From positions 1 through 64,000 of the IMG/VR virus record IMGVR_UViG_3300046092_000036: 64,000 bases of DNA; one strand, written 5' to 3'. Below, piece by piece: positions 1-64,000 of this stretch. Below the pieces are notes generated by a model. The model worked only from the letters and a program-made list of their open reading frames with translations. It was not told where the DNA came from and did no database searches. This DNA comes from a virus. The position numbers were made by a program, and so were the translations under genes. Position 1 is the first letter of the stretch. Every line of letters begins with the position of its first letter.

Positions 1-726
1 GGTGGTAATGGTGGCGAAGGTTTTGATGACCACGATTGGGAAGGTGCAAAAGAATTAAGCGAAGAAGGCAAGAAAGAATTGGAGCGTGACATTGACCAAG
101 CTATTCGTCAAGGTGTAATTGCTCAGCAGAAACTTGTGGGTAGTGGTGGTGGTGGAATGTCTCGAGAGTTGCAAGAGTTGCTTGAACCTAAGGTGGATTG
201 GAGAGAGTTGCTTAAGGAGTTTGTTCGCTCTACATGTAATGCGAAAGACACAAGTTCGTGGCGCAGAGTTAATCGTAGATACCTAGGTCAGGATATCTAT
301 ATGCCTACGCTAATAGGTGAGCGTGTGGGTCATCTTGTGATTGGCATTGATACGAGTGGCTCAGTAGGTGGTAAGGAATTGGCAGAGTTCTTATCTGAGG
401 TGCAAGGCATTGCTAAAGATGTTCACCCTGATAAGGTCGATCTTATCTATTGGGATGGTGAAGTTGCAGGGCATGAGGAGTATGACTCTTCCCAAGTGGA
501 TAACATTGTTAGCTCGACTCAACCTAAGGGGGGTGGTGGTACTGACCCTACTTGCGTAATGCGTTACTTGAAAGAGAAGGTGATTAAGCCCGAGGCAATC
601 ATCATGCTAACCGATGGCTATGTAGGGGAGTGGGGAGATGATTGGGATGCACCGATTCTATGGACTATTGTGGGAGGTAATCAGTCTGTCGCCTCTGTGG
701 GTAAAACAATTCATGTTAAGGACTAA
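1..726 (+). CDS. VWA-domain protein, CobT/DUF2201-like (5' end outside window)
   Basis: The frame is open from base 1, so the start lies upstream of the window. The N-terminal part seen is Gly-rich and acidic. A PKVDWRELLKEFV segment and a tryptophan/arginine-rich stretch then lead into a von Willebrand A fold with the MIDAS metal site: DTSGS (about bases 349-363), the GGGGTD loop and LTDGY near the end. This order matches the DUF2201/VWA family, whose members work with MoxR/CobS-type AAA+ ATPases in remodelling or metal-insertion complexes. Such an ATPase begins at 63490 at the other window edge, so the two are probably neighbours in the intact genome. The phage substrate is unknown. Confidence 0.85.
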   Translation, partial: GGNGGEGFDDHDWEGAKELSEEGKKELERDIDQAIRQGVIAQQKLVGSGGGGMSRELQELLEPKVDWRELLKEFVRSTCNAKDTSSWRRVNRRYLGQDIYMPTLIGERVGHLVIGIDTSGSVGGKELAEFLSEVQGIAKDVHPDKVDLIYWDGEVAGHEEYDSSQVDNIVSSTQPKGGGGTDPTCVMRYLKEKVIKPEAIIMLTDGYVGEWGDDWDAPILWTIVGGNQSVASVGKTIHVKD

Positions 727-730
727 TCGT

Positions 731-973
731 ATGAGCAAAGTAATAGTAAGTATTGGATGGAATAACGAGTTTGTTATGGATGCTGACAAAGCCCTAACAT
801 TGTTAGACCTTCTCAAAGATGCAGAGAAGTATCAAGAGAAGTATCAGAGTGCAGATAAGGGAGGTAGCACCTTTCATATCTTTAGCCAAGACAAAGAGTT
901 GTGCAATCTAAGAGTGTTAAGCGGTAACTTTTACAACCTAGCGAAGTTAGCTGGCAAACCTGAGGAGAGTTAA
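731..973 (+). CDS. Small hypothetical protein between VWA and DUF3150-like genes
   Basis: An 80-residue soluble protein beginning MSKVIVSIGW, starting 4 bases after the VWA stop and ending 2 bases before the next gene, so the three are probably co-transcribed. It contains helical Lys/Glu-rich sequence (DLLKDAEKYQEKYQ). A longer frame opens upstream at 638 but would overlap the VWA gene heavily, so the ATG at 731 is preferred. One palindromic repeat (793-807) is read through as part of ALTLLDLL. I do not recognise a family. Confidence 0.7.
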   Translation: MSKVIVSIGWNNEFVMDADKALTLLDLLKDAEKYQEKYQSADKGGSTFHIFSQDKELCNLRVLSGNFYNLAKLAGKPEES

Positions 974-975
974 TC

Positions 976-1833
976 ATGAGTATTTCATCTAGTGCAGTAT
1001 TGGTAGAACTAAACATTAGTGTTTGGACTGCCAACAAGTTGGACAAAGGTGCAACCGATAGTGTGCTTGCGAGTAATAGTGCAAGTAGTGGTTCAGCACA
1101 AGTGCGTAAGAATCTAATGGCAGGAACGGATAAGCGTAAGAAGATAGCTGACTACGCTGCTAGGGCTAGGCTCTACCATAATCAGACTACGCTGTCGTGG
1201 TCAGACAAAGGTGCTAGGTTACTACCTACAAGTTTGTTCATGGACTACAAGTCAAACATGAATGTGTATCAAAGCAACATGACTACCATGATCGAGGACT
1301 TCTATGCAAACTATGCAGACTTGATCGACCTAGCGAAACATCATATGGGTGCGTTGTTCAATCCCTATGACTATCCAAGTATCGAGGAGTTGCGTAGCAA
1401 GTTCGGATTCCGATTGGTATTCTCTCCGTTGCCTGAGGGTGGTGACTTCCGTTTGGATATTCCCAAAGCGGACATGGATGAATTGGGTGAGCAGTATGAG
1501 TCAGCGTTTAATGACAGGCTCAAAGATGCCATGCGTGAACCTTGGGATAAGTTGCATAAGAACCTTGTGCATATCTCAGAAAAGCTAACCGACATAGAGG
1601 GCGATGACGATAGCAAGAAGCGGTATCACGATACCCTGATTACGAATGCGCAAGAGTTGTGCGGTTTACTTACACACTTAAACATAACGAAAGACCCATT
1701 GCTTGAGAATGCCCGCCGTTCCCTCGAGCTAACAATGTTAGGTGTTGATATCGAGGACATTAAAGAACATGCAGAAGTTCGGCAGTCTGTTAAGTCTAAG
1801 GTCGATGACATTCTTAAGAAGTTCGATTGGTAA
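976..1833 (+). CDS. DUF3150-like protein of the AAA/VWA cluster
   Basis: A 285-residue, mostly alpha-helical protein preceded by GGAG and starting at the ATG at 976. The opening (VLVELNISVWTANKLDK) resembles the start of DUF3150 proteins, which in mobile elements sit beside CobS/CbbQ-like ATPases and CobT-like VWA proteins; the same neighbourhood here supports this. There are no catalytic motifs, signal peptide or membrane segments. The palindrome at 1728-1742 lies in the 3' part and encodes LTMLG. The family match is from memory of the N-terminal pattern and is tentative; it may be an accessory subunit of the ATPase-VWA machine. Confidence 0.6.
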   Translation: MSISSSAVLVELNISVWTANKLDKGATDSVLASNSASSGSAQVRKNLMAGTDKRKKIADYAARARLYHNQTTLSWSDKGARLLPTSLFMDYKSNMNVYQSNMTTMIEDFYANYADLIDLAKHHMGALFNPYDYPSIEELRSKFGFRLVFSPLPEGGDFRLDIPKADMDELGEQYESAFNDRLKDAMREPWDKLHKNLVHISEKLTDIEGDDDSKKRYHDTLITNAQELCGLLTHLNITKDPLLENARRSLELTMLGVDIEDIKEHAEVRQSVKSKVDDILKKFDW

Positions 1834-1842
1834 GGGGGACTT

Positions 1843-1938
1843 ATGTTTACTGTATTAATCACAATACTCGCCCTCACGGGGGCAGTTACATGGGCTTTTG
1901 TTTTGTATGTTTTGTTTAACATTTATATAAAGGATTAG
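1843..1938 (+). CDS. 31-residue single-pass membrane peptide
   Basis: A short frame beginning MFTVLITILALTGAV and ending NIYIKD, preceded by a strong AAGGGGG ribosome site 4-5 bases before the ATG. It exactly fills the gap between the flanking genes, ending 2 bases before the next ATG. Nearly all of it is one hydrophobic helix with a short positively charged C-terminus, so it should sit in the inner membrane. Comparable small membrane peptides occur at 59956 and 61259. Function unknown. Confidence 0.6.
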   Translation: MFTVLITILALTGAVTWAFVLYVLFNIYIKD

Positions 1939-1940
1939 TA

Positions 1941-2780
1941 ATGACTTACGAGAATATCAAATTAAAAAAGCATGACAAGTTTGGGGAAGGTGAGCAGGAA
2001 TCAATTATCGACCCTTTCCTTAAAAGTTTCGTAGAGAAGCTAGCACTCAAGTATCCACAATGGACATTCGAGGAAGTGCATAACACGGCTAACCACAACA
2101 ATAAGACTGTTGAAGCGTATCGTTTTAATGTTGTGGATAAGAGAGAAGTGCTAGGCACAATTGATAAAGAGTATATGACCAATGGTGGGTGGCGGTTTTG
2201 TGTAGATAACCATCGTATCAATGGTGTGCGAGAGCGTGGTCGTGGTATGAAAACAATCCACGAAGATAAAGCACTCAAGCATGTGGGTAAGTTTTTTGGT
2301 AAGAAGAATGTAAACGAGAAGTTTACTGAGGCTAGCACAACAATCATTAATGCCGTAGGTAGCATACACAATCAGAAGAGATGGGACTTATCTCACAAGT
2401 GGGATGCGTTGTCTACGCATACACAAAAGTTTGTGCATGATAACTATGCGCAATTCGTTAGTTCAATAACGGATACTAAAGCCAATAATCTGCATAGCCT
2501 AGAGAAGTTGCCGTCTGCCATAGCTGAGTTTAGTTCAGTTGAGTCAATGCAAGAAGCGTTGCGTTTAGGAGACGCTTACATTGTGTTCATAGATGGAGTA
2601 AACTATTCTATACAAAAGGGCAAAGACCCTTTAGAAATAAAAACAAGCGAAGAGTTGCCCGACTTTATGCGAAGGGCAGTAGGGCTACTTAAATTAGTTG
2701 AAGATAACCAAGTAATAGATGGTGTCGGTATTCGTGCAAGCGAAACAACTTTCTTGGTAATGCCTAACAATGTTAGCTAA
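1941..2780 (+). CDS. Hypothetical protein, 279 residues
   Basis: Starts MTYENIKLKKHDKFGEG after an AAAGGA ribosome site. It is a soluble protein with a basic central region (INGVRERGRGMKTIHEDKALKHVGKFF) and no signal peptide or membrane segment. The palindrome at 2763-2777 covers its last codons (residues MPNNVS) just before the stop. Its position in the cluster suggests early expression. No recognisable domain. Confidence 0.75.
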   Translation: MTYENIKLKKHDKFGEGEQESIIDPFLKSFVEKLALKYPQWTFEEVHNTANHNNKTVEAYRFNVVDKREVLGTIDKEYMTNGGWRFCVDNHRINGVRERGRGMKTIHEDKALKHVGKFFGKKNVNEKFTEASTTIINAVGSIHNQKRWDLSHKWDALSTHTQKFVHDNYAQFVSSITDTKANNLHSLEKLPSAIAEFSSVESMQEALRLGDAYIVFIDGVNYSIQKGKDPLEIKTSEELPDFMRRAVGLLKLVEDNQVIDGVGIRASETTFLVMPNNVS

Positions 2781-2789
2781 GGAGCAGAT

Positions 2790-3014
2790 ATGAGTCTATT
2801 TAAACGCAAGTTTAATGTAGTTGAACCTAAACCTAAACCTAAAAGGAAGATGCAAGATATGGCTATTGATACTAACTCTAAGTTCGTATATACAGGCGGT
2901 TCTGATGTATTAAAAACCTTTAAGCGATATGGGTTTGTTCCACCTACTGAGTATCGTGATGATTACTTATTTAAGATTAACAGAGAAGCTAACCAAAGAG
3001 AGAATGATGAATGA
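2790..3014 (+). CDS. Small basic hypothetical protein
   Basis: A 74-residue protein preceded by AAGGAG. The N-terminus is rich in Lys/Pro (EPKPKPKRKMQD), followed by a compact segment with GSDVLKTFKRYGFVPP. Its last 11 bases overlap the start of the ribbon-helix-helix-like gene, suggesting translational coupling. The charge suggests nucleic-acid contact, but no family is recognised. Confidence 0.65.
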   Translation: MSLFKRKFNVVEPKPKPKRKMQDMAIDTNSKFVYTGGSDVLKTFKRYGFVPPTEYRDDYLFKINREANQRENDE

Positions 3015-3198
3015 GGTAACCAAAAAAGGTAGAGGTAAGGGAGTAAAGCCTGCAATGGTTTACTTTCCCCTCAGATTACCAATAGAAGTAATGAAGTTTT
3101 TTGATGCTTACCCTAACAGGAATGCAAAGATTAGGGAAGTGTTAGCTAGTTATATTCAACAACAAGGAGAAGTAAATGAAAGCATCAACCAAAAGTAA
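3004..3198 (+). CDS. Putative ribbon-helix-helix DNA-binding protein
   Basis: About 64 residues, starting MMNEVTKKGRGKG (ATGs at 3004 and 3007). A basic arm is followed by a beta-strand/helix/helix pattern, VYFPLRLPIEVMKFF then AKIREVLASYIQQQ, which fits the Arc/MetJ/BrnA-type ribbon-helix-helix fold (LRLP strand, then two helices). Such proteins bind palindromic operators as dimers. It sits among the 15-bp palindromes and is one candidate for their reader; that link is inference. It overlaps both neighbouring genes. Confidence 0.6.
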   Translation: MMNEVTKKGRGKGVKPAMVYFPLRLPIEVMKFFDAYPNRNAKIREVLASYIQQQGEVNESINQK

Positions 3199-3604
3199 AA
3201 AGATTAACGCATACATGGAGAGCAACCCTGATGTAAAGACTAGCGTAGTTGCTAAGAAGTTTGGTGTTAGTGTAGCTAGCATATATCAGCGTAGGTCTAA
3301 CATGAAATCGGCAGCGACTAAAGTTGTTAAGCGTGGTCGCCCTCGCCAGATTCCTTCAACACTTGTGCCTAACGCAGTAGCATCAATGCACCTGTATGCA
3401 GACGACAAGGTGAATAGCCCGAGCCACTATAAGGTAGGCGGTATTGAGACTATTGACTTTATCGAAGCGAAGAAATTAGATTACCATTTAGGTAATGTAG
3501 TTAAATACATTAGTCGTGCTGAGTATAAAGATGAGAAGCTAGAGAACCTTAAGAAGGCGCAATGGTATCTTAATCGTGCGGTTGCAAACCTAAGCAAGAC
3601 CTAA
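3176..3604 (+). CDS. HTH + DUF3310 protein
   Basis: A 142-residue protein starting MKASTKSKK after AAGGAGAAGTAA. Residues about 10-40 form a helix-turn-helix (VVAKKFGVSVASIYQRRSN), followed by a basic AT-hook-like linker (KRGRPRQ). Residues about 78-140 are a DUF3310 domain (VNSPSHY, GIETIDFIEA, KYISRA, LKKAQWYLNR), a family that includes T7 gp1.7, described as a nucleotide kinase. The fusion of a DNA-binding head to DUF3310 is notable. A perfect palindrome copy (3600-3614) overlaps its stop codon, which would suit autoregulation or termination. Confidence 0.8.
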   Translation: MKASTKSKKINAYMESNPDVKTSVVAKKFGVSVASIYQRRSNMKSAATKVVKRGRPRQIPSTLVPNAVASMHLYADDKVNSPSHYKVGGIETIDFIEAKKLDYHLGNVVKYISRAEYKDEKLENLKKAQWYLNRAVANLSKT

Positions 3605-3775
3605 CAATGTTAGGGGCATTTGATTACGATAGAACCTATTAGCCTTGTAGATGCGAACGATTTTATTATCAGCTAGTTGCCCCGAGAATTCTTACGCTAG
3701 CTGAGTCCAAAATCTGAGGGGGGCAGATAATCTACATATCCCCCCAACCCCTCCCAAATATATTTTAAATCTCCC

Positions 3776-3803
3776 TTGACAAAGTCCAACACCATGTTAG
3801 TAT
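3776..3803 (+). promoter_or_regulatory. Putative sigma70 promoter upstream of VRR-NUC gene
   Basis: TTGACA at 3776-3781, a 16-base spacer and TAGTAT at 3798-3803. The predicted start point falls at or next to the ATG at 3810, so the transcript could be leaderless; only a weak GGTGG precedes the ATG. The spacer contains a degenerate relative of the palindrome core (CATGTTAG). The stretch 3605-3775 holds no gene; it contains a GGGGGG...CCCCCC hairpin near 3718-3745 without a T-run. Confidence 0.55.
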
Positions 3804-3809
3804 GGTGGC

Positions 3810-4130
3810 ATGGCATCTACTCCCGAAAAGAAAGTTAAAGATAAAGTTGTTAAGCTAATCAAGGCTTACGGCATTTATTATTTTTTCCCTGCAACACATG
3901 GATACGGCAGAAGCGGTGTGCCCGATATCATATGCTGTGCTAAGGGTAAGTTCGTTGCCATAGAATGCAAAGCAGGCAACAATAAGCCTACTGCGTTACA
4001 AGAAAAAGAAATGGCAGACATCCGTAAAGCGGGTGGATATGCCTATGTAGTAAACGAGGAGAGCCTAACATTGTTAGGTGCAACCTTAAGGAGCTTACTT
4101 GACGAGGAGGATGGCGATGGCAGATGTTGA
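3810..4130 (+). CDS. VRR-NUC family endonuclease
   Basis: A 106-residue stand-alone VRR-NUC nuclease of the PD-(D/E)XK superfamily, which cleaves branched or structured DNA. The active-site pattern is intact: GVPDI with Asp39, then AIECK with Glu52 and Lys54, followed by the conserved PTALQ glutamine at about 64. Such proteins act in phage recombination or resolution of replication intermediates. It opens the replication module and has its own promoter. The last residues are encoded across a perfect palindrome copy at 4064-4078 (LTLLG). Confidence 0.88.
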   Translation: MASTPEKKVKDKVVKLIKAYGIYYFFPATHGYGRSGVPDIICCAKGKFVAIECKAGNNKPTALQEKEMADIRKAGGYAYVVNEESLTLLGATLRSLLDEEDGDGRC

Positions 4131-4572
4131 AATGAATAAAGGTGTTCAGATATTACTTGAACGCATGAGTAGTAACCCTGATGAGTTTGTGCCTAGCCTT
4201 AGGGGTGGGTATCAAAATAAATGGCGAGACATTCTTCTTTCCGTTGACATGCGGGTCAATGGGGGTAAGGACTACAAAGATCAGTTGCCGTTCCTAAACG
4301 ACAAAGAGATCAAAGCCCTATGGGAAAAGATGCAGAGCTTGCGAGGGGACTTGTTCACTAAACAAGTTATGAATACTTTGTTAAGTGAGTCAGTAGAGCC
4401 ACCCTTCGACTATGCCAACACCGCTACTGTTAGTGGGAGAGGAGCAGGTCTCAACATCTACCCTACTACTATAGTCCCTCCTGTTACTACCCTACCCTCT
4501 TCTCTTACTACTGCGGAACTATCATCGCTTTCTCGGCAAGTTGCAAGTGGTAGCCCCAAAGGTTCATTTTGA
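4117..4572 (+). CDS. Hypothetical protein upstream of DNA polymerase
   Basis: The ATG at 4117 (MADVEMNKGVQ) is placed 6 bases after GAGGAGG and overlaps the nuclease end by 14 bases; the ATG at 4111 is too close to that site. The 151-residue product has a helical N-terminal part (KWRDILLSVDMRVNGGKDYKD) and a Ser/Thr-rich, low-complexity C-terminal tail. Its stop overlaps the polymerase TTG start, indicating translational coupling. No family recognised; it may be a polymerase accessory protein by position only. Confidence 0.65.
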   Translation: MADVEMNKGVQILLERMSSNPDEFVPSLRGGYQNKWRDILLSVDMRVNGGKDYKDQLPFLNDKEIKALWEKMQSLRGDLFTKQVMNTLLSESVEPPFDYANTATVSGRGAGLNIYPTTIVPPVTTLPSSLTTAELSSLSRQVASGSPKGSF

Positions 4573-6407
4573 AAATCTTTTGCATAGACTTTGAGACTTA
4601 CTACTCTCAGACCTACTCGCTTAGCAAAATGACTACGGAAGAATACATCCGTGGCTCTGAGTTTGAGACGATTGGGTTTGCCATCCAATGTTATTCAAGA
4701 CAAGAAGATGGTGGGGAACCTCATTGGTATAGCGGTACTAAAGCACAATTAAAAACTGTACTGGATAAATATGAACTTGATAAGAATTTGGTCATTGCGC
4801 ATAACGCTGTTTTTGATATGGCTATCCTTAGTTTTATATTTGATATAAGACCTAAAGCCATTGTAGATACGCTATCCATGGCAAGAGCAATACATGGAAC
4901 TGAAGTTGGTGGTAGCTTAAAAGCATTGGCTGAATACTATGCTCTAGGAGTTAAAGGCACAGAGGTGCTAAATGCGCTTGGTAAGCGTCGCATAGACTTT
5001 AATGCTGAAGACCTAGCCAAGTATGGGGAATACTGTAAGAACGACGTGGTGCTTACGATGGACTTGTTTAAGAACCTAAGTGCAGACTTTCCTCCTACTG
5101 AGCTACGGCTGATAGACCTGACCATCCGTATGTTTACTGAGCCTAGCCTTGAGTTAGATAAACCTTTGTTAGTTGCTCACTTGGAGTCGGTGAAAAAGAA
5201 AAAAGAAGATTTAATGAAACTGGTTGAAGCTAACCGAGATCAGATTATGAGCAACGACCAATTTGCTGAAGCATTAAAAGCTCTTGGGGCTACTCCACCT
5301 ACTAAGATAAGTCCAGCAACAGGAAGGGAAACCTGGGCATTCGCTAAAACGGATGAAGGATTTAAAGCGTTGCTCGAACATGAGAACGGCGCGGTTCAAG
5401 CATTAGTATCAGCTAGGCTTGGAATCAAATCCACTATAGAAGAAACAAGAACTCAACGCTTTATTGAGATAGCGGATCGAGGCTTACTACCTATACCACT
5501 ACGCTATTATGCGGCTCATACAGGCAGATGGGGTGGCGACGACAAAGTTAATCTACAAAACCTACCAAGGAACTCCCCGCTAAAAGGTTCTATATGCGCA
5601 TCAAAGGGCTACAAGATTATTGACTCTGACTCTAGCCAAATAGAAGCAAGAACATTAGCGTGGCTGGCCGAGCAGAACGATTTAGTTGACGCATTTGAAA
5701 GGGGTGAGGATGTATACAAAATCATGGCATCGTCTATCTATGTTAAGGCGCAAGAAGAAATTAGCAAAGATGAGAGGTTCGTCGGTAAGACAACAATATT
5801 GGGATGTGGCTACGGCATGGGGAGTGCGAAATTCCAAGCACAACTCAAGACTTTCAATGTGGAAATTGAGGATGGGGAAGCCAATCGTATTATCAAAGTC
5901 TATCGGGAAACTTATGATTGGATACCTCAACTTTGGAGAAAAGCAGGATTAGCTTTAGATGCCATCATCAACAATCAGACTATGTATTTGGGTCGGGCTG
6001 GAGTATTACAGGTTGAGGGCACTAAAGGCATTCGCTTACCCAATGGGTTGTATATGAAGTACCCGAATCTACGCAAGATACGCAACGAGCAGGGTAAAGA
6101 CGAGTATGTGTACGACACCAAGAAGGGTAAAGCCGTTATCCCTAACAGGATATATGGCGGGAAGGTTATTGAGAATGTCTGCCAAGCCCTAGCCCGAATC
6201 ATCATTGGTGAGCAGATGCTCCAAGTAGCCAAGAAATACAAAGTAGTAATGACTGTTCATGATGCGATTGCTTGCGTAGTACCTGAGGCGGAAGCAGAGA
6301 CAGCTCAAGAGTATGTTGAGATGTGCATGAAGATGCGACCCAAGTGGGCATTGAAGTTGCCTCTAAGTTGCGAATCAGGTGTTGGTAATTCTTATGGAGA
6401 ATGTTAA
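4569..6407 (+). CDS. polA: Family A DNA polymerase with 3'-5' exonuclease
   Basis: A 612-residue replicative phage polymerase, started by a TTG that overlaps the upstream stop. N-terminal DEDDy proofreading exonuclease: CIDFETYY (motif I), HNAVFD (motif II) and YCKNDVVLTMDL (motif III). Polymerase motif A DSDSSQIEAR (about residue 351), motif B KTTILGCGYGMG (about 407-418) and motif C MTVHDAIA (about 562) are intact. There is no 5'-3' exonuclease domain. The residue equivalent to E. coli Phe762 is Leu, a recurrent variant in viral PolA. It probably copies the phage genome with the primase-helicase at 13793. Confidence 0.95.
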   Translation: MKIFCIDFETYYSQTYSLSKMTTEEYIRGSEFETIGFAIQCYSRQEDGGEPHWYSGTKAQLKTVLDKYELDKNLVIAHNAVFDMAILSFIFDIRPKAIVDTLSMARAIHGTEVGGSLKALAEYYALGVKGTEVLNALGKRRIDFNAEDLAKYGEYCKNDVVLTMDLFKNLSADFPPTELRLIDLTIRMFTEPSLELDKPLLVAHLESVKKKKEDLMKLVEANRDQIMSNDQFAEALKALGATPPTKISPATGRETWAFAKTDEGFKALLEHENGAVQALVSARLGIKSTIEETRTQRFIEIADRGLLPIPLRYYAAHTGRWGGDDKVNLQNLPRNSPLKGSICASKGYKIIDSDSSQIEARTLAWLAEQNDLVDAFERGEDVYKIMASSIYVKAQEEISKDERFVGKTTILGCGYGMGSAKFQAQLKTFNVEIEDGEANRIIKVYRETYDWIPQLWRKAGLALDAIINNQTMYLGRAGVLQVEGTKGIRLPNGLYMKYPNLRKIRNEQGKDEYVYDTKKGKAVIPNRIYGGKVIENVCQALARIIIGEQMLQVAKKYKVVMTVHDAIACVVPEAEAETAQEYVEMCMKMRPKWALKLPLSCESGVGNSYGEC

Positions 6408-6895
6408 TGAAGATACATGTGGAGTTTAATTCCATTGCAGAGATGGTTGGCTTTAGTAAGTTTGCGGGTAGTGACTTAGTACAAGTACCTCAATCTAAAA
6501 ACCAACAACAATCAGAAGTTGCGTATAAGAACGCATACGAGAGAACAAATGCTAATCTTGAACGTGCCTATGAACGGCTTAGAGAGCTTTACGATAACCC
6601 AAAAATAAAAGCTATTATCGACCAAACGGAGATATCAAAGAATGCTAAAGCGTGGGATGAAAGAGAAAAGGTTAAAAAAGAAGCTATTGAGAACGACGAG
6701 AGGTTTGAGTTTAGTAATCGTGCTTTAAACATATTTAAATGCGAAAATATTAAAACGCTTAAAGACTTACTTAACTGCACAGAGAATGATTTATTTAGGC
6801 TACCTAACATGGGTAAACTAACCTTAGTTGGTATTAAAGAGGAGCTTGCTAAGGCTAAATTAAAACTAAAACAACCACCAAAGGCTAAGAAATGA
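6407..6895 (+). CDS. Protein with RNA polymerase alpha-CTD-like domain
   Basis: The ATG at 6407 overlaps the polymerase stop (TAATG) and has GGAG 7 bases upstream, so it is preferred over the ATG at 6401. The 162-residue product has a helical coiled-coil N-terminal part and, at about 102-155, a helix-hairpin-helix domain. From memory of the E. coli sequence this aligns without gaps to the RpoA C-terminal domain: FSNRALNIFK against TVRSANCLK and LPNMGKLTL against TPNLGKKSL. DNA-contact positions Arg265, Asn268, Asn294 and Gly296 are kept; Lys298, Ser299 and Glu302 are Leu, Thr and Gly. It may act as a transcription co-factor or decoy; function is inferred. Confidence 0.75.
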   Translation: MKIHVEFNSIAEMVGFSKFAGSDLVQVPQSKNQQQSEVAYKNAYERTNANLERAYERLRELYDNPKIKAIIDQTEISKNAKAWDEREKVKKEAIENDERFEFSNRALNIFKCENIKTLKDLLNCTENDLFRLPNMGKLTLVGIKEELAKAKLKLKQPPKAKK

Positions 6896-7662
6896 CTGAC
6901 ACAGTAGAAGCTAAAGATGTAATTCCACACCTACTTGTAGCCACTCCGATGTATGGTGGTATGTGTAACGGACAGTACACAGCCAGTATGCTTCAAATGG
7001 TGACAACTTTTACGCAAGCTAAAGTTCCATTTCAATATGCTTACATGACGAATGAGTCCTTAATTACCCGTGCCCGCAATAGTTTAGCCCATGACTTTTT
7101 AGAGAGTAATTGTTCTCACTTGATGTTTATTGATTCCGACATTGGTTTTAACCCAACAGACATTTTGCACATGATTAACGCTAACAAGGACATTATCTGC
7201 GGTATATACCCCAAAAAAGAAATTAACTGGGTGGATGTAGCTAAAGCCGTACAAGCTGGAGTACCCCCACAGGATTTAAATAAACATACTGGGGCTTTTG
7301 TTGTAAACCTTGTGGGCGGTGCGGCTAAAGCTGAAGGTAAAAGCAACGAGCCTATGCAAATTGCTAATGGCGGTACAGGGTTCATGCTTATCCAACGCAA
7401 AGTGTTTAAGACTTTAATAGAAAAAGTACCTACATACAATAACGATATGTTCTTAGCCGTAGATACAGAACGTACGCCAAAAGTTATTCATGAGTTTTTT
7501 ACTACAAGCATTGATAAAGACTCAGGTAATCGTCTGTTGTCTGAAGATTATCACTTTTGTAAAATTGCTAGAGAAGCTGGTTTTACAGTATGGGCAGCTC
7601 CGTGGGCTAATTTAGTTCATTGTGGAGCTTACAACTTTAGCGGACAGTTACCAAGAGTATGA
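6892..7662 (+). CDS. GT-A-fold glycosyltransferase
   Basis: A 256-residue soluble glycosyltransferase-like protein overlapping the upstream gene by 4 bases. LLVATPMYGG opens the nucleotide-binding half, RARNSLAHDFL follows, and FIDSDIGF carries the DxD metal-sugar motif (Asp81-Ser-Asp83). Later motifs GGTGFMLIQRKVF and LSEDYHFCKIAREAG are typical of phage members of this group. It is followed directly by a dioxygenase-like protein. The pair could modify phage DNA bases or a host glycan; neither target is shown by the sequence. Confidence 0.8.
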   Translation: MTDTVEAKDVIPHLLVATPMYGGMCNGQYTASMLQMVTTFTQAKVPFQYAYMTNESLITRARNSLAHDFLESNCSHLMFIDSDIGFNPTDILHMINANKDIICGIYPKKEINWVDVAKAVQAGVPPQDLNKHTGAFVVNLVGGAAKAEGKSNEPMQIANGGTGFMLIQRKVFKTLIEKVPTYNNDMFLAVDTERTPKVIHEFFTTSIDKDSGNRLLSEDYHFCKIAREAGFTVWAAPWANLVHCGAYNFSGQLPRV

Positions 7663-8144
7663 TGCCCTTTCATCCCCTTATACCTAAATCAGTAATTGCT
7701 GACGAGCTTCTTGATTTTGCTATGGGTAGTGGCACTTGGCACTCGTACCATAACTTTGATGTGGTGCAAGTTCCGTTTGAGCTTGCTTATAGTGACCCAG
7801 TCATTGCTGGCATAGGGGCAAAGTATCCATTAGCAGTAGGTATATTGCGCTTAGACCCGTACACAACGTACGACTGGCATGTGGATACAAATAGAGGGGT
7901 GTGCATCAACATGCTACTCAATGACGTAAAGAGTCAATGTCTATTCTCCGAGGGAGAAACGGAAGCAACTCACGTATTCCTAGAGTTAAAGTATCAACCA
8001 AAGACGCTTTACGTATTTAATAATCAAGTGCCCCACATGGTTATTAACTATGCCCAAACTAGGTATCTAATGAGTGTGGAGTTTCAAGCTAACAAGAACG
8101 AGTTAACATACGGAAACTTTTTAAAAGAAATGGAGATAGCATGA
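7659..8144 (+). CDS. 2OG-Fe(II) oxygenase-like protein
   Basis: A 161-residue protein overlapping the glycosyltransferase stop. It has the double-stranded beta-helix signature of Fe(II)/2-oxoglutarate dioxygenases: WHVD gives His74 and Asp76, VPHMV gives His126, and TRYLMSVEF gives Arg135 nine residues later, fitting the 2-oxoglutarate salt bridge. The family hydroxylates proteins, small molecules or nucleobases. Next to a glycosyltransferase, hydroxylation followed by glycosylation is an attractive but unproven pathway. It could be of the aspartyl-hydroxylase-like type. Confidence 0.68.
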   Translation: MMPFHPLIPKSVIADELLDFAMGSGTWHSYHNFDVVQVPFELAYSDPVIAGIGAKYPLAVGILRLDPYTTYDWHVDTNRGVCINMLLNDVKSQCLFSEGETEATHVFLELKYQPKTLYVFNNQVPHMVINYAQTRYLMSVEFQANKNELTYGNFLKEMEIA

Positions 8145-8380
8145 CAACCTTTACAACTCAAGACAGAGTAGATGCAGAGATTACAGTAGAGCCAATCCCC
8201 TTTGCTGGTTTTGTTCAGCTACAAGATAAAGTGATATACAAAACATTTGAAGAATGGAAAACTGGTCAATGGCTAGAGGATGGCGAACCACGCACTAAAG
8301 CATATACAAAAGACGAACTATTGCTTATTGAAATGGGTTGGCAATATGGATTTGATGCAGGAAAGGCACAAGAGAAATGA
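8141..8380 (+). CDS. Small hypothetical protein
   Basis: A 79-residue acidic protein (MTTFTTQDRVDAEITVEPI) translationally coupled by an ATGA overlap to the oxygenase-like gene and to the next gene. The second half is helical (ELLLIEMGWQYGFDAGKAQ). No known domain. Confidence 0.7.
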   Translation: MTTFTTQDRVDAEITVEPIPFAGFVQLQDKVIYKTFEEWKTGQWLEDGEPRTKAYTKDELLLIEMGWQYGFDAGKAQEK

Positions 8381-8598
8381 ATGAGCAAGACTTAAGAGAT
8401 TGCTTTGCTATGTTTACTTTGTGTGGAATTGTCATGCGTGGTATTGACGATGAAATCATAGAAGACGTAGCAATTAACGCTTATAAAATGGCAGATGCAA
8501 TGCTTGAAGCAAGGAAAGAAAAAAATAACGGAGAAAAACTTGGAATCGCAGCAGTTAAACCTAAACGTAGATACCCTAAGAGACACTCAGACCTCTGA
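8377..8598 (+). CDS. Conserved phage small protein, ADAM-type motif
   Basis: A 73-residue protein with the pattern LRDCFAMFTL...INAYKMADAMLEARK, recurrent in short phage proteins of unknown function (LRDxFA...AYxxADAMLxxR). The basic tail (KPKRRYPKRHSDL) is read in a different frame from the following zinc-finger gene, which begins inside it. Coupled to the upstream gene by ATGA. Confidence 0.72.
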   Translation: MNEQDLRDCFAMFTLCGIVMRGIDDEIIEDVAINAYKMADAMLEARKEKNNGEKLGIAAVKPKRRYPKRHSDL

Positions 8599-8743
8599 TG
8601 GCAAAAAGTTTTGTTCCAGTTGTATGTTTATGAAACCCGAAGTTGGTGGAGAAGTTGTAGTAACAGCTAGGACTAGATGGCGCTGTGCCCAATGTAAAGC
8701 TAGGGCTTCAGTTCGTAGATACAGTAGCAAAGGAGGGGATTAA
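8540..8743 (+). CDS. Small zinc-ribbon protein
   Basis: About 67 residues. The TTG at 8540 is preferred because GGAG lies 6 bases upstream; an ATG at 8495 would deepen the overlap with the previous gene to more than 100 bases. Two Cys pairs (FCSSC and RCAQC), about 22 residues apart, form a probable zinc ribbon, and the C-terminus is Arg-rich. It may bind nucleic acid. The start is uncertain. Confidence 0.6.
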   Translation: MESQQLNLNVDTLRDTQTSDGKKFCSSCMFMKPEVGGEVVVTARTRWRCAQCKARASVRRYSSKGGD

Positions 8744-9001
8744 ATGAAAAAAATATTATTACTTACAGGGTTCTTGGGAGCATGTTCATCGCCTTACGTA
8801 GACAATTCTAAGTTACCTGATACTACGTTATTGGTAGAGAAAGAGCTTACACAAATGAGCCGAAACGCAGTTATCATTGCAGTTCAAGAGTGCGAGTCTA
8901 GCGGGCTTAGACCTGTTATGATTATGTCTCGTCGTAAAATAAACGGATATTTGTCAGACGTTCCAGTTGATGTAACTTGTTCACCAAAATACGGTAGATA
9001 A
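8744..9001 (+). CDS. Putative phage lipoprotein
   Basis: An 85-residue protein with a lysine start, a hydrophobic signal stretch (ILLLTGFLGAC) and a lipobox-like LGAC, so it is probably exported and lipidated at Cys14. A further Cys pair (QEC and VTC) could form a disulphide in the periplasm. It starts one base after the preceding stop. Phage lipoproteins can act in superinfection exclusion or lysis; its early-block position makes exclusion the more likely guess. Confidence 0.65.
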   Translation: MKKILLLTGFLGACSSPYVDNSKLPDTTLLVEKELTQMSRNAVIIAVQECESSGLRPVMIMSRRKINGYLSDVPVDVTCSPKYGR

Positions 9002-9279
9002 TGATGATTCAAAGAATGCTTAATAAGTTTATCCGTTGGGCTTTGTCTGTAAATGATGAGCCACAAGCTCCAAGCAGTACGGCAGTACCAACAATTCGTA
9101 TTGGATTGGTTAACGGCTTAAATGGTCGGTTGCTTGAAGTTGCAAGCCCCATACCAAACAAAAATAGCAAACATCATCTTTTTACTGACGACTGGACTTA
9201 TGAGTTCTTTGTTGTTGCCGAAGGGCAAAAAGTTAGCGAAGCAATTGCCATGGTCATGCTTTTAAAGGGGATAGACTAA
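9001..9279 (+). CDS. Hypothetical protein
   Basis: A 92-residue protein starting MMIQRMLNKFIRWAL, with one base overlapping the preceding stop. The N-terminus is an amphipathic or weakly hydrophobic helix, followed by a Pro/Ser linker and a probable alpha/beta core (TYEFFVVAEGQKVSEAIAM). No known family. Confidence 0.65.
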   Translation: MMIQRMLNKFIRWALSVNDEPQAPSSTAVPTIRIGLVNGLNGRLLEVASPIPNKNSKHHLFTDDWTYEFFVVAEGQKVSEAIAMVMLLKGID

Positions 9280-9429
9280 ATGATTGAAACATTAGTTAAA
9301 CCCCAGCCTTTAGACAACGATATTGCGGTGATAAAAATACTGCAATTGATGGGGCAATTAAGTTTAAACGATATGCAATATGTCTTGAAGGTAGCATTGC
9401 AAGTCTATGGGAAAGTACAAGATAAATGA
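9280..9429 (+). CDS. 49-residue hypothetical protein
   Basis: A short frame starting MIETLVKPQPLDNDIAVIK and ending YGKVQDK, directly abutting the previous stop and overlapping the nuclease ATG by 4 bases (ATGA). The tight packing supports translation. Predicted helical, with a short LQLMGQLSLNDMQYVLKVAL segment. Function unknown. Confidence 0.6.
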   Translation: MIETLVKPQPLDNDIAVIKILQLMGQLSLNDMQYVLKVALQVYGKVQDK

Positions 9430-10097
9430 GTGCATGGTCATATAGTAGCCTCAAGACATTCCAGCAATGTCCAAAAAAGTACTACCATTTAAAGGTTGCT
9501 AAGGATGTTGTAGATACTGGCAGTGAAGCTACTATATATGGCAAAGAGCTACATAAAGCGGCTGAAGATTACGTACGTGATAACGTACCAATACCACCCC
9601 AGTTTGCCTTTATCCAAAAAACCATAGATGCGCTTAAGAACATCCCAGGTGAGAAGCATACTGAGATTGAACTAGGTGTAGCTAATAACGGAGGCAAACT
9701 TAGTGCCTGCGGTTTTAATGATAAGAATGCGTGGTATCGAGGCATTGCGGATTTACTAATCATCAATGGCGACGAAGGCTATTTGGTTGACTACAAAAGT
9801 AGTAAGAACGCCAAGTATGCAGACTTAAAACAATTAGATTTATTGGCGGCGGCGGTGTTTACCCACTTCCCTGAGGTTAAGAGTCTTAAGTCTGCTTTGA
9901 TATTTATAGTTAGTAATGAGTTTGTTAAAAAAGAACACAGTTCAATGCACAAGCTAGCTTACTTTGAGCATGTGCGATTTGACCTAGAACGGCTAGAGAA
10001 GGCTATGGAGACAGGGGTATGGAACGCAGTATCTAGCCCTTTATGCGGTTGGTGCCCTGTTAAAACGTGCCATAACTATCGGGAGAGAAGAAAATGA
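9426..10097 (+). CDS. Cas4/RecB-like PD-(D/E)XK nuclease
   Basis: A 223-residue exonuclease-like protein of the PDDEXK_1/Cas4 group. The order is typical: SSLKTFQQCP with Cys15, GKELH with His43, RGIADLL with Asp109, LVDYKSS with Asp122 and Lys124, QLDLLAA with Gln136, and a C-terminal Cys207-x2-Cys210-x4-Cys215 cluster. Cys15 plus the three C-terminal cysteines would ligate a 4Fe-4S cluster as in Cas4/AddB. It probably processes DNA ends during recombination with the helicase and HNH gene downstream. There is no CRISPR array nearby. Confidence 0.85.
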   Translation: MSAWSYSSLKTFQQCPKKYYHLKVAKDVVDTGSEATIYGKELHKAAEDYVRDNVPIPPQFAFIQKTIDALKNIPGEKHTEIELGVANNGGKLSACGFNDKNAWYRGIADLLIINGDEGYLVDYKSSKNAKYADLKQLDLLAAAVFTHFPEVKSLKSALIFIVSNEFVKKEHSSMHKLAYFEHVRFDLERLEKAMETGVWNAVSSPLCGWCPVKTCHNYRERRK

Positions 10098-10492
10098 GCT
10101 TTAGTAAAGGTATACCTCCAGGAACTAAATTAGATCCAGAAAAAGGTCAAGGTGATACATACAGGGGTGAAAGAGAAGTGCATGAGTGCGCCTACCCTAG
10201 TTGCCGCAATAGAAAAATAAGCAGAAACGAAGATGCGGTATTTTGGGACGGTATACATATTAGTAGAGATAGCTTTGAAAATAACTTATCTCCCGTTGCA
10301 AAAATAGCGGCTATAGCTAACCCTACCGAGTATTTTGAAAAATATAATAGGTACTATGTAACAGTTGGCATGCATGCAGAATGTGCTGCGGAATGGGGCA
10401 TGCACTTGATTAAAGACGCCCTTCAGAGCCATAATGTAGGTACTAAACTTCGTAAGGAAAAACCTCAAAATGCCATACGTGAACAAACCTAG
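10094..10492 (+). CDS. Hypothetical protein with possible metal-binding Cys/His
   Basis: A 132-residue protein coupled to the nuclease by ATGA. It contains HECAYPSCRN near residue 30 and MHAECAAEWG near residue 94, a spacing that could bind zinc. The rest is mixed polar. It lies between nuclease genes and overlaps the HNH gene by 23 bases. No family is recognised. Confidence 0.65.
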   Translation: MSFSKGIPPGTKLDPEKGQGDTYRGEREVHECAYPSCRNRKISRNEDAVFWDGIHISRDSFENNLSPVAKIAAIANPTEYFEKYNRYYVTVGMHAECAAEWGMHLIKDALQSHNVGTKLRKEKPQNAIREQT

Positions 10493-10754
10493 ACCATACA
10501 AAAAAGAATACGAACAGTATCAGGGTAAACCCGAACAAATAAAGAACAGGGCAAAGCGTAATAGTGCCCGTGCGGAGCTAATGAAAGATGGAAGGGTATC
10601 AAAAGGTGATGGAAAAGACGTCGACCACTCAAAGCCTCTCAGCAAGGGGGGCACAAGTGCTAAAAGTAATCTCAAGGTTAAATCCGCTAGCAACAACAGA
10701 TCGTTCAGCAGAAACTCAGATCACACCGTTAAGCGGAATGTCTCGAAAAAATAG
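10470..10754 (+). CDS. Small HNH-type endonuclease
   Basis: A 94-residue basic protein. The core reads KDVDHSKPLSKGG then KSNLKVKSASNNRSF, the compact HNH pattern (DH, then N and N) seen in short phage proteins near replication or packaging genes. It lacks paired Cys zinc knuckles. It overlaps the preceding gene by 23 bases and the helicase by 17. Its role could be DNA repair or nicking. Confidence 0.75.
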   Translation: MPYVNKPRPYKKEYEQYQGKPEQIKNRAKRNSARAELMKDGRVSKGDGKDVDHSKPLSKGGTSAKSNLKVKSASNNRSFSRNSDHTVKRNVSKK

Positions 10755-12132
10755 CATCTTAACGGACTATAACTGGCCTGGAAAATTTAAGCCGTTTGAC
10801 CATCAGAAGTTAACCTCTGAGTTTTTAACATTAAACCGTAAGGCATTTTGTTTTAACGAGCAGGGTACGGGTAAAACAGCTAGCGTAATATGGGCAACAG
10901 ACTACCTAATGAAGTTGGGTGTAGTCCGTCGTGTGCTGGTCATCTGCCCCCTGTCTATTATGAAGTCAGCATGGCAACAGGACTTGTTTAAGTTTGCTAT
11001 CCACCGCACGTGCGATGTAGCCCATGGTAGCCCAGCCCAACGAAAGAAAATATTTGCTAACAACGCTGAGTTTGTCATCATTAACTTTGATGGGGTAGAT
11101 ATTGTTAAACAGGACATCTTGAACGGGGGCTTTGACATAATCGTAGTAGATGAAGCAAGTGCTTATAAGAATGCTCAAACAACCCGTTGGAAGACCCTCA
11201 GGGACATAGCTGGTCAAGTTAAGGGTATGTGGATGCTTACTGGTACTCCAGCAGCACAATCGCCTATAGACGCGTTTGGCCTAGCCAAGCTTATTAACCC
11301 AACTGGCACACCTAAATTTTATGGTCAGTTTCGTGACCAAGTTATGTATAAAGTTGGTATGTATCGTTGGCTACCTAAACCCCAATCCCAGCAGATTGTA
11401 CATACAATGTTGCAACCAGCTATTCGGTTTGAGAAAGATCAATGTTTAGACTTACCTGACGTTACCTTTGTTGAACGGGATGCACCCCTAACTGCCCAGC
11501 AAATGAAGTATTACAAATTGCTCAAACGGCAGATGACTATGTCAGCAGATGGGGAACAAGTAACTTCTGTAAACGCAGCCACTAACATCAACAAGCTACT
11601 GCAGATCTCTGGAGGTGCGGTGTATACCGATACTAGAGAAGTCATAGAGTTTGATGTATCCAACCGATTACGGGTTATAGAAGAGGTTATTAACGAAGCT
11701 TCACATAAGGTCCTGGTATTTGTTCCGTTTACTCATACTATAGAACTACTAAACAAATACTTAACAGCAGCTAACATACCTTGCGCAGTTATTAACGGGC
11801 AAGTTCCTGTAAATAGAAGGCATGACATAATCAACGACTTTCAAACAACAGAAAATGTTCGTGTGCTTATCATCCAACCTCAAGCGGCATCACACGGGTT
11901 AACACTAACTGCTGCTAACGTAATCATTTGGTATGCTCCTATGACCAGTGTAGAAACGTATCTACAAGCAAACGCCCGTATTAACAGGCCTGGGCAAAAG
12001 AACCCTATGACCATTGTGCATATTAAAGGAAGTGAAGTAGAAACAAAGTTATACAAAATGCTAAGTAGTAACATAGACAACCACACAAAAATAATTGACT
12101 TATATAGACAAGAAATCGAAAATATAGCTTGA
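10738..12132 (+). CDS. SNF2/DEAD-type helicase
   Basis: The ATG at 10738 (MSRKNSILTDYNWPG) gives a 464-residue superfamily 2 helicase and overlaps the HNH gene by only 17 bases. Motif I NEQGTGKTA, motif II VVDEAS, motif III LTGTPAAQS, and motifs V/VI SHGLTLTAANVIIW and QANARINRPGQK are all present, in the SNF2 style. It probably remodels or unwinds DNA or displaces proteins during replication or recombination. Both RecA-like lobes are complete. An internal promoter lies just after its stop. Confidence 0.9.
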   Translation: MSRKNSILTDYNWPGKFKPFDHQKLTSEFLTLNRKAFCFNEQGTGKTASVIWATDYLMKLGVVRRVLVICPLSIMKSAWQQDLFKFAIHRTCDVAHGSPAQRKKIFANNAEFVIINFDGVDIVKQDILNGGFDIIVVDEASAYKNAQTTRWKTLRDIAGQVKGMWMLTGTPAAQSPIDAFGLAKLINPTGTPKFYGQFRDQVMYKVGMYRWLPKPQSQQIVHTMLQPAIRFEKDQCLDLPDVTFVERDAPLTAQQMKYYKLLKRQMTMSADGEQVTSVNAATNINKLLQISGGAVYTDTREVIEFDVSNRLRVIEEVINEASHKVLVFVPFTHTIELLNKYLTAANIPCAVINGQVPVNRRHDIINDFQTTENVRVLIIQPQAASHGLTLTAANVIIWYAPMTSVETYLQANARINRPGQKNPMTIVHIKGSEVETKLYKMLSSNIDNHTKIIDLYRQEIENIA

Positions 12133-12156
12133 CATTGTCAAAGTCATCTATATAAT
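12129..12156 (+). promoter_or_regulatory. Strong sigma70 promoter with operator-like palindrome
   Basis: TTGACA (12129-12134), a 16-base spacer and TATAAT (12151-12156), all consensus. The -35 box is part of a 13-bp palindrome, TTGACATTGTCAA (12129-12141), which shares the ACATTGT core of the 15-bp early-region palindrome. It should drive the genes from 12185 and could be repressed by whatever binds those sites. Confidence 0.8.
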
Positions 12157-12184
12157 AAAAGTTCGTAGTTTGAAGGAGCTAAAA

Positions 12185-12583
12185 ATGATTGCAGATATTC
12201 CAACAGATAAACTCGCCGAAGTTTACATAAAGATTCGTGACAAACGAGCAGAATTAAAAGAGCAGTATGAAGCACAAGACGAAGGCTTGAAAGCTCAACA
12301 AGAAATGCTAGCGGAGAAGATGCTAGATATATGTAGGGACAACAACGCTGACAGCATCAAAACACCAGCAGGGACAATCATTCGTAAAGTGGATACACGG
12401 TACTGGACGACGGATTGGGATTCTATGTATCAGTTCATTGAAGAACACGACGCATACCCCCTGCTCGAGAAGAGGATACATCAAACTAACCTCAAGCAGT
12501 TTCTCGAAGAGAATCCCGAACTGTTACCTGCTGGTTTACAAGCAGACAGAAAATACACCGTGGTCGTTAGAAGGAGCAAATAA
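12185..12583 (+). CDS. Coiled-coil phage protein upstream of ssDNA-binding candidate
   Basis: The ATG at 12185 follows GAAGGAG and gives 132 residues, MIADIPTDKLAEVYIKIRDK. Residues about 12-50 are a charged coiled coil (KRAELKEQYEAQDEGLKAQQ); the C-terminal half is alpha/beta with RYWTTDWDSMYQFI and ends VVVRRSK. Its stop abuts the next start. It may be a replication accessory protein; no firm family match. Confidence 0.72.
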   Translation: MIADIPTDKLAEVYIKIRDKRAELKEQYEAQDEGLKAQQEMLAEKMLDICRDNNADSIKTPAGTIIRKVDTRYWTTDWDSMYQFIEEHDAYPLLEKRIHQTNLKQFLEENPELLPAGLQADRKYTVVVRRSK

Positions 12584-13470
12584 TGAGTAACATTTCTATT
12601 TTTCAACAAAAAACAGCACCAGTAGCAGGTCGTGAAGTTAGTGAGCTATCTAAGTCATTAGGTGCAACTTCTAGTACATCCCGTCGTATCACTATGGCTA
12701 AGGGTGTATTCCGTCGTATCGTTAATGGTAAAGAAGCGGGTAAGATTAAAGACGGTCACATGAACGTCATCGTTGTCAATGCCTTACCTAAAGTATCTCG
12801 TCAGTTCTACGCATCTGCGTATGATCCTGATGCGGCTCCTACCCTGCCAGACTGCTGGTCAAACCTAGGTGATGTACCTGACTCTAAAGCTGCTAACACA
12901 CAATCAGCAAACTGCGCTAGCTGCCCACAGAACATTGATGGCTCAGGCACTAATGGCAAAGGTCGTGCATGTCGTTTTAACCGCCGTATAGCAGTAGTAC
13001 TCGAAGGTGATATGAGTGGTGATATTTATCAGTTCAACATTCCAGCTAAGTCATTGTTTGGTAAAGGCACTGGTAACACACATCCGTTTGAAAGTTATAT
13101 TAAGTTCTTGCCAGCTAACGGAGAAAGTATTGACCGCATCGTTACTCAGATTTCTTTTGACGAAGAGGAGACTGCTGATGTATTGAAGTTCACACCAGTC
13201 CGTCACTTAACTGATGAAGAGATTGATGTAGTAGAAGCTGCTCAGGGAACACAAGAGGCTAAGACTGTAATTCAGTTAACTGTAGCTCAGCAAGATGGTG
13301 TTGTTAAATTACCCCCAGCAGCTAAAGCAGCGGCTCCTGCGTTCAAAGAAGAACCTGAAGTTGAGGTAATAGAAGAGCCTGTAGTTAAACGGTCTAAGAA
13401 AGCTGAAGCGCCTACTGCAGCGCCAAAAGCAAATTTAGCTGACGTTGTCAGTGCTTGGTCAGATAGTTAA
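12583..13470 (+). CDS. Putative ssDNA-binding-like replication protein
   Basis: A 295-residue protein. It has a Ser/Thr-rich N-terminus, a central domain with a Cys cluster (SANCASCPQN and RACRFNRR) that may hold zinc, then a beta-rich region (DIYQFNIPAKSLFGKG). A long Pro/Ala/Glu-rich linker leads to the C-terminus VVSAWSDS. The layout of a structured core plus flexible acidic tail, next to polymerase and primase genes, recalls phage single-strand binding proteins. Identification is by layout, not by a clear domain match. Confidence 0.5.
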   Translation: MSNISIFQQKTAPVAGREVSELSKSLGATSSTSRRITMAKGVFRRIVNGKEAGKIKDGHMNVIVVNALPKVSRQFYASAYDPDAAPTLPDCWSNLGDVPDSKAANTQSANCASCPQNIDGSGTNGKGRACRFNRRIAVVLEGDMSGDIYQFNIPAKSLFGKGTGNTHPFESYIKFLPANGESIDRIVTQISFDEEETADVLKFTPVRHLTDEEIDVVEAAQGTQEAKTVIQLTVAQQDGVVKLPPAAKAAAPAFKEEPEVEVIEEPVVKRSKKAEAPTAAPKANLADVVSAWSDS

Positions 13471-13472
13471 TA

Positions 13473-13730
13473 ATGAGTTACGGCTATAGTGCCAAAACTA
13501 TTCAGTTAAACAAAAGAGCCGATAGTAGTAGGCTCGGAGTTGCGTTGGGTAGGTCGGCTATCAAACTAGGCATATCAGTTGCAGATATAGCTGGTACGCT
13601 TAAAGTTAGCCGTCAAACTATCTATAACTGGTTTATAGGTTCTTACAACCCTAAAGATACGTACACCAAGTCAATAACCAGCTTATTGAATAGTTTTAAC
13701 AAGCACATTAAAGAAACAAATTTAAAGTAA
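13473..13730 (+). CDS. Small helix-turn-helix regulator
   Basis: An 85-residue basic protein with one clear helix-turn-helix, KLGISVADIAGTLKVSRQTIYNWFIG, of the XRE/Cro-like type. It closes the promoter unit that starts at 12129 and is followed at once by an intrinsic terminator. It could repress that promoter or read the early-region palindromes; both are inference. Confidence 0.75.
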   Translation: MSYGYSAKTIQLNKRADSSRLGVALGRSAIKLGISVADIAGTLKVSRQTIYNWFIGSYNPKDTYTKSITSLLNSFNKHIKETNLK

Positions 13731-13749
13731 GCCTTATCACTGGAGGTTT

Positions 13750-13773
13750 GGGGGGAGTAGTCCCCCCTTTTTT
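13750..13773 (+). terminator. Intrinsic terminator after HTH gene
   Basis: A six-base GGGGGG/CCCCCC stem extended by an A-T pair, with a short loop (GGGGGGAGTAGTCCCCCC), followed by six T. It separates the unit 12185-13730 from the primase gene, which would need readthrough or antitermination because no clear promoter lies between. Confidence 0.8.
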
Positions 13774-13792
13774 CCCTAACAACGAGACAACG

Positions 13793-16633
13793 ATGGCAAA
13801 TATTGACCTATTAAACAGAGTGCAAAGCCCCGATGGGTGGCTTACTGTGCTCGGCTTAAAGGGAAAGTCTGCTATACAAGAGCTTGTTCAAACACGGGAA
13901 GAATTCGATAAGTATGTAGCAGAGTTTTTAGGAAAAGGTAGGGATGTTTATTTTGGCGTAGCTAAGTTTGAAACCAATTTAAACCGCAAAAAGGAAAACG
14001 TAAAAGACCTCAAATCCTTTTGGATTGATTTAGATTGTGGCGAGTCTAAAGCAGAAGTAAATCAAAAGACAGGTCGCCCTGATGGGTACATTGACCAAGC
14101 TACTGGATTACAAGAGCTACAAAAGTTTTGCAAACTAATCGGATTACCCAGACCGTTACTTGTTAACTCAGGTAGAGGCATCCATGCGTATTGGCCCCTT
14201 ACTAATCCTATAAGTAAAGAGGAATGGGAACCAGTTGCTAATCGTTTGAACGAGTTATGTGTATTGCACAACCTTTATGTCGATGCAAGCGTATTTGAAA
14301 TAGCCCGTGTTCTTAGAGTACCAGGCACACTGAATTTTAAAGATAATCCACCTAAGCCAGTAGAGCTAATCAGTGATGCACCAGATGTAGAGTACGAAAC
14401 ATTTAAAAATTTACTAGGCGTAAAAGAAGCGCCAACAAAACCTTCCGCACCAAAAGAATTAAGTGAGTTGCAAAAAGCTATGGCTGCTAACACCGTATCA
14501 CGGTTTAGTAAGATTATGATTCGCAGTGCCAACAATGAAGGTTGCGCACAGCTGTTGTACCAGTATCAAAACCAAGACTCTGTATCCGAACCTATGTGGT
14601 TCAATGCCTTATCTATTGCTCACCGTTGCGTAGATAGAGAAACTGCAATCCATAAGATTTCAGAACGGCATCCTGAGTATTCACCCGAAGATACAGAGAA
14701 CAAAGCTAGTCACACTGCGTTTGCACAACGATGCGCTACGCTTGAGAAAAATAACCCAGGAGGTTGTGATGGTTGCCAATGGAAGGGTCGTATCGGTTCT
14801 CCCATTGCATTAGGTAGAGAGATAGTAAAAGCAGAAGAGACAGAGGTTCACGAGACCGAAGAGTTAGATGACTTTGCAACACACAAGATACCGTCTTACC
14901 CACACCCTTATTTCCGTGGTAAGAATGGTGGCATTTACATAACTGTTAGCAGCGATGAGGAAACAGAACCTATCTGCGTGTATGAGCACGACTTGTATGT
15001 AGTAAAGCGCATGAATGACCCTGACCCTTCTGTTGGTGAGTTAGTACTGTTACGTTTGCATTTACCCCAAGACGGTGTACGAGAATTTACAATACCCCTT
15101 TCTACGGTGGCGGTTAAAGAAAGATTACGTGAAGCTCTTTCTACCAAGGGTGTGGCAGGAATGCCAAAACAAATGGATCAATTAATGGCGTTCTTAATGA
15201 CGTTCATTAAAGAATTGCAATATAAAAAGAAAGCGGAACTTATGAGGACACAATTTGGCTGGGTAGATAAAGACAGCAAGTTTATTATTGGTGATAGGGA
15301 GATTAACAAAGATGGTGTATTCCATAGTCCCCCATCCACAGTTACACAACAGTTTGCAGAAAGCATGCACCCTATGGGGACACTGGAGAAATGGAAAGAA
15401 GTATTTAATATGTATGGGGCACCTGGTTTAGAACCCCATGCGTTTGCTGCGCTTACTGCGTTTGGCGCGCCGCTTCTTAAATTCACTGGTCATAGCGGAG
15501 CAATCATAAACTTAATCCACAAAGATTCGGGCACGGGTAAGTCTACTGCGTTGTATATGTGCAATAGCGTGTACGGACACCCTGATAGGTTGGCAGCTAT
15601 TTGGAAAGATACCCTAGCGGCTAAGGTACTGCACCTAGGCATTATGAATAACCTACCGTTTACTGTGGATGAGATTACCAATCTTACCCCTGCGGACTTC
15701 TCCACCCTAGCATATAGCATGTCACAAGGTCGTGGTGCAAACAGGTCTAGGTCAGACAAGAACGAGATGCGTATTAATAAGACTACTTGGCAGACTATGT
15801 CTTTAGCCAGTTCAAACGCTAGCTTCTATGAAAAAATGGGTGTGCATAAGACTAGTCCCGATGGTGAGATGATGCGTTTGCTGGAGTATCAAATTCACCC
15901 TTCTAATATTATTCCTACACACGTAGCTAAGCACATGTTTGACCACCAGCTCAAGGAGAACTACGGGCATGCTGGAGATATTTACTGCTCCTACCTAGTC
16001 AACAACCTAGAAGATGCTAAGAGCAACATGTTAGCTATCCAACAGAAGATTGATAAGGAGATGCGCCTAACTAACAAGGAGCGTTTCTGGTCTGCAGTTA
16101 TTGCTTGTAACCTAACAGGGGGTTTGATTGCCCGTATGCTAGGCTTGCACGACTACGATATGAAAGCTATCTACGCATGGTCTATGCAGATGCTAACCAC
16201 AGTACGTCAAGATATTGCACCGCCAGCTAATAACTCTTCTTCTGTAATTGGTGATTATATTAACCGTCATATTCAAAACATGTTGGTTGTAAACAATGAT
16301 ACAGACAAGCGTACTCATATGCACTCGTTGCCGATACAAGAGCCACGGGACAAGTTGTATATCCGTTACGAGCCTGATACAAAGCTAATGTATATCGTTG
16401 CCAAGCACTTTAAAAAGGATTGCGTGGAGTCACAAGCGTCGTACAAAGACACATTGCATGAGCTTAAGACCAAGGGCATCTTCCTTAAGGGCGACACCAA
16501 GCAGATGTCAAAAGGCATGCGGGTTACATCACCTGGGGTCTATGCGTTGATATTCGATTGCTCTGTGGCAGACTTTATTGATATAGATGCGATGGTTGCG
16601 CCTATAGTTGAGAATGCTAGTAGAGAAGATTAG
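13793..16633 (+). CDS. Primase-helicase (AEP-like primase + DUF927-type ATPase)
   Basis: The ATG at 13793 (MANIDLLNRV) is chosen because an earlier in-frame start would lie inside the terminator. Of 946 residues, the N-terminal third is an archaeo-eukaryotic primase-like domain with FWIDLDCG, NSGRGIHAYW and RVLRVPGTLNF. A Cys-rich knuckle (GGCDGCQWKG) follows. The C-terminal half is a DUF927-like P-loop ATPase with Walker A KDSGTGKST (about 578) and Walker B FTVDEI. It should unwind DNA and lay primers for the family A polymerase. The SD site is weak. Confidence 0.85.
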   Translation: MANIDLLNRVQSPDGWLTVLGLKGKSAIQELVQTREEFDKYVAEFLGKGRDVYFGVAKFETNLNRKKENVKDLKSFWIDLDCGESKAEVNQKTGRPDGYIDQATGLQELQKFCKLIGLPRPLLVNSGRGIHAYWPLTNPISKEEWEPVANRLNELCVLHNLYVDASVFEIARVLRVPGTLNFKDNPPKPVELISDAPDVEYETFKNLLGVKEAPTKPSAPKELSELQKAMAANTVSRFSKIMIRSANNEGCAQLLYQYQNQDSVSEPMWFNALSIAHRCVDRETAIHKISERHPEYSPEDTENKASHTAFAQRCATLEKNNPGGCDGCQWKGRIGSPIALGREIVKAEETEVHETEELDDFATHKIPSYPHPYFRGKNGGIYITVSSDEETEPICVYEHDLYVVKRMNDPDPSVGELVLLRLHLPQDGVREFTIPLSTVAVKERLREALSTKGVAGMPKQMDQLMAFLMTFIKELQYKKKAELMRTQFGWVDKDSKFIIGDREINKDGVFHSPPSTVTQQFAESMHPMGTLEKWKEVFNMYGAPGLEPHAFAALTAFGAPLLKFTGHSGAIINLIHKDSGTGKSTALYMCNSVYGHPDRLAAIWKDTLAAKVLHLGIMNNLPFTVDEITNLTPADFSTLAYSMSQGRGANRSRSDKNEMRINKTTWQTMSLASSNASFYEKMGVHKTSPDGEMMRLLEYQIHPSNIIPTHVAKHMFDHQLKENYGHAGDIYCSYLVNNLEDAKSNMLAIQQKIDKEMRLTNKERFWSAVIACNLTGGLIARMLGLHDYDMKAIYAWSMQMLTTVRQDIAPPANNSSSVIGDYINRHIQNMLVVNNDTDKRTHMHSLPIQEPRDKLYIRYEPDTKLMYIVAKHFKKDCVESQASYKDTLHELKTKGIFLKGDTKQMSKGMRVTSPGVYALIFDCSVADFIDIDAMVAPIVENASRED

Positions 16634-16808
16634 TTACAACGTTAACTGGAGAAATTTCAAAGTGGGGTATTCGATTTTTATACCCTGCATTGACACCAGC
16701 GCAGCTAAACAGGATATCCTACGTGTTACAAAAAGATTGAAAATAGAAGTAATTACAAAACTAGTTATTGAAGAAGGAGTGAGGGGGTTACGCATCTGGA
16801 GGATTTAA
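16614..16808 (+). CDS. Small conserved phage protein (GVRGLRIWR C-terminus)
   Basis: A 64-residue protein starting at the ATG at 16614, overlapping the primase stop. The pattern WRNFKVGYSIFIPCID, then a helix, then EEGVRGLRIWRI matches a recurrent short phage protein of unknown function. It is the last plus-strand gene before the convergent terminator. Confidence 0.7.
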   Translation: MLVEKISYNVNWRNFKVGYSIFIPCIDTSAAKQDILRVTKRLKIEVITKLVIEEGVRGLRIWRI

Positions 16809-16877
16809 CCTATACTCGAACGTAGAACAACTCCTTGTTGTTTCTCCTCGGAAGTTAGCTCCTTCCAATCCTCTTAA

Positions 16878-16903
16878 ACCCCGCCTAGTGCGGGGTCTTT
16901 TTT
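16878..16903. terminator. Convergent intrinsic terminator
   Basis: ACCCCGC, a 5-base loop and GCGGGGT followed by CTTTTTT on the plus strand; the reverse complement gives the same hairpin with a shorter T-run. It sits between the two convergent transcription blocks, so it probably stops the replication operon and may also stop the late minus-strand operon. Confidence 0.8.
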
Positions 16904-19900
16904 ATCTCTTGTCTACAGAACGAGTGCCCTCTACCAAAGGATAAACAAATGGAGCTTGTGCATCTGTTACAGATAAGCCTTGGGACGATTTGCTACGACG
17001 CTCTTCACGAGACTGTAGAGACTTACTAATTGTTTCACCGTCGATAGGTAGCATAGAATTTTTAGTATTAAATTTGTCTACTTGTTCTAGTATTGAATCA
17101 ACTTTATCGTCGTCATCATTACGTACTGCTATATCTAAACGATTAAGCAACGTAGCTTTTTCTTTTTCTATCTTTGCAACTATTTGTTTAGCCATAAAGT
17201 TAGACTTTTGTATTTGTGCTACTTCAGTATTTCCAAACCCTAAAGCTTGCGCAGCTAATTTACCTGTTGTGTAAAACTCTGCATTCACAATCTCGTCACC
17301 TTTAGGGGTAGTAGCACCTTCTTTACTTAATCTATATGAAGTCAAACCGCCTCTAAGCCATGCTGGAGCAAGCTTCTCAAAGCCTCTATTTATCTGCCCA
17401 TTATTAAAATCATCAAAGGCGCCCGCAATATTTGAGCCTATGCTACCTATAGGACCACTAAAACCAAATATAAAGTTTTGGAAAGCCTCACGAGAAGTAT
17501 TTCCAGGGCTATCGTCTCTAAACCACAAGCCATCTAACGAAGTAGATGCACCAAGATTTAGACCTGTAACTGCAGATAGTGGACCCATTTCAACCCCACG
17601 AGCCAATGTTTTAGCATCTTCTTCACTTAGTCCTAAAGCGTCAGCCAAGTTACTGTCGGGGCCAAAATAGCTAGGAATAAAGGAGTTTCTAAACCATAAA
17701 TCTAAGTTACGTTTACCAAGTGGATTTCCTTCGTCATCTTCATCATAGTCTTCATCTTCTTCGTCACGCATTAACTCACGCACACCTTCTGATACACCCA
17801 TAATAAAGCTATATAAAGGTAATCCTGTAACACCAGCAAACAAACCAGTCATTCCTAAAGTACCAAAGAATTTAATTGCTGCTTCTTTCTTCTCGTCTTT
17901 ATTTAAGAACGGCAACATACCATAGAAGTTACGTACTAAGTACGATGTCATCTGTAGTGGGTAAGTTAAGAATTGTGTAGCTAACTTAGCCCCTGGACTG
18001 CCCTTCATTAATCTAGGCTTGTTGTACTGTGTGTAGTTAAACAAGGCATCATAAGTTAACTGCAAAGCTTTTTCAGTAGCAGCATCAAAAGCAGCTTTAT
18101 CATCCATACCCTTTTGTTTGTAATCAGCGTAGGCTAATTCAAAAGACGACATAAACATAATCTCACGAGAGATACGCTCAGCGTGGTGGAATGCACCACC
18201 CATAAAGTTAAATACGCCCCTAGTCCCCCTACTAACTATATTATGATACTGCCCAGTAGGGACATCAGCCATTGCGGTCATATCTCCCGCATAGGTAGAC
18301 ATAAATATATCTTTGTCGTTAGCAAAGTTCCAAGCATCTTTTAACGCTTTTCTATACGCTGGGTCTTTGTGCTCAGTAACATACTTAGAGTCACCAATAG
18401 AAGGTTGACCCCAATTAGTAGTTATATTTCCATCGGCATCTGTTTTAGTTGTGCTAAATTTATTCCATAGTGCACTGTATCTAGCAGCAGTTGCAGTAGC
18501 TTTTCCTATACCAAATTCAGCCCCAAGAGTAGGTAAACCAACAATAGGTAGCTGTGTCATCTGTATTAGTGCCGACTTAGGAGAAGTTAGCAACCAATAG
18601 AACACAAACTTGTTACCCGTTGCAGCGACTTTATTCCAGTCTATGCCTTCATCAGGGATGCTAGGTGTAATCTCATCAAGCGCTCTAGCACTAATTTCTC
18701 TAATAAGCACAGATAGTTTTAGCTTGTCTGGGTTTTGTGCTATCTCCGCATATGCGGCTGCTATGCCGTTACGAATTTTATCTGCATAACTTAGACGGGC
18801 TAGTTGATTAGCAGCTGTATGTTGGCTAGTAATAAAGTTGCGGATTGCGTCGGCGCTAAAACCAGTCTTGCCTTGGCGGTGTACAAACTTACGACGGATG
18901 TCTTTATCAGGCAAGGTCATTAAATACATCTGATAAATGTTATCCTTAACAGCCTCTATATCCGACATTTTATTGCTATCCAGCATTGCAAAGATTTCTT
19001 TAAGCATGTCGCTAGACTCAACATGCTTTTCTCTTAACTTGCGTATATCATCACCAACGTCTATATCCCCGTCTTCAATCATTTTAGCTAAGCTACGGTT
19101 AGTACCACCAGCTTTATTAAGTTCAGCAACACGGGCTTCAACCGCAGCATTACGGGCGGTAGCACTTTCAAACATGTAGAACTCACCACTCTTGCCCTTA
19201 CCTTTGCTAAACCAGAAGTTACCATAGCGCATTAACGGGAAGTAAATATCTAACAAGCGGGCTTCTTGAAAAGTCTTAGTAATAGCTGCAATCAATTTGC
19301 CCTTTGGAGTAGACGCATCATTAATATCTCCAGGTACGTTAGAAGATGCAATCTTTTCTTTTAGTAGCTTTTCATGTAGATCAAACGTTTGCTTGTAGCT
19401 ATCCCTAGCCATTTTGTATATAGCATGCCCTTCGCCTTTCCCAAACTTACCTAAGGCATCCCAACCGAGCATGGTAAATTTTTCACCTGTAATAGGGTTA
19501 TCTAGAACACCACCTTCGTACAATAGTTTTATAGCTGCGGTGCGTTCAGTTCTTTGTTTTTTAAGATTAGGTAAAGTCTTAGGGTCGGTAGACGGGTTAA
19601 GAATATCGTTTTCTATACGTTTTAAAGCAGGGTCATTTTGTATAGCAGTTGCTGCATCAGGGTGTTTAGCAGGGTCAACTTGTAACAACGTAGCTGCATT
19701 TATTACATCAGCCAATGCTTTGCCACCTTTTTTATATTTTTGATTAAAGTTAATCCAAGCAGGGACTTTTTCTGCTAGTTCACGAATCATACGAGTGCGC
19801 ATACCAGCCATATCATCTACGGCATTATTAATAACTTTTAAGTTGCTAAGCTTGTCTCCTGCTATGCGAGTAATATCGTCTGTTGTAAAAGCGCGCATTA

Positions 19901-22900
19901 CAAGTTTTAATCTACTTACGCTTATGGTGTTATACACAGCTTTTATTAGTCGAACAGCATCACTAGCGTTTCTAGTCTGCATTATTAACTGACCAATAGA
20001 GGTATTCATGTCAGTGCTACTATGAGACAACCTAAGTTTTCTAAGTGTGGTCTCTACCATCTTTAGTTGTTTAGGCGCTTTAGGTGGCTTAGGTGCTTTG
20101 GGTTGCTTAGCCTTAGCTGCTGACGGTTCACTAGACTCAAATGCCATGTCTGGTAAAGGTGCAGATAACAACTGATCGGTAACAATAATTAGGTCTTGGA
20201 GAGCGGACATATGCTTCTCGTCCATATCAAACAACTGACGTATGCTCTGTACAAATCTAGTAAACAACCGATCAATAAATCCAGGTGCTTCACCCGCATA
20301 AGTTAGTTCTTTGTTGCCAGGAGTAATAATAAGAAACTCTTGCATGGCAGGTAAAGACATACCGTAAGCTACAAATTCTTTAATATCAGTAAAGGCTTCG
20401 TCAGGAATGTTTAACATGTCCTGAGTTAGTACCCCTAGATTGCCTGATTCTAATGCTTCAACTTTAAGGCGATCATAGTTTTGCTTAGCTGCATCCATAA
20501 GATACATAAGCTCGAGTATTGGTATAGCTAGGGACCGAGGTGTAGGTGTGTAACCTTCTTTTAACTCGCTTAATTTAAAATAAGCATCAATACGAGCAAC
20601 GGTTGCAGCATGTAAAGCTTCGTGTAATACAACAGTATTGTTAATACCGCCTTCACGCATTACATAAATAGTCTTTCTATCAGGCACGTATAGACCCGCT
20701 GCCCCCACCATCTTGTCTCGTAAGAACGTAGTAGGCATGTCGTCTGGGCTATCTACTACAACAAACTCAACCCCAGTAAGGAAAGGTAATAAACGTTTAG
20801 CTAGTAATTGTTCAAAAGGATTACCATTTCGAGCTATATAGTTAACCGCACCTTTAGCAAAATCAAATTTCTCAAATGCCGTGTTATCCTGTCCATTAGT
20901 GGATTCGCTAATTTGGGCACGGCTAGGTGCGCCTATTTTTTGCTTAGCTTCGTGTCTTTGCTTACCAAGCTCACGCTCTTGAGGGTTAGCTTTCTCTAGT
21001 AAAGCAGTAGCTCTTTTACCCGCAGCTTTATTTTTTTGGTCTGGATCAACAGATAAACTATGTGCAATCTCAAGAGCGCCTATGCGTTCTTCTCTTAAAC
21101 CAAACAGAGTATCCTGAGCTTCTTTCTCAGTGCCAGAGTTCTCAATAATGGCTTGCTCGTCAACTACCTTACCTAGAATCTTCTCAGCTTTAGTAATGTC
21201 AGTAATAGCGTTGCGACCTATTTCTTGACGTCCCTTACGATATGCAGCGGCAGCGGCTTGTTGCTCTGGAGTCTTGTCAGTCTTTGGTCTACCACGAGGC
21301 TTACCAGTTTTAACTGGGGGTGTTATGTCTTCAACAGGAGCTTCTTCCTCAACTATTGTTGTATCCGCAGGTGGGGCTATGTCGCCTTCAGCTAAGTTTT
21401 CTAAAGCTATTAATTCTTCTACTATGGCACGACCTTGCGCCTCATCAAAAGTACCAGCTTCAAGAATGTTTCTTAGGTCTATTCTTCTTTGTTCTTGTTC
21501 AGCAGTTAATGCGCTTGTTGGAGTAGGTGCACCCATACCAGACGCCATTTGTTTTTGACGTAGGCTTTCTTTAGCATTTTTTAATGCTTGCTCATCTGTT
21601 AACTGAGGATACTTAGCTTTTAGTTCGGCAACTAGTGTATTGAGTTCAGCTGCTTCTCCGCCTCCAACATCATTAATAGTCGTGCCAGTTGCTGCCAAGT
21701 CTCCTTGGGTAGTGCTTGCAGTTCCTGTGTCGGTTCCGCTTGTTCCGCTAGGCACAGAAACGCCTGATTGATCTGTTCCACCGATAATTGATTCAAGTCC
21801 ATCTAGTCCACCTTCCTGCAGTATGGCATCACCAGCAATAGCAAAAGCTTCTTCTTCAGTATAAGGACGTCCACCTGTTCCATCTTTTTTTACTGTCTTA
21901 GGATTTACTGTGCCTTTTAATCTTTCAACTTCATCATTAAATTGTGCACCTAAAGCCTCCATAGCTCCAGGTTTGTTAAGCATTTCAAGAGTTTTCTTTT
22001 GGTTTTCAACTGCTTTAGCTTCTTCTTCTCTTTTTGCAATGGTAGAAGGTAAACGTTCATAGGCTTGTTGCCCACCAAATGCTCCTGTCTCTAATAAGCT
22101 ACTTGGGCCTTCACCAGCGGCTTCTAAAAGTGCTCGACCAGGTTTTTTAACCTCACCTTCAGTAGCAAGCTGTGCAAGTATTTCACCACCAGCACCACTA
22201 ACCATTTGCGCAACTGGTTGAGCTACTCCAATATTGACAGCTTCTTTTGCAAATTGATTTTTTATTACTCCTTTAGGTACAAGCATTTTGCTAGCTAATC
22301 CAGCAGCTGCTGTATCTGCAACAGCAATAATAGAACCTCGTGCTAAGGCATGCTCATACGCTTTAGCAAATAGTGTGGGATCGTTTAATGCTTTGTTAAC
22401 CGCTATAGGGTCTCTAGTATTGATTCCGTTATCTTGGAAGTATTCCATAACTCCAGAGGACAATTCACTAGCAAAGCTAGTACTACCCATAGCCAACGCA
22501 CCCACAGTAGGATTACGTGTTATAGCACCCAATATAAGAGCAGGAGCAACCTGTGGCAAACTTTCTAAAGACACACTTGCCATAACCCCAAAAGGGTCAG
22601 CTTGAAATGCTTGAAATGCCTGTCGTGCAGTTGTTACATCATTTAATAGTTCAACGGCTGGTCTTTTTTTAATTTTACTAACTTCTGCTTGAACACCCAT
22701 TACTTTCTTTTGTGCTTCTGCTTGCCGTACCTGCAATGATTTAATTGCGGCTTCAGCTTCTTCTGGTTGAAGAGGGGTCATCTCTCCAGTTAATGGATCT
22801 CGTGGACCGACCTTGCCTTCTCGTATTGCATTAATTTCTTTTTGAAGACTAGTAATTTCTAAGTTTGGAACAAGAGTTGATAAACCTTTAACCCCTGCTT

Positions 22901-23276
22901 TTATTGGATCAGTCTGCCTCTGTAAAAAAGGCACCTCTGCTTCGTATTTTGCAGTTGCTTCTGCCAGTTGCTTCTTTTGTTGCGCAGTTAAACCTGCACC
23001 TGGTTGCGCTGCAAAGGCCCCTCTAGGGGTTTCCATTTGTGAAGTTACTTCTTCAGGACTACTTATAGGGGAAACTTCTGTTGTCGGGGCAACTGCTTTA
23101 GCTACAGGTTTAGCTACAGGTTTATCTTTTGCAATCAGATGGGTCAATATGTCGGTATCAGCAAGACCCGCTTCCCTAGCCCCTGCTAGGTTGTATTTGT
23201 ATTTGTTGGCAAGGTAGTTATTAATCTCAGCGTCGCTAAGACCTGCTTTCCTTGCACCTTCAACGTCATATGCCAT
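16902..23276 (-). CDS. Giant polyvalent internal virion protein with zinc metallopeptidase motif
   Basis: A 2124-residue protein, last gene of the late operon. The N-terminus has two copies of a GARxAGLxDxxI motif (residues about 6-45), then long Ala/Gln/Glu-rich helices. The region around 850-900 is a metallopeptidase-like domain with HEALH at about 885-889 and a later candidate glutamate (KEFVAYG). The C-terminal third resembles large polyvalent protein modules (TSPKSALIQMTQLPIVG) with hydrophobic segments near LPLYSFIMGV. It is probably carried in the capsid and ejected with the DNA, with a peptidase role in the envelope or cytoplasm. No catalytic residue is obviously missing. Confidence 0.8.
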   Translation of the reverse strand: MAYDVEGARKAGLSDAEINNYLANKYKYNLAGAREAGLADTDILTHLIAKDKPVAKPVAKAVAPTTEVSPISSPEEVTSQMETPRGAFAAQPGAGLTAQQKKQLAEATAKYEAEVPFLQRQTDPIKAGVKGLSTLVPNLEITSLQKEINAIREGKVGPRDPLTGEMTPLQPEEAEAAIKSLQVRQAEAQKKVMGVQAEVSKIKKRPAVELLNDVTTARQAFQAFQADPFGVMASVSLESLPQVAPALILGAITRNPTVGALAMGSTSFASELSSGVMEYFQDNGINTRDPIAVNKALNDPTLFAKAYEHALARGSIIAVADTAAAGLASKMLVPKGVIKNQFAKEAVNIGVAQPVAQMVSGAGGEILAQLATEGEVKKPGRALLEAAGEGPSSLLETGAFGGQQAYERLPSTIAKREEEAKAVENQKKTLEMLNKPGAMEALGAQFNDEVERLKGTVNPKTVKKDGTGGRPYTEEEAFAIAGDAILQEGGLDGLESIIGGTDQSGVSVPSGTSGTDTGTASTTQGDLAATGTTINDVGGGEAAELNTLVAELKAKYPQLTDEQALKNAKESLRQKQMASGMGAPTPTSALTAEQEQRRIDLRNILEAGTFDEAQGRAIVEELIALENLAEGDIAPPADTTIVEEEAPVEDITPPVKTGKPRGRPKTDKTPEQQAAAAAYRKGRQEIGRNAITDITKAEKILGKVVDEQAIIENSGTEKEAQDTLFGLREERIGALEIAHSLSVDPDQKNKAAGKRATALLEKANPQERELGKQRHEAKQKIGAPSRAQISESTNGQDNTAFEKFDFAKGAVNYIARNGNPFEQLLAKRLLPFLTGVEFVVVDSPDDMPTTFLRDKMVGAAGLYVPDRKTIYVMREGGINNTVVLHEALHAATVARIDAYFKLSELKEGYTPTPRSLAIPILELMYLMDAAKQNYDRLKVEALESGNLGVLTQDMLNIPDEAFTDIKEFVAYGMSLPAMQEFLIITPGNKELTYAGEAPGFIDRLFTRFVQSIRQLFDMDEKHMSALQDLIIVTDQLLSAPLPDMAFESSEPSAAKAKQPKAPKPPKAPKQLKMVETTLRKLRLSHSSTDMNTSIGQLIMQTRNASDAVRLIKAVYNTISVSRLKLVMRAFTTDDITRIAGDKLSNLKVINNAVDDMAGMRTRMIRELAEKVPAWINFNQKYKKGGKALADVINAATLLQVDPAKHPDAATAIQNDPALKRIENDILNPSTDPKTLPNLKKQRTERTAAIKLLYEGGVLDNPITGEKFTMLGWDALGKFGKGEGHAIYKMARDSYKQTFDLHEKLLKEKIASSNVPGDINDASTPKGKLIAAITKTFQEARLLDIYFPLMRYGNFWFSKGKGKSGEFYMFESATARNAAVEARVAELNKAGGTNRSLAKMIEDGDIDVGDDIRKLREKHVESSDMLKEIFAMLDSNKMSDIEAVKDNIYQMYLMTLPDKDIRRKFVHRQGKTGFSADAIRNFITSQHTAANQLARLSYADKIRNGIAAAYAEIAQNPDKLKLSVLIREISARALDEITPSIPDEGIDWNKVAATGNKFVFYWLLTSPKSALIQMTQLPIVGLPTLGAEFGIGKATATAARYSALWNKFSTTKTDADGNITTNWGQPSIGDSKYVTEHKDPAYRKALKDAWNFANDKDIFMSTYAGDMTAMADVPTGQYHNIVSRGTRGVFNFMGGAFHHAERISREIMFMSSFELAYADYKQKGMDDKAAFDAATEKALQLTYDALFNYTQYNKPRLMKGSPGAKLATQFLTYPLQMTSYLVRNFYGMLPFLNKDEKKEAAIKFFGTLGMTGLFAGVTGLPLYSFIMGVSEGVRELMRDEEDEDYDEDDEGNPLGKRNLDLWFRNSFIPSYFGPDSNLADALGLSEEDAKTLARGVEMGPLSAVTGLNLGASTSLDGLWFRDDSPGNTSREAFQNFIFGFSGPIGSIGSNIAGAFDDFNNGQINRGFEKLAPAWLRGGLTSYRLSKEGATTPKGDEIVNAEFYTTGKLAAQALGFGNTEVAQIQKSNFMAKQIVAKIEKEKATLLNRLDIAVRNDDDDKVDSILEQVDKFNTKNSMLPIDGETISKSLQSREERRSKSSQGLSVTDAQAPFVYPLVEGTRSVDKR

Positions 23277-23279
23277 TAT

Positions 23280-25604
23280 TTAACTATCAAAATCAGCAGG
23301 GTTTACTTTACTACTAGCTTTTGGTTTATTGCTGCCTCCACCAGATTGATTTTTAGTCATTATTTCATCCCGTACTTGTTCTTTAATTTGCGCTTTTATA
23401 GTTTTTTTCTCTGCAGGAGAAAGGTCTTTATAGTCAGGTTGCGCTTCACGGGCTTTAATTCTAGCTTTAACTCTATCGTTTCCAGGAGTACCAAACGTAG
23501 AAACTTCTTTATTAGCATCATCTCTAGTAAGATTTTGTCCAGTAACATTTACTTGTTGTTGTGCAACACCTGCACGTGCCATTTGGGCTTGTTGCACTTT
23601 ACTTAAATAATCGTTCCTACCTTCAAGAAGAATAATTTCTTCAGGTCTATTATCGTTCCTAGCTCTTGCATCTGCTAAATAACCTCTAGCATGATTATCT
23701 GCTTTATCTGATATAGAAGCTCTTGTACCTGCTACTTCTAACTTATTAAGGCGCTCTTGTCCTTTTTCGTACATAGCATTACCAGCAGTGATATCACCTT
23801 GTTTCATTAGGCGCTGACCCTCAGCAACTTCAGCTAGACCTTTTGCTGTATCTTTCTCACGACCTCTAAGGTCTTCTTCACGGGCAATCATATTAGGCAA
23901 CGCTGCTTTACCTGCTCTAGCAGCTGCAACACCTAGGGGGCCTGCTTGGCTAGCTAAGTTAACACCAAAGTCTAATAAGTTATAGCCAGCTTTTTGTTTT
24001 CTAGCATCTGGTAAGGCAGCTTGTTCTTTAGCGTAATAGTCAGCAAGTCCAGCTTTAGGGGCGCCAATACCAGCGGACTCACGTTGTTTTCTAGCAAAGT
24101 TCTCATACTTCTGACGTGCCATAAACTCTTGTTGCAAGCGAGCTGCTTCATCTTCGTCTAAGTCTACTTCACCCTCATTAGCAAAAGCCACAATACCACC
24201 ACTAGCGGCACTCAATGTATCCATAGCACCAGCTGGGGCCGCAGGTAATCCGACTCTTTCTGATACTGGAGTAGGCATAGGTCTTTGATCTTGTGCAATA
24301 GAAGCTTGAGCTTGTTGCTCAGCTTGTGCCCGTATTTCTTTTTCTTTCATTATTTCTAACGCCATAGTGCGCACTTCTTCACTAGAGCTAGTTTGAGCTA
24401 CTTGTTTTAACTGTTCTACAGGCATCATTTCTAACTTAGCTCTAATACCTTGAACCGCTGCACTGCTAGGATTGGCTTGGGTTAAACCTCGGTTAGCATA
24501 TCCAGCAACTCCGCCTTCTGCTAAACCTCTGATAGTTCCCCCCTTTGCAAACAAACCAGCTTGCTTAGCACCAGCTGCACCAGCTAAAAGGCCAAGACCT
24601 TGATTAAGTTGAGAAGGTTGAGCTTGATAAGTCTGAGTTGTAGTTGCTTGTAATGGCAAACCACGAAGCATATTAGACATAAAGCCCAACTGCATCATTG
24701 GATATTGTTGTTTTGTAGCGTAATCAGTAATAGCTTGGTTAATCTTATTCTGTTCCATGGTCTGCTGTTGAGCACCCATTTGATTTTGCAAACCAATAAC
24801 ATCTTTTTGAGCGCCTAGTTGAGCGCCACCTAATTGCCCCAACTGACCAGCCATCTGACCAAATTGACCTAAACCTTGCAACCCAGCTTGTCGACCTTGT
24901 AAACCTAAATTAGCACCAAACTGTTGTTGTTGCTGAGCATTTTGAAATGCGCTTTGAGCGCCAGTAGCTTCAATACCTTGCAGTTGAGACATCAAACCAC
25001 GCTGAGCTTCAGCTTGTTGCAGTGCAAGACGATTACCGCCAAAAGCACCTTGACCAACAGCTTGTCGTGCCATTAGAGGTTGACCCATTTGGTAATCACG
25101 CAAAGCCTGAGACTTTTGATAGTCAACAACGTTTTGCATATATGGAGACATGTATGCTTGAGTAGTACGTGGGTCAGTTGCACCTAAAGCAAACTGTTGC
25201 CCAGTACCCGCCATGTCATTAGCTAAACCTAAAGAACCCACACCAGCCAAACCTGTCATTTGAGTAGCTTGACCATACTGACCAGGAACTTGTAAGTTAG
25301 ATGTGTCCTGCATTGCCCGCTGCTGCATTGGGCTAAACCCAGCAAAATAGTCGTTTACATTAGAGCTGTAAGGTGTGTAGGGCTTAAAACCTGTAATCCC
25401 AGAGTCGTCCATATTGAACAACTGTTTCTGGGTAGCCTCTAACATATTTGTTACATAAGGCTTTGCATACTCAGGAACGTTTGTGTTGTACGAAGTATTT
25501 TGTTGAGGTGGAGGAGTACCCCCACCACTACCGCCACCACCCATGTATGGGGTGCGAGTTAACTCTGTAGTCCAACCGCTGTGTTTAGATTTTAAAATAC
25601 TCAT
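23280..25604 (-). CDS. Internal virion protein, Gln/Gly/Ala-rich
   Basis: A 774-residue protein. The N-terminus is Gly/Pro-rich, then NTNVPEYAKPYVTNMLEATQ and a long Gln/Gly/Ala-rich helical region (residues about 100-330) suited to a membrane-crossing conduit. Two motifs of the type AKGGTIRGLAEGG and ASGGIVAFANEG occur at about 355-375 and 470-480; related motifs are in the 552-residue protein below. The C-terminal part is charged and helical. Size, place and composition fit a T7 gp14/gp15-like ejection protein, but no specific family is proved. Confidence 0.7.
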   Translation of the reverse strand: MSILKSKHSGWTTELTRTPYMGGGGSGGGTPPPQQNTSYNTNVPEYAKPYVTNMLEATQKQLFNMDDSGITGFKPYTPYSSNVNDYFAGFSPMQQRAMQDTSNLQVPGQYGQATQMTGLAGVGSLGLANDMAGTGQQFALGATDPRTTQAYMSPYMQNVVDYQKSQALRDYQMGQPLMARQAVGQGAFGGNRLALQQAEAQRGLMSQLQGIEATGAQSAFQNAQQQQQFGANLGLQGRQAGLQGLGQFGQMAGQLGQLGGAQLGAQKDVIGLQNQMGAQQQTMEQNKINQAITDYATKQQYPMMQLGFMSNMLRGLPLQATTTQTYQAQPSQLNQGLGLLAGAAGAKQAGLFAKGGTIRGLAEGGVAGYANRGLTQANPSSAAVQGIRAKLEMMPVEQLKQVAQTSSSEEVRTMALEIMKEKEIRAQAEQQAQASIAQDQRPMPTPVSERVGLPAAPAGAMDTLSAASGGIVAFANEGEVDLDEDEAARLQQEFMARQKYENFARKQRESAGIGAPKAGLADYYAKEQAALPDARKQKAGYNLLDFGVNLASQAGPLGVAAARAGKAALPNMIAREEDLRGREKDTAKGLAEVAEGQRLMKQGDITAGNAMYEKGQERLNKLEVAGTRASISDKADNHARGYLADARARNDNRPEEIILLEGRNDYLSKVQQAQMARAGVAQQQVNVTGQNLTRDDANKEVSTFGTPGNDRVKARIKAREAQPDYKDLSPAEKKTIKAQIKEQVRDEIMTKNQSGGGSNKPKASSKVNPADFDS

Positions 25605-26014
25605 ATCTTTGCCTCTAATATAGTGTAGCGCTCTTCCAAACCAACCTGTTTATAAAGACGTGCGGCAGATTCCCTAGCGGCACATTGAACTTTAGTTGCC
25701 CCATTAGCTTTTAACAGCGCACACACCTGCCCAAAAACAACTCTATTTACAATTGCTTTACCAGCCATTGCAGTAATAAGTCCAATACGATCATTAGGCA
25801 TATTATAAAAATTAACGGATGCGGCGCCATGGATAACGTTTTCCTCATCTGTTGCTACTAATAATACCCAGGAACCACTAGCCAGTAAACCTTTAATCTG
25901 ATCTAAAGTGTATTCATCTCCACCAAATTTTAACGCACTTGCAAATAAATCCTTTACCAAAGGCCATGTCTGGTGAAAATATTCTACAAATACAGGCTTA
26001 ACTGTAATTGTCAT
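25601..26014 (-). CDS. GNAT-like protein in internal virion cluster
   Basis: A 137-residue protein overlapping both neighbours by 4 bases. WVLLVATDEENVIHGAASVNFY and the C-terminal AARESAARLYKQVGLEERYTIL follow the GNAT acetyltransferase fold (central strands and the final helix-turn). The acetyl-CoA loop is weak. Similar GNAT-like genes sit beside internal virion genes in other podoviruses. It could be structural rather than enzymatic. Confidence 0.68.
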   Translation of the reverse strand: MTITVKPVFVEYFHQTWPLVKDLFASALKFGGDEYTLDQIKGLLASGSWVLLVATDEENVIHGAASVNFYNMPNDRIGLITAMAGKAIVNRVVFGQVCALLKANGATKVQCAARESAARLYKQVGLEERYTILEAKI

Positions 26015-27669
26015 GCTGGCATAAACTTGCTGGCTTTAACGGCAGGAGCTTGTTTCTTTTTGCCTGTACGAGCTTTACGAATCTTGTCCATCATACTGTA
26101 TAGTTTTTTAGCGCCAGCGTCAGTAGAGCCATTGCCGAGATGAGAAACCACATCCGCAGGAACAACAAATTCTCCGTCAGCAAGACGAGCAGGCTGCTTA
26201 CCAGCAATAGAGGCAGGAATAGAATCAGACATGCCGTCGCCAGGACCTTTAAGCATACGCCCACCATCCGAGTAACCCCCTAAGTTATAGCGCATAGTGC
26301 CGCCATCAGCGGCTTCTTCTACGTCAAATTGACCTAAACCTTTAATAGAAGTTTTTGGTAACGCAACACCCTTCATTCCCGCAGCTTTGCGTTTTTTGTT
26401 TAGTCCAATCAAGGTAGCAGTTAAAGCATCTTTTTTAGCTGTGTCTATGTCTGGATCACGATATATACCAGTACGCGGGACTCCAACGCTTTCTGGTAGT
26501 GGACGTATTTCTTCTTGATTATCTAAATAATCTTGGGCTACGTTAACCCGCCCTCTAGATGCGTATCCAGCAATACCGCCAGAAGCCATAGCTACACCAG
26601 GCATCTGTACATTGTTACCTAAAGCATTCGCGCTCATACGGTCTACTGGACCGTTAATTTGAGTAACACCACCCGTTGCATATTGTGCTTGATAGTAAGG
26701 GTTAGGCTGTGGGGCTTCGTATGCTTGATAATTAGGACTTAATTTGTATTTTTGTAACCGTCTATCGTATTCGTCTTCTTGATACCCAGCTGGTCCTGCA
26801 CCACCACTTTGTTGATCTTGCATTAGTAATGGTACTGCTGCACCACCTATAGTAAGAGCGTTGTCTTTAAGAAACGTACCAGCGGTGGATGCACTTGTGC
26901 CAACTTCTTTAAGTCCTGTGGCCACATTACCTGCTGTAACCGCACCTGCGCCCCCTGGAGCAGCCTGAGCTGCACTTGCTCTACCAAGAGAACCCACAAC
27001 TTGGCTAGGAGAAGACCCACTCGCTACTAAATCTGGCACTGCGGCTTGAGAGGCTTGTAGTTGTGCAGGAGTTAGCCCTGGAAAATTTGTAGGGTTAATA
27101 AATTTTTGAGCTGCTTCCTGAGTAAATTGTTCTGCTCCACCCGTTTTAGCATATAAATCTGCATAGTTAGAAGGTAAAGTTGTTCCTTCTAAAGCAGCTA
27201 CTTTTGCGGCTTCTTTGGCTGCTTCCTGTGATCCTGCTGTAACGGCTTCTTGACCAACTGTTTTAAACCCTTCGGTAGCCAGGTTTTCCGCTGCCGTCAG
27301 ACCCGCTTCAGCACCTAAACCAGCTAAACTAGTTGTTAATCCAGCACCACCATAAGCACCTAAACCAGCTATCAAACCTTTTTCTACACTACCTGTAGCC
27401 AAACCATAACCACCACCTACTATAGCAGCGGCAGCTAAAGGGCCTACTCCAGGAATTAACATTAAACCCGCACCAGCAACCATAGGGAGTATTTGTTCTA
27501 GGAACCCAGCTTCTACAAGACCTGTATCGGGGTTAATAGTAAGAGAGCCGCCGTTAGCCAAAGCCAAGGCTTGCAAGCCTTTAATCTCGTTCTTGGACAT
27601 GTGGACGAGTTCAGTATCAGGTCCTCGACCTCTAGATTTTAGGTGTTGTGCGGCAACGTGCAGGCTCAT
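26011..27669 (-). CDS. Internal virion protein with hydrophobic Gly/Ala core
   Basis: A 552-residue protein beginning MSLHVAAQHLKSRGRGPD. Residues about 55-115 are a long Gly/Ala/Leu hydrophobic region (GAGLMLIPGVGPLAAAAIVGG), probably membrane-inserting. Several ASGGIAGYASRG/DGGTMRYNLGG motifs follow, and the C-terminus has DSIPASIAGKQPARLADGEFVVPADVV, a segment common in podovirus internal virion proteins. It is probably part of the ejection apparatus with the two larger neighbours. Confidence 0.7.
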   Translation of the reverse strand: MSLHVAAQHLKSRGRGPDTELVHMSKNEIKGLQALALANGGSLTINPDTGLVEAGFLEQILPMVAGAGLMLIPGVGPLAAAAIVGGGYGLATGSVEKGLIAGLGAYGGAGLTTSLAGLGAEAGLTAAENLATEGFKTVGQEAVTAGSQEAAKEAAKVAALEGTTLPSNYADLYAKTGGAEQFTQEAAQKFINPTNFPGLTPAQLQASQAAVPDLVASGSSPSQVVGSLGRASAAQAAPGGAGAVTAGNVATGLKEVGTSASTAGTFLKDNALTIGGAAVPLLMQDQQSGGAGPAGYQEDEYDRRLQKYKLSPNYQAYEAPQPNPYYQAQYATGGVTQINGPVDRMSANALGNNVQMPGVAMASGGIAGYASRGRVNVAQDYLDNQEEIRPLPESVGVPRTGIYRDPDIDTAKKDALTATLIGLNKKRKAAGMKGVALPKTSIKGLGQFDVEEAADGGTMRYNLGGYSDGGRMLKGPGDGMSDSIPASIAGKQPARLADGEFVVPADVVSHLGNGSTDAGAKKLYSMMDKIRKARTGKKKQAPAVKASKFMPA

Positions 27670-27707
27670 ATACGCCCCTTAGGGTTATTTTGTGTTGATT
27701 TTATCAT

Positions 27708-28007
27708 TTAAACAGTTGTTCCATCAGCTTTTTTCCATACAGTCCCGTTCCACCAAATGGGTCTATCCAAAGTAGTGTCGTAGTAAATCTGCCCTATTGG
27801 TAGTGGTGCTTGTAAGGACTGTAAAGGTCTTTCTGCAGTAGTTCCATAAAGAGGAATAGCAGCTGCTTGAGTAAAGTTATCTATCTGGTTAAAGTACAAA
27901 CGAAGCACGTTGGAATACTGATCAAAATATACAGGACTGTATCCCGTTGCTGGAGCATTGGGTAAATTAGGTGCTTTTGGTGAGCGTAATGGGGCGTTAT
28001 ATGTCAT
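27708..28007 (-). CDS. Small virion-associated protein
   Basis: A 99-residue protein starting MTYNAPLRSPKAPNLP, overlapping the nozzle protein stop by one base. It contains YDTTLDRPIWWNGTVWKKADGT near the C-terminus, a Trp-rich beta motif common in tail-associated phage proteins. Its place between the nozzle and internal virion genes suggests a minor virion component. Confidence 0.65.
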   Translation of the reverse strand: MTYNAPLRSPKAPNLPNAPATGYSPVYFDQYSNVLRLYFNQIDNFTQAAAIPLYGTTAERPLQSLQAPLPIGQIYYDTTLDRPIWWNGTVWKKADGTTV

Positions 28008-30424
28008 TATCTGCGTCCGTCTGGTCTTATATCAATACGTGGATAACCCATCTGCCAAGCAACACCTAGTCCAGTAGACTCAATTCTATACGCCATTTGC
28101 CTACCTCTAATGCGAGTGTAAACTTGTCCAGTAAATTGTTGCACTGCATAAGTTTTTTGAGTTGTATAGTTTTGTGTACTTGCCACTCTAGGGGCATTAG
28201 GCGCCCCATAAGCTGTTCCTGCGTTAACACGAGGCAATACCACCATAGTTACTTCTGGTAAATTTGCATTAGAACCGTTAAAAGTTAAGTCAGGTAGTAT
28301 GCGCCAGACAAACCCAAAGTTATACCCGTCACCGATATCAAAATCAGATGATTGAATATAAGACACAATAGGCACTGGGGTTAACCCTGATACATCATCA
28401 TTACCATTTTCGTGATAAAGGATTCGGTAGTTAGCAGCGTCAGCGCCCATTGGGAATGTACGTAAACCTGAATCTAACCAAGCAGTGCGGCTCATAGTTC
28501 CGTAAGACCATACATCATCTAAATAATCGTAGATAACATAGCGGTCAACAATAGTGCTATTAGCTGAGCAGTAGAACCACCAAATTTCGTTGTAGCCTTC
28601 TATAGACCCAGCAAACACTTGAAAGTTTTGATTTTGATTAATGTCTTGATAAACGTATTGACGCAGAGTAGAGGGCAAAGTTTCCACACGACCAGTGTAT
28701 TTATAGAACTTATCAGTACCCATCCAGTAAGTTACGTTATTAACCGTAATAGACGCATTAGGTCCCATGATAGAAATATTGTCTTGTAGTAGTTGGAAAC
28801 CCCAAACATAAGGAGGTCCAAGGTACTGCATAGAGTATATAGCTGCGTCAGTCCAAATTAATATCTCTTGGCGGGTTGATTTAGCACAGACAATGTAAGA
28901 ACCAATATTAAGACGGAATTCGCCAGCCTGGTTTGTTACTGCGGGTACCCACTCATAAGGGTTTTCTTGGTCAGCCCAGCGGACTAACAATGGATCAAAT
29001 GTAGTATTAGCATTTGCGGGGTCGTACGGGTTAGCACCAAAAGCAATTACAAAACGTTGAATTGCTGAACCAATAATTTGATTAGTTGTATTTGGTACAA
29101 ACTGCCCTGAAAAACCTTGTGTCGTAGATAGGGTATTTAAAAGAAGTGCTCTAGCGCTAACGCCAGAGGTAGCTGACCAATAGTAAATACCACCGCCACG
29201 AGGGGCAATAATTAAATCTTGACCAAAGTTATCGTTACTCCATATACGAAGCTGTTGTGCAATACCAACATCTGCCGCAGAACCCCAAGGGCGTGAACCA
29301 TACTGTGGATAAGCTATAACGGCAGAACCACCACCAACTGCTCCGTATGCTGCAGGGGCTACCAAAGTTATAGTGTATGTATTAGCATCTACATAAGTAA
29401 GTTCAAACGTGCTATTTAGCCAAGCTGCTGGAACAGCAACGTTAGTAGCAGTTACTCCATACATGCCATAAGTGCCTGTAGCAAAACCGCTAGTGCCAGA
29501 AATACTAAATGTAGTCGGTGTTGCTGTTAAATTAGTTACACCTAAAAAAGCTACCCAAACAATAGAAGCTGTGCCTGAGCCAGTACCCACACCAGTAGCA
29601 GTAAAAACTGTGCCAACCGTATTGGCTGAAGCGCCAATTAAAGTAAAGTTTGTAGATCCTACAGCAACAATTTTGTATTGTTGTCCAACAATAAAGGAAC
29701 CTGCGGAAGTTAAATAACCGTGAGCATTTTGTGTAACTGTAACAACAGCGCTACCAGCAATTGCGGTAAATGGGTTAGCACTTAAAGCAACGGTATCTGT
29801 TGGAGACCAACTACCTGCGCCCCAGCCTGTACTTGTAGTATAAGTATCATTACCTACAGGGTATAAATATTGGACGGTTACTGTACCGCCACCCGTTGTT
29901 GTAGATGTTGCCGCTGCGCTAGCTGTTATTTCGTATTGAAGACTGCTATTAAGTTTTGTTACTACGTATTGACCAGAAATAGTTAAGCCACCAACAGTAG
30001 CAGTGCTAGTTAAGTTTACATAATCACCAACACTAGGAGATATTCCACTAATTGCATCGTTTACCGTTACGACGGCAGAACCGTTTGTTGTACCTAAAGC
30101 ATTGGCGCCTAGGGTAGTTGTTGTATTGCCACTACCGTTTAACAACAAGGGGGTTATATCGTTATATTCGCCACCCTGTTCAATGTAGTATTTTTTACTT
30201 GTGCCAACACCTAATAAGTTAGAACCAGCTAAAGTACCCCAATTCCAAAGCGCTCGGCAAATACCAAGAAAAGTGTTATTAGAAAGACGTGTCCACCCAC
30301 CAATTTTTTCAGCATTACCAGAACGAAAACGAACTTTGTCGCAGTCAAACCAACCACCTTCATTGGTGTAGTTTGTACCCTCTTTGTTTATACCAGGTTT
30401 AAAGACTAGTTTTTGTAATGGCAT
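28007..30424 (-). CDS. Tail nozzle / stabilisation protein
   Basis: An 805-residue protein starting MPLQKLVFKPGINKEGTNY. FKPGINKEGTNYTNEGGWFDCDKVRFR and GGWTRL are typical openings of the large podovirus tail proteins (T7 gp12 or P22 gp10-like position). An inserted Ser/Thr/Gly-rich beta region spans about residues 90-370, after which the conserved propeller-like part resumes (QLRIWSNDNFGQDLIIAPRGG). It should form the distal tail tube. Confidence 0.75.
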   Translation of the reverse strand: MPLQKLVFKPGINKEGTNYTNEGGWFDCDKVRFRSGNAEKIGGWTRLSNNTFLGICRALWNWGTLAGSNLLGVGTSKKYYIEQGGEYNDITPLLLNGSGNTTTTLGANALGTTNGSAVVTVNDAISGISPSVGDYVNLTSTATVGGLTISGQYVVTKLNSSLQYEITASAAATSTTTGGGTVTVQYLYPVGNDTYTTSTGWGAGSWSPTDTVALSANPFTAIAGSAVVTVTQNAHGYLTSAGSFIVGQQYKIVAVGSTNFTLIGASANTVGTVFTATGVGTGSGTASIVWVAFLGVTNLTATPTTFSISGTSGFATGTYGMYGVTATNVAVPAAWLNSTFELTYVDANTYTITLVAPAAYGAVGGGSAVIAYPQYGSRPWGSAADVGIAQQLRIWSNDNFGQDLIIAPRGGGIYYWSATSGVSARALLLNTLSTTQGFSGQFVPNTTNQIIGSAIQRFVIAFGANPYDPANANTTFDPLLVRWADQENPYEWVPAVTNQAGEFRLNIGSYIVCAKSTRQEILIWTDAAIYSMQYLGPPYVWGFQLLQDNISIMGPNASITVNNVTYWMGTDKFYKYTGRVETLPSTLRQYVYQDINQNQNFQVFAGSIEGYNEIWWFYCSANSTIVDRYVIYDYLDDVWSYGTMSRTAWLDSGLRTFPMGADAANYRILYHENGNDDVSGLTPVPIVSYIQSSDFDIGDGYNFGFVWRILPDLTFNGSNANLPEVTMVVLPRVNAGTAYGAPNAPRVASTQNYTTQKTYAVQQFTGQVYTRIRGRQMAYRIESTGLGVAWQMGYPRIDIRPDGRR

Positions 30425-30435
30425 ACGGATTTACC

Positions 30436-30864
30436 CTAGGAATACGTTCTTGTTCCAGCTCTATCAATGATAAGGGCTTGTCTGCGTGGTGTCATGTCTT
30501 TTGTGTTAGGTACGCTGATATGCGTCCACCTGTCAAACTCACGAATTATTTGGTCATACCCAATACCCGAAGTAATTACAGCCTTAACAACTTCGTCTGG
30601 CGTCATACCTGGAACTCTAATATCAGCAGCGCAACCAATACGGTGTTGGCTAGTATCTTTAGAACCTACTGCATCATTTACCTTTTTAGACCTAAACGCA
30701 CTATTTACCATAATCGGCTTACCACCTAATACAGTTTTAACTTCTTCTAAGAAAGCGGCTAAACGGGTTAGGTTAGTCATTTCAGCTTCGTTAGGCGTAT
30801 TGTCAAACTCCCGATGATCCGTATGGGTTAGCTCGTCAAGGGTAAAGTGTTCACTTAGATTCAT
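30436..30864 (-). CDS. M15 peptidase endolysin
   Basis: A 142-residue peptidoglycan peptidase of the M15 (D-Ala-D-Ala carboxypeptidase/endopeptidase) family, with SAFRS at about 55-59, zinc motif SQHRIGCAAD (His74, Asp81) and WTHIS (His115). It lacks a signal peptide, so it needs the holin encoded just upstream. It should cleave the stem peptide at host lysis. It overlaps the holin gene by 14 bases. Confidence 0.88.
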   Translation of the reverse strand: MNLSEHFTLDELTHTDHREFDNTPNEAEMTNLTRLAAFLEEVKTVLGGKPIMVNSAFRSKKVNDAVGSKDTSQHRIGCAADIRVPGMTPDEVVKAVITSGIGYDQIIREFDRWTHISVPNTKDMTPRRQALIIDRAGTRTYS

Positions 30865-31264
30865 CTTTTGACCTCTTCATATCCATAATCTTCTCCAGAG
30901 TACGACCCCCGAAATAGAAAGACATAATGAGCATGCCCCATTGCCCGAGTAGTTCTACATAGTTGTTGTTTACCTCAATATCCCAAGCGGACATCATGGC
31001 AAAAGCAGAGTACACAAACAGAATAAATACAAGGGTGGCTGGTCTAATGTTCTTGGATAACGTAGAGTCAGAAGCCATGTCAGCTTGCTGTCTTTTAGTA
31101 AGTTCCTGCTGCTCTGCAGTATCTGCTGCAATTTGAGCTAACTCGCCAGTCTGTTGCATCTCCAACAACTTGAGCTTTGCTTGCTCTGCTTGTGCTGGGT
31201 CAGGAAAGACCTTATCAAGTATCTTGCCGCCAATATTTAGTAGTGCATCTAATGGAAACATCAA
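30851..31264 (-). CDS. Holin, 3TM-type family
   Basis: A 137-residue protein. A charged helical N-terminus (DPAQAEQAKLKLLEMQQTG) is followed by hydrophobic segments (ATLVFILFVYSAFAMMSAW and LLGQWGMLIMSFYFGGRTL) and a Lys-rich tail. This layout is that of 3TM holins found next to M15 endolysins. It should open the inner membrane to release the endolysin. Confidence 0.8.
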   Translation of the reverse strand: MMFPLDALLNIGGKILDKVFPDPAQAEQAKLKLLEMQQTGELAQIAADTAEQQELTKRQQADMASDSTLSKNIRPATLVFILFVYSAFAMMSAWDIEVNNNYVELLGQWGMLIMSFYFGGRTLEKIMDMKRSKDESK

Positions 31265-31716
31265 ATAACTCCTAAAACAAATTTAAGCCATAGCGTCACA
31301 ATTAACGCCGCCAAAAAACAATAAAACTGCACTCGCCTAACCGCTTTTAAATCGTGTTGGAAATCTTCGTTATTTTTGCGTTCCATATTTTCTATATCTA
31401 ACTTAATCCTAAGCAACGCTTCCCATTCTTTAGCGCCATACTTCTTAACAAAATCTATCTTTAGTTTTGCTTCTTGGTCGCTAATTTGTTTCTTGTGGTT
31501 CCAATCTTTTAATGCTCTAATTAATGCCGTTTCTTTTTTAAACTCTGCTTCTCTAGCCGCTCGGCGTCTTTCTGTTGCTTTCTTTTGCGCTACATCTACT
31601 GCATCTTGTTGAACCCCTTCAATGCTTTTAGACAGCCCTTTAGCCGCCTCTCGACTTGCATCAAGGCTACCACTAAGAGTCTTTACTCCTTCGGTTATTC
31701 CAAATGGATCGGGCAT
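31261..31716 (-). CDS. Tail-anchored coiled-coil protein of the lysis cassette
   Basis: A 151-residue protein with a long charged coiled coil (AQKKATERRRAAREAEFKKE and following) and a single C-terminal membrane helix (VQFYCFLAALIVTLWLKFVLGVI). It overlaps the holin start by 4 bases. The C-tail-anchored layout and place suggest a lysis regulator or spanin-like partner, but no lipobox or second spanin frame is seen. Confidence 0.65.
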   Translation of the reverse strand: MPDPFGITEGVKTLSGSLDASREAAKGLSKSIEGVQQDAVDVAQKKATERRRAAREAEFKKETALIRALKDWNHKKQISDQEAKLKIDFVKKYGAKEWEALLRIKLDIENMERKNNEDFQHDLKAVRRVQFYCFLAALIVTLWLKFVLGVI

Positions 31717-31738
31717 ACTTCAATTTTTGCACCTATTT

Positions 31739-32755
31739 TTACTCGTAAAGAATGTTAACTGAACCAGCATCAAAAGTATCTGTGCCATTTACTGTAGTAA
31801 GACGAATTCGATCAAGGGTTGCAGAAAGAGTTTTAGAGCCGCAAACAGGCTGAACTGCAATTCCAGTAGCTAAAGAATTACCATTTTGGACCCAAGTATT
31901 TCCACTTAAATTTGTAAAAACCATTGTTCCGTATTGTAAATAAGCAGCGCCAGGATTTAAAGCCAATACAAAACCTGTAGTTAAACTTCCATACGCGTTT
32001 CCCGAAATATATCCTGTAGTTTCAATACCGCCAGAATTTCCAATTTGAATTTGTATAGAAGAACCACCATTGCTAGAAAGTCCATCAAACATAAAGGTAA
32101 TTCGCTTTACCCAGCTAGGTATGCTAGTAAAGTCAATGTTTGTTCCACTTGTAGAGGCTACCGCAGTTCCTGAAGTTAAAATACCTACCCCAGATGGAGT
32201 TCCAGAAAATACTGGGCTTGAAATTGTAGGCCCCGTCCCTAAAACAACAGCCCCTGTACCAGTAGACGTAGTAACCCCTGTACCGCCATTAGCTACAGGT
32301 AAAGTACCTGTTACATTAGTTGTTAGGTTTGCAAAAGTAGTTGAAGTTGTTCCAGTACCGCCATTTGCAATTGGAAGTGTTCCAGTAACGCCTGTTGTTA
32401 AAGGCAACCCAGTACATGAAGTTAGCGTACCTGATGTTGGTGTGCCTAATATTGGTGTAACTAAGGTTGGGGAAGTAGCAAATACGTTTGCCCCTGTACC
32501 CGTTTCGTCTGTTAAAGCTGCGGCTAAGTTAGCTGAAGAGGGTGTGCCTAAAAATGTAGCAACACCAGTTCCTAAAGAAGTTATACCTGTACCACCAGAA
32601 GCGGGTAACAGAGCGTTAGTTAAAGAAACTACTTGAGCGGTACTAATAGCAATAGCGGTTGTGCCACTAGTCTGGATAGCCATTGCCCCAGTAGTATCTG
32701 TAATAACGTTTAGTGCCGTTGCTGCTGTGGTTCCAGCATTAAGTGTAGTTGCCAT
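31739..32755 (-). CDS. Tail fibre protein with GGTG repeats
   Basis: A 338-residue beta-rich fibre protein. Repeated units LPxxxGVTGTLPIANGGTGTT, separated by about 20-30 residues, build the shaft; the C-terminal domain (SIPSWVKRITFMFDGLSSNGG and DRIRLTTVNGTDTFDAGSVNI) is the probable receptor-facing tip. It is one of several related fibres in this array. Confidence 0.75.
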   Translation of the reverse strand: MATTLNAGTTAATALNVITDTTGAMAIQTSGTTAIAISTAQVVSLTNALLPASGGTGITSLGTGVATFLGTPSSANLAAALTDETGTGANVFATSPTLVTPILGTPTSGTLTSCTGLPLTTGVTGTLPIANGGTGTTSTTFANLTTNVTGTLPVANGGTGVTTSTGTGAVVLGTGPTISSPVFSGTPSGVGILTSGTAVASTSGTNIDFTSIPSWVKRITFMFDGLSSNGGSSIQIQIGNSGGIETTGYISGNAYGSLTTGFVLALNPGAAYLQYGTMVFTNLSGNTWVQNGNSLATGIAVQPVCGSKTLSATLDRIRLTTVNGTDTFDAGSVNILYE

Positions 32756-32756
32756 A

Positions 32757-32975
32757 TTAGGTTCCCGATGTAGAAGCTAAAAGATAATAAACAGTGCCGC
32801 CAATATTAATAGCGACTTTGTTAGTTACCGTGTTTGTAGTAGATGCCGACACCGCTGTAGAAGCCAAAACAGTTCCAGAAACAGTTGGAAAAGTAATGGT
32901 CGGCGTACCCGCAATAGCTGGAGCAGCTAAGGTTAACGTACCGCTTGTATCACCAGAAATTGTAAATTGACCCAT
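32757..32975 (-). CDS. Short fibre-associated protein
   Basis: A 72-residue Thr/Ser-rich protein starting MGQFTISGDTSGTLTLAAP and ending AINIGGTVYYLLASTSGT, a common small phage structural motif. It lies between two fibre genes and ends 2 bases before the next. It may cap or start a fibre. Confidence 0.65.
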   Translation of the reverse strand: MGQFTISGDTSGTLTLAAPAIAGTPTITFPTVSGTVLASTAVSASTTNTVTNKVAINIGGTVYYLLASTSGT

Positions 32976-32984
32976 GATTTATCC

Positions 32985-34064
32985 TTAAGTCTTAATAATA
33001 AAGTTGATACCGAGGTAAGGCGGCAGATTAGCGTTTGTACCAGAAACACCCGCAGTAGCTACTGTAGTTGTAATGTTAGCGAAGCTAACGCCTGTTTGTT
33101 GAACTGCTTGATAGTTATTTGTACCAGATTGCAATCCAAAACCACCGCCAGATGCATCATAATATACTTCAGTATGGCTATGTCCTGAATCGGTTGATGT
33201 TGCTGTATGGGTGTGGCTTACTACTACCGCATCTGCGCTACCGCCTGTAGCCGCTAAAGTTGTGCCGTATGGCATACGGTTTGTATAGTTAGGCAGGTTA
33301 AATGTAGTAGAGCCATCACCAACACCAAAGGTCGTGCCAATCACCGCAAAAAGTGCGGAGTATGTAGTTCTACTCACCGCAGTACCAGTACACAACAAAT
33401 AACCAGTCGGAGCAGTTGCAGTGCCCCACATATTAATAACACCAGTAGGCACACTATTAGCTAATGCAAAAGCCGTAGTTGCTATCTGGGTTGTATTAGT
33501 TCCTTGTGCTGCTGTCGGCGCCGTGGGGGTTCCAGTAAACGTAGGAGACACTGAAGAGATTGCACCAGAAAAAACCCCCGTTGTACCAGTTAAAGCGCCA
33601 GATAAAGCAGTTGTGCCAGCTACGACTAAGTTACCGTTAATGTTAAAGTTGCCAGCCGACCCAGTTTGGGAAGAGAAGAAGCTAGTGCCGTCACAATATG
33701 CTTGAGCAGTAGTACCGCTAGGGATAGTTACAGTAGAGCCTGTAGCCCCACCAATAGTAATAGCAAATCCGCCAGTAGTGTTGTTATATATGACATAAAG
33801 CTTTTCTACCAGTGGGCAGATAATTTGGCGAATAGCTGAATTAGTCCCAGTAACTACCAAAACTGCATTGCGAGCTTCATCTGATACGCCGTTAAAACTT
33901 GTTAGTGTGTAGTCGGCATTGCTCATTACAATGCTTTGAACGCCTGTAATAGCTTGTTCTAGAATTGTGCCGAGGTTATTATTGGTCGTAGTACCCCACG
34001 TACCAGATTGATCTCCGTTACCAATAAGTTCTATTTTTAAGGATGGTGAGTAGCTAGATGCCAT
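32985..34064 (-). CDS. Tail fibre with phage tail-collar domain
   Basis: A 359-residue protein. The N-terminus (SLKIELIGNGDQSGTWGTTTN) is typical of fibre attachment ends; the centre is Thr/Gly-rich beta. The C-terminal third is a tail-collar domain: GVINMWGTATAPTGYLLCTG, TFNLPNYTNRMPYG, the His-rich HTHTATSTDSGHSH metal site and LPPYLGINFIIKT. It is a likely host-recognition protein. Confidence 0.82.
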   Translation of the reverse strand: MASSYSPSLKIELIGNGDQSGTWGTTTNNNLGTILEQAITGVQSIVMSNADYTLTSFNGVSDEARNAVLVVTGTNSAIRQIICPLVEKLYVIYNNTTGGFAITIGGATGSTVTIPSGTTAQAYCDGTSFFSSQTGSAGNFNINGNLVVAGTTALSGALTGTTGVFSGAISSVSPTFTGTPTAPTAAQGTNTTQIATTAFALANSVPTGVINMWGTATAPTGYLLCTGTAVSRTTYSALFAVIGTTFGVGDGSTTFNLPNYTNRMPYGTTLAATGGSADAVVVSHTHTATSTDSGHSHTEVYYDASGGGFGLQSGTNNYQAVQQTGVSFANITTTVATAGVSGTNANLPPYLGINFIIKT

Positions 34065-34076
34065 ATTATTCTTTCA

Positions 34077-34982
34077 TTAACATTGCTTAGTATCAATCGG
34101 TGCCCAATTTGGGGTTTGGTCGTTTCCAATATTTGCCCAAGTTACGGTGTTGCTATTGTTTACTGCGTTCCAAGTAATGGACTGATCGTCATTAATTTTA
34201 ATCCATCCAAGCACACAAGCCAAGTCCTGTAGTGTAAAGGTTTCAACGATGGATTGTAGGAAGTTGGACTGCTGGGTGCTAGAATCGGCAGAATTAAGGT
34301 TTTCTGTAATAGACTGTAGTAAGTTGGCAGTAACGGCAGCGGAGTCAGCAGATCCAAGGTTTTCTACAATAGATAAGAAAAATACCAAAATAATTGTAAC
34401 TGCGTCCGCCATTGTTTGGGCTTCAGTCACGCTTGATACAAACTGAGCAGTTATAGCGTCAAACTCCAAAGACTCTATAGCCTCGGTAATGCTAACCGCA
34501 AACTGGGCTGTAATAACTCGTACATCATCTAAATTGCTGTTTTCCGTGATGTTTTGGATAAGCGCTGCTGTTACTGCATTAATGTCTAAAACGCTATCTA
34601 TTGGCTCGGTGCGGGCTTGTAAAGCAGCAAAATACTGAACGCTAGAATCATCCATTACTACGTTTTCTGTTTGCACTGCAGCAAATTGAGCAGTTATAGA
34701 CTGGGTATTATCTGAGGTTAACGGTTCTGTAATAGATTGTAGATAAGCGGCAGTTACTGCTGGGGTGTCTGCCATAGTAACAAATTCATTTATTAACCCG
34801 TAAAACTCGCCAGTAGTAACGTCAAACTCAAACATATTAACGTTTTCATTCAGGCTTGCTACAAAGGCTGCAGTTACTGCATTGGCATCAGCCATATTGA
34901 TGTTTTCAGTAATGTCTACGACAAACGCATTCGTGCCTAATCCAGCAAAAGTACTTTGAGCGAATGAGCTTATTCCAAACAT
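34077..34982 (-). CDS. Tail protein with about twelve 20-residue repeats
   Basis: A 301-residue protein built of about 12 tandem units of about 20 residues with consensus FxxSITENxxxADxxAVTA, e.g. LLQSITENLNSADSSTQQSN and FVASLNENVNMFEFDVTTGE. The repeats suggest a regular beta or beta-helical rod. The C-terminus (WIKINDDQSITWNAV... NWAPIDT) has Trp-rich strands common in fibre tips. No enzymatic motif. Confidence 0.72.
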   Translation of the reverse strand: MFGISSFAQSTFAGLGTNAFVVDITENINMADANAVTAAFVASLNENVNMFEFDVTTGEFYGLINEFVTMADTPAVTAAYLQSITEPLTSDNTQSITAQFAAVQTENVVMDDSSVQYFAALQARTEPIDSVLDINAVTAALIQNITENSNLDDVRVITAQFAVSITEAIESLEFDAITAQFVSSVTEAQTMADAVTIILVFFLSIVENLGSADSAAVTANLLQSITENLNSADSSTQQSNFLQSIVETFTLQDLACVLGWIKINDDQSITWNAVNNSNTVTWANIGNDQTPNWAPIDTKQC

Positions 34983-35239
34983 TATCCGACCAAAGCCTTT
35001 AATTCAGCTTGGGTTAAGCCCAATGCAGTTAGTTTAGCTAGTGCAGAAGCCTTTACATCTTTAGCGGCTTGTTCTTTTGCGGCTATAGTAGCTTGTGTTG
35101 ATTCCCACAAAGCGTCTAATTCAGCTTGAGTAGGCTTTGGTGAAGAATCTAACCAAGTTAAACCTTCATAATCATCACCATTTAATGCCCATGATTTGCC
35201 AACATAATTTAAAGTAAGAATTAAAGTGTAACCAATCAT
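34982..35239 (-). CDS. Tail fibre assembly chaperone-like protein
   Basis: An 85-residue protein with WLDSSPKPTQAELDALWES followed by a Lys/Ala-rich helix, a pattern of short XkdW/fibre-assembly proteins encoded beside fibre genes. It overlaps the preceding fibre gene by 4 bases. It probably assists trimerisation of a neighbouring fibre. Confidence 0.6.
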   Translation of the reverse strand: MIGYTLILTLNYVGKSWALNGDDYEGLTWLDSSPKPTQAELDALWESTQATIAAKEQAAKDVKASALAKLTALGLTQAELKALVG

Positions 35240-35970
35240 CCTACTATCTCCATTAAAATTATTGATGATGCAGTTCTTGCAGAATATTCTTGTGTGTTGT
35301 CGGCATCATTAATACTTCTATTAAATGCAGTAGTTCCTGAACCTTCTGAATAAGAATCAAAAGAATATGTAGTAGACGAAGTAGAAGATGGCGAATCTAC
35401 ATAAGTAATGTTTACACCATCTGAATGGTTGCCATCTCCATTAAATCCAGAAACGTTTGATATAGTTCCTATTGGTCTTGACCCCGCTGAATCACCAATA
35501 AATATAGGGCTTCCACCTCTTGTTAGACGAATAGCTACACCGTTAATGTTGTGTACTTTACCAATTTGTATAATGACTAAAATTCTACTGCTAGTTGCTG
35601 ACGGTGTAATGCTTGCAGAAAGGAATGAACTTGCACTTGTCCATGTTTGTGCTGAAGAATAAGTATAAGTAGTAGTGCTAACCGCTTGAACTACTTGTTT
35701 AACTGTTCCTGCTGGTAAAGTTGTAGTAGGAGTAGCCCATGATGGAATACCACCAGCTATAGTTAAAACTTGACCTGTAGAACCAATGCCCAATCTTGCC
35801 GCAGTTGTTGGAGATGATTCATAAATAATGTCCCCTGTTGTAGTCATGGGGTTTAAAGCATTAAATGCCGCCGCTGCTGTAGTTTGTCCTGTACCACCAC
35901 CAGCAGGTTGCAATACCCCCGAAGAGTTAACGTCCGAGCTTAGTTCTGCTACGTTTTGTGCTTGTGTCAT
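35236..35970 (-). CDS. Tail fibre with GGTGQTT module
   Basis: The ATG at 35970 (MTQAQNVAELSSDVNSSG) overlaps the upstream stop by 4 bases and is preferred to the longer frame. The N-terminal module (GGTGQTTAAAAFNAL, then TTGDIIYESSPTTAARLGIG) is nearly identical to one inside the 660-residue fibre at 38731-40713. The C-terminal domain, beta-rich with SSILMEIVG-like end strands, differs. The shared module suggests recombination between fibre genes. Confidence 0.75.
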   Translation of the reverse strand: MTQAQNVAELSSDVNSSGVLQPAGGGTGQTTAAAAFNALNPMTTTGDIIYESSPTTAARLGIGSTGQVLTIAGGIPSWATPTTTLPAGTVKQVVQAVSTTTYTYSSAQTWTSASSFLSASITPSATSSRILVIIQIGKVHNINGVAIRLTRGGSPIFIGDSAGSRPIGTISNVSGFNGDGNHSDGVNITYVDSPSSTSSTTYSFDSYSEGSGTTAFNRSINDADNTQEYSARTASSIILMEIVG

Positions 35971-36311
35971 GTTACTTCTACCCAAGAGGTTGTTGGCTCA
36001 TCCCATTTATAGGGGCCGCCTGTTGTTGGCATAGGTGTTGGTGCTTCCCATAACCAAGTAGATTGATTTAGTGTCCAGCTAGAATAAGGTTTTGGCGCAT
36101 AAAACACATCGTTTGTTCTGTCATAAGTAAACCCAATGCCAGCATAGTTACCACGTAATGGTCTGTTTTCTGGGTGTTGATTTCCACGGGTATTGTAAGA
36201 AGTTTGAATCCAAGTACCAGGACTTGAATCTACGAATGTGTTAAAAAATTCAGGCTCAGCCACAATAACTTGTGTAACTTTCCCATCTACTACTTTTGCA
36301 AAATGACTCAT
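35967..36311 (-). CDS. Small tail protein, MSHFAKVV family
   Basis: A 114-residue protein starting MSHFAKVVDGKVTQVIVAEP, with TWIQTSYNTRGNQH and a Trp-rich C-terminal half (WTLNQSTWLWEAPTP). Near-identical openings occur in many marine and freshwater phage tail-associated proteins. It may decorate or attach a fibre. No enzyme motif. Confidence 0.7.
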   Translation of the reverse strand: MSHFAKVVDGKVTQVIVAEPEFFNTFVDSSPGTWIQTSYNTRGNQHPENRPLRGNYAGIGFTYDRTNDVFYAPKPYSSWTLNQSTWLWEAPTPMPTTGGPYKWDEPTTSWVEVT

Positions 36312-36322
36312 GTTTTTCTCCG

Positions 36323-37426
36323 TTAAGCTGTATATGTACCACTAGATGTAAATGTATGATAAGTGTAGCCACCAGCAAAAGTAATAGTTCCGCCAGTGCC
36401 TTTTTGAGTGCCAGGATAGCGGACAATTACAACCCCTGAACCGCCGCTTCCACCAACGTTTGCTGAATTTTGGTATCCTATAAACCCACCACCGCCACCA
36501 CCTGTGTTTGCAGTTCCAGAAGTTCCGCTTCCACCACCACTAGCAGCACCTGCACCGCCACCACCATTACCACCCGTGCCTGGTGTACATGATGTAAAAG
36601 CGCCACCTGCTCCCCCGCCACCAGCGTAAAAAGTTCCTAATGATTGCCAATTTAAACCAACACCCCCATTACCACCAACACCTCCAGAGCCATACGTACC
36701 CACTGCACCAGCACCGCCGCCGCCGCCACCTGGGTATGGATTAGCACTATCGTTTCCAGCGCCAGCATTTCCTTGCCCAGCGGTTCCTGCGCCGCCAGTA
36801 GCTCCTCGCCCGTCCCCAGCGCCACCGCCACCAGAGCCACCATCTTTTCCGTTTTGTGAGTTGTCTGTGTACCCACTTTGTCCACCACCCACTGCGGTTG
36901 ATGACACGAACGAAGAATTACTACCATTAGTAAGGCCGCCAAGACCTTGACCAACACCAGAACCGCCACCGCCAACAACAACTGTGTAAGGCCCCCCTGA
37001 TGTAAACGATGTCGATCCAGTTACAAAACCTCCAGCACCGCCGCCGCCTGAATTTGAACCGCCACCACCAGCAACTACTAAATATTCAACAGAATAAGTA
37101 TAGGCATACTGCGTCCAAGCCCCGTTTTGATAGACCTCAAATTGATTAAGTGTTGTGTTGTATCTAATCATCCCATTTACGGGAGATCCAGGGCGTTCCG
37201 CAGTTGTTCCTGCTGGTAAATCAAAATAACCAGTAGAAGTATTGTTTTGATCTGAAACGGCTGCTGGAGTAACCGTAGGCACTGATGGGGTTTGATAGCT
37301 TAATGTAGTGCCGTTAGATGTAAGAACTTGTCCATTAGTACCTACTGTTGTTAAGCCTGTACCTCCGTTAGCGGTAGGCAGTGTACCTTCTACTATATTA
37401 GTTGCGTTTACTTTAGTTAGTGCCAT
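36323..37426 (-). CDS. Glycine-rich tail fibre/adhesin
   Basis: A 367-residue protein. The N-terminal attachment module (NGGTGLTTVGTNGQVLTSNG) is shared with the fibre at 38731. The C-terminal two-thirds is made of polyglycine stretches (GGGGAGG, GGSGGGG) separated by short loops, as in T4-type gp38 adhesins, where the loops contact the receptor. The final strands are GVVIVRYPG and TYHTFTSSGTYTA. It is a probable host-range determinant. Confidence 0.75.
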   Translation of the reverse strand: MALTKVNATNIVEGTLPTANGGTGLTTVGTNGQVLTSNGTTLSYQTPSVPTVTPAAVSDQNNTSTGYFDLPAGTTAERPGSPVNGMIRYNTTLNQFEVYQNGAWTQYAYTYSVEYLVVAGGGGSNSGGGGAGGFVTGSTSFTSGGPYTVVVGGGGSGVGQGLGGLTNGSNSSFVSSTAVGGGQSGYTDNSQNGKDGGSGGGGAGDGRGATGGAGTAGQGNAGAGNDSANPYPGGGGGGAGAVGTYGSGGVGGNGGVGLNWQSLGTFYAGGGGAGGAFTSCTPGTGGNGGGGAGAASGGGSGTSGTANTGGGGGGFIGYQNSANVGGSGGSGVVIVRYPGTQKGTGGTITFAGGYTYHTFTSSGTYTA

Positions 37427-37436
37427 GTTTTATCCA

Positions 37437-38354
37437 TTAAGCCGTATAACTTCCTGATGCGTTGTAAGTCAAAATAGTGTTTGCTCCTGATGTAGTTACT
37501 GATGGGCTTCCAGTAGTTGTTCCAGAATACTTAGCAGTTGGTACAGACAAAATTACTACGCCTGAACCGCCGTTTCCTGCTGTTCCTGTATTTGCAGCAG
37601 CGTCTGTTCCACTTCCACCACCACCACCACCTGTATTAGTGCTTCCTGGATATCCGTTTCCACCATTCCATTCACCAGCACCGCCACCACCTGAACCACC
37701 GCCTCCACCATAAGCATAAACATAAAATGAACCGCCACCGCCACCGCCACCGTAGGTTACAGATGACCCAGTAATAGATGATGCTAATCCTGCACCACCA
37801 CCACCACCATAACCGCCAACAACCCCTGCTCCGCCGCCGCCGCCGCCTATACGAACTGTTCCATCATCATAACCAGTAGCTCCAGCGTTTCCTTGTCCTG
37901 AGGTTCCAGCCCCTCCTGCTCCTGCTCCCCAACTAACACCTCCGCCACCAGATCCACCAGAAGTTGCTGCAGTAGTGCCACCGCCTCCGCCTCCTCCTAA
38001 AGAAGTAATTACTCCAAAAACAGAATCACTTCCGTTTGTGCCTCTAGGCCCTATTAAACCTCCAGTTGTACCAGCACCACCTGTACCGCCGCCACCAACT
38101 GTTACTGTGTAGACTGTACCTATATCTAATAGTGCAGTACTAGTTAAATAACCACCTGCACCGCCACCACCACCTGAACCGCCACCACCGCCACCACCGC
38201 CAGCTACAACTAGGTAAGTGGCTGAATATCCAGTTGTGGGCCATAACCCTAATTCGTTATATTTTGCTTGTTCATCAAGTCCCCACACCCCAGAAGCAAC
38301 ACTGCTTGTTGGGGTATTGTTAACTCCGATAACTCCGCCATTCCAACGTGGCAT
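37437..38354 (-). CDS. Second glycine-rich tail adhesin
   Basis: A 305-residue paralogue of the upstream-strand neighbour. After a short unique start (MPRWNGGVIGVNNTP) it has TYLVVAGGGGGGG and repeated Gly blocks, ending GSGVVILSVP and a TYNASGSYTA tail like the first adhesin. Two adjacent adhesins of this kind could widen or switch the receptor range. Confidence 0.73.
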   Translation of the reverse strand: MPRWNGGVIGVNNTPTSSVASGVWGLDEQAKYNELGLWPTTGYSATYLVVAGGGGGGGGSGGGGGAGGYLTSTALLDIGTVYTVTVGGGGTGGAGTTGGLIGPRGTNGSDSVFGVITSLGGGGGGGTTAATSGGSGGGGVSWGAGAGGAGTSGQGNAGATGYDDGTVRIGGGGGGAGVVGGYGGGGGAGLASSITGSSVTYGGGGGGGSFYVYAYGGGGGSGGGGAGEWNGGNGYPGSTNTGGGGGGSGTDAAANTGTAGNGGSGVVILSVPTAKYSGTTTGSPSVTTSGANTILTYNASGSYTA

Positions 38355-38728
38355 TAAGAAATTTCCTCATAAGAAGCGGTTATGGTTAAATCGTTTGCAA
38401 CGCCTGCTGTAGCGCCAATAGATGTATTTTCTTCTAGATAAATTTGAGTATCTTTACCAATTACAATTATTGTTGAGTCTGCTGGCACTGCTACTGTAAA
38501 TACAATTGGAAACGCTGTGCCACCTAGACTTGCAGCAGAATAGTATTGAACAGTTATATTTACCGCATTTGTACCGTCTACGTTTGCTACGTATAGCGAG
38601 TTAACTTTAAACACTTTTCCAGATGAGGCTGCGTTAGTAAGGATAGTTGTTGCACTTGTAGTGCTTAAAGCTACAGTAGTGGTTTTGCCAGTAATTGTAG
38701 TTGGATTTGCAAGGTTTGGTGCTGCCAT
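38354..38728 (-). CDS. Small beta-rich tail protein
   Basis: A 124-residue Thr/Ala/Val-rich protein (MAAPNLANPTTITGKTTTVAL) with alternating strands, overlapping the next gene start by one base. It resembles small trimeric fibre-linker or tail decoration proteins in phages. No further assignment is possible. Confidence 0.65.
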   Translation of the reverse strand: MAAPNLANPTTITGKTTTVALSTTSATTILTNAASSGKVFKVNSLYVANVDGTNAVNITVQYYSAASLGGTAFPIVFTVAVPADSTIIVIGKDTQIYLEENTSIGATAGVANDLTITASYEEIS

Positions 38729-38730
38729 AT

Positions 38731-40713
38731 TTATCTCCCGAATACCATATTAAGGCCGACTGCCTGTTGTTTTGTAAAGCTAACTGTTGGAGTTTGAAAA
38801 CTTAAAGTTGTTCCGTTGGAAGTAAGAACTTGTCCATTAGTGCCTACAGTAGTTAAACCTGTACCACCATTTGTAGTTGCCAAAGTACCTGCCAATACAA
38901 CCCCGCCAGTAGTAGCAGATGCTGGGGTAAAACCTGTTGTACCCGCACTAAACGAAGATACTGTACTAACAGACTGAACACCAAGATAACGAACCGCAAT
39001 ATTGCCAGAAGCAGAGGGTGGAGCAGTACTAAATGTAAGGGTATTGCTTGAAACTGTATAAGTAGTAGGGTCTTGAACTACACCAGAAATAGCTACTAAC
39101 AACGAAGCTGAGTTAGCTGGTACAGCGCTCATTGTAAATACGGTTTGTGACCCCGTACCGTTAAAAGTCTCAGCAGTAATAGTGCTATAGATGTTTAACG
39201 AACTAAATACTTCGGCTTGGATTAAATCGCCAGTAACAGCACCACTAGCTAAAGTAAATGATGTGCCATTAGTTGCAGTAAAGTCGGCTTGACCTAACTT
39301 AATACCATTGCGGTAAACATCAATTAAACCAACTGTATAGACAACGCTAAATACAGTTTGACCAGAAGTAGCTGTAAAGTCTGTTCTAGTAATCGTACCT
39401 GCGCCAGTAGAAGGAGTAGCCCATGAAGGAATACCACTAGCTACAGTTAAAACCTGTCCAGTAGAACCAATACCTAATCTTGCGGCAGTACTAGCAGAGG
39501 CTTCATAAATAATGTCCCCTGTAGTAGTCAATGGACTTAAAGCATTAAATGCCGCTGCTGCTGTAGTTTGTCCTGTACCGCCGTTAGCAATTGGAACAGT
39601 TCCAGAAATACCCGATGCAGGAACAGAACCCCATGAAGGGGCACCGCTAGTGGTAGCAACAAGAACTTGACCTGTAGTACCCGCAGTTGTAATACCTACC
39701 GCAGAAGTGCCACTACCGTACACAACTCCGTTTGAAGTTAAGGTTGTATTTCCAGTACCACCAGCAGCAACAGGCAAAGTACCTGCAGTTAAAGTAGATG
39801 CGCCAGTTGAGAAAAGAGCATTATTAGTTGCTGTAAATGTAGTTAACCCCGTACCGCCATAAAGGGGCTGGATTGTGCCACCATTCCAAGTTGCATTAGA
39901 AATTGTTGCAGTACCAAAGTCTGCGGAGCTTGTATTAAAGTTATATGAGCCAGGTAGGAAAGAATAAATACCCCAAGTACCCGCAACCGTTGCAATACTT
40001 GTAGCGCCTAGTTGAGAAGCACCGCCTGAAGGAATAACTTCAATAGTTGCAGATGTATAGTCTTTTACTGTTAAAGCGCCAGAAGAATTATTAACAAAAA
40101 CAAAACTTTGTCCAACTTGCAATGTTGTAGCGTCAGGAAGCTGAATGGTTTGGGTGGTAGAACCAATTAAGACCTGCGTTCTTGCAGAGGCTACTGTTAA
40201 AACTGTTGTACCCGCAGCGGCTGTTACCGCAGTAAAACCTGATGTAAAGTTGCTAAAGGTTACGTTTTGGTTAGCATCTCTTAATACTACAGAGTTAGCA
40301 CCACTAGAAGCGGTAACGCCCGTGCCACCATAAGCAACACCTATTGTAGTGCCTTGCCAAGTACCAGAAGTGATAGTTCCTAAAGGACTAACGTTTCCAG
40401 AAGCATTAAGATTGACAGATTGTTCAGACGGGTAAGTAACGAATACGGTAACCGTGCCACTAAATGTAACCGCAGAACCCAAATTGCTAGACGATAGGAT
40501 TGTTGTACGAACTAGAGTTGGTCCAGTTGTTGAGTACGTGCCAACACCCACTTCCCAGCTTCCAAATACGTCTGTAGCTGCATAGAAAGTAGTGTTACCG
40601 TTTCCGATAACAGCAAAGGACTGGAAACCTACAACAGTGCCAGTAAGCGTAAAACTTACAGTTGTGTTTGCAGTACCAGTCTGTTGGACACGGTCATTAA
40701 CTACGAGAGCCAT
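38731..40713 (-). CDS. Long modular tail fibre
   Basis: A 660-residue fibre. The N-terminus (MALVVNDRVQQTGTANTTVSFTL) is a common attachment domain. Several GGTG repeats (IANGGTGQTT, VAAGGTGNTT, LYGGTGLTT) form the shaft, with a DVYRNGIKLGQADFTATNG beta domain near residue 480. Modules duplicated in the genes at 35236 and 36323 lie in its C-terminal half. It is probably the main side fibre. Confidence 0.75.
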   Translation of the reverse strand: MALVVNDRVQQTGTANTTVSFTLTGTVVGFQSFAVIGNGNTTFYAATDVFGSWEVGVGTYSTTGPTLVRTTILSSSNLGSAVTFSGTVTVFVTYPSEQSVNLNASGNVSPLGTITSGTWQGTTIGVAYGGTGVTASSGANSVVLRDANQNVTFSNFTSGFTAVTAAAGTTVLTVASARTQVLIGSTTQTIQLPDATTLQVGQSFVFVNNSSGALTVKDYTSATIEVIPSGGASQLGATSIATVAGTWGIYSFLPGSYNFNTSSADFGTATISNATWNGGTIQPLYGGTGLTTFTATNNALFSTGASTLTAGTLPVAAGGTGNTTLTSNGVVYGSGTSAVGITTAGTTGQVLVATTSGAPSWGSVPASGISGTVPIANGGTGQTTAAAAFNALSPLTTTGDIIYEASASTAARLGIGSTGQVLTVASGIPSWATPSTGAGTITRTDFTATSGQTVFSVVYTVGLIDVYRNGIKLGQADFTATNGTSFTLASGAVTGDLIQAEVFSSLNIYSTITAETFNGTGSQTVFTMSAVPANSASLLVAISGVVQDPTTYTVSSNTLTFSTAPPSASGNIAVRYLGVQSVSTVSSFSAGTTGFTPASATTGGVVLAGTLATTNGGTGLTTVGTNGQVLTSNGTTLSFQTPTVSFTKQQAVGLNMVFGR

Positions 40714-40723
40714 CTAGGACTCC

Positions 40724-41329
40724 TTAGCTTGTAGCGGTTGTTGAGTATGTAACGCTTACTGTATCGCCAGCTGTCGTAGTCTTAGCCGTTGCAAATGCTC
40801 CAGCGCTATATAAAGTTCCGCCTGTGTTGCTTATGGTTGAACTTGCACCAGACCCTGTAACTAAGAAACAACCTGTCACGTTACCACCAGCACCAGTAAT
40901 AGTATAGGTAATAGCTGTAGCAGCAGAAGTTGTTACGTTAGATGGTGTAGTACCACTTGAAGTAGCAGAAGCAAACACAGCAGTGCCACGAACAGCGGAA
41001 CCACCAACTGTGTAGTTAGCAAACTCAGTCCAACCAGCGTGTGAAGTCATAGTATCGGATGCTACAAATACTGGACTAGTAGTACCAATCAAACCTAAGA
41101 ACGGACCAACAACAGTATAAGCAGAGCCTTTTAACAGGGTATCTAGCATCAACTGTTTACCAACCGCATTAACTAGGTTAGGGAACTCTTCATTCCACTT
41201 TAAATTGCCAGCAGCATCACGGCACTCTACATGGTAGTAGCCTTCAATACCAACAGTTTCTGTACCTGCTACGTTAGCTTGTAAGCTAATTTCTGCTTTA
41301 TCGCCGCAGCTCGCTAATTCTTTTTGCAT
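40724..41329 (-). CDS. Tail/head-associated beta protein
   Basis: A 201-residue protein starting MQKELASCGDKAEISL. GYYHVECRDAAGNLKWNEEFPNLV then VGKQLMLDTLL is a recurrent opening among phage structural proteins found next to fibres. The C-terminal half is Thr/Ser/Gly-rich. It is probably a minor virion component. Confidence 0.65.
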   Translation of the reverse strand: MQKELASCGDKAEISLQANVAGTETVGIEGYYHVECRDAAGNLKWNEEFPNLVNAVGKQLMLDTLLKGSAYTVVGPFLGLIGTTSPVFVASDTMTSHAGWTEFANYTVGGSAVRGTAVFASATSSGTTPSNVTTSAATAITYTITGAGGNVTGCFLVTGSGASSTISNTGGTLYSAGAFATAKTTTAGDTVSVTYSTTATS

Positions 41330-41338
41330 AAAAACTCC

Positions 41339-41761
41339 TTAATTTGTAAATCGAATAATAGCGTCAGACGAATTATTCGCAGGGAAAGTTATAGTAAACG
41401 TATTTGAAGCCGTTTTATTCGACCCAAAATTTAATACCGCAACAGCTGCTCCAGTAGTGCTATTGTAAATTAAAGCCCCTGCTGTAGTAAAGGAAGCTGG
41501 ATCCCAAGTTACATTTGCAAAAGATACATAAGCTACATTATTGCTAGTAGTTGGGGGTATAACAGTTAAGACTTTGCCCGTGGCTGTATAGCCAGTACCT
41601 GTAATTTCGCCATCACTAGTGTATGCCAAAGTATCAGGACTTATATTGGCTGCAGCTGTATATAAAGCAATCTTATATGTGTAAGGGGTGCCAACAGCAA
41701 AGTTCTCTAAAGCACTTAAACAGTTCTTTTGAAAAATTGTGCATTGCCCTTGCGCAATCAT
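41339..41761 (-). CDS. Tail/head-associated beta protein
   Basis: A 140-residue protein (MIAQGQCTIFQKNCLSALEN) with TYKIALYTAAANISPDT and ALIYNSTTGAAVAVLNFG, typical of small phage structural proteins with an Ig-like or jelly-roll fold. It overlaps the adaptor gene stop by 4 bases. Its function is inferred from place and composition only. Confidence 0.65.
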   Translation of the reverse strand: MIAQGQCTIFQKNCLSALENFAVGTPYTYKIALYTAAANISPDTLAYTSDGEITGTGYTATGKVLTVIPPTTSNNVAYVSFANVTWDPASFTTAGALIYNSTTGAAVAVLNFGSNKTASNTFTITFPANNSSDAIIRFTN

Positions 41762-42687
41762 GGATTAACCTTAATTTTAGCCTGACCATCACGATAAGCG
41801 TCACCACGCTCAAGACCTGTTCCAAGACGGTTAAGCTGCATAAGAGCGTCGGTATACTTGTCTTCGTAGTATTTAATAAGGTCTTGCTCGCCCTTCATAA
41901 AGAGCATTGCTTCCCGCATTGCACCATAAAGTAAGACTGGGTCGTAGTTATCACCTAGCCAGCTTGTGCCTGCGGTGTTATTAACAGCGCTTACGGGTAT
42001 AGAAAAACTAGAACCAGAACCGCCAATGTAAGTGTTAGAACATGATAATACATCCCCAACAACGTAGAAATTACCGTTGTTTTTAATGGTTACGGAAGTT
42101 ACCGTTTGTCCAGAAACTGTTATGTTTGCAGTAGCTCCAGAACCAGAACCCCCTGTTAAAGGCACATTGCTGTAGTTTCCGTTGGTATACAAAGAACCAC
42201 CAGTAGGAACACCAACACCAGAAATAGCCCCTTGAACAATAGATACTGGGTAATAGAAATAATGTAACTCTACAGAATACCCAGTATTAGGGGTTGGTCC
42301 TACAATAAAAGACAACTCATTGGCGTTGGTATATTGTGAACCAAATAGTGCGTAATATTTAGGCAATCCAGTATCCGCTGGGGTTGGGTATGCCTCACGG
42401 ATATAGTTCACATCTTTATTAAGCAAATAAGTATAAGTCTCTGTTGCTGTGCCGTAATTCTCAATAACCGCCATAGAAAACGTAGATAAATAGTCGTCGG
42501 GGCACGACAAATACTTACTGCTAGCCGTAAGCGTACCCGTCACGTTTTTACGTAACGATGGAATCTGGACTGAGTTGTATATACGTTCTTCGGCTTCTTG
42601 AACAAAAGTCGGTATGTTAGATACAAACAACGACTCTGTATTTTCAGAGTAGTCCTGAATCGCTTGGTAGAGTTGAACGTAATTCAT
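41758..42687 (-). CDS. Head-tail adaptor (gp11-like) with inserted beta domain
   Basis: A 309-residue protein. The opening NYVQLYQAIQDYSENTE and IPTFVQEAEERIYNSVQIPSLRKN are typical of the podovirus adaptor/tail tube A family; the end LLYGAMREAMLFMKGEQDLIKYYEDKY is its helical C-terminus. Between them, at about 160-235, lies a Gly/Ser/Thr insert (LTGGSGSGATANITVSGQTV) that looks like a separate beta module. It should form the ring below the portal. Confidence 0.75.
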   Translation of the reverse strand: MNYVQLYQAIQDYSENTESLFVSNIPTFVQEAEERIYNSVQIPSLRKNVTGTLTASSKYLSCPDDYLSTFSMAVIENYGTATETYTYLLNKDVNYIREAYPTPADTGLPKYYALFGSQYTNANELSFIVGPTPNTGYSVELHYFYYPVSIVQGAISGVGVPTGGSLYTNGNYSNVPLTGGSGSGATANITVSGQTVTSVTIKNNGNFYVVGDVLSCSNTYIGGSGSSFSIPVSAVNNTAGTSWLGDNYDPVLLYGAMREAMLFMKGEQDLIKYYEDKYTDALMQLNRLGTGLERGDAYRDGQAKIKVNP

Positions 42688-42701
42688 TCGGGTTTACCCT
42701 A

Positions 42702-42965
42702 TTAGGCCATTGGCCCACGAGACGTATAGCCTTTAGTAGCAGCACCATGACCACGTTGTTTCATCTCACCGTTTTTATTAATTGGTGATTTGTTGTTCTT
42801 GGTATATCCACCTACAGACATATTTATTTGGTCTACACCATTGCCTGGCTTAACAACAGAGTCTTTAGCTGTAGTCATAGTCTTGCCGTCCATAGTGTGT
42901 GGCTTAGCATAGACGCTGGCTGGGCCAACTTCTTTACCGTTCTTTTTCATAGAAAATTTAGCCAT
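42702..42965 (-). CDS. Tiny Lys/Gly-rich virion-region protein
   Basis: An 87-residue very basic protein (MAKFSMKKNGKEVGP), low in hydrophobics, with KNNKSPINKNGEMKQRGHG near the end. It is one of a row of such proteins between capsid and adaptor genes. They may bind packaged DNA or act in head assembly; function is unknown. Confidence 0.65.
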   Translation of the reverse strand: MAKFSMKKNGKEVGPASVYAKPHTMDGKTMTTAKDSVVKPGNGVDQINMSVGGYTKNNKSPINKNGEMKQRGHGAATKGYTSRGPMA

Positions 42966-42967
42966 GA

Positions 42968-43150
42968 TTAACTACCTCTTTGGTTGTTTGCACGAGCCAT
43001 ATTGCGTCCAACTTTCTTCATTTCTAAAGAAGTTACGCCAGCAGACTTATTGCCGCCCTTTTGAGCAGCTACTTTTGGACCTGAATTACCAAGGTTTTTA
43101 CCCTCAGTTTTACCTTTTTTTGTAACTCCATCTGCGCCTGATTTGTACAT
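42968..43150 (-). CDS. Tiny Lys/Gly-rich virion-region protein
   Basis: A 60-residue basic, probably disordered protein (MYKSGADGVTKKGKTEG) ending MARANNQRGS, two bases from its neighbour. It belongs to the same row of small basic proteins. No family is recognised. Confidence 0.6.
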   Translation of the reverse strand: MYKSGADGVTKKGKTEGKNLGNSGPKVAAQKGGNKSAGVTSLEMKKVGRNMARANNQRGS

Positions 43151-43159
43151 ATATTGCTC

Positions 43160-43585
43160 CTAAGTTGTTGTTACTGTAACTGTACCTACTTGTCCCACCG
43201 CAATCAAGTAGTTTGGTGTTAAAACGCTATCAAAACTACTAGCACCGCCAACGGGGTTCCAACCCCATTGAAACACCCTACTACCTAACTCTGCGTAACC
43301 AAAACCATCTGGGCCTTCTCCTGAAAGATTAATCTGTAAACCACTTTGCCCAGACACTAAATAACTTACATCTGGTCTTGGGTCACGCACTGCCTGTGGA
43401 TCGTTTACAGGGTACATACCCAACTGCAGCTGTGGCTGATCTGGTTCCCAGCACTCTTTACATACTTTAATACTGACCTGCTTCGTCTTAATAGTCAGCT
43501 TCCTAAGCTCTTTTAACTTATACCTTTGACCACAACGATCACACTCCGCAATCGCATATTTACCAGAAGCAAACTGACTAGTCAT
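43160..43585 (-). CDS. Zinc-ribbon virion-associated protein
   Basis: A 141-residue protein with a four-Cys zinc ribbon at the N-terminus (AECDRCGQRY, then KVCKECW about 27 residues later) and a proline/glycine-rich C-terminal half (PQAVRDPRPDVSY, GFGYAELG). It overlaps the adaptor-like gene by one base. Similar proteins occur at this place in related podoviruses, presumably as connector components. Confidence 0.7.
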   Translation of the reverse strand: MTSQFASGKYAIAECDRCGQRYKLKELRKLTIKTKQVSIKVCKECWEPDQPQLQLGMYPVNDPQAVRDPRPDVSYLVSGQSGLQINLSGEGPDGFGYAELGSRVFQWGWNPVGGASSFDSVLTPNYLIAVGQVGTVTVTTT

Positions 43586-44514
43586 TATGAATAAAACAAG
43601 TTACGAGGCACAAAACGAATAGCGGCTTTCTCCCTATCTTCCTCCGCTGCTAGTTGAAACTGTTGTTCATATTCTGCTTTAAGCATTGGCATACGTCCAG
43701 GATCTACACCAGGAAGTTTTACACTAAGGTGATACGCTAAACCAGCAACCATGCACGGTATAAAACGGAAAGGAATGTCTTGTGTACGTACACCTGTACC
43801 GCTATCTTGGATACGGCGCATACGGTAATACACTAAAGTGTACTGGCTTCCAGGTGGGTTTGGGGTAGGCCAAACGTTAATAGAAGGTAGGTTGTTATTA
43901 AATACGCTAGCAGCTGTTGAGTGCGCCGCTGCTGTAGTGCCATTTTGCCCACGCCATGCGTTAAGTATCTGATTACCAACAATATTCTGATACGCAATTG
44001 TCTCGTTATCAATGTTAATAAAACCTTGAGTAGGTAGATTAGCCGCATTTGCCAAAGTAATCGTGCTATCTGTAGAGCTAATACCACCATTTAATGTAGT
44101 CTGCGCTATGCTTGGTACTTCACCACTTTGACGGTTAATCCACATCTGTACAGGACGTCCATTAGCGTTTTTATTGGGGATTGCCATATACACAGGCTCA
44201 CTAATACGACTTAAATTAATATCAGTTTGATTAGACTGGCTACCGTTATTAGTACGAGTACTTGCATCTAAAATGTCAATTGTATTTACGGGCAGTGCAT
44301 ACAAAGCCTGATTGGTATTCATCACAATCTGACCTTGCTCGACTGTCCATAGGTTAATACCTCGATTTGCCCACTCAATAGTCAGTAAATTTAAACTACG
44401 ACGCGCAGTGCGAAAGTCATAACCAGAACGAACTTCTAATCCACAACGCTCAAAAGCCTCTTCAATGAGGTCATTTATGTCTAGATTAAAAGCAGTAGTC
44501 CCTGTGGTGCTCAT
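43585..44514 (-). CDS. Connector/adaptor-like head completion protein
   Basis: A 309-residue protein: DLIEEAFERCGLEVRSGYDF, RTARRSLNLLTIEWANRGINLW and the C-terminal RMPMLKAEYEQQFQLAAEEDREK resemble phage connector proteins. A small beta insert occurs at about 145-210. It sits two genes upstream of the gp11-like adaptor and may form a second ring of the neck. Confidence 0.68.
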   Translation of the reverse strand: MSTTGTTAFNLDINDLIEEAFERCGLEVRSGYDFRTARRSLNLLTIEWANRGINLWTVEQGQIVMNTNQALYALPVNTIDILDASTRTNNGSQSNQTDINLSRISEPVYMAIPNKNANGRPVQMWINRQSGEVPSIAQTTLNGGISSTDSTITLANAANLPTQGFINIDNETIAYQNIVGNQILNAWRGQNGTTAAAHSTAASVFNNNLPSINVWPTPNPPGSQYTLVYYRMRRIQDSGTGVRTQDIPFRFIPCMVAGLAYHLSVKLPGVDPGRMPMLKAEYEQQFQLAAEEDREKAAIRFVPRNLFYS

Positions 44515-44756
44515 ATTTTCCTAAATGGTTTTACTTTTGCTTTTACTTTTGCTGGCTGAGGCACGAACTGTTTTCCCGCTGCTTTCCCCGCTCGTTTTGC
44601 TTTTGTTGTTGCTGCGTACTCCTGTGGGCTTAGCGACTCGATTGCTTTTTTTGGCAGGTATCGCTCGCCCGTTTCGGACGACTTCTTCCCTGACTTCGTT
44701 GTCCACTTCTGGTCGCCCCACGCTTTGAGGCTCCGTTGGGATTTTGCTAACGCCAT
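44511..44756 (-). CDS. Tiny basic protein, KWTTKSGKKSSETGERYLP type
   Basis: An 81-residue, strongly basic protein (MALAKSQRSLKAWGDQKWT), with TGERYLPKKAIESLSPQEYA in the middle and a Lys-rich end (KVKAKVKPFRKI). The same pattern recurs in many phage genomes as a short uncharacterised protein. It overlaps the connector gene by 4 bases. Confidence 0.65.
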   Translation of the reverse strand: MALAKSQRSLKAWGDQKWTTKSGKKSSETGERYLPKKAIESLSPQEYAATTKAKRAGKAAGKQFVPQPAKVKAKVKPFRKI

Positions 44757-44776
44757 TGAGTAATCTCCAAAACCAT

Positions 44777-45067
44777 TTAATCACGATAGCCGCCACCAGC
44801 AGCTTTATAACGTTTAGCCATTACTTGTGCTTTACGGGCTGACCATTGACCTGCACCAGTGCCTACAATTGCAGCGGCTTTAACACTGTTAAAAATTCGT
44901 TTACGTAAACCAGGCTTGGTATAGTTACCTGCTTCATTTACTTTTGACTTAGTTGCGCCGCCTTCAGCGTACATATCCACATCTTCTGGATTGTCTTTGC
45001 GCTTGATAGTTTTCTTTCCAGGCATTTTAGAAGGGTTTATATTGCCCATACCACGACTTGGTCTCAT
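44777..45067 (-). CDS. Tiny basic protein, NEAGNYTKPGLRKRIF type
   Basis: A 96-residue protein with the phage-wide motif NEAGNYTKPGLRKRIFNSVK and WSARKAQVMAKRYKAAGGGY at the end. It is basic and probably binds nucleic acid or a head protein. It overlaps its upstream neighbour by 4 bases. Confidence 0.68.
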   Translation of the reverse strand: MRPSRGMGNINPSKMPGKKTIKRKDNPEDVDMYAEGGATKSKVNEAGNYTKPGLRKRIFNSVKAAAIVGTGAGQWSARKAQVMAKRYKAAGGGYRD

Positions 45068-45456
45068 GCTCTTGTCTTTCCTCTGATAGCAATACCATCT
45101 GCACGTTTAGAAGCACTGGATACTGCTCCGCCCTTTTTCATATTTTTAGTAATGTCACGGTTTATCTTTGGCACACCGCCACCGCCACCAGCACCAGCAC
45201 CAGATGTTGGACCTGTTCTTGGTCCTGTATCTGAATAAGCCTTGCCAGTATATTTAGGCTCAGCTCTAGTTGCTTCAGCCATTTTGCTTATTTCAGCTTT
45301 AGCCCTATCAGATTTAGCTTTTTCAAGATCCTGTCTAAACCTTTCAGTTTTTTCAGGGTTAGCATCTTTATCATTAGCCGTAGAACGAGCTTTAGCAGAA
45401 GGCTCTTTTCCTTCGCCACCAATCTTTTTAGAAGGGTCTACAGGCTCAATTAGCAT
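45064..45456 (-). CDS. Small charged protein with SASKRADGIAIRGKTR tail
   Basis: A 130-residue protein: an acidic/basic helical middle (TERFRQDLEKAKSDRAKAEI), a Gly/Pro linker and the C-terminal signature KKGGAVSSASKRADGIAIRG. The gene at 45460 ends with a related signature, so the tail is repeated. Its role is unknown; a targeting or packaging tag is possible. Confidence 0.65.
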   Translation of the reverse strand: MLIEPVDPSKKIGGEGKEPSAKARSTANDKDANPEKTERFRQDLEKAKSDRAKAEISKMAEATRAEPKYTGKAYSDTGPRTGPTSGAGAGGGGGVPKINRDITKNMKKGGAVSSASKRADGIAIRGKTRA

Positions 45457-45459
45457 TCT

Positions 45460-45750
45460 TTAACAAGCTCCACCAGATCTCATAGAAACCATTGTGCCTT
45501 TAGTTTTACCCTTAGTAGCACAACCGTCTGCACGAGCGGATGCAGATCCACCACCAGCCATTTTGTGCATTGATTTCTCGTGCGCTTTAACAGCAGCACC
45601 AGCAACCTTTTTCATCATTGGCATATCTTTTTTAATATCTTCGTGTTTCATAATTCCACCTTTTTTAGCGTAGCCCATCTTGTTACGAACTTCTGTAGGT
45701 AACTTGCCTAGGCCTGGATTTTCTTCGGAGTCAACGGGTTTAAGTGCCAT
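45460..45750 (-). CDS. Small basic protein with SASARADGCATKGKTKG tail
   Basis: A 96-residue protein (MALKPVDSEENPGLGKLP), Met/Lys-rich in the middle (KKGGIMKHEDIKKDMPMMKK), ending in a version of the tail seen in the neighbouring gene, followed by TMVSMRSGGAC. Its role is unknown. Confidence 0.63.
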   Translation of the reverse strand: MALKPVDSEENPGLGKLPTEVRNKMGYAKKGGIMKHEDIKKDMPMMKKVAGAAVKAHEKSMHKMAGGGSASARADGCATKGKTKGTMVSMRSGGAC

Positions 45751-45751
45751 G

Positions 45752-46048
45752 TTAGCAAGCCTTTCCGCCCATAGTCATTTTCTTCATAGTCTTTTTAGCC
45801 GTGCCGCCTTTTTTCATAGGCATAGCAGCTTTAGCTGGCTTTTTACCAGCAGCTTCTTTTTTCTTTGCAATCATTTCCATAAATGGATTTGTCTTTTTCA
45901 TGGTTCCACCTTCTTTAAAAGTTTTGCCTTTATCGGCAGTTAAAAATTCCTTCCCTACTGAGGAAGACACACCTGCTTTTTTGGCAAACTTAGGATTACT
46001 AGCCACAGCTGCCATGAAATTGTGTTGCTTTTTAGACGTGCTTGGCAT
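45752..46048 (-). CDS. DUF3008-like small basic protein
   Basis: A 98-residue protein starting MPSTSKKQHNFMAAVASNPK, the characteristic opening of a common small phage family (DUF3008-like), followed by Lys/Met-rich low-complexity sequence (PMKKGGTAKKTMKKM). It is adjacent to other basic small proteins. Function unknown. Confidence 0.68.
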   Translation of the reverse strand: MPSTSKKQHNFMAAVASNPKFAKKAGVSSSVGKEFLTADKGKTFKEGGTMKKTNPFMEMIAKKKEAAGKKPAKAAMPMKKGGTAKKTMKKMTMGGKAC

Positions 46049-46051
46049 TAT

Positions 46052-46294
46052 TTACTTACGAATAAGCTCATCAATTTTGTTTTCAAGTTTGTTAAACCTT
46101 GCGTCCATATGTTCAACAATGCGGTCCACTTCTGCTTTAGTAACGTTATCACGGGCAACCTCTTCTCTTGTTTTGTTTAACAAAATATCGACGCGCTTTA
46201 AATCGTTAAACTTTTCGTGCATCATATATCCAATGAGGGCTACAAATATAGTTAGCCCGCCAGTCCAAAGTTCCATCATATTTAACATTTCCAC
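46052..46294 (-). CDS. Membrane-anchored coiled-coil peptide
   Basis: An 80-residue protein with one N-terminal membrane helix (LTIFVALIGYMMHE) and a long C-terminal coiled coil (TKAEVDRIVEHMDARFNKLE). It lies among head genes, which is an unusual place for a membrane protein; it could act in lysis timing or be a virion membrane-contact protein. It overlaps the next gene by 13 bases. Confidence 0.65.
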   Translation of the reverse strand: MEMLNMMELWTGGLTIFVALIGYMMHEKFNDLKRVDILLNKTREEVARDNVTKAEVDRIVEHMDARFNKLENKIDELIRK

Positions 46295-46539
46295 CTCGCA
46301 AGAGAGGCAGCCTTTCTGGTTGGTCTGCCTTTTTCATCTTTCATTGGGCCTGGCATACCAGACATACGTGCGCAAAATGACTTTTTACGAGCGCCACCTT
46401 CGGGCTGTGGAGCTTTTAGATTCGAGCCAGTAGCCGCATTATACTTAGCACGACCTTTGGCGGTAAGCCCAGCACCCTTAGATACAGGCAACTTTTCACC
46501 ACGACCAACCGCAAGAGAGGGACCTTTTTTCTTAGCCAT
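46282..46539 (-). CDS. Small basic protein, AKKKGPSLAVGRGEKLPVSKG type
   Basis: An 85-residue protein with SKGAGLTAKGRAKYNAATGS and KKSFCARMSGMPGPM, a recurrent phage small-protein pattern found near capsid genes. Strongly basic with three Cys. It overlaps both neighbouring genes. Function unknown. Confidence 0.68.
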   Translation of the reverse strand: MAKKKGPSLAVGRGEKLPVSKGAGLTAKGRAKYNAATGSNLKAPQPEGGARKKSFCARMSGMPGPMKDEKGRPTRKAASLARWKC

Positions 46540-46816
46540 AGTAAACAGTTAAGTGCGTATTAGCTGGCATTGAAACATAAACGCCATTATCAAACCGAAT
46601 ACCTTCTCCTGGAATTGCTAAGGAGTCAAGAGCTTGGTTTGTTGAGACGTTTAGTATTAAACGAATTGTGCCACTAGCTGCGCTTGCATTATCATAAAAA
46701 TTTACTTCGCCAGCCGTACCGCCAGGAGATATAGAAAACCCTTTTACACGGACTGGACCAGCAGAAATAACGCCACTTGCATCTAGGTGCGCGGCTTTTA
46801 CGTCAGTTTGCATCAT
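46532..46816 (-). CDS. Small beta-rich virion protein
   Basis: A 94-residue protein (MMQTDVKAAHLDASGVISAG) with alternating strands (VRVKGFSISPGG, GTIRLILNV, HLTVYYG). It resembles small head-decoration or fibre-base proteins in composition. It lies just below the capsid genes. The short gap at 46817-46868 holds no gene. Confidence 0.65.
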   Translation of the reverse strand: MMQTDVKAAHLDASGVISAGPVRVKGFSISPGGTAGEVNFYDNASAASGTIRLILNVSTNQALDSLAIPGEGIRFDNGVYVSMPANTHLTVYYG

Positions 46817-46868
46817 AATTAATCTCCTAAGATGTTGAGTAGACTAGGGTTTTCCTTAGTCCGCCAGA

Positions 46869-47333
46869 TTAATTATTAAATGTTGTTTGGAACTGACCGC
46901 CATCAGAGTTACGTACAGCATAGGTAACAATGATTGTTGCTGCACCAGTAGTCAACGATGTACCAGCCAATGTATAAGCAATAAATACATCAGTAGTGCC
47001 AACGTTTACCCAGCCGCCAGGAGTAGTTGCATTAGCCCCCAAAGCCACGGAGCCAACACTGGTAACAGTGCCAGTTGTAGTAAAAGCCGTGCCACCAATA
47101 TTCAGTACGCAAGTAGTAGCAGCGCTAAATACGGTTGTAGTAACAACTTTAATGTCAACGATCTGTGAGCCAGCTGGAACGGCAATTAAGTTGCCTGTCA
47201 GAGTACCAAATACCACAGGGGCGGACTGGGAAACAACCGTGCAGCCCGTGTTACGGACGGTAGCGGCAGTAGTACCAGTAGTGTTTTTAGTTGTGCCTAA
47301 TAGCCAAGGGCCTAGGTGAGTAGCGAATCCCAT
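46869..47333 (-). CDS. Small Thr/Val-rich structural protein
   Basis: A 154-residue beta-rich protein starting MGFATHLGPWLLGTTKNTTG. It is composed mostly of Thr, Val, Ala and Gly strands and lacks charged segments, as in decoration or tail-tip proteins. It has its own promoter (47422-47449) because a terminator follows the major capsid gene upstream. Confidence 0.65.
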   Translation of the reverse strand: MGFATHLGPWLLGTTKNTTGTTAATVRNTGCTVVSQSAPVVFGTLTGNLIAVPAGSQIVDIKVVTTTVFSAATTCVLNIGGTAFTTTGTVTSVGSVALGANATTPGGWVNVGTTDVFIAYTLAGTSLTTGAATIIVTYAVRNSDGGQFQTTFNN

Positions 47334-47421
47334 AATATTCTCCTATATACAAGTTAAACCTATTAATCGGTATATCGTCTGCTGGGGCAGTTTAATAGGC
47401 TGGTATCACCCAGATGCCTTG

Positions 47422-47449
47422 AGTTTACTACTTTTTTAAGTTTGTGCAA
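47422..47449 (-). promoter_or_regulatory. Minus-strand sigma70-like promoter
   Basis: On the minus strand: TTGCAC (47444-47449), a 16-base spacer and TAAACT (47422-47427), about 90 bases before the ATG at 47333. The leader contains a possible long-range pairing (CCTATTAAAC with TTAATAGG). This restarts transcription after the capsid terminator. Confidence 0.5.
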
Positions 47450-47463
47450 GGGGTTTTAAAAAT

Positions 47464-47489
47464 AAAAAACCCCGCTTTTTGGGCGGGGT
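47464..47489 (-). terminator. Intrinsic terminator after major capsid gene
   Basis: On the minus strand a stem ACCCCGC/GCGGGGT with an A-rich loop is followed by a run of T (plus-strand A run at 47464-47468). It lies just after the capsid stop and would limit readthrough, so capsid and upstream head genes can be more abundant than the genes below. Confidence 0.8.
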
Positions 47490-47510
47490 CTAGTACGACT
47501 TTGGTACTGA

Positions 47511-48419
47511 TTAAGCACCTGGTGAAGCGAACATTCCAAGCGGATCCGAGAATCCAAAAGAATAACGCTCACGAGACTTGTAGCGTACGTTGCCTGTATC
47601 AAAGTCACCATCCATGGAATTAGATAGTGGTGTACGGACAAAGTGCTTCATGCCGTTTGGTACATCAGTGCATAAGAACCAAGCATTGGTGTCGGTCAAG
47701 TAGTTATTAACTGTATAACCTTCTGGGATCGAACCATTGTTTTTCAATGCGTTGATGTCGTTGTCAGTTGTACCAACACGCAATTCAGTCTCTAACAAAC
47801 GAGTTGCAACGAACTGTAGTGCAGGTGGAACAATTAACTTCTTAGGCTTAGCAGCGATAAGCAAACTACGCTCGTCTGTCCAAGCAGCGATCTGAATAAC
47901 TGCGGCTTCCAAAGAAGTCTCATTCAAGTCAGCTGGGGTTGTAGGACGATTGCTGTTTGTGCCACCAGATACTAATGGGTGCGCTGTAGAAAACAGAGCA
48001 ACACCGTCACCACCTGGGAAGGCTGCATTAAAGCCGTTGTTTAATACAGAAGCAGCACGAACTTGCTTGGTATACGCCATGGAACGAGCTAACGCCTTGG
48101 TATAACGAGCTGATAGGCTGTCATACAAGTTGTCCTCAATAGCTTCTTCTGTTAAAGAAAAGCCTTGAGCAATCGTTACGTGTGTATAGCGAGCAGTAAA
48201 TGCCTCTTGTGCATTGTCATACTGGATTGGTGCGCCTTCGTTTTTAACGGCAGCGGCACTAAAGCCTGACAACTTAGTTTCTTCTTCAAACGAACGCTCA
48301 GAGGTCTCTGTTTCGTAGATCTCTGCGTGTTGTTCACCATATTGAGCGTACTCAAGTCCAAACAATGCGTTTAGTCCTGGGAGCAACTCTTTCAGTAGTT
48401 GTGCGCGTGAAATAGCCAT
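47511..48419 (-). CDS. Major capsid protein (Mu gpT-like)
   Basis: A 302-residue protein starting MAISRAQLLKELLPGLNALF. The segments FSAAAVKNEGAPIQYDNAQEAF, TARYTHVTIAQGFSLTEEAIED and LFSTAHPLVSGGTNSNRP are typical of Mu gpT-family HK97-fold capsid proteins. It follows scaffold and other head genes and is followed by a strong terminator, as expected for the most expressed gene. Confidence 0.9.
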   Translation of the reverse strand: MAISRAQLLKELLPGLNALFGLEYAQYGEQHAEIYETETSERSFEEETKLSGFSAAAVKNEGAPIQYDNAQEAFTARYTHVTIAQGFSLTEEAIEDNLYDSLSARYTKALARSMAYTKQVRAASVLNNGFNAAFPGGDGVALFSTAHPLVSGGTNSNRPTTPADLNETSLEAAVIQIAAWTDERSLLIAAKPKKLIVPPALQFVATRLLETELRVGTTDNDINALKNNGSIPEGYTVNNYLTDTNAWFLCTDVPNGMKHFVRTPLSNSMDGDFDTGNVRYKSRERYSFGFSDPLGMFASPGA

Positions 48420-48429
48420 TTATAGCTCC

Positions 48430-49053
48430 TTAAGCAGCGTAATTCAACGCGGAAGTCACGTTGTATTGGTGGTTGTTAAACTTTACTAATACTTCAGTAA
48501 AGGCCGTTGCGTTAGTGGCTGTATCAGGAATTACTGCAATAACACGTACTGGAAGAGCTGCTGCGTTACCTTGTGCATCTGTTACAACAACAGAAACACC
48601 AGAGTTACCAGTTGTATTAGAGCCTGTGCCCTGAACGATTGCCATGTTTGTGCCAACAACGCTCTGGTTTACAGTCGACATAGCACTGTTTGACAAAGTT
48701 ACTGCGACACGGAAGGCTGCCAAAGGATCATCAACTACATAAGCAACAGCGCTAGTAGCAGCGGCATTACCTGGATAGTATTGAGCCTGGACGGTTTGAC
48801 CAGATGAATTTACATACTGAACACCCATAAACACACCAACGGTGTTATTTGCGGCTGCTGTAGTAGCGTCACTAGTTACGGTTGATTTTTGAATCGTGCC
48901 ACCTGCAGCTATACGGACGATGTCACCGTCATAAATAGGCGTGTTATATGTGGAAGCAATTGGAACTTGACGAATTGCACCAGCATATGGCAAGCCATCT
49001 ACACGGTTTAAAGCCTGTAAGCCATAGGGAGCGTCAACGGTTGGATAAGCCAT
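48430..49053 (-). CDS. Head decoration-like protein
   Basis: A 207-residue protein starting MAYPTVDAPYGLQALNRVDG. It is beta-rich with YNTPIYDGDIVRIAAGG and GVFMGVQYVNSSGQTVQ, a pattern of capsid-associated proteins that precede the major capsid gene in related podoviruses. It probably decorates or stabilises the shell. Confidence 0.68.
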   Translation of the reverse strand: MAYPTVDAPYGLQALNRVDGLPYAGAIRQVPIASTYNTPIYDGDIVRIAAGGTIQKSTVTSDATTAAANNTVGVFMGVQYVNSSGQTVQAQYYPGNAAATSAVAYVVDDPLAAFRVAVTLSNSAMSTVNQSVVGTNMAIVQGTGSNTTGNSGVSVVVTDAQGNAAALPVRVIAVIPDTATNATAFTEVLVKFNNHQYNVTSALNYAA

Positions 49054-49076
49054 TTAAATCTCCTAATAAATTAAAA

Positions 49077-49526
49077 TTAACTACCTTTACCAAAGGTCGT
49101 TGTAGACTTTCTCTCGTTAAAGATAGGCATACGCGGATCACTTTGGCGCATTAAAGTATTGTCTACCGCCACCATTTGAGCATCTGCTTGGTCAGAGTAA
49201 TGTTTATTACGCTGGCTAACAAATTCATCTGGAGTCTTGCATAACAATAACCCGCCTATCTCAATGTTGTCTTTATAACGACTTTGAGGGTCGACTAGCA
49301 GTTGAAACTTTGGTTGTTCCTCAACACGAACTGGTTCCCAACCTTCTCTCAGTTTTGCTGAAAGATTGCGGGGATCCGCACTATTTAGTGTCGAAACACG
49401 AATCCATCTATAAGCGAAACCTGGTTCCTTATCGGGTTCAGGTAACGTCTCTGGCTGTTGCCACTGCGTAGGACGAACAGTCATTTCACGGGTATCTAAT
49501 TCGCGAGCAAGTTTATTTGTAGCCAT
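49077..49526 (-). CDS. Conserved head-region hypothetical protein
   Basis: A 149-residue charged protein (MATNKLARELDTREMTVRP) with EPGFAYRWIRVSTLNSADPRN and LREGWEPVR, which recurs directly after scaffold genes in related phages. No catalytic motif. It is probably involved in head assembly. Confidence 0.68.
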   Translation of the reverse strand: MATNKLARELDTREMTVRPTQWQQPETLPEPDKEPGFAYRWIRVSTLNSADPRNLSAKLREGWEPVRVEEQPKFQLLVDPQSRYKDNIEIGGLLLCKTPDEFVSQRNKHYSDQADAQMVAVDNTLMRQSDPRMPIFNERKSTTTFGKGS

Positions 49527-49529
49527 TTC

Positions 49530-50516
49530 TTAAGCCTCCAGTTTTTGCATTTCACGAGCATACTGCTCAGGTGTCAAACCAAGTTTTTTGGCTAACGCCA
49601 CCTGGCTTGCTTTCAGCACAATTCTTTTCGACGCTGTGCTTCGCGTTGCTGGTGCAACAACTGATGATGCTCTAGCTTCGTTGCGCGAGCTGGGCTTGTC
49701 GCCCCCAGACTGCGTTTCTACTTCTACTTCGCCCGAGAAGTTCTCGGGAAACCGTTTGCGCATTGTTTTATCAATGTGTTTAAAATACTCTTCGGAACCA
49801 ATATAACTCTTTCCAAATTCTTTTTCAAGCTTTGCATGTGTACCCAAAGCCAAAGCGGTCATTTCTTCGTCTGGTCCGTACCAAGTATTTTTGTCAAGCC
49901 ACTTGGAAGTTAACGGATCAATCTTAGGTGCCGCTTGAGTTTGAGTCGTTTGTGGTATTTGTACATCAAAATCTTCTTCTTGTAAAGTAGGTCTAAAGTT
50001 TTTAGCTTTATCCTGCTTTAAGCTAGCTTCAGTTAGCTTGGCTTGTGCTTCTACCATTCTATCGGTATCGCCAGAGTCAACCGCATCACGATAAGTCCGT
50101 TTTGCTATTTCTAACTCAAAATCGGCAGCGTTTTGGGCGGTGGTAATGTATTCTTTTTCACCCGCAGAGTACCGTTCTTTAAGCTTTTTATTGTCTTCAG
50201 CGATCTTTTTAGCAAAGTTAACTGCTTCTTCTTGCTCACGCTGGGCGCGTTCTTTTTCACGTCTTTCGTCGTGCCAAGCCTTTTTCATTTGCTCAAGACG
50301 CATTTTTACCTTATTGGAATAGTCCATAAGGTTGTCGTTCTCAAGCTCTTCTTTTACCTCAACAGGTAAAGGCTTAGTCTTTTGGTCATCTTTAGGGGTG
50401 TCGTCTTGGATTTCTAATTCAAATCCGCCATCCTCCTGTGCTCCTACGGGTTTACCCTTAGTTTCCTCTTCAATTTCATCGGGAAATTTAAATTCGTCTT
50501 GGTCTAATGTAGCCAT
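49530..50516 (-). CDS. Scaffolding protein
   Basis: A 328-residue acidic, highly charged protein with a central coiled coil (KVKMRLEQMKKAWHDERREK through about residue 175) and a C-terminal helical segment (VALAKKLGLTPEQYAREMQK). Coiled-coil content, charge and position between portal and capsid genes are those of a podovirus scaffolding protein, which guides procapsid assembly and then leaves. Confidence 0.75.
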   Translation of the reverse strand: MATLDQDEFKFPDEIEEETKGKPVGAQEDGGFELEIQDDTPKDDQKTKPLPVEVKEELENDNLMDYSNKVKMRLEQMKKAWHDERREKERAQREQEEAVNFAKKIAEDNKKLKERYSAGEKEYITTAQNAADFELEIAKRTYRDAVDSGDTDRMVEAQAKLTEASLKQDKAKNFRPTLQEEDFDVQIPQTTQTQAAPKIDPLTSKWLDKNTWYGPDEEMTALALGTHAKLEKEFGKSYIGSEEYFKHIDKTMRKRFPENFSGEVEVETQSGGDKPSSRNEARASSVVAPATRSTASKRIVLKASQVALAKKLGLTPEQYAREMQKLEA

Positions 50517-50527
50517 GGTGGTTCTCC

Positions 50528-50938
50528 TTAAATGAACTTACGTTTAATGCCACGTGGATCGTCAACTACCGCTTCCACAGAGTCATCATTAATAATTCGG
50601 AACTCTCGGTCATGAATAACCAAGCGAGTACCAGCATTTGGGCGTACTAAAATAAAGTCGCCTTGTTTACACCAAGGTCCGTTAGGAAACCTGGTTTTAT
50701 CCTGGTAACAATCAGCTCCTAATTCCACTACGAATAGCACCGTAGTCAGAAGTTCATCATGTCGACGGGTCTCGTCAGACTTGAGAATGCCACTTTCAAA
50801 AGCTTCTTCGGTTTCAGGTATTGCGCAAAGAATCCTATAGCCTTGCGGTTTAGGTAGTTGTTTTGCTTTTTCTTCCCCTGACTTATCCATAATTTTGGAT
50901 AGGTCTACTGCTTGGGCTAAATCAATGACATTAGTCAT
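50528..50938 (-). CDS. GroES-like co-chaperonin protein
   Basis: Start MTNVIDLAQAVDLSK at 50938, overlapping the upstream gene by 8 bases; 136 residues. After about 35 residues the sequence follows the GroES fold: GYRILCAIPE (first strand), ESGILKSDET (mobile-loop-like SGIL), VLFVVELGAD, GDFILVRPNAG and a final strand VEAVVDD. Phage co-chaperonins such as T4 gp31 help GroEL fold the capsid protein, and this gene lies in the head operon. The extra N-terminal stretch is unusual. Confidence 0.7.
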   Translation of the reverse strand: MTNVIDLAQAVDLSKIMDKSGEEKAKQLPKPQGYRILCAIPETEEAFESGILKSDETRRHDELLTTVLFVVELGADCYQDKTRFPNGPWCKQGDFILVRPNAGTRLVIHDREFRIINDDSVEAVVDDPRGIKRKFI

Positions 50939-51122
50939 CAGAGTTCTCCAGGTTTTTTGCAAGGTCTGTTAAATATAACTCGGCAGTGAGCAGTCCTCGA
51001 ACCTCACCACAAAGTGCGCGATACTCCGCGTAATCCTTAGCTGCGCCGCTGGAAACTGCTTCAGCTATTTGGTTGCGCTTATCTCTGTATTGCATAAGCA
51101 ATACTTCAAGCGTTCTATCCAT
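50931..51122 (-). CDS. Small helical protein between portal and GroES-like gene
   Basis: A 63-residue helical protein (MDRTLEVLLMQYRDKRNQIA) overlapping the portal stop by one base and the GroES-like gene by 8. Similar short helical proteins follow portal genes in related phages. Function unknown. Confidence 0.65.
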   Translation of the reverse strand: MDRTLEVLLMQYRDKRNQIAEAVSSGAAKDYAEYRALCGEVRGLLTAELYLTDLAKNLENSDD

Positions 51123-53596
51123 TACTCACCTTTCTTTTGCGAACCTTTCGATTCGTTTAATTGCATTTTTTTATAAGCAATATCTGAGCCAATTTTTACA
51201 CCTTCTAGCTCCATCTTAGCTTCTAGTTCGGCTTTATCTTTGGCTGCCTTAGCCCCGACTTGCATACCCGCAATCTCTTTTTGGGATGCAATACGAGATT
51301 CTTCGATCTTAAGCTGATCCACCTTAGCCGCCATGTCCATTACCATTTTTTGTTTCTTAAGTTCTAAGTCTTCTCTCTTAATCTGTAACTCTTCTTGTTG
51401 CATTTGGACTAATGGGTCCTGTTGCGCCTGAGCGTTTTGTTGAGCTTGAGCCTCTTGTTGGTTCTGCTGCAACATTTGTTGCGCTGCTTGAGCAGCGAGT
51501 TGCGAGATGCGTACTTCCATACCTTCTGGAATACCATGCTCGGTTTCTTCTCCAGGTGCAGGAAGCTCTACACCCATCATTCTTTCCATCTCTTTGCGAT
51601 ATCCAAACGCAATATGCTCGTTAATATGGGCCATCATTGCACCTTGAATCTGTGGAGCCATAGGGTTCATTCCAACTAACTGTTGAATCTTTGGATCTTG
51701 CATAGCTGACATATGTACTTGAATATGGGCTTGATGGTCTTGATACAAGAAAGCCTTAACGGGTTTCATCATAAGAATGTTCTGATTCTCAGTAACAGGG
51801 TCTTCTGGCTTCTTGTCGTCCTGAGTTGGAACAAGCTTAGCGTAGTTTTTAATCCCCAATACGTCTAACATCTGGCGATGTAGTAGTGGCAAGTCATACA
51901 GCTGCGGAGCAGTCTGGGCTAGTTGTAAAGCAGCTTGATACTGCACTACTTTTTGCGACATAGTTGCCGCATTGGGGTCTGATACAGGAATAACGTTTAC
52001 TTGGTCATAGTCAGACTTCTTAGCACGGGGGCTACCCTCAATTGGCTCGTAATCGTATTCTTCTGGAGTGTAATCCGCAATAATCTTCTTAAGTAAGCGG
52101 AACTCTTCTTTCATCGCATAGTGAATACGTGCTTGTACAGCACTCATCACTTTTAATGTACGCTCAAGGATTGCTAACGTTGTACCAACTGGTGAGTTAG
52201 CTGACATATCTGATACTTTCATATCAGCAGCAGCTGCAAAGCGGCGACCTTCATCAATGATTTGATTCATCAACGCAAATAAAGTCTGACTTGGCTCTTT
52301 ATATGGAAGAGGCAGGATGTTATCCCGCATTGTTCCACTTGGAACGTCTACATCACGGAATTCACCAGGACTTATTGGCGTGTTGTCACCATTGATTCGC
52401 AAGCCACGGGTCTTAAAGCCACCTGGCAAGTTTGCAAGTGTTCCTGCATCAACCAATTGGCGGAGGATTGAAGTTCCTGACTTAGCAAATGCGCCGATGA
52501 GGTGAATAAGACCAAAGCAATAGAAGCCGAAGCCAGGAATATACCCATAGTGAACAAAGTGATTACGTTTTGCATGAGTTTTGTCATCAGGTTGCCAATT
52601 TCTACGAATCGAGAGGACATTTTGCGTTCCTTTTTCAATAGTTACCACGTATGGTAGAGCTACGCCTGTAGGATTACCCTTCTTATCCTTATGCTCATAG
52701 CCAGGCAAGTCTAAATCAACGTGCATTTCAAGAAGTTTGAAGCGATCATCCGATGTTGCACGGAATCCCATTTTTTCAGCGATCTTTTTCTCTACTTCGT
52801 CAAGAGAGTTAACTGGTTCGCCAAGCTCTATATCGCGATAGAACCCTGCAACTTGTAATTTAAGAACTTCGTTCTTAGTTTTGCGCATAACATGGGTTAC
52901 ACGCTCGGCAGTTTGAAGATTACTTGCGCCGTATGGCACAACAATGTCTTCCGCAGGTACAAATACAGAGGCTTGACGCTCTAAACCTGGGTCGTAATAG
53001 ACTTTTTTGAACGCATTACCAGAAAGACCCAAGCCCCAGAGCATTCTTTCGTGCTCAGGACGGTATTCTTTCATCACATCAGTGAGTTGGTAGTTCATAT
53101 CTGCCTGTACACGCATGGCAGCGTCTTTTTTCTCTGTTGTTTCTTTACCAATAATTTCTGTTTTGACTGGACCTGCTGCTGGAAAAGTCTCCATCATGGT
53201 CTCAGACTGAAATTTAACCAGTGCTTCGGAGAGAAGTGGGTGGTACACACCGCATGCGCCTTCCCATGGTTCACTTCTTTCTTCAAGCTTCATGCCAAGC
53301 AGCTCTAAGCCGTCGACGTATGTCTGCATCCAGTCTTTGCGGGAACCAACGTCATCTTCAAAGTCAGAAGAAAGTTCGGAAGCTAAAGACTGAAGCACAC
53401 CATCGTGCATGTGCTCTGCTAAATTCTCTCCAAAATCCTCGTCATTCTCTGAGTTAGGTTTTATTTCAATAGTTAATGGACCAACAGTAATATCAACCTC
53501 TTCAGGATCTTCAATCTCAATCTCCAGAGGTTCTTCCTCCATGGCTAGCTGTTCCATACCTAAAGGAGCTGCGTATAGTCCTTTTTCCATTGCCAT
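51122..53596 (-). CDS. Portal protein
   Basis: An 824-residue portal. The acidic N-terminus (EPLEIEIEDPEEVDITVG) leads to SRKDWMQTYVDGLELLGMK, EPWEGACGVYHPLLSEALVKF and GLSGNAFKKVYYDP, typical of large podovirus portals. The C-terminal barrel is a long Gln-rich coiled coil (about residues 690-820). It forms the dodecameric ring through which DNA is packaged, next to the terminase genes. Confidence 0.88.
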   Translation of the reverse strand: MAMEKGLYAAPLGMEQLAMEEEPLEIEIEDPEEVDITVGPLTIEIKPNSENDEDFGENLAEHMHDGVLQSLASELSSDFEDDVGSRKDWMQTYVDGLELLGMKLEERSEPWEGACGVYHPLLSEALVKFQSETMMETFPAAGPVKTEIIGKETTEKKDAAMRVQADMNYQLTDVMKEYRPEHERMLWGLGLSGNAFKKVYYDPGLERQASVFVPAEDIVVPYGASNLQTAERVTHVMRKTKNEVLKLQVAGFYRDIELGEPVNSLDEVEKKIAEKMGFRATSDDRFKLLEMHVDLDLPGYEHKDKKGNPTGVALPYVVTIEKGTQNVLSIRRNWQPDDKTHAKRNHFVHYGYIPGFGFYCFGLIHLIGAFAKSGTSILRQLVDAGTLANLPGGFKTRGLRINGDNTPISPGEFRDVDVPSGTMRDNILPLPYKEPSQTLFALMNQIIDEGRRFAAAADMKVSDMSANSPVGTTLAILERTLKVMSAVQARIHYAMKEEFRLLKKIIADYTPEEYDYEPIEGSPRAKKSDYDQVNVIPVSDPNAATMSQKVVQYQAALQLAQTAPQLYDLPLLHRQMLDVLGIKNYAKLVPTQDDKKPEDPVTENQNILMMKPVKAFLYQDHQAHIQVHMSAMQDPKIQQLVGMNPMAPQIQGAMMAHINEHIAFGYRKEMERMMGVELPAPGEETEHGIPEGMEVRISQLAAQAAQQMLQQNQQEAQAQQNAQAQQDPLVQMQQEELQIKREDLELKKQKMVMDMAAKVDQLKIEESRIASQKEIAGMQVGAKAAKDKAELEAKMELEGVKIGSDIAYKKMQLNESKGSQKKGE

Positions 53597-53606
53597 AATT
53601 TAGTCC

Positions 53607-55136
53607 TTAATAATAGGGCTGACGTCGTCTGAACCCCATAGGTTCATCTTCTTCGTCGCTATCTAATCTAATAAACCCACCACGCCGAAATCTTAATAAG
53701 GCTTGGCTTGTCGAATCGACCAAGTCATCGTGTTCGCCTGATGGAAAACTTGCAACTTCTTCTACTAGCTCATCGGCCCAACGAGTCCCTGGTACCCATA
53801 CTCTACCAGATGCAAATATATCTGCAACTGCATTTAACCGAGAAATTTTATCATTGCCTTTTGACGGAGTATACTCCTGCACGGGTAGCCCCATAGCCCT
53901 TAATTCAAATACAAGCGGCGCACCTGACGCTTTTGCCTCCACTATTAAGCTATCGGGGTTCCATTCTTTGTATTCTTGTACCGCTTTTTGCTTTAATTCT
54001 GGAAACTCCATCCGTTTTTTAAATGAATTTAAGAGAATAATATTAGCTTGAGGGCGTCCTGTATCGTCTTCTTTATAGAAAACACCCCATGTTGTACACG
54101 CAGAATAGTCTGAGCGCTCAGTTTTAAGGAACGCCGTATCCCAAGACTGGATCACAAATTCACACTCGGGTGGATCATCTTTTTCCCATATCTTCCACCA
54201 CTCTCTTTTAATGATTGCAGAGACTTCTGAGGTCGGCTGCTGCATATATTGAGCTTGCCACTTACTAACTGGGAGTTCTTCCCGTAGAGCAAATAGCTCT
54301 TTCTGGCTCCAAAACTCAGGCCAAAGTGGGCTGTCATCGTCAAAAAGGGCTGGAAACTCAATTACTCTCCATCCTTCTCCATCTCTTAGAGCATCTGCTT
54401 TTAGTACCTGACCCGTTAAGTCCTTCTTAGACCAGCGAGTCATAACAATAATAATTGCCCCGCCTGGCTGTAGACGCTGACGTGGACCAGATGTATACCA
54501 CTCGTACGTTTTATCGTACACATCTGAATTATTCTCGGCTAGGGTCGCCTCTTGTTCCGAGTGAGGGTCGTCAATAATGAGGACGTCCGCTCCCTTACCT
54601 GTAACAGCTCCTCCAACACCAATCGCAAAATAGTCTCCGCCTTGGTTAGTTGCCCACCTTCCAGCTGCCTTTGAATCAGACTGCAGTCCAACACCTGGGA
54701 ATATCGACTTATACACATCTGAATCGACAAGGTTTCTGACTTTTCGTCCAAATCCAACAGCAAGCTCCGCAGTATGGGCTGTTTCAATAATCTTTTTCTG
54801 TGGGAACTTACCCAGAAACCAAGCAGGAAGCAAGTAAGACGCAAATTCGCTTTTTGTGTGACGAGGAGGCATGTTAATAATAAGCCGTTTACACGTCCCG
54901 TTAGCCACCGCTTCAAATGCCGCTGCCATATCTGCATGATGTTTTCCTGCTATGAATGAAGGCCAAACCTTTTTAACAAACTCCATAAACTTAACTTGGG
55001 CCATCTCTTTGCCCTTTAGCTTTCCTAGAATATCTAGGTCTTCTAATAGTTTTATCTGTTCTCCCTCAGGAAGGAGATGAAGAATCTTAGGGATATCTTC
55101 TAAGCTAACGTTCTCTATGACTTCCTTAGCTAGCAT
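53607..55136 (-). CDS. terL: Terminase large subunit
   Basis: A 509-residue packaging motor. Walker A variant PPRHTKSE at about 90-97, Walker B LIIDDPHSE with Asp189-Asp190, and the C-terminal RNase H-like nuclease with IQSWDTAF, SLIVEAKASGAPLV and EHDDLVDS. It pumps DNA into the procapsid and cuts it. It overlaps the small subunit gene by 11 bases. Confidence 0.93.
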   Translation of the reverse strand: MLAKEVIENVSLEDIPKILHLLPEGEQIKLLEDLDILGKLKGKEMAQVKFMEFVKKVWPSFIAGKHHADMAAAFEAVANGTCKRLIINMPPRHTKSEFASYLLPAWFLGKFPQKKIIETAHTAELAVGFGRKVRNLVDSDVYKSIFPGVGLQSDSKAAGRWATNQGGDYFAIGVGGAVTGKGADVLIIDDPHSEQEATLAENNSDVYDKTYEWYTSGPRQRLQPGGAIIIVMTRWSKKDLTGQVLKADALRDGEGWRVIEFPALFDDDSPLWPEFWSQKELFALREELPVSKWQAQYMQQPTSEVSAIIKREWWKIWEKDDPPECEFVIQSWDTAFLKTERSDYSACTTWGVFYKEDDTGRPQANIILLNSFKKRMEFPELKQKAVQEYKEWNPDSLIVEAKASGAPLVFELRAMGLPVQEYTPSKGNDKISRLNAVADIFASGRVWVPGTRWADELVEEVASFPSGEHDDLVDSTSQALLRFRRGGFIRLDSDEEDEPMGFRRRQPYY

Positions 55137-55725
55137 TATCTTTGCTTACCTCTACTGGCGTACCCATATCTACTATACCTAGCGCGCTATCCAGATTATT
55201 CATATCGTCATTCTCAGGGGTAACATCCCTAGCATTTAGTAAGCGCTTAATCCGCTCCTTGATTGCCGTTTCTAAATCAGATGAATCTTTATAGTTGATG
55301 GTAACTTCGGATCGCTCTGTAAATAGTGCGATGTCACTATGCTTGCCTAGTAACTCAATAGCCTTTAACTCGTACCTAGCGTCTCCGCAATTGGCTAGTT
55401 CCAATAGCTTATTAGTAAGAGCTGATCTGACGTCGGTCATCTCGGCGGCTATACGTGAGCTATATACACGCAAAAACTCCCTTGCCGCAAATGCCACTGG
55501 TGGTGAAGAGAGTGCTCCCTTGTCTTGGTTTTTGACTGCACTTTCCAAGAGACTTGCCGTTTTAATAGCGTCTTCCTTGTCCATCTCGGGGGGAGGACCT
55601 AGGTGTTCTAGTAAGTCTTGGGTGTTTGCTACCACTGCCAACTCTTCAGCAAAAGACGAAGTTTGGGTGTCCGTCATGTCATACGGAGGTGGGATGTCCT
55701 TGGTAGGCTCAATATTAATTGTCAT
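55126..55725 (-). CDS. Putative terminase small subunit
   Basis: The ATG at 55725 (MTINIEPTKDIPPP) gives 199 residues; a TTG at 55767 is possible but would fall at the 5' end of a transcript from a promoter-like TTGCGC-16-TATAGT just upstream. The central part is helical (FAAREFLRVYSSRIAAEMTD then LTNKLLELANCG). Its position directly before terL and helical content fit a DNA-recognition small terminase; no clear helix-turn-helix is seen. Confidence 0.65.
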   Translation of the reverse strand: MTINIEPTKDIPPPYDMTDTQTSSFAEELAVVANTQDLLEHLGPPPEMDKEDAIKTASLLESAVKNQDKGALSSPPVAFAAREFLRVYSSRIAAEMTDVRSALTNKLLELANCGDARYELKAIELLGKHSDIALFTERSEVTINYKDSSDLETAIKERIKRLLNARDVTPENDDMNNLDSALGIVDMGTPVEVSKDNAS

Positions 55726-55878
55726 TGCAGGGCGTGATGCAAAAGTAGTTGCGCTCCAGTTTTGCAAACTATATCACAACAAGTACAAAGCGCAAGGGGT
55801 GGGGTACTCACGGCCCTAGATATGTGAAGCTAAATTCGCTTTCCCCCGAGTCCACGTGAAGGACTAAAAAAGTATACT

Positions 55879-56010
55879 TTACTTAGGCTTGTTTGTATTA
55901 AACAAATCTTTAACCGTTGTAAATACAGCCTTTGTCCAAAAATCATACGCAGCTTGCGTACGGTCTAGGACTTCTTCAAACTTCTTGTACTGCTCTTCAA
56001 ATCCAAACAT
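55879..56010 (-). CDS. 43-residue phasin-like peptide at head of late operon
   Basis: A short minus-strand frame, MFGFEEQYKKFEEVLDRTQA and so on to NTNKPK, with a strong AAGGAGA ribosome site. It contains an amphipathic helix pattern (QAAYDFWTKAVFTTVKDLF). It lies about 30 bases after a good promoter and is the first gene of the packaging operon. Function unknown. The gap 55768-55878 holds no gene. Confidence 0.6.
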   Translation of the reverse strand: MFGFEEQYKKFEEVLDRTQAAYDFWTKAVFTTVKDLFNTNKPK

Positions 56011-56041
56011 AGTTTTCTCCTTAGTGGTGTGTATGGTGTGT

Positions 56042-56069
56042 AGTATATTACACAATTGGTGCAGTGCAA
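56042..56069 (-). promoter_or_regulatory. Late-operon sigma70 promoter (minus strand)
   Basis: On the minus strand TTGCAC (56064-56069), a 16-base spacer and TATACT (56042-56047). It lies about 30 bases before the 43-residue gene and upstream of terS-terL, so it is the best candidate for the main late promoter. Confidence 0.65.
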
Positions 56070-56205
56070 CATGTCACATGTTTGCATGGTTTTTTATTGA
56101 AATTTCATGCACTTACAGCGTTTTTTCTGGGAGGTCTTGTACGATATGTATACTTTTTAAGGTTTTTTAGACACGTTTTGTAAACATGTATAGAGAATCG
56201 ACATT

Positions 56206-56245
56206 TCATGCCGTCATGCCATCATGCCATCATGCCATCATGCCG
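56206..56245. repeat. Tandem TCATGCC(A/G) octamer, 5 copies
   Basis: Five back-to-back 8-bp units, TCATGCCG, three TCATGCCA and TCATGCCG, directly 3' of the HNH gene. The remaining 56070-56205 is AT-rich and shows no gene. The tract could be a slippage product or a protein-binding array. Confidence 0.85.
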
Positions 56246-56254
56246 CATGAATTG

Positions 56255-56641
56255 CTATGGGTTGGAATTAGATTTCTTCTTCTTTTTAAGTATCTTTTTC
56301 TTTTCCTTATGTTCCTCATAGTGAACAATCCTGTGGCAGTTTGCGCACAATGGGATACATTTTTTAATTTCCTCCATTGCTTCTTTGTACTTGCCTTGCT
56401 GTGCTAGGAGGTTTACCGACTTGTGGTTTGTGCGGTCTACGTGGTGAAAGTCTATTACTGCTGAGTGGGAGAACCCACAGTTTATACATTTGATCGTACT
56501 TTTAAACTTTGCCCATTCTTTGCGTTTCTCTCGCTTTAACTCTGCTGCTCGCTTCCTAACCTTCTCGCCGTTCTTAACGTAGTAGTCACGGCTGTACTCC
56601 GCATGCTTGAGCTTTTTTACGCTCGCGTCTTTGTATGGCAT
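56255..56641 (-). CDS. HNH endonuclease with zinc knuckles
   Basis: Start MPYKDASVKKLKHAEYSRDY at 56641, preceded by AAGGTG; 128 residues. A basic helical arm leads to CINCGFSHSAVIDFHHVD and CIPLCANCHRIVHY: four cysteines binding zinc and the HH...N/H catalytic core of an HNH nuclease. The C-terminus is a Lys tract. It overlaps the GNAT gene by 56 bases. HNH genes beside terminases can help packaging or be selfish homing nucleases. Confidence 0.82.
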   Translation of the reverse strand: MPYKDASVKKLKHAEYSRDYYVKNGEKVRKRAAELKREKRKEWAKFKSTIKCINCGFSHSAVIDFHHVDRTNHKSVNLLAQQGKYKEAMEEIKKCIPLCANCHRIVHYEEHKEKKKILKKKKKSNSNP

Positions 56642-57074
56642 CAGGATGCACCTTATATTTCCAGTAGATTGCGTTCTTGTACGACCACGGTTGCCCTGGA
56701 GTATATATCTTAAATCCCGCATTAATCAATGAGTTAGCGCTTGCGGGGTTATTCGTAGTGTCAGTAATACACCAGTTCCACCCGAGTTTTCTTGCTTGCT
56801 TAACTCTTGCCTGTATCAACCTTTTTTGCAACCCGTGGCCTGTATAGCCGTCGAGCACACCTGCTCTACATAAGTAACCTGTGTCTGTCCACTTGGTCGA
56901 ACGAACTAGTCCTGCAAAACCTACAGGCTTTCCATCTTCTGCATACGCAATCCACCAATGCCCCCGATCTGGTTTGTATAGGTTATCACTAGGCAATATC
57001 TTTTTTTGCAGATAACAAATTAGTGTTACCAGCGAAGGGTTGCGTAGGTCAGCTTTTTTTAACGTGAAGTCCAT
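56586..57074 (-). CDS. GNAT acetyltransferase
   Basis: Start MDFTLKKADLRNPSLVTLIC at 57074; 162 residues. WWIAYAEDGKPVGFAGLV, GYLCRAGVLDGYTGHGLQKRLI (acetyl-CoA loop, a GHGLQKR variant of QxxGxG) and NNPASANSLINAGF show the GNAT fold. It could modify a host protein, as phage GNAT enzymes often do. It begins next to the divergent regulatory region. Confidence 0.85.
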   Translation of the reverse strand: MDFTLKKADLRNPSLVTLICYLQKKILPSDNLYKPDRGHWWIAYAEDGKPVGFAGLVRSTKWTDTGYLCRAGVLDGYTGHGLQKRLIQARVKQARKLGWNWCITDTTNNPASANSLINAGFKIYTPGQPWSYKNAIYWKYKVHPDAIQRRERKKAQACGVQP

Positions 57075-57557
57075 GTACATACCCTACCCCCCTAGTGTTT
57101 CAATTATTTTACAAAAAATATATACCCCCCTGGGGGGTATTGAAATAAAAAAGGTATGGGGGGTGTTCTTAAGGTACGTCTTGGCGGAAGTCTGTGGATA
57201 TTTGAGTAGGGGGAGGGGGGTTAAGTACTTAATGCCGATGTTATATATACGCTACTAACCAGATATACCTTAAGCACCTGGTGACGTGTTAGCACGAGAA
57301 AAGTGAGGGCAAATAAAAAATATTTTTTAAAACGATGTATCTCTTGTGCAAACTAGTGTGTATAGGCGGACTGATACTTCTTTTTTTAAAAATGGGGTGT
57401 AGGGGTCGCTTGGTTTTTGAATGCCTAACATTGTTAGGGTAGGGGTAATTATTGTTTCTGATAACTTGCTTTTCGTATCACAAATAGAGTATAATAGAAC
57501 CAAGAGAAAAGAAAAACATTCTCGATCACTTTATAAACCAACAATGGAGTAATCAAT
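57075..57557. other. Divergent intergenic region with G/C-tract palindrome
   Basis: About 480 bases between the minus-strand GNAT gene and the first plus-strand early gene, without a credible gene. It has a perfect 19-bp palindrome ATACCCCCCTGGGGGGTAT (57122-57140), G-runs near 57155-57162 and 57208-57220, a palindrome copy at 57424-57438 and the promoter at 57466. It separates the two transcription blocks. Confidence 0.7.
57466..57495 (+). promoter_or_regulatory. Sigma70 promoter of first early gene
   Basis: TTGCTT (57466-57471), an 18-base spacer and TATAAT (57490-57495), about 60 bases before the ATG at 57558. A 15-bp palindrome copy ends 27 bases before the -35 box. It is unlike the three TTGATC promoters further right. 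Confidence 0.65.
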
Positions 57558-58070
57558 ATGCAAGATTTTATCAGTAACCTAGAAGAGCTAATCAACAATG
57601 CCCGTGCTAAGGTATTCGATCAGTATGAGTCAACATATGGCGCAAATGTTGAGTACGCTAAACTACTCAACCAAAAATGGGACGGTTTCGATTGGTTTGA
57701 ATTGAAACATACCGACACCTCCGACGAAGGCAAGGCGGTGAAAGGTGAGGGTGATCGGTTTCGTAAGGGTATCAAGGATTGGCATTCTAACCCTAGTACA
57801 GCATGGAAACAGATCAGAGAGCATGCCCGTACTGATCGTTATGGTAAGCAAGTAGTGGCAACAACCGAGGGTGAAACAACCGAGGGTGAAACATCAGGCG
57901 ACGCAAAGCATAACCGCTCACCTGAATTACGCAACATTGAGGAGTTGACCGTGTTGTTTAAATTCAACCGTCGCCAAGAGTCATTGAGCGATAACCTCAA
58001 GGATTGTCAACGCAACATTATCAAAGCCCTCGAATCAATGGGTGTTGATATTGGAATGATCGGGGACTAA
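57558..58070 (+). CDS. Early protein A, paralogue of early protein B
   Basis: A 170-residue acidic protein after the leader TGGAGTAATCAAT. It shares with the protein at 59011 the blocks YGANVEYAKLLN, DWFELKHTDTSDEGKAV, HSNPSTAWK, DAKHNRSPELRN, FNRRQESLS and a C-terminal MGVDIGMIGD. It has no membrane segment or known domain. As the first gene after an early promoter it may act in host takeover or in regulation. It is followed by a terminator made from the repeated palindrome. Confidence 0.8.
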   Translation: MQDFISNLEELINNARAKVFDQYESTYGANVEYAKLLNQKWDGFDWFELKHTDTSDEGKAVKGEGDRFRKGIKDWHSNPSTAWKQIREHARTDRYGKQVVATTEGETTEGETSGDAKHNRSPELRNIEELTVLFKFNRRQESLSDNLKDCQRNIIKALESMGVDIGMIGD

Positions 58071-58078
58071 CCCGCTTT

Positions 58079-58110
58079 ACCTACCCTAACATTGTTAGGG
58101 TAGGTTTTTA
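58079..58110 (+). terminator. Terminator built on the 15-bp palindrome
   Basis: The repeat at 58085-58099 is extended by flanking CCTAC/GTAGG into a perfect 27-bp palindrome (58079-58105) followed by T5. The RNA would form an 11-13-bp stem with a 3-base loop, a good intrinsic terminator for early protein A. Confidence 0.7.
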
Positions 58111-58129
58111 ACCCTAATGGAGTAATCAT

Positions 58130-58267
58130 ATGGTAATCAAATACAAATCCCGTTTATACAAATTGCTTTCACTTATGCCAATACATGTAAGCCCGTACCA
58201 AATGAATTTTGTAAGATACGGCTCAAGTTATACAGATTATGTTGCAGTCACTTGGCGAAAATACTAA
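58130..58267 (+). CDS. 45-residue early peptide
   Basis: Starts MVIKYKSRLYKLLSLMPIHV after TGGAGTAATCAT, the same leader as early protein A. Basic and aromatic, ending YVAVTWRKY. It ends 7 bases before an intrinsic terminator, which supports its reality. Function unknown. Confidence 0.58.
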   Translation: MVIKYKSRLYKLLSLMPIHVSPYQMNFVRYGSSYTDYVAVTWRKY

Positions 58268-58274
58268 CCTCACC

Positions 58275-58300
58275 AAATCCCCGAAAGGGGATTTTCTTTT
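58275..58300 (+). terminator. Intrinsic terminator after 45-residue peptide
   Basis: Stem AAATCCCC/GGGGATTT with a GAAA tetraloop, followed by TCTTTT. A palindrome copy with its own T7 run (58308-58331) follows closely, giving a tandem stop. Confidence 0.8.
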
Positions 58301-58337
58301 GCCCATGCCCTAACATTGTTAGGGTTTTTTTGTTTCC

Positions 58338-58387
58338 ATCATTTTTAGGTTTTTTGGAAATGATAGTTCTCAGGAGGGTGGAAGCCC
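58338..58387 (+). repeat. Hairpin-plus-tail element, copy 1
   Basis: Stem ATCATTT (58338-58344)/AAATGAT (58358-58364), then AGTTCTCAGGAGGGTGG and AAGCCC. The tail is collinear with copies 2 and 3, and the stem differs by compensating changes. It lies in a 743-base gene-free stretch (58268-59010). Confidence 0.7.
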
Positions 58388-58408
58388 AAAGCCTCGCATC
58401 CAAGGTTT

Positions 58409-58449
58409 TGTCATGCTGGGAATGACAGTTCTCAGAGGAGTGGACGCCC
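58409..58449 (+). repeat. Hairpin-plus-tail element, copy 2
   Basis: Stem TGTCAT (58409-58414)/ATGACA (58422-58427), then GTTCTCAGAGGAGTGG and ACGCCC. It is 22 bases after copy 1 and is followed 8 bases later by a palindrome copy (58458-58472). Confidence 0.72.
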
Positions 58450-58488
58450 ATAGTGCCCCTAACAATGTTAGGCTCGGCCCAGAAAAGG

Positions 58489-58849
58489 TTTTCTAATATT
58501 GCATCCTTTAAAATCAAGGACTTACACCTATTATTAGAAAAGCAAAACAAGAATCTAATAATACAAAACCCTTTAGAATCAAGGACTTACAAGCGTTTTT
58601 GGGGTATTATTAGAAAAGTGCAGAAACTTGTGAGTGAAGTTCTAAAGAGAGCCTTCAGCGCAGTGCAAAATCTTACAATGGCAGAAAAACTCTCTGGGGG
58701 TATATAATTTTTTAAAAAGTCTAATAATCTAATAATACCTAATTTTCTCCTCGCAAAGCCTTACACCTATTGAGTTTTACATTATTAGAAAATACATTAG
58801 AAATTCCCTCACTTTTCTAATATTACCCTTATTTTCTAATATTACCCTT
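58489..58849. repeat. AT-rich iterated TCTAATAWT cluster (possible origin or regulator array)
   Basis: About nine copies of TCTAATAWT or its complement, many extended as TTTTCTAATATTACC or TTATTAGAAAA: near 58489, 58531, 58554, 58607, 58720, 58728, 58782, 58813 and 58832. The last two form a tandem 19-bp repeat. A second direct repeat, CTTTARAATCAAGGACTTAC, occurs at about 58506 and 58571. No gene is supported here. It resembles iterons of a replication origin; function is inferred. Confidence 0.65.
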
Positions 58850-58903
58850 TGCCCTAACAATGTTAGGCTCGTTCCGAAATATTTTTATTTCTTTCCAAAA
58901 AAC

Positions 58904-58932
58904 TTGATCTGTCTCTTATATTGTGTTATACT
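58904..58932 (+). promoter_or_regulatory. Promoter P1 (TTGATC family)
   Basis: TTGATC (58904-58909), a 17-base spacer starting TGTC and ending TGTGT, and TATACT (58927-58932). The upstream AT-rich stretch follows CTCGTTCCGAAAT. It is flanked by palindrome copies at 58853-58867 and 58984-58998, and drives early protein B. Confidence 0.8.
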
Positions 58933-59010
58933 TTAGGTATAGAATCAAAAAGCGTTAAAGAGTTAGTTGGGTTCTCTATTTAACCTAACATTGTTATGGA
59001 GTAGTCAAAA

Positions 59011-59538
59011 ATGTTTAACTTATCAAATCAAGGTGTAGATGTAGATTCAATCGTTGCAGAAAAGCGCCAAGGCGCAATCGAGGCTCAAACCTCTGCTTAT
59101 GGTGCTAATGTGGAATACGCAAAAGCCCTTAATCTGAAGTTCGACCAATTCGATTGGTTTGCAGTAAGCCACACCGATTCTTCGGATGAGGGCAAAGCAG
59201 TCCGCAAGGAAAAGACAATTTTCTTTGATGGCTTGAAAGCGGGCAAACACTCAAACCCTTCTAAGGTTTGGAAAGATGTGCGTGATTATGGGCTTGAGGC
59301 TCGCTATGGCAAACCCGTTGTATCTACTGAAGAAGGTGCAGAAGGTGAAGTTCCCGAAGGCTCGGATGACGCAAAGCACAATCGTTCCCCTGAGTTGCGT
59401 AACCTTGAGGAATTGACAACCCTCTATAAGTTCAACCGCAGACAAGAATCTTTGTCCCCAAAACTTGCTAAGGTGCAACAAAAAATAAGTGAAGCCCTTG
59501 CAGAAATGGGGGTTGATATCGGGATGATTGCAGACTAA
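59011..59538 (+). CDS. Early protein B, paralogue of early protein A
   Basis: A 175-residue acidic protein with leader TGGAGTAGTCAAAA and its own promoter P1. It aligns along most of its length with the protein at 57558 (YGANVEYAKALN, DWFAVSHTDSSDEGKAV, HNRSPELRN, FNRRQESLS, MGVDIGMIAD), but the codons differ greatly, so the duplication is old or maintained by selection. No known domain. It is followed by a strong terminator. Confidence 0.8.
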   Translation: MFNLSNQGVDVDSIVAEKRQGAIEAQTSAYGANVEYAKALNLKFDQFDWFAVSHTDSSDEGKAVRKEKTIFFDGLKAGKHSNPSKVWKDVRDYGLEARYGKPVVSTEEGAEGEVPEGSDDAKHNRSPELRNLEELTTLYKFNRRQESLSPKLAKVQQKISEALAEMGVDIGMIAD

Positions 59539-59556
59539 CCCCTGCCCTCCCCGTTC

Positions 59557-59586
59557 ATACCCTGCCAAGTGCAGGGTATTTTTTTG
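59557..59586 (+). terminator. Intrinsic terminator after early protein B
   Basis: Nine-base stem ATACCCTGC/GCAGGGTAT with a 5-base loop and a run of seven T. A palindrome copy follows at 59594-59608. Confidence 0.88.
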
Positions 59587-59619
59587 TCCATGCCCTAACA
59601 ATGTTAGGTCTTTCCTTTT

Positions 59620-59655
59620 CCGCCATTTCCGCCATTTCCGCCATTTCCGCCATTT
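59620..59655. repeat. Tandem CCGCCATTT nonamer, 4 copies
   Basis: Four perfect adjacent 9-bp units followed by a diverged TTGCCG. It lies between a palindrome copy and hairpin element copy 3 in the 417-base gene-free stretch 59539-59955. Confidence 0.9.
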
Positions 59656-59676
59656 TTGCCGTTAGGTTTTGCCGAT

Positions 59677-59718
59677 TGTCATTTTGGGAAATGACAGTTC
59701 CTAGAGGGGTGGTAGCCC
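59677..59718 (+). repeat. Hairpin-plus-tail element, copy 3
   Basis: Stem TGTCATTT (59677-59684)/AAATGACA (59689-59696), then GTTCCTAGAGGGGTGG and TAGCCC. It is followed by a C6/G6 hairpin (59727-59743) and a CAGAGC/GCTCTG hairpin (59744-59758). Confidence 0.72.
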
Positions 59719-59803
59719 GAGGGAATCCCCCCAAAAAGGGGGGCAGAGCTTTGCTCTGGCACGAAAGCGCATCGGAATGAGGGTCGATTTCTCGCCAAAA
59801 AAC

Positions 59804-59832
59804 TTGATCTGTCCAATAAACTGTGTTATAAT
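59804..59832 (+). promoter_or_regulatory. Promoter P2 (TTGATC family)
   Basis: TTGATC (59804-59809), a 17-base spacer with TGTC at its start and TGTGT at its end, and TATAAT (59827-59832). A palindrome copy lies downstream at 59886-59900, in the leader of the small-gene operon from 59956. Confidence 0.85.
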
Positions 59833-59955
59833 ATAAGATATATATGAGAATAAAGATTCGCCCTCATTTTATATTTTGTTCAACCCCTAACATTGTTAGG
59901 TTTCCACAATCAGAGCTTGCTCTGTTTCGTGGGTTTATTTGTGGAGGTAGTCAGT

Positions 59956-60033
59956 ATGAAAGAGATATGGGACATTTTGCTTGGTATTGCTCTAGTAGTC
60001 TTTATGGTTAATTTGATATGGGGGGTAATGTAA
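59956..60033 (+). CDS. 25-residue membrane peptide
   Basis: MKEIWDILLGIALVVFMVNL then IWGVM, a single hydrophobic helix, after the strong leader TGGAGGTAGTCAGT. It is the first gene after P2 and its stop lies 2 bases before the next ATG. Probably inner membrane; function unknown. Confidence 0.58.
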   Translation: MKEIWDILLGIALVVFMVNLIWGVM

Positions 60034-60035
60034 TC

Positions 60036-60314
60036 ATGGGTGCATTCAAACAGTTATCTATTGACTTTGGCAAGGGTTTTGAGCCAGCTAGCCCTAACAA
60101 TGTTAGCCCTACTCAAGAATTGGTAGCAAGGTGGGAACAGTATGCAAACGACAACCGCCTCAACCCTAAGACCAAGAAGTACAAAGAGAATCAGCATGCG
60201 TTCTTATGGGGTATTGGCTGTGCCTTACAGGAGAAAACACCTATGTTGCTATCCCTATGTATGGTATCAGGGCGTGATATCGCCTCACTAAGAGAACGCA
60301 CTCAACCAAGATAA
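60036..60314 (+). CDS. Small early hypothetical protein
   Basis: Start MGAFKQLSIDFGKGFEPASP at 60036, with a GGGGGG stretch upstream; 92 residues. It is basic and helical in the middle (QYANDNRLNPKTKKYKENQH). The palindrome at 60093-60107 is translated as SPNNVSP. No family is recognised. Confidence 0.68.
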   Translation: MGAFKQLSIDFGKGFEPASPNNVSPTQELVARWEQYANDNRLNPKTKKYKENQHAFLWGIGCALQEKTPMLLSLCMVSGRDIASLRERTQPR

Positions 60315-60327
60315 GAAGGAGCTAACA

Positions 60328-60531
60328 ATGTTATATGGCATGGACTGTGAATGTGGTTTAGAAATACCGATTGGCAGACTCGACTTAGGGTATACGACAT
60401 GCCTTAAGTGTGGCGACAAAGTGGCAAAAGGTGTAAAGCATATTGTGCAAATCCCATATTCCAAGGGTGCGTATCAATATATCCACAACCCCCAAGACTT
60501 GTGCTTTACCAACCCAAAGAGGACAACATGA
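60328..60531 (+). CDS. Small zinc-ribbon early protein
   Basis: A 67-residue protein with CECG near the start and TTCLKCGDK about 16 residues later, a likely four-Cys zinc ribbon. Its ATG is the centre of a palindrome copy (60321-60335), just after AAGGAG, so a bound protein or an RNA hairpin there could block translation. Confidence 0.65.
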   Translation: MLYGMDCECGLEIPIGRLDLGYTTCLKCGDKVAKGVKHIVQIPYSKGAYQYIHNPQDLCFTNPKRTT

Positions 60532-60782
60532 CCGAAGAGCAGATGCTACGCAAACTAAGGCAACGAGAAAGGGAGTATCCATATTGGAATGCGTGTCGGG
60601 TTATGTATGAACATTTAGAGCATGAGCAATACCTACGCAACAGGGCAGAAGATGCTTATTTGCGATGGCTCAGGGATAACAACCCCGACAGTATTAAGTA
60701 TAAGTATCCGAACAACCCCAACGACCATGAGAAGTTTATGTGGATTGAAGGGTATTTAGACAACCGAAGGGGGAGCAGATGA
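60528..60782 (+). CDS. Small charged early protein
   Basis: Start MTEEQMLRKLRQREREYPYW at 60528, coupled by ATGA to its neighbours; 84 residues. It is rich in Arg/Glu helices (YLRNRAEDAYLRWLRDNNPD) and ends in a basic tail. No family is recognised. Confidence 0.68.
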   Translation: MTEEQMLRKLRQREREYPYWNACRVMYEHLEHEQYLRNRAEDAYLRWLRDNNPDSIKYKYPNNPNDHEKFMWIEGYLDNRRGSR

Positions 60783-61099
60783 AGATCAATGTAGACGGAT
60801 ACCTAAACTCGGAGTGGGAGAAATACTGCGAAGAGCAGGGGTGCGACCTAACGGAACACGACCTAACATTGTTAGGTGAGCATCTTAAACAGGTGGAAGA
60901 AGCAAAGGCTAAGGCAGAGGAATACCAAACGCTATACGACATTGCCCTAGTTAAAAGTTATGCCTACTGTGAGGAATACAACATTGCAACAGGCAGAGTA
61001 GAAGAACGGGGTGGTGCAAGACTACTCAAGCAGGGTTACATTGATGGCTTTCTTGCAGGGTTCGCACACAAAATGGGGGGTGGACATGGTGGTGATTAA
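60779..61099 (+). CDS. Small acidic coiled-coil early protein
   Basis: A 106-residue protein (MKINVDGYLNSEWEKYCEEQ) with a helical middle (HLKQVEEAKAKAEEYQ) and a Gly/His-rich end. The palindrome at 60862-60876 is read as DLTLLG. It is coupled by ATGA at the front and overlaps the next gene at the back. Confidence 0.68.
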   Translation: MKINVDGYLNSEWEKYCEEQGCDLTEHDLTLLGEHLKQVEEAKAKAEEYQTLYDIALVKSYAYCEEYNIATGRVEERGGARLLKQGYIDGFLAGFAHKMGGGHGGD

Positions 61100-61262
61100 G
61101 TTATATCAAAAGCCAGATAAGCCAGAGTTCTATGCCTATGTGCGTAGTGGTAAGTGGGGATTGCTCGTGACTTACCCAATAAGTAAGCCCGACAGTAAAA
61201 GAAGTGCAAAGTGGATAGACCCTAACATTGTTAGGATTGATTGGATAAAGGAGTTTGTATGA
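61086..61262 (+). CDS. Small early hypothetical protein
   Basis: Start MVVIKLYQKPDKPEFYAYVR at 61086; 58 residues, a probable compact beta fold. The palindrome at 61221-61235 is translated as DPNIVRI. Coupled by ATGA to the membrane peptide that follows. Confidence 0.63.
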   Translation: MVVIKLYQKPDKPEFYAYVRSGKWGLLVTYPISKPDSKRSAKWIDPNIVRIDWIKEFV

Positions 61263-61369
61263 CTAGATTTGAAAAGATGTGCATGGGTGCGGTAGTAGTT
61301 TGTTTGTGTTTGTTTTTACTAAGTATTCCGTTTGTTTTAGTAGCCTCTTATTACAGGGGGTGCGCATGA
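61259..61369 (+). CDS. 36-residue membrane peptide
   Basis: Starts MTRFEKMCMGAVVVCLCLFL and ends YYRGCA, with one membrane helix flanked by charged residues and several Cys. It overlaps both neighbours by 4 bases. It is the third tiny membrane peptide of the plus-strand block. Function unknown. Confidence 0.6.
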   Translation: MTRFEKMCMGAVVVCLCLFLLSIPFVLVASYYRGCA

Positions 61370-61548
61370 AAGAGTATTACAAAGGGCAACGCATTAGTGA
61401 GTTGCTAACGCAGATAGATGAGTTGAGCAAAGCGTTGGAAGATAACCACTATGAGTATGAGAACGAAACTCAGGCATTAAGAGCAGTAGAGGCAAGGACT
61501 ACGCTAGCAATAGCGAAGGCTAAATTAACCGCATTACAAGGAGAATAG
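61366..61548 (+). CDS. 60-residue coiled-coil protein
   Basis: Start MKEYYKGQRISELLTQIDEL at 61366, coupled to the membrane peptide by ATGA. It is one continuous charged helix, probably a dimeric coiled coil. Function unknown. Confidence 0.62.
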   Translation: MKEYYKGQRISELLTQIDELSKALEDNHYEYENETQALRAVEARTTLAIAKAKLTALQGE

Positions 61549-61549
61549 T

Positions 61550-61777
61550 ATGAAAGATGGATTGTTTACACAGAACCCTGAGTATCACGAAAATGGTGAC
61601 ACGATTGAAGATGTGATTCTAGATGCACAAGATGCGTTCTATACATTTGACGAAGAGCAAGGCAATATCTTTGATGATGATGACCGCATGCTCTTTTGCG
61701 AAGGATACAACCAAGGTGTTGAGGCAATGCGTAAGCAAGTCCTAACATTGTTAGGTCGCATGGCAGAGGAGGAGTAA
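61550..61777 (+). CDS. Small acidic early protein
   Basis: A 75-residue protein (MKDGLFTQNPEYHENGDTIE), strongly acidic in the middle (FDEEQGNIFDDDDRM), which could mimic DNA. The palindrome at 61741-61755 encodes LTLLG near the C-terminus. It is followed by a one-base overlap with the next gene. Confidence 0.67.
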   Translation: MKDGLFTQNPEYHENGDTIEDVILDAQDAFYTFDEEQGNIFDDDDRMLFCEGYNQGVEAMRKQVLTLLGRMAEEE

Positions 61778-62319
61778 TGGGATACCGAAGCCAATTAGCT
61801 GGATGTATCAGCGTAGATGTAGTGCGTAAAGAAGATGAGCAAGGCAGTCATTACTTTGATTACGACAAGGCTAAGTTCAAGGAGATGATTGGGTTCATCA
61901 AGTTGTCTAGGTTCTATGAGTTATGGCAAATAAGCAACACCTCAGATGCGGATAGCTTTGGGTGGCAGAATGGCAAGTTCATCTTGTATGGCAACGATTG
62001 GAAGTGGTATCCCGACTACGATGATGTGAAAGCATGGAACGAGTTATGGGAGCAGATGCAAGATATCGAGGGTATATCAGGCTACTTTGTGCGAGTGGGT
62101 GAGGAGAACGATGACATACAGGAGATGGAGTTTGGGGATGACCCATGCTACGACCACTTCCATGCGTTTACTGCCCTTAGCTTTGATGCAGAAGATTACT
62201 TAGGAAAGAGAGATACAGATGAAGCAGAGACCAAGAAAGAAGATACCGCTACAACGCAACCCGATTGTGCGGGCGCTAATCATGCAACCGAAACGCAACA
62301 ACGGGAAGCACAAGCCTAA
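61777..62319 (+). CDS. Early hypothetical protein, 180 residues
   Basis: Starts MGYRSQLAGCISVDVVRKED; acidic overall, with FYELWQISNTSDADSFGWQN and a Trp-rich KWYPDYDDVKAWNELWEQM segment. The C-terminal tail (about 140-180) is low-complexity Thr/Gln/Ala and is encoded by DNA that carries an overlapping basic frame. This resembles a YcfA/immunity-type acidic phage protein, but no family is confirmed. Confidence 0.72.
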   Translation: MGYRSQLAGCISVDVVRKEDEQGSHYFDYDKAKFKEMIGFIKLSRFYELWQISNTSDADSFGWQNGKFILYGNDWKWYPDYDDVKAWNELWEQMQDIEGISGYFVRVGEENDDIQEMEFGDDPCYDHFHAFTALSFDAEDYLGKRDTDEAETKKEDTATTQPDCAGANHATETQQREAQA

Positions 62320-62356
62320 CATTGTTAGGACTAAGAGAGTAGGTATAGAAGATTAA
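62219..62356 (+). CDS. Overlapping 45-residue highly basic protein
   Basis: A +1-shifted frame inside the tail of the previous gene: MKQRPRKKIPLQRNPIVRAL and so on, ending TKRVGIED, with AGGAAAGAG upstream. It is extremely basic and resembles short Arg/Lys-rich phage peptides. The palindrome (62315-62329) is read as PNIVR. The long overlap lowers confidence, but the low-complexity tail in the other frame suggests this frame is the constrained one. Confidence 0.45.
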   Translation: MKQRPRKKIPLQRNPIVRALIMQPKRNNGKHKPNIVRTKRVGIED

Positions 62357-62386
62357 ACGCAGCGCTACTAAACGAGGAGAGTAATT

Positions 62387-63316
62387 ATGTACGGACACCA
62401 TAGGAATTCGGGGATTCATGCCCTTGCAAACTACAACGAGGCATTCCACAAGTGGGAGAATACCAAGCCCATTCGTGGTAGGGGTGTAGATGTAAGACCG
62501 CTTGGCAACAGACGACAGGCTGACCAATACAAGATTGAGTTGCTACCCGAGGGGGGTGTGGCTTGTGTTATGTATAGGACAGCAGTAGTAACCTTCTTTA
62601 CAGACGGTGATATCCGCATCATGAATGATGATTGGAATAGTGTATCGACTTGCAACTTCATTGACGAGGTTCTATGGAATATAAGCAGTCGGATATACAA
62701 CAACGATTTGTATATCAAGACTAGGCAAGGTGAGTTTGCGCTAGGCAAAGAGGGTTTATGGCTACGCATGAATGGGGAGGGAAACCTTGAGGTTAAGACT
62801 GACAGGCTAAAACCCAAGTATGTGCATGCGATTGACCGCAAGAAGGCTAACAATGTTAGGGCGCAATACAAGCCGTTCCTTGATTATGTTAGTCGGATGA
62901 GCAGACTCAAAGGCAACGACCCTTACCCTGCATCAGAGATGGTTCGGATGTTCCCTCATGCTATCTACAAAGATGTGCCTGATATGGGTGTGGAGTTAAG
63001 CGATCGTGCTTACGACAAGTGGACTGATGCAATTACGAACCTATTTACCCTGATGAATTCAAAGGGTGAGAGTCAGCATGACGATTTCTACAAGGCTTTA
63101 CTGCTACTAGCAAAGTCATATGGCAACCATAAGTACCATGACCCTGAGGGCTATGTCGTGACAGAGAAGAAGATCAAGGTAGCCCTTGACGATTTGATTG
63201 TGGGATACCACCGAGATGATGTGCTTGTGCCTAAGCAAGTGCCACTAGGTGTAGCTCGCAGAGATAGCAATGGCAAATACTTTAGAGACGGATGGCGCAG
63301 ATTACATGAGGCATAA
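62387..63316 (+). CDS. Early hypothetical protein, 309 residues
   Basis: A soluble basic protein (MYGHHRNSGIHALANYNEAF) with GVACVMYRTAVVTFFTDGDI and NSVSTCNFIDEVLW, and a helical C-terminal half (DRAYDKWTDAITNLFTLMNS). The palindrome at 62846-62860 is read as ANNVRA, and another copy lies on its 3' end (63312-63326). It precedes the AAA ATPase promoter. No family is recognised. Confidence 0.75.
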   Translation: MYGHHRNSGIHALANYNEAFHKWENTKPIRGRGVDVRPLGNRRQADQYKIELLPEGGVACVMYRTAVVTFFTDGDIRIMNDDWNSVSTCNFIDEVLWNISSRIYNNDLYIKTRQGEFALGKEGLWLRMNGEGNLEVKTDRLKPKYVHAIDRKKANNVRAQYKPFLDYVSRMSRLKGNDPYPASEMVRMFPHAIYKDVPDMGVELSDRAYDKWTDAITNLFTLMNSKGESQHDDFYKALLLLAKSYGNHKYHDPEGYVVTEKKIKVALDDLIVGYHRDDVLVPKQVPLGVARRDSNGKYFRDGWRRLHEA

Positions 63317-63361
63317 CAATGTTAGCTCGTTCCGAATTATTTTATTTTCTAGGCAGAATCC

Positions 63362-63390
63362 TTGATCTGTCTAGTATTATGTGTTATAAT
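63362..63390 (+). promoter_or_regulatory. Promoter P3 (TTGATC family) of the AAA ATPase
   Basis: TTGATC (63362-63367), a 17-base spacer and TATAAT (63385-63390), preceded by CTCGTTCCGAATTAT as in P1. Palindrome copies lie at 63312-63326 and 63431-63445, bracketing it as in P1. Confidence 0.85.
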
Positions 63391-63489
63391 ATAGTATATA
63401 TAAAATAATAAATGTTAAAGTTTTCAACCCCCTAACAATGTTAGGGCTAACGCAGTAGATGTAATCAACCACAACAGGAGAAACAAAGC

Positions 63490-64000
63490 ATGGCTGAAAT
63501 CAATTTCGGTAAAACAGTAACACTAACGCAAGCATCAAACATCATTCTTTCAACCCCGATGAATCGCTACTTCTTAAGGGGTGAGCCAGGAATTGGCAAA
63601 TCGTCTCTACTTAAGTCGCTATCAGCAAAGCTCCCTAACCACGAGGTCTCTTACATTGATGTGCCTAACATGGACTTGGGTGATATCGCAATGCCCGTCA
63701 TTGATCGGGAGACAAAGACTACTGCCTACTACCCTAACAGTAGATTCAAATTGCATCTGGGTAAACCCGTCATAACAATGTTAGATGAGTACACGAAAGG
63801 TGCTGACCCAATTAAGAATATGTTGCACCCCATGTTGGAGGTGGCAAACCCTCGGCTCGGTGATATTGCTTTGCACCCCGAATCAATTACTTTTCTGACA
63901 GGCAATCTATCTAGTGATGGTGTAGGCGATTCCCTGAAAGCTCATAGTATGAATCGTATTATTCCACTACATGTAAGAAAGCCTGATGCTGAGGAGTGGA
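63490..64000 (+). CDS. MoxR/CobS-like AAA+ ATPase (3' end outside window)
   Basis: Starts MAEINFGKTVTLTQASNIIL at 63490; 170 codons are visible before the window ends. Walker A GEPGIGKSS is at about residues 31-39 and Walker B VITMLDEY at about 95-102, then the sensor-like TFLTGNLSSDG and MNRIIPLHV. These are features of MoxR/CobS AAA+ proteins that act with VWA partners. The palindrome variant at 63771-63785 encodes the Walker B strand itself. The gene probably continues into DNA adjoining base 1. Confidence 0.85.
   Translation, partial: MAEINFGKTVTLTQASNIILSTPMNRYFLRGEPGIGKSSLLKSLSAKLPNHEVSYIDVPNMDLGDIAMPVIDRETKTTAYYPNSRFKLHLGKPVITMLDEYTKGADPIKNMLHPMLEVANPRLGDIALHPESITFLTGNLSSDGVGDSLKAHSMNRIIPLHVRKPDAEEW

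Follow-up and report, generated by a model that had tools for sequence, protein, structure and literature searches.

The eleven genes g08-g18 in the window, that is, the 64,000-nucleotide stretch of viral DNA that we analyzed (from IMG/VR record IMGVR_UViG_3300046092_000036), probably form a phage host-recognition locus, in which several virion slots carry interchangeable ends. Comparisons between related contigs show that conserved N-terminal segments stay fixed and that stems and C-terminal heads are replaced and, as judged from the sequences, that this replacement involves exchange between phages. That fibres with fixed anchors trade their tips is an established principle; the locus provides a map of the fixed and traded parts of the attachment proteins, with named joints and borders, which makes head-to-host matching and long-read studies of strain variation directly testable. 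Relatives of g05 are numerous, with at least 599 stretches in public viral contigs.

Gene layout and predicted heads

The array is flanked on both sides by conserved genes. Loci fetched with g05 and at least 9 kb long keep the order g01-g07, followed by a variable stretch and then g15/g16, beyond which lie g17/g18 and then g19-g21 where the contig extends. The features are as follows:

40724-41329 (-): g07, conserved upstream border of the array
38731-40713 (-): g08, 660 aa; anchor and joint, then a predicted XD1-like cassette, further joints and stem repeats
40420-40713 (-): N-terminal anchor of g08 (residues 1-98), kept in relatives
39892-40293 (-): g08 exchanged cassette, residues ~141-274; predicted XD1-like beta sandwich (157-254)
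39407-39589 (-): module A copy in g08, from the repeat search
38783-38897 (-): module B copy in g08, from the repeat search
38354-38728 (-): g09, 124 aa
37437-38354 (-): g10, glycine-rich domain protein, PF21722
36323-37426 (-): g11, module B and glycine-rich domain, PF21722
37281-37395 (-): module B copy in g11, from the repeat search
35967-36311 (-): g12, 114 aa; L075 holds an 83% relative
35236-35985 (-): g13, TTG start; short N-terminus, module A and head
35723-35905 (-): module A copy in g13, from the repeat search
35239-35697 (-): g13 residues 97-249, the head, for which a TNF/C1q-like jelly roll is predicted
34982-35239 (-): g14, 85 aa
34077-34982 (-): g15, 301 aa, imperfect internal repeats; precedes g16 in many relatives
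32985-34064 (-): g16, collar fibre
33615-34064 (-): g16 anchor, residues 1-~150
33270-33443 (-): g16 collar domain; g16 also holds a variable tip
32757-32975 (-): g17, 72 aa; conserved piece ahead of g18 in several relatives
31739-32755 (-): g18, 338 aa; three GGTG joints
32576-32755 (-): g18 conserved N-terminus; carries the collar tip in 9 ORFs of relatives
31261-31716 (-): g19, conserved downstream border; holin-like and peptidase genes next

The genes were found where the first-pass annotation had placed them, apart from the start of g13, for which it gave an in-frame ATG (35970) and for which the ORF starts at the TTG at 35985. The two glycine-rich proteins and the collar-domain fibre that it listed were likewise recovered: g10 and g11 match PF21722 (E 1.7e-14 and 2.2e-14), their sole Pfam match at E up to 0.1, and g16 matches PF07484 (E 1.1e-22) as well as, among solved structures searched by sequence, the long tail fibre 8kec (E 1.8e-5). 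Searches of the same kind returned no match for g11 at E up to 0.01, nothing for g08 at E up to 1, and one chance-level match for g13 (E 0.39). For g09 there was no match in PHROGs or Pfam at E up to 0.1, and for g12 none in Pfam at E up to 0.01; g14 matches XkdW weakly, at 20.8 bits and under the 24.6 cut-off.

The predicted monomer model of the g13 head has a jelly-roll fold that matches Pgp3 and the lectins PLTL and BC2L-C with Z 13.6-13.1 over 123-131 residues, and it also matches unrelated jelly rolls, those of Kex2 and a birnavirus capsid, at Z 8.4-8.6. Our g13 alignment holds 43 relatives, 42 from 80 listed loci plus L097 (itself among those 80). The motif NPMTTTGD is invariant in it because the loci fetched with g13 (L188-L265) were selected by search patterns that include those letters. 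By terminase, the nearest named records are DSL-LC04, HTVC027P, HTVC023P and 023Pt_psg01, which only suggests an aquatic origin of the contigs.

Fixed anchors, exchanged ends and their joints

The counts of homology blocks, clusters, 4-mers, anchor distances, cassettes and array coverage exclude the loci of the window itself (L081-L083) and a further 13 loci overlapping a second locus on their own contig, at the cost of the non-overlapping ends of a few loci; near-identical contigs from different samples are kept as separate rows, and the loci fetched with g05 and g13 are among the matches listed, so that their numbers are at least those given. Among the loci listed, 59 contigs (the window and some near-copies counted) carry both the g08 and g16 anchors, at a distance of 1246-8922 bp (6640 bp in the window). 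Coverage of the g08-g16 array was 0.33-0.45 at 93-100% identity of the g06-g07 core (6 ordered pairs, 5 contigs, with flanks 93-96% identical) and had a median of 0.50 (range 0-0.65) at 88-93% core identity (24 ordered pairs, 8 contigs), as counted with at least 90% of g06-g07 aligned and with blocks >99.5% identical left out. Eight of 99 contig pairs were inspected for swaps; contigs 88-90% identical change abruptly past g08 residue 97 and g16 residue 163. Across the array, the g08 anchor, the g16 anchor, g17 and the start of g18 stay and stems and heads change. Recognition genes, assigned that role by domain or predicted fold, differ between close backbones, as in metaviromic islands, and a conserved N-terminus is joined to an exchanged distal part, as in anchor-type receptor-binding proteins. 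The first-pass annotation had held that a lack of variation among isolates or metagenomic reads would speak against its proposal; since related contigs vary in the array, this objection does not apply.

Heads also occur on more than one slot. Among the loci listed, five of 119 C-terminal clusters are found behind more than one anchor, and the 58 members of the collar cluster divide among g16 anchors (37), g18 anchors (9) and others (12), with L131, L080, L115 and L124 carrying it on both g16 and g18 anchors. The array of attachment proteins is modular, as had been proposed: from phage to phage, modules and heads turn up in different genes.

Within the window, exchange is clear in g08, whose residues ~141-274 came from another lineage. 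This gene is a mosaic in which residues ~141-274 are L086-like and most of the remainder L084-like (330 informative sites; maximum descent 157 vs a permutation maximum of 103 in 20000 permutations). The cassette is 94-97% identical to L086 in nucleotides over residues 151-240 and 82% over residues 241-270, as compared with 42-61% to L084. Elsewhere, two cassette types stand behind the g08 anchor, with 24 and 22 best matches (near-copies included). The anchor, compared across 27 relatives chosen by hand, has relatives encoded as small stand-alone genes of HTVC023P (151 aa) and 023Pt_psg01 (127 aa). The structural model of g08 (residues 1-290) is weak, with a mean pLDDT of 63.9 and block values of 60-83 over residues 161-250. 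The modelled cassette matches phage spikes and XD1-fold proteins, including TSP4 79-180, CpaA 6O38, StcE 4DNY and T4 5IV5, at Z 9.0-8.1, little above the level that the fold-search tool terms common; the anchor (residues 1-97) gave weak fold matches with Z up to 6.3.

Homology blocks tend to start and stop near conserved joints in the aligned sequences. The joint motif GGTGx[TS], missing from the first-pass annotation, occurs 10 times in four window genes; the conserved joints comprise GTLPxAxGGTGxT and, from the collar, GGSAD...HTH and NLPPYLGI. Of 414 block ends, 97 lay no more than 36 nt from GGTG, compared with 46.5 expected under a uniform null and 52.6 under an offset null (maximum 72 in 300 runs). 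GGTG ranked 8 of 256 frequent 4-mers (109 vs 54.7 expected), in a first ranking that was inflated for module A 4-mers by the g13-fetched loci, and 9 of 294 in g05/g16-fetched loci only (68 vs 33.2), where HTHT and other collar motifs equal or outscore it. At the YGGT form of the joint, block ends were not enriched (10 vs 15.6 expected). Block ends are non-independent because related contigs share junctions, and a conserved joint stretches alignments to its edge, so the enrichment is no proof of crossovers there. None of the tail-fibre papers listed in a literature search contained the GGTG motif. A tentative extension, which we regard as rather unlikely, is that the joint code (GTLPxAxGGTGxT and the module A edges) may serve as a landing pad at which stems and heads are fused to any of at least three slots in many lineages; phages sharing a habitat would then have one head pool in common, and in this group even the XD1-like spacer behind the g08 anchor would be traded as a cassette.

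Repeated modules and the route of exchange

Searched with exact 14-base seeds, the whole window contains three direct-repeat families of at least 60 nt, and modules A and B account for two of them; with 11-base seeds, the glycine-rich genes add low-complexity families, e.g. a 77-nt pair at 70%. These repeats are not chance matches, and their recurrence in different genes stands. The first-pass annotation had called them near-identical, which is overstated for module A (GGTGQTTAAAAFNAL...SWATP; 183 nt, 86% identity between the g13 and g08 copies) and most of all for module B (GTNGQVLTSNG; 115 nt, 78% between g11 and g08). Over 63 codons including its divergent edges, module A is 81.5% identical in nucleotides and 81.0% in amino acids, with 10 of 35 fourfold sites differing and a core at 87% and 88%, respectively; over 38 codons, module B is 76.3% and 84.2% identical, with 14 of 23 fourfold sites differing.

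Such likeness could reflect protein need, the modules being conserved structural stem parts with no role in exchange, an account that we consider improbable and nonetheless the best placed of the rivals. It would fit module B, which is conserved in protein and largely changed at fourfold sites, and the spread of module A, found in 118 contigs among the loci listed (overlapping loci merged by contig position), with 99 of 136 copies lying in ORFs that carry none of the three anchors. Against it, block ends reach about twice the expected number around the GGTG joint and motifs related to it, and at fourfold sites the two module A copies of the window differ less than most pairs do.

The first-pass annotation had proposed that the repeats provide homology for recombination and may allow host-range switching; on this route, recombination between modules A and B of a single genome would re-sort the heads as a built-in host-range switch. 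We judge this distinctly less probable than the structural account. The window's module A pair (fourfold difference 0.26) is closer than ~98.7% of between-contig pairs, and a repeat of 183 nt with 86% identity could serve as a substrate for rare recombination. When every contig counts equally, copies in the same contig lean weakly towards closeness (mean quantile 0.331, n 7, a value reached by a share of 0.054 among 4000 null draws), as they do without the window (0.384, n 6; share 0.149), which would allow a degree of intragenomic exchange. However, the 35 within-contig pairs have a median fourfold difference of 0.63, compared with 0.59 for 7143 between-contig pairs, although a single contig supplies 28 of these pairs and the remaining 7 have a median of 0.46; 3 of 136 copies were too short for this comparison, and 4 of 12 multi-copy contigs yielded no usable pair. 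Pairs in different ORFs matter most because the intragenomic idea needs copies in different ORFs, and only one of nine is close (the window's, in the lowest 1.3%), the other eight, from two contigs, having quantiles of at least 0.53. Module B is near saturation at its fourfold sites. A tree of the 32 nearest copies of module A, too short for good resolution (good support at 6 of 28 inner branches), did not join the window's two copies with support; the L097 copy is slightly closer to the g08 module (89% in nucleotides) than its g13 sibling (87%). What is supported of the proposal is the modular array; the genome's own repeats are an unlikely driver of the shuffling, within-contig copies other than the window's pair being weakly closer at most. 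Homogenisation within one genome is not supported as a general mechanism by these comparisons, and the repeats appear to be for the most part stem pieces in common use, which might now and then, at most, take part in within-genome recombination.

That the g08 mosaic and other junctions are assembly chimeras is very improbable: the related contigs are metagenome assemblies and g08 switches sharply between two relatives, yet the match of the cassette to L086 falls short of 100% at residues 151-240, other contigs carry one or the other cassette type after the g08 anchor, and anchor-then-swap junctions are seen repeatedly in contigs from different samples. Many-gene fibre arrays resemble loci served by dedicated diversification systems, but editing by one here is hardly credible, and we rejected both a diversity-generating retroelement (no RVT_1 match, and hence no reverse transcriptase, in the whole 65223-base record; no template/variable repeat pair, or any pair of at least 60 nt joining the array to an outside site, in the window) and an invertible fibre segment or shufflon (no Resolvase or Phage_integrase match, serine or tyrosine recombinase, in that record; no inverted repeats of at least 20 nt in 30000-43000), with the same searches matching 3, 10 and 14 of 14 control genomes for RVT_1, Resolvase and Phage_integrase, respectively.

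We retain the host-recognition locus with interchangeable ends as the preferred reading. The anchors (those of g08 and g16, and g17 with the start of g18) would dock to the tail, and the heads (TNF/C1q-like g13, collar g16, glycine-rich g10 and g11) would bind cell-surface receptors, as their domain matches and predicted folds suggest. Co-infection would be the occasion for exchange, through homologous or homology-assisted recombination at the joints, and exchange may alter the strains bound. Counting against this reading, an exonuclease but no single-strand annealing recombinase was named in the subset of ORFs scanned. Host-range switching through the array is plausible.

Comparison with known systems

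Metaviromic islands of marine phages, in the excerpted account of PMC3909814, hold variable host-recognition genes in otherwise conserved phages, including C1q-like, tail-fibre and XkdW genes and a fibre with a conserved N-terminus and a variable C-terminus. Those islands are defined there by read under-recruitment, whereas the array is described from contigs and comprises several anchored slots and joints, with heads on more than one slot. The receptor-binding proteins of T7/K1F and Klebsiella phages have, in the part of PMC6872550 consulted, a fixed N-terminal anchor and horizontally exchanged distal domains; the array shares this arrangement but differs from that type in having many small genes. 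In Pfam, the ten array proteins scanned matched neither the T7 fibre N-terminal family nor a depolymerase family.

Tetart 1998 is reportedly cited in connection with the T-even gp38 adhesins. In the excerpts of PMC12892980 and PMC12529663, these adhesins carry hypervariable specificity segments between glycine-rich motifs. The array likewise places specificity segments between short conserved motifs and includes glycine-rich proteins; in contrast to gp38, entire domains of several genes are connected through its GGTG joint, and g10 and g11 match PF21722 only in Pfam. The XD1 relatives named in the excerpt of the CBA120 TSP4 paper (PMC8825819) include CpaA 6O38, StcE 4DNY and T4 5IV5, and g08 may resemble the AD-XD1 arrangement of TSP4 given there, with an N-terminal anchor followed by a putative XD1-like domain in the model of residues 1-290. 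In cryoconite phage pan-genomes, as far as the excerpt of PMC7468147 describes them, variants of host-recognition genes shuffle independently between near-identical backbones; those phages were studied by metagenomes across sites, whereas the analysis of joints and slots belongs to the present array.

Layout of the fibre array

The virus record comprises 65223 bases, of which 64000 form the window. The names g01-g22 are labels coined for the present analysis, and the array is transcribed in the order g08, g09, g10, g11, g12, g13, g14, g15, g16, g17, g18.

g07, 40724-41329, minus strand: conserved gene bordering the array
Array, between g07 and g19-g21, minus strand: eleven genes
g08, 38731-40713: 660 aa, first array gene in transcription order
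g10 and g11: two glycine-rich proteins, the adhesins of the first-pass annotation
g14: weak XkdW match
g16, 32985-34064: collar protein, the previously described collar fibre
g19-g21, 30436-31716: recur in many relatives; g20 and g21 have holin and peptidase matches

Immediately preceding the collar gene in many relatives, g15 (34077-34982, minus) carries imperfect internal repeats (ITEN...D...VTA). By terminase, the closest named records are DSL-LC04 (56.6%), 023Pt_psg01 (54.5%), HTVC027P (54.0%) and HTVC023P (52.9%). Relatives of the g08 anchor (its conserved N-terminal segment) are short standalone genes in HTVC023P (gp58, L266:2287-2742, 151 aa) and 023Pt_psg01 (L267:3064-3447, 127 aa).

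Elsewhere in the window, the replication region includes a 164-aa ORF (6401-6895, plus) that contains a domain like the bacterial RNA polymerase alpha subunit C-terminal domain (PF03118, E 9.3e-10) and is possibly a host transcription modifier. A 2124-aa ORF (16902-23276, minus) matching LPD39 (PF18858, E 9.3e-10) may be a large virion protein, either internal or ejected. A weak Anp1 match at 6892-7662 (plus; 28.6 bits) narrowly missed the cut-off of 28.8. Near the right end, three 67-nt repeats (58888-58954, 59788-59854 and 63346-63412; 67-78% alike) contain CTTGATCTGT ... TGTGTTATA and look promoter-like by eye.

Exchange of parts between lineages

Compared in 30-residue blocks at the DNA level, window g08 was 72-91% identical to its relative L084 over residues 1-150 and 271-630, 42-61% over residues 151-270 and 50% over 631-660. 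Identity to a second relative, L086, was 94-97% over residues 151-240 and 82% over 241-270; because L086 also reached 81-83% over residues 91-150, the left edge of the exchanged piece is not sharp, its dense part starting near residue 141. The switch (maximum descent 157, residues 86-274, 330 informative sites; largest of 20000 permutations 103) is far beyond chance, and window g08 is a mosaic. Two copies of a conserved joint, SGTWQGTTIGVAYGGTG and NATWNGGTIQPLYGGTG, flank the piece. Among the matches listed, both types of this piece recur behind the g08 anchor (24 and 22 best matches, a count that takes in the query sequences and near-copies), and 3 further matches lie in ORFs without this anchor.

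Heads occupy different slots. C-terminal 150-residue segments formed 119 clusters among the matches listed, 5 of them on at least two different anchors. The collar cluster (58 members, including window g16) occurs on g16 anchors (37), g18 anchors (9) and other ORFs (12), and on both g16 and g18 anchors in contigs L131, L080, L115 and L124.

Both g08 and g16 anchors were found in 59 contigs among the matches listed, the window and near-copies counted in; the two anchors start 1246 to 8922 bp apart. Related contigs vary in this region: at 93-100% core identity (top 95.9%), contigs share 33-45% of the inter-anchor interval (6 ordered pairs, 5 contigs), compared with a median of 50% at 88-93% (24 ordered pairs, 8 contigs) and 0 to 100% at 78-83%, in comparisons that required at least 90% of g06-g07 to be aligned, counted each pair twice, included several mutual near-copies and omitted blocks >99.5% identical, leaving identical strains uncounted. 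In L071/L159 and L149/L158 (88-90% identical) the match breaks off at g08 residue 97, counted in the protein, with a second break in L149/L158 at g16 residue 163; L075/L077 and L164/L169, 94-97% identical for the most part but with a single lower block in each pair (87% and 76%), display block replacement as well.

As judged from these alignments, anchors are retained, stems and heads are replaced, lineages exchange parts, and block ends fall near joints. We consider it quite likely that the array is a host-recognition locus, in which stems and heads behind kept anchors are exchanged between lineages. The anchors would dock on the tail and the heads bind receptors; exchange would proceed in co-infected cells through recombination at joints, and may alter which strains are bound.

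Joints and repeats

The GGTGx[TS] joint occurs 10 times in the window (g08 5, g18 3, g11 1, g13 1). Across relatives, 97 of 414 block ends had a GGTG joint no more than 36 nt away, against 46.5 expected under uniform placement and 52.6 (sd 6.2; largest 72, 300 runs) with positions taken from other ORFs. Without preselecting the motif, GGTG ranked 8th of 256 frequent 4-mers (109 vs 54.7). Restricted to g05- or g16-fetched loci it ranked 9th of 294 (68 vs 33.2); collar motifs led there (HTHT foremost, also GGSA and PYLG), with GTLP, AAGG and AGGT, pieces of the GGTG joint, among the leaders. The YGGT form was not enriched at block ends (10 vs 15.6). Since related contigs have junctions in common, and since alignments may be stretched by a conserved joint as far as the joint's edge, we read the enrichment as marking the borders of exchanged parts rather than as proof of crossover there.

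With seeds of 14, the whole window holds three direct-repeat families of at least 60 nt, among them modules A (g08 and g13; 183 nt, 86% identical) and B (GTNGQVLTSNG, g08 and g11; 115 nt, 78%). Fourfold sites differ at 10/35 between the module A copies, which argues for a fairly recent common origin, and at 14/23 for module B, pointing to conservation mainly as protein.

The first-pass annotation had proposed that such repeats provide homology for recombination. Exchange between copies of one genome was examined with module A, which has 136 copies in 118 contigs among the matches listed, with at least two in 12 contigs; L095 (IMGVR_UViG_3300021138_000207) is an extreme stem expansion, with 7 of its 8 copies in one ORF. 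Median fourfold difference among the matches listed was 0.63 within contigs (35 usable pairs, 8 contigs; 28 pairs from a single contig holding 8 copies) vs 0.59 between contigs (7143 pairs), and 0.46 for the remaining 7 pairs. Weighting each contig once, omitting L077 as a near-copy of L075, gave a within-contig mean quantile of 0.331 (n=7), a value reached or undercut by 0.054 of 4000 null draws; when the window was left out it was 0.384 (n=6; 0.149). This is a weak lean toward closeness that would favour intragenomic exchange. Most within-contig pairs lie inside one ORF, and tandem duplication explains these. Where the two copies lie in different ORFs (9 pairs), the sole close pair is the window's (0.26, lowest 1.3%), the other 8 (2 contigs) lying at quantiles of at least 0.53. 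Among the matches listed, the window's g08 copy is also slightly nearer L097 (89% nt) than its sibling (87%), and the module A tree does not settle whether the two pair. We regard exchange within one genome as unlikely to be the general mechanism, though possible for the window's own pair.

Predicted folds and comparison with known phages

The g13 model (mean pLDDT 71.1) has an all-beta C-terminal domain that, over 123-131 residues, is predicted to resemble Pgp3 (Z 13.6) and two lectins, the TNF-like PLTL (13.5) and BC2L-C (13.1); BclA, C1q and TNF proteins follow (Z 10.3-8.4), interspersed with some unrelated jelly rolls. Such a C1q-type head would agree with the C1q-type genes among the island genes of Mizuno and colleagues (PMC3909814). 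Modelling of g08 covered residues 1-290 (mean pLDDT 63.9); of these, residues 157-254 matched an Acinetobacter phage tailspike (Z 9.0), StcE (8.6), the CpaA complex 6O38 (8.4), CBA120 TSP4 79-180 (8.1) and T4 baseplate chain 5IV5 (6.6). Because StcE, CpaA and T4 gp10 (5IV5) are given as XD1 relatives in the TSP4 paper, which suggests a spacer role (PMC8825819), the exchanged g08 piece is, on this modest model, probably a spacer behind the anchor.

The principle of anchored fibres with exchanged distal parts is already known. Tetart 1998 reportedly concerns the variable segments of gp38. PMC12892980 and PMC12529663 describe those segments as flanked by motifs, and PMC3909814 and PMC7468147 describe variable islands in environmental phages. 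The present analysis adds a slot-and-joint map and a single well-supported exchange for a contig group that is widespread. Like the phages with anchored fibres and exchanged distal parts in PMC6872550, this array keeps its anchors and exchanges what lies beyond them.
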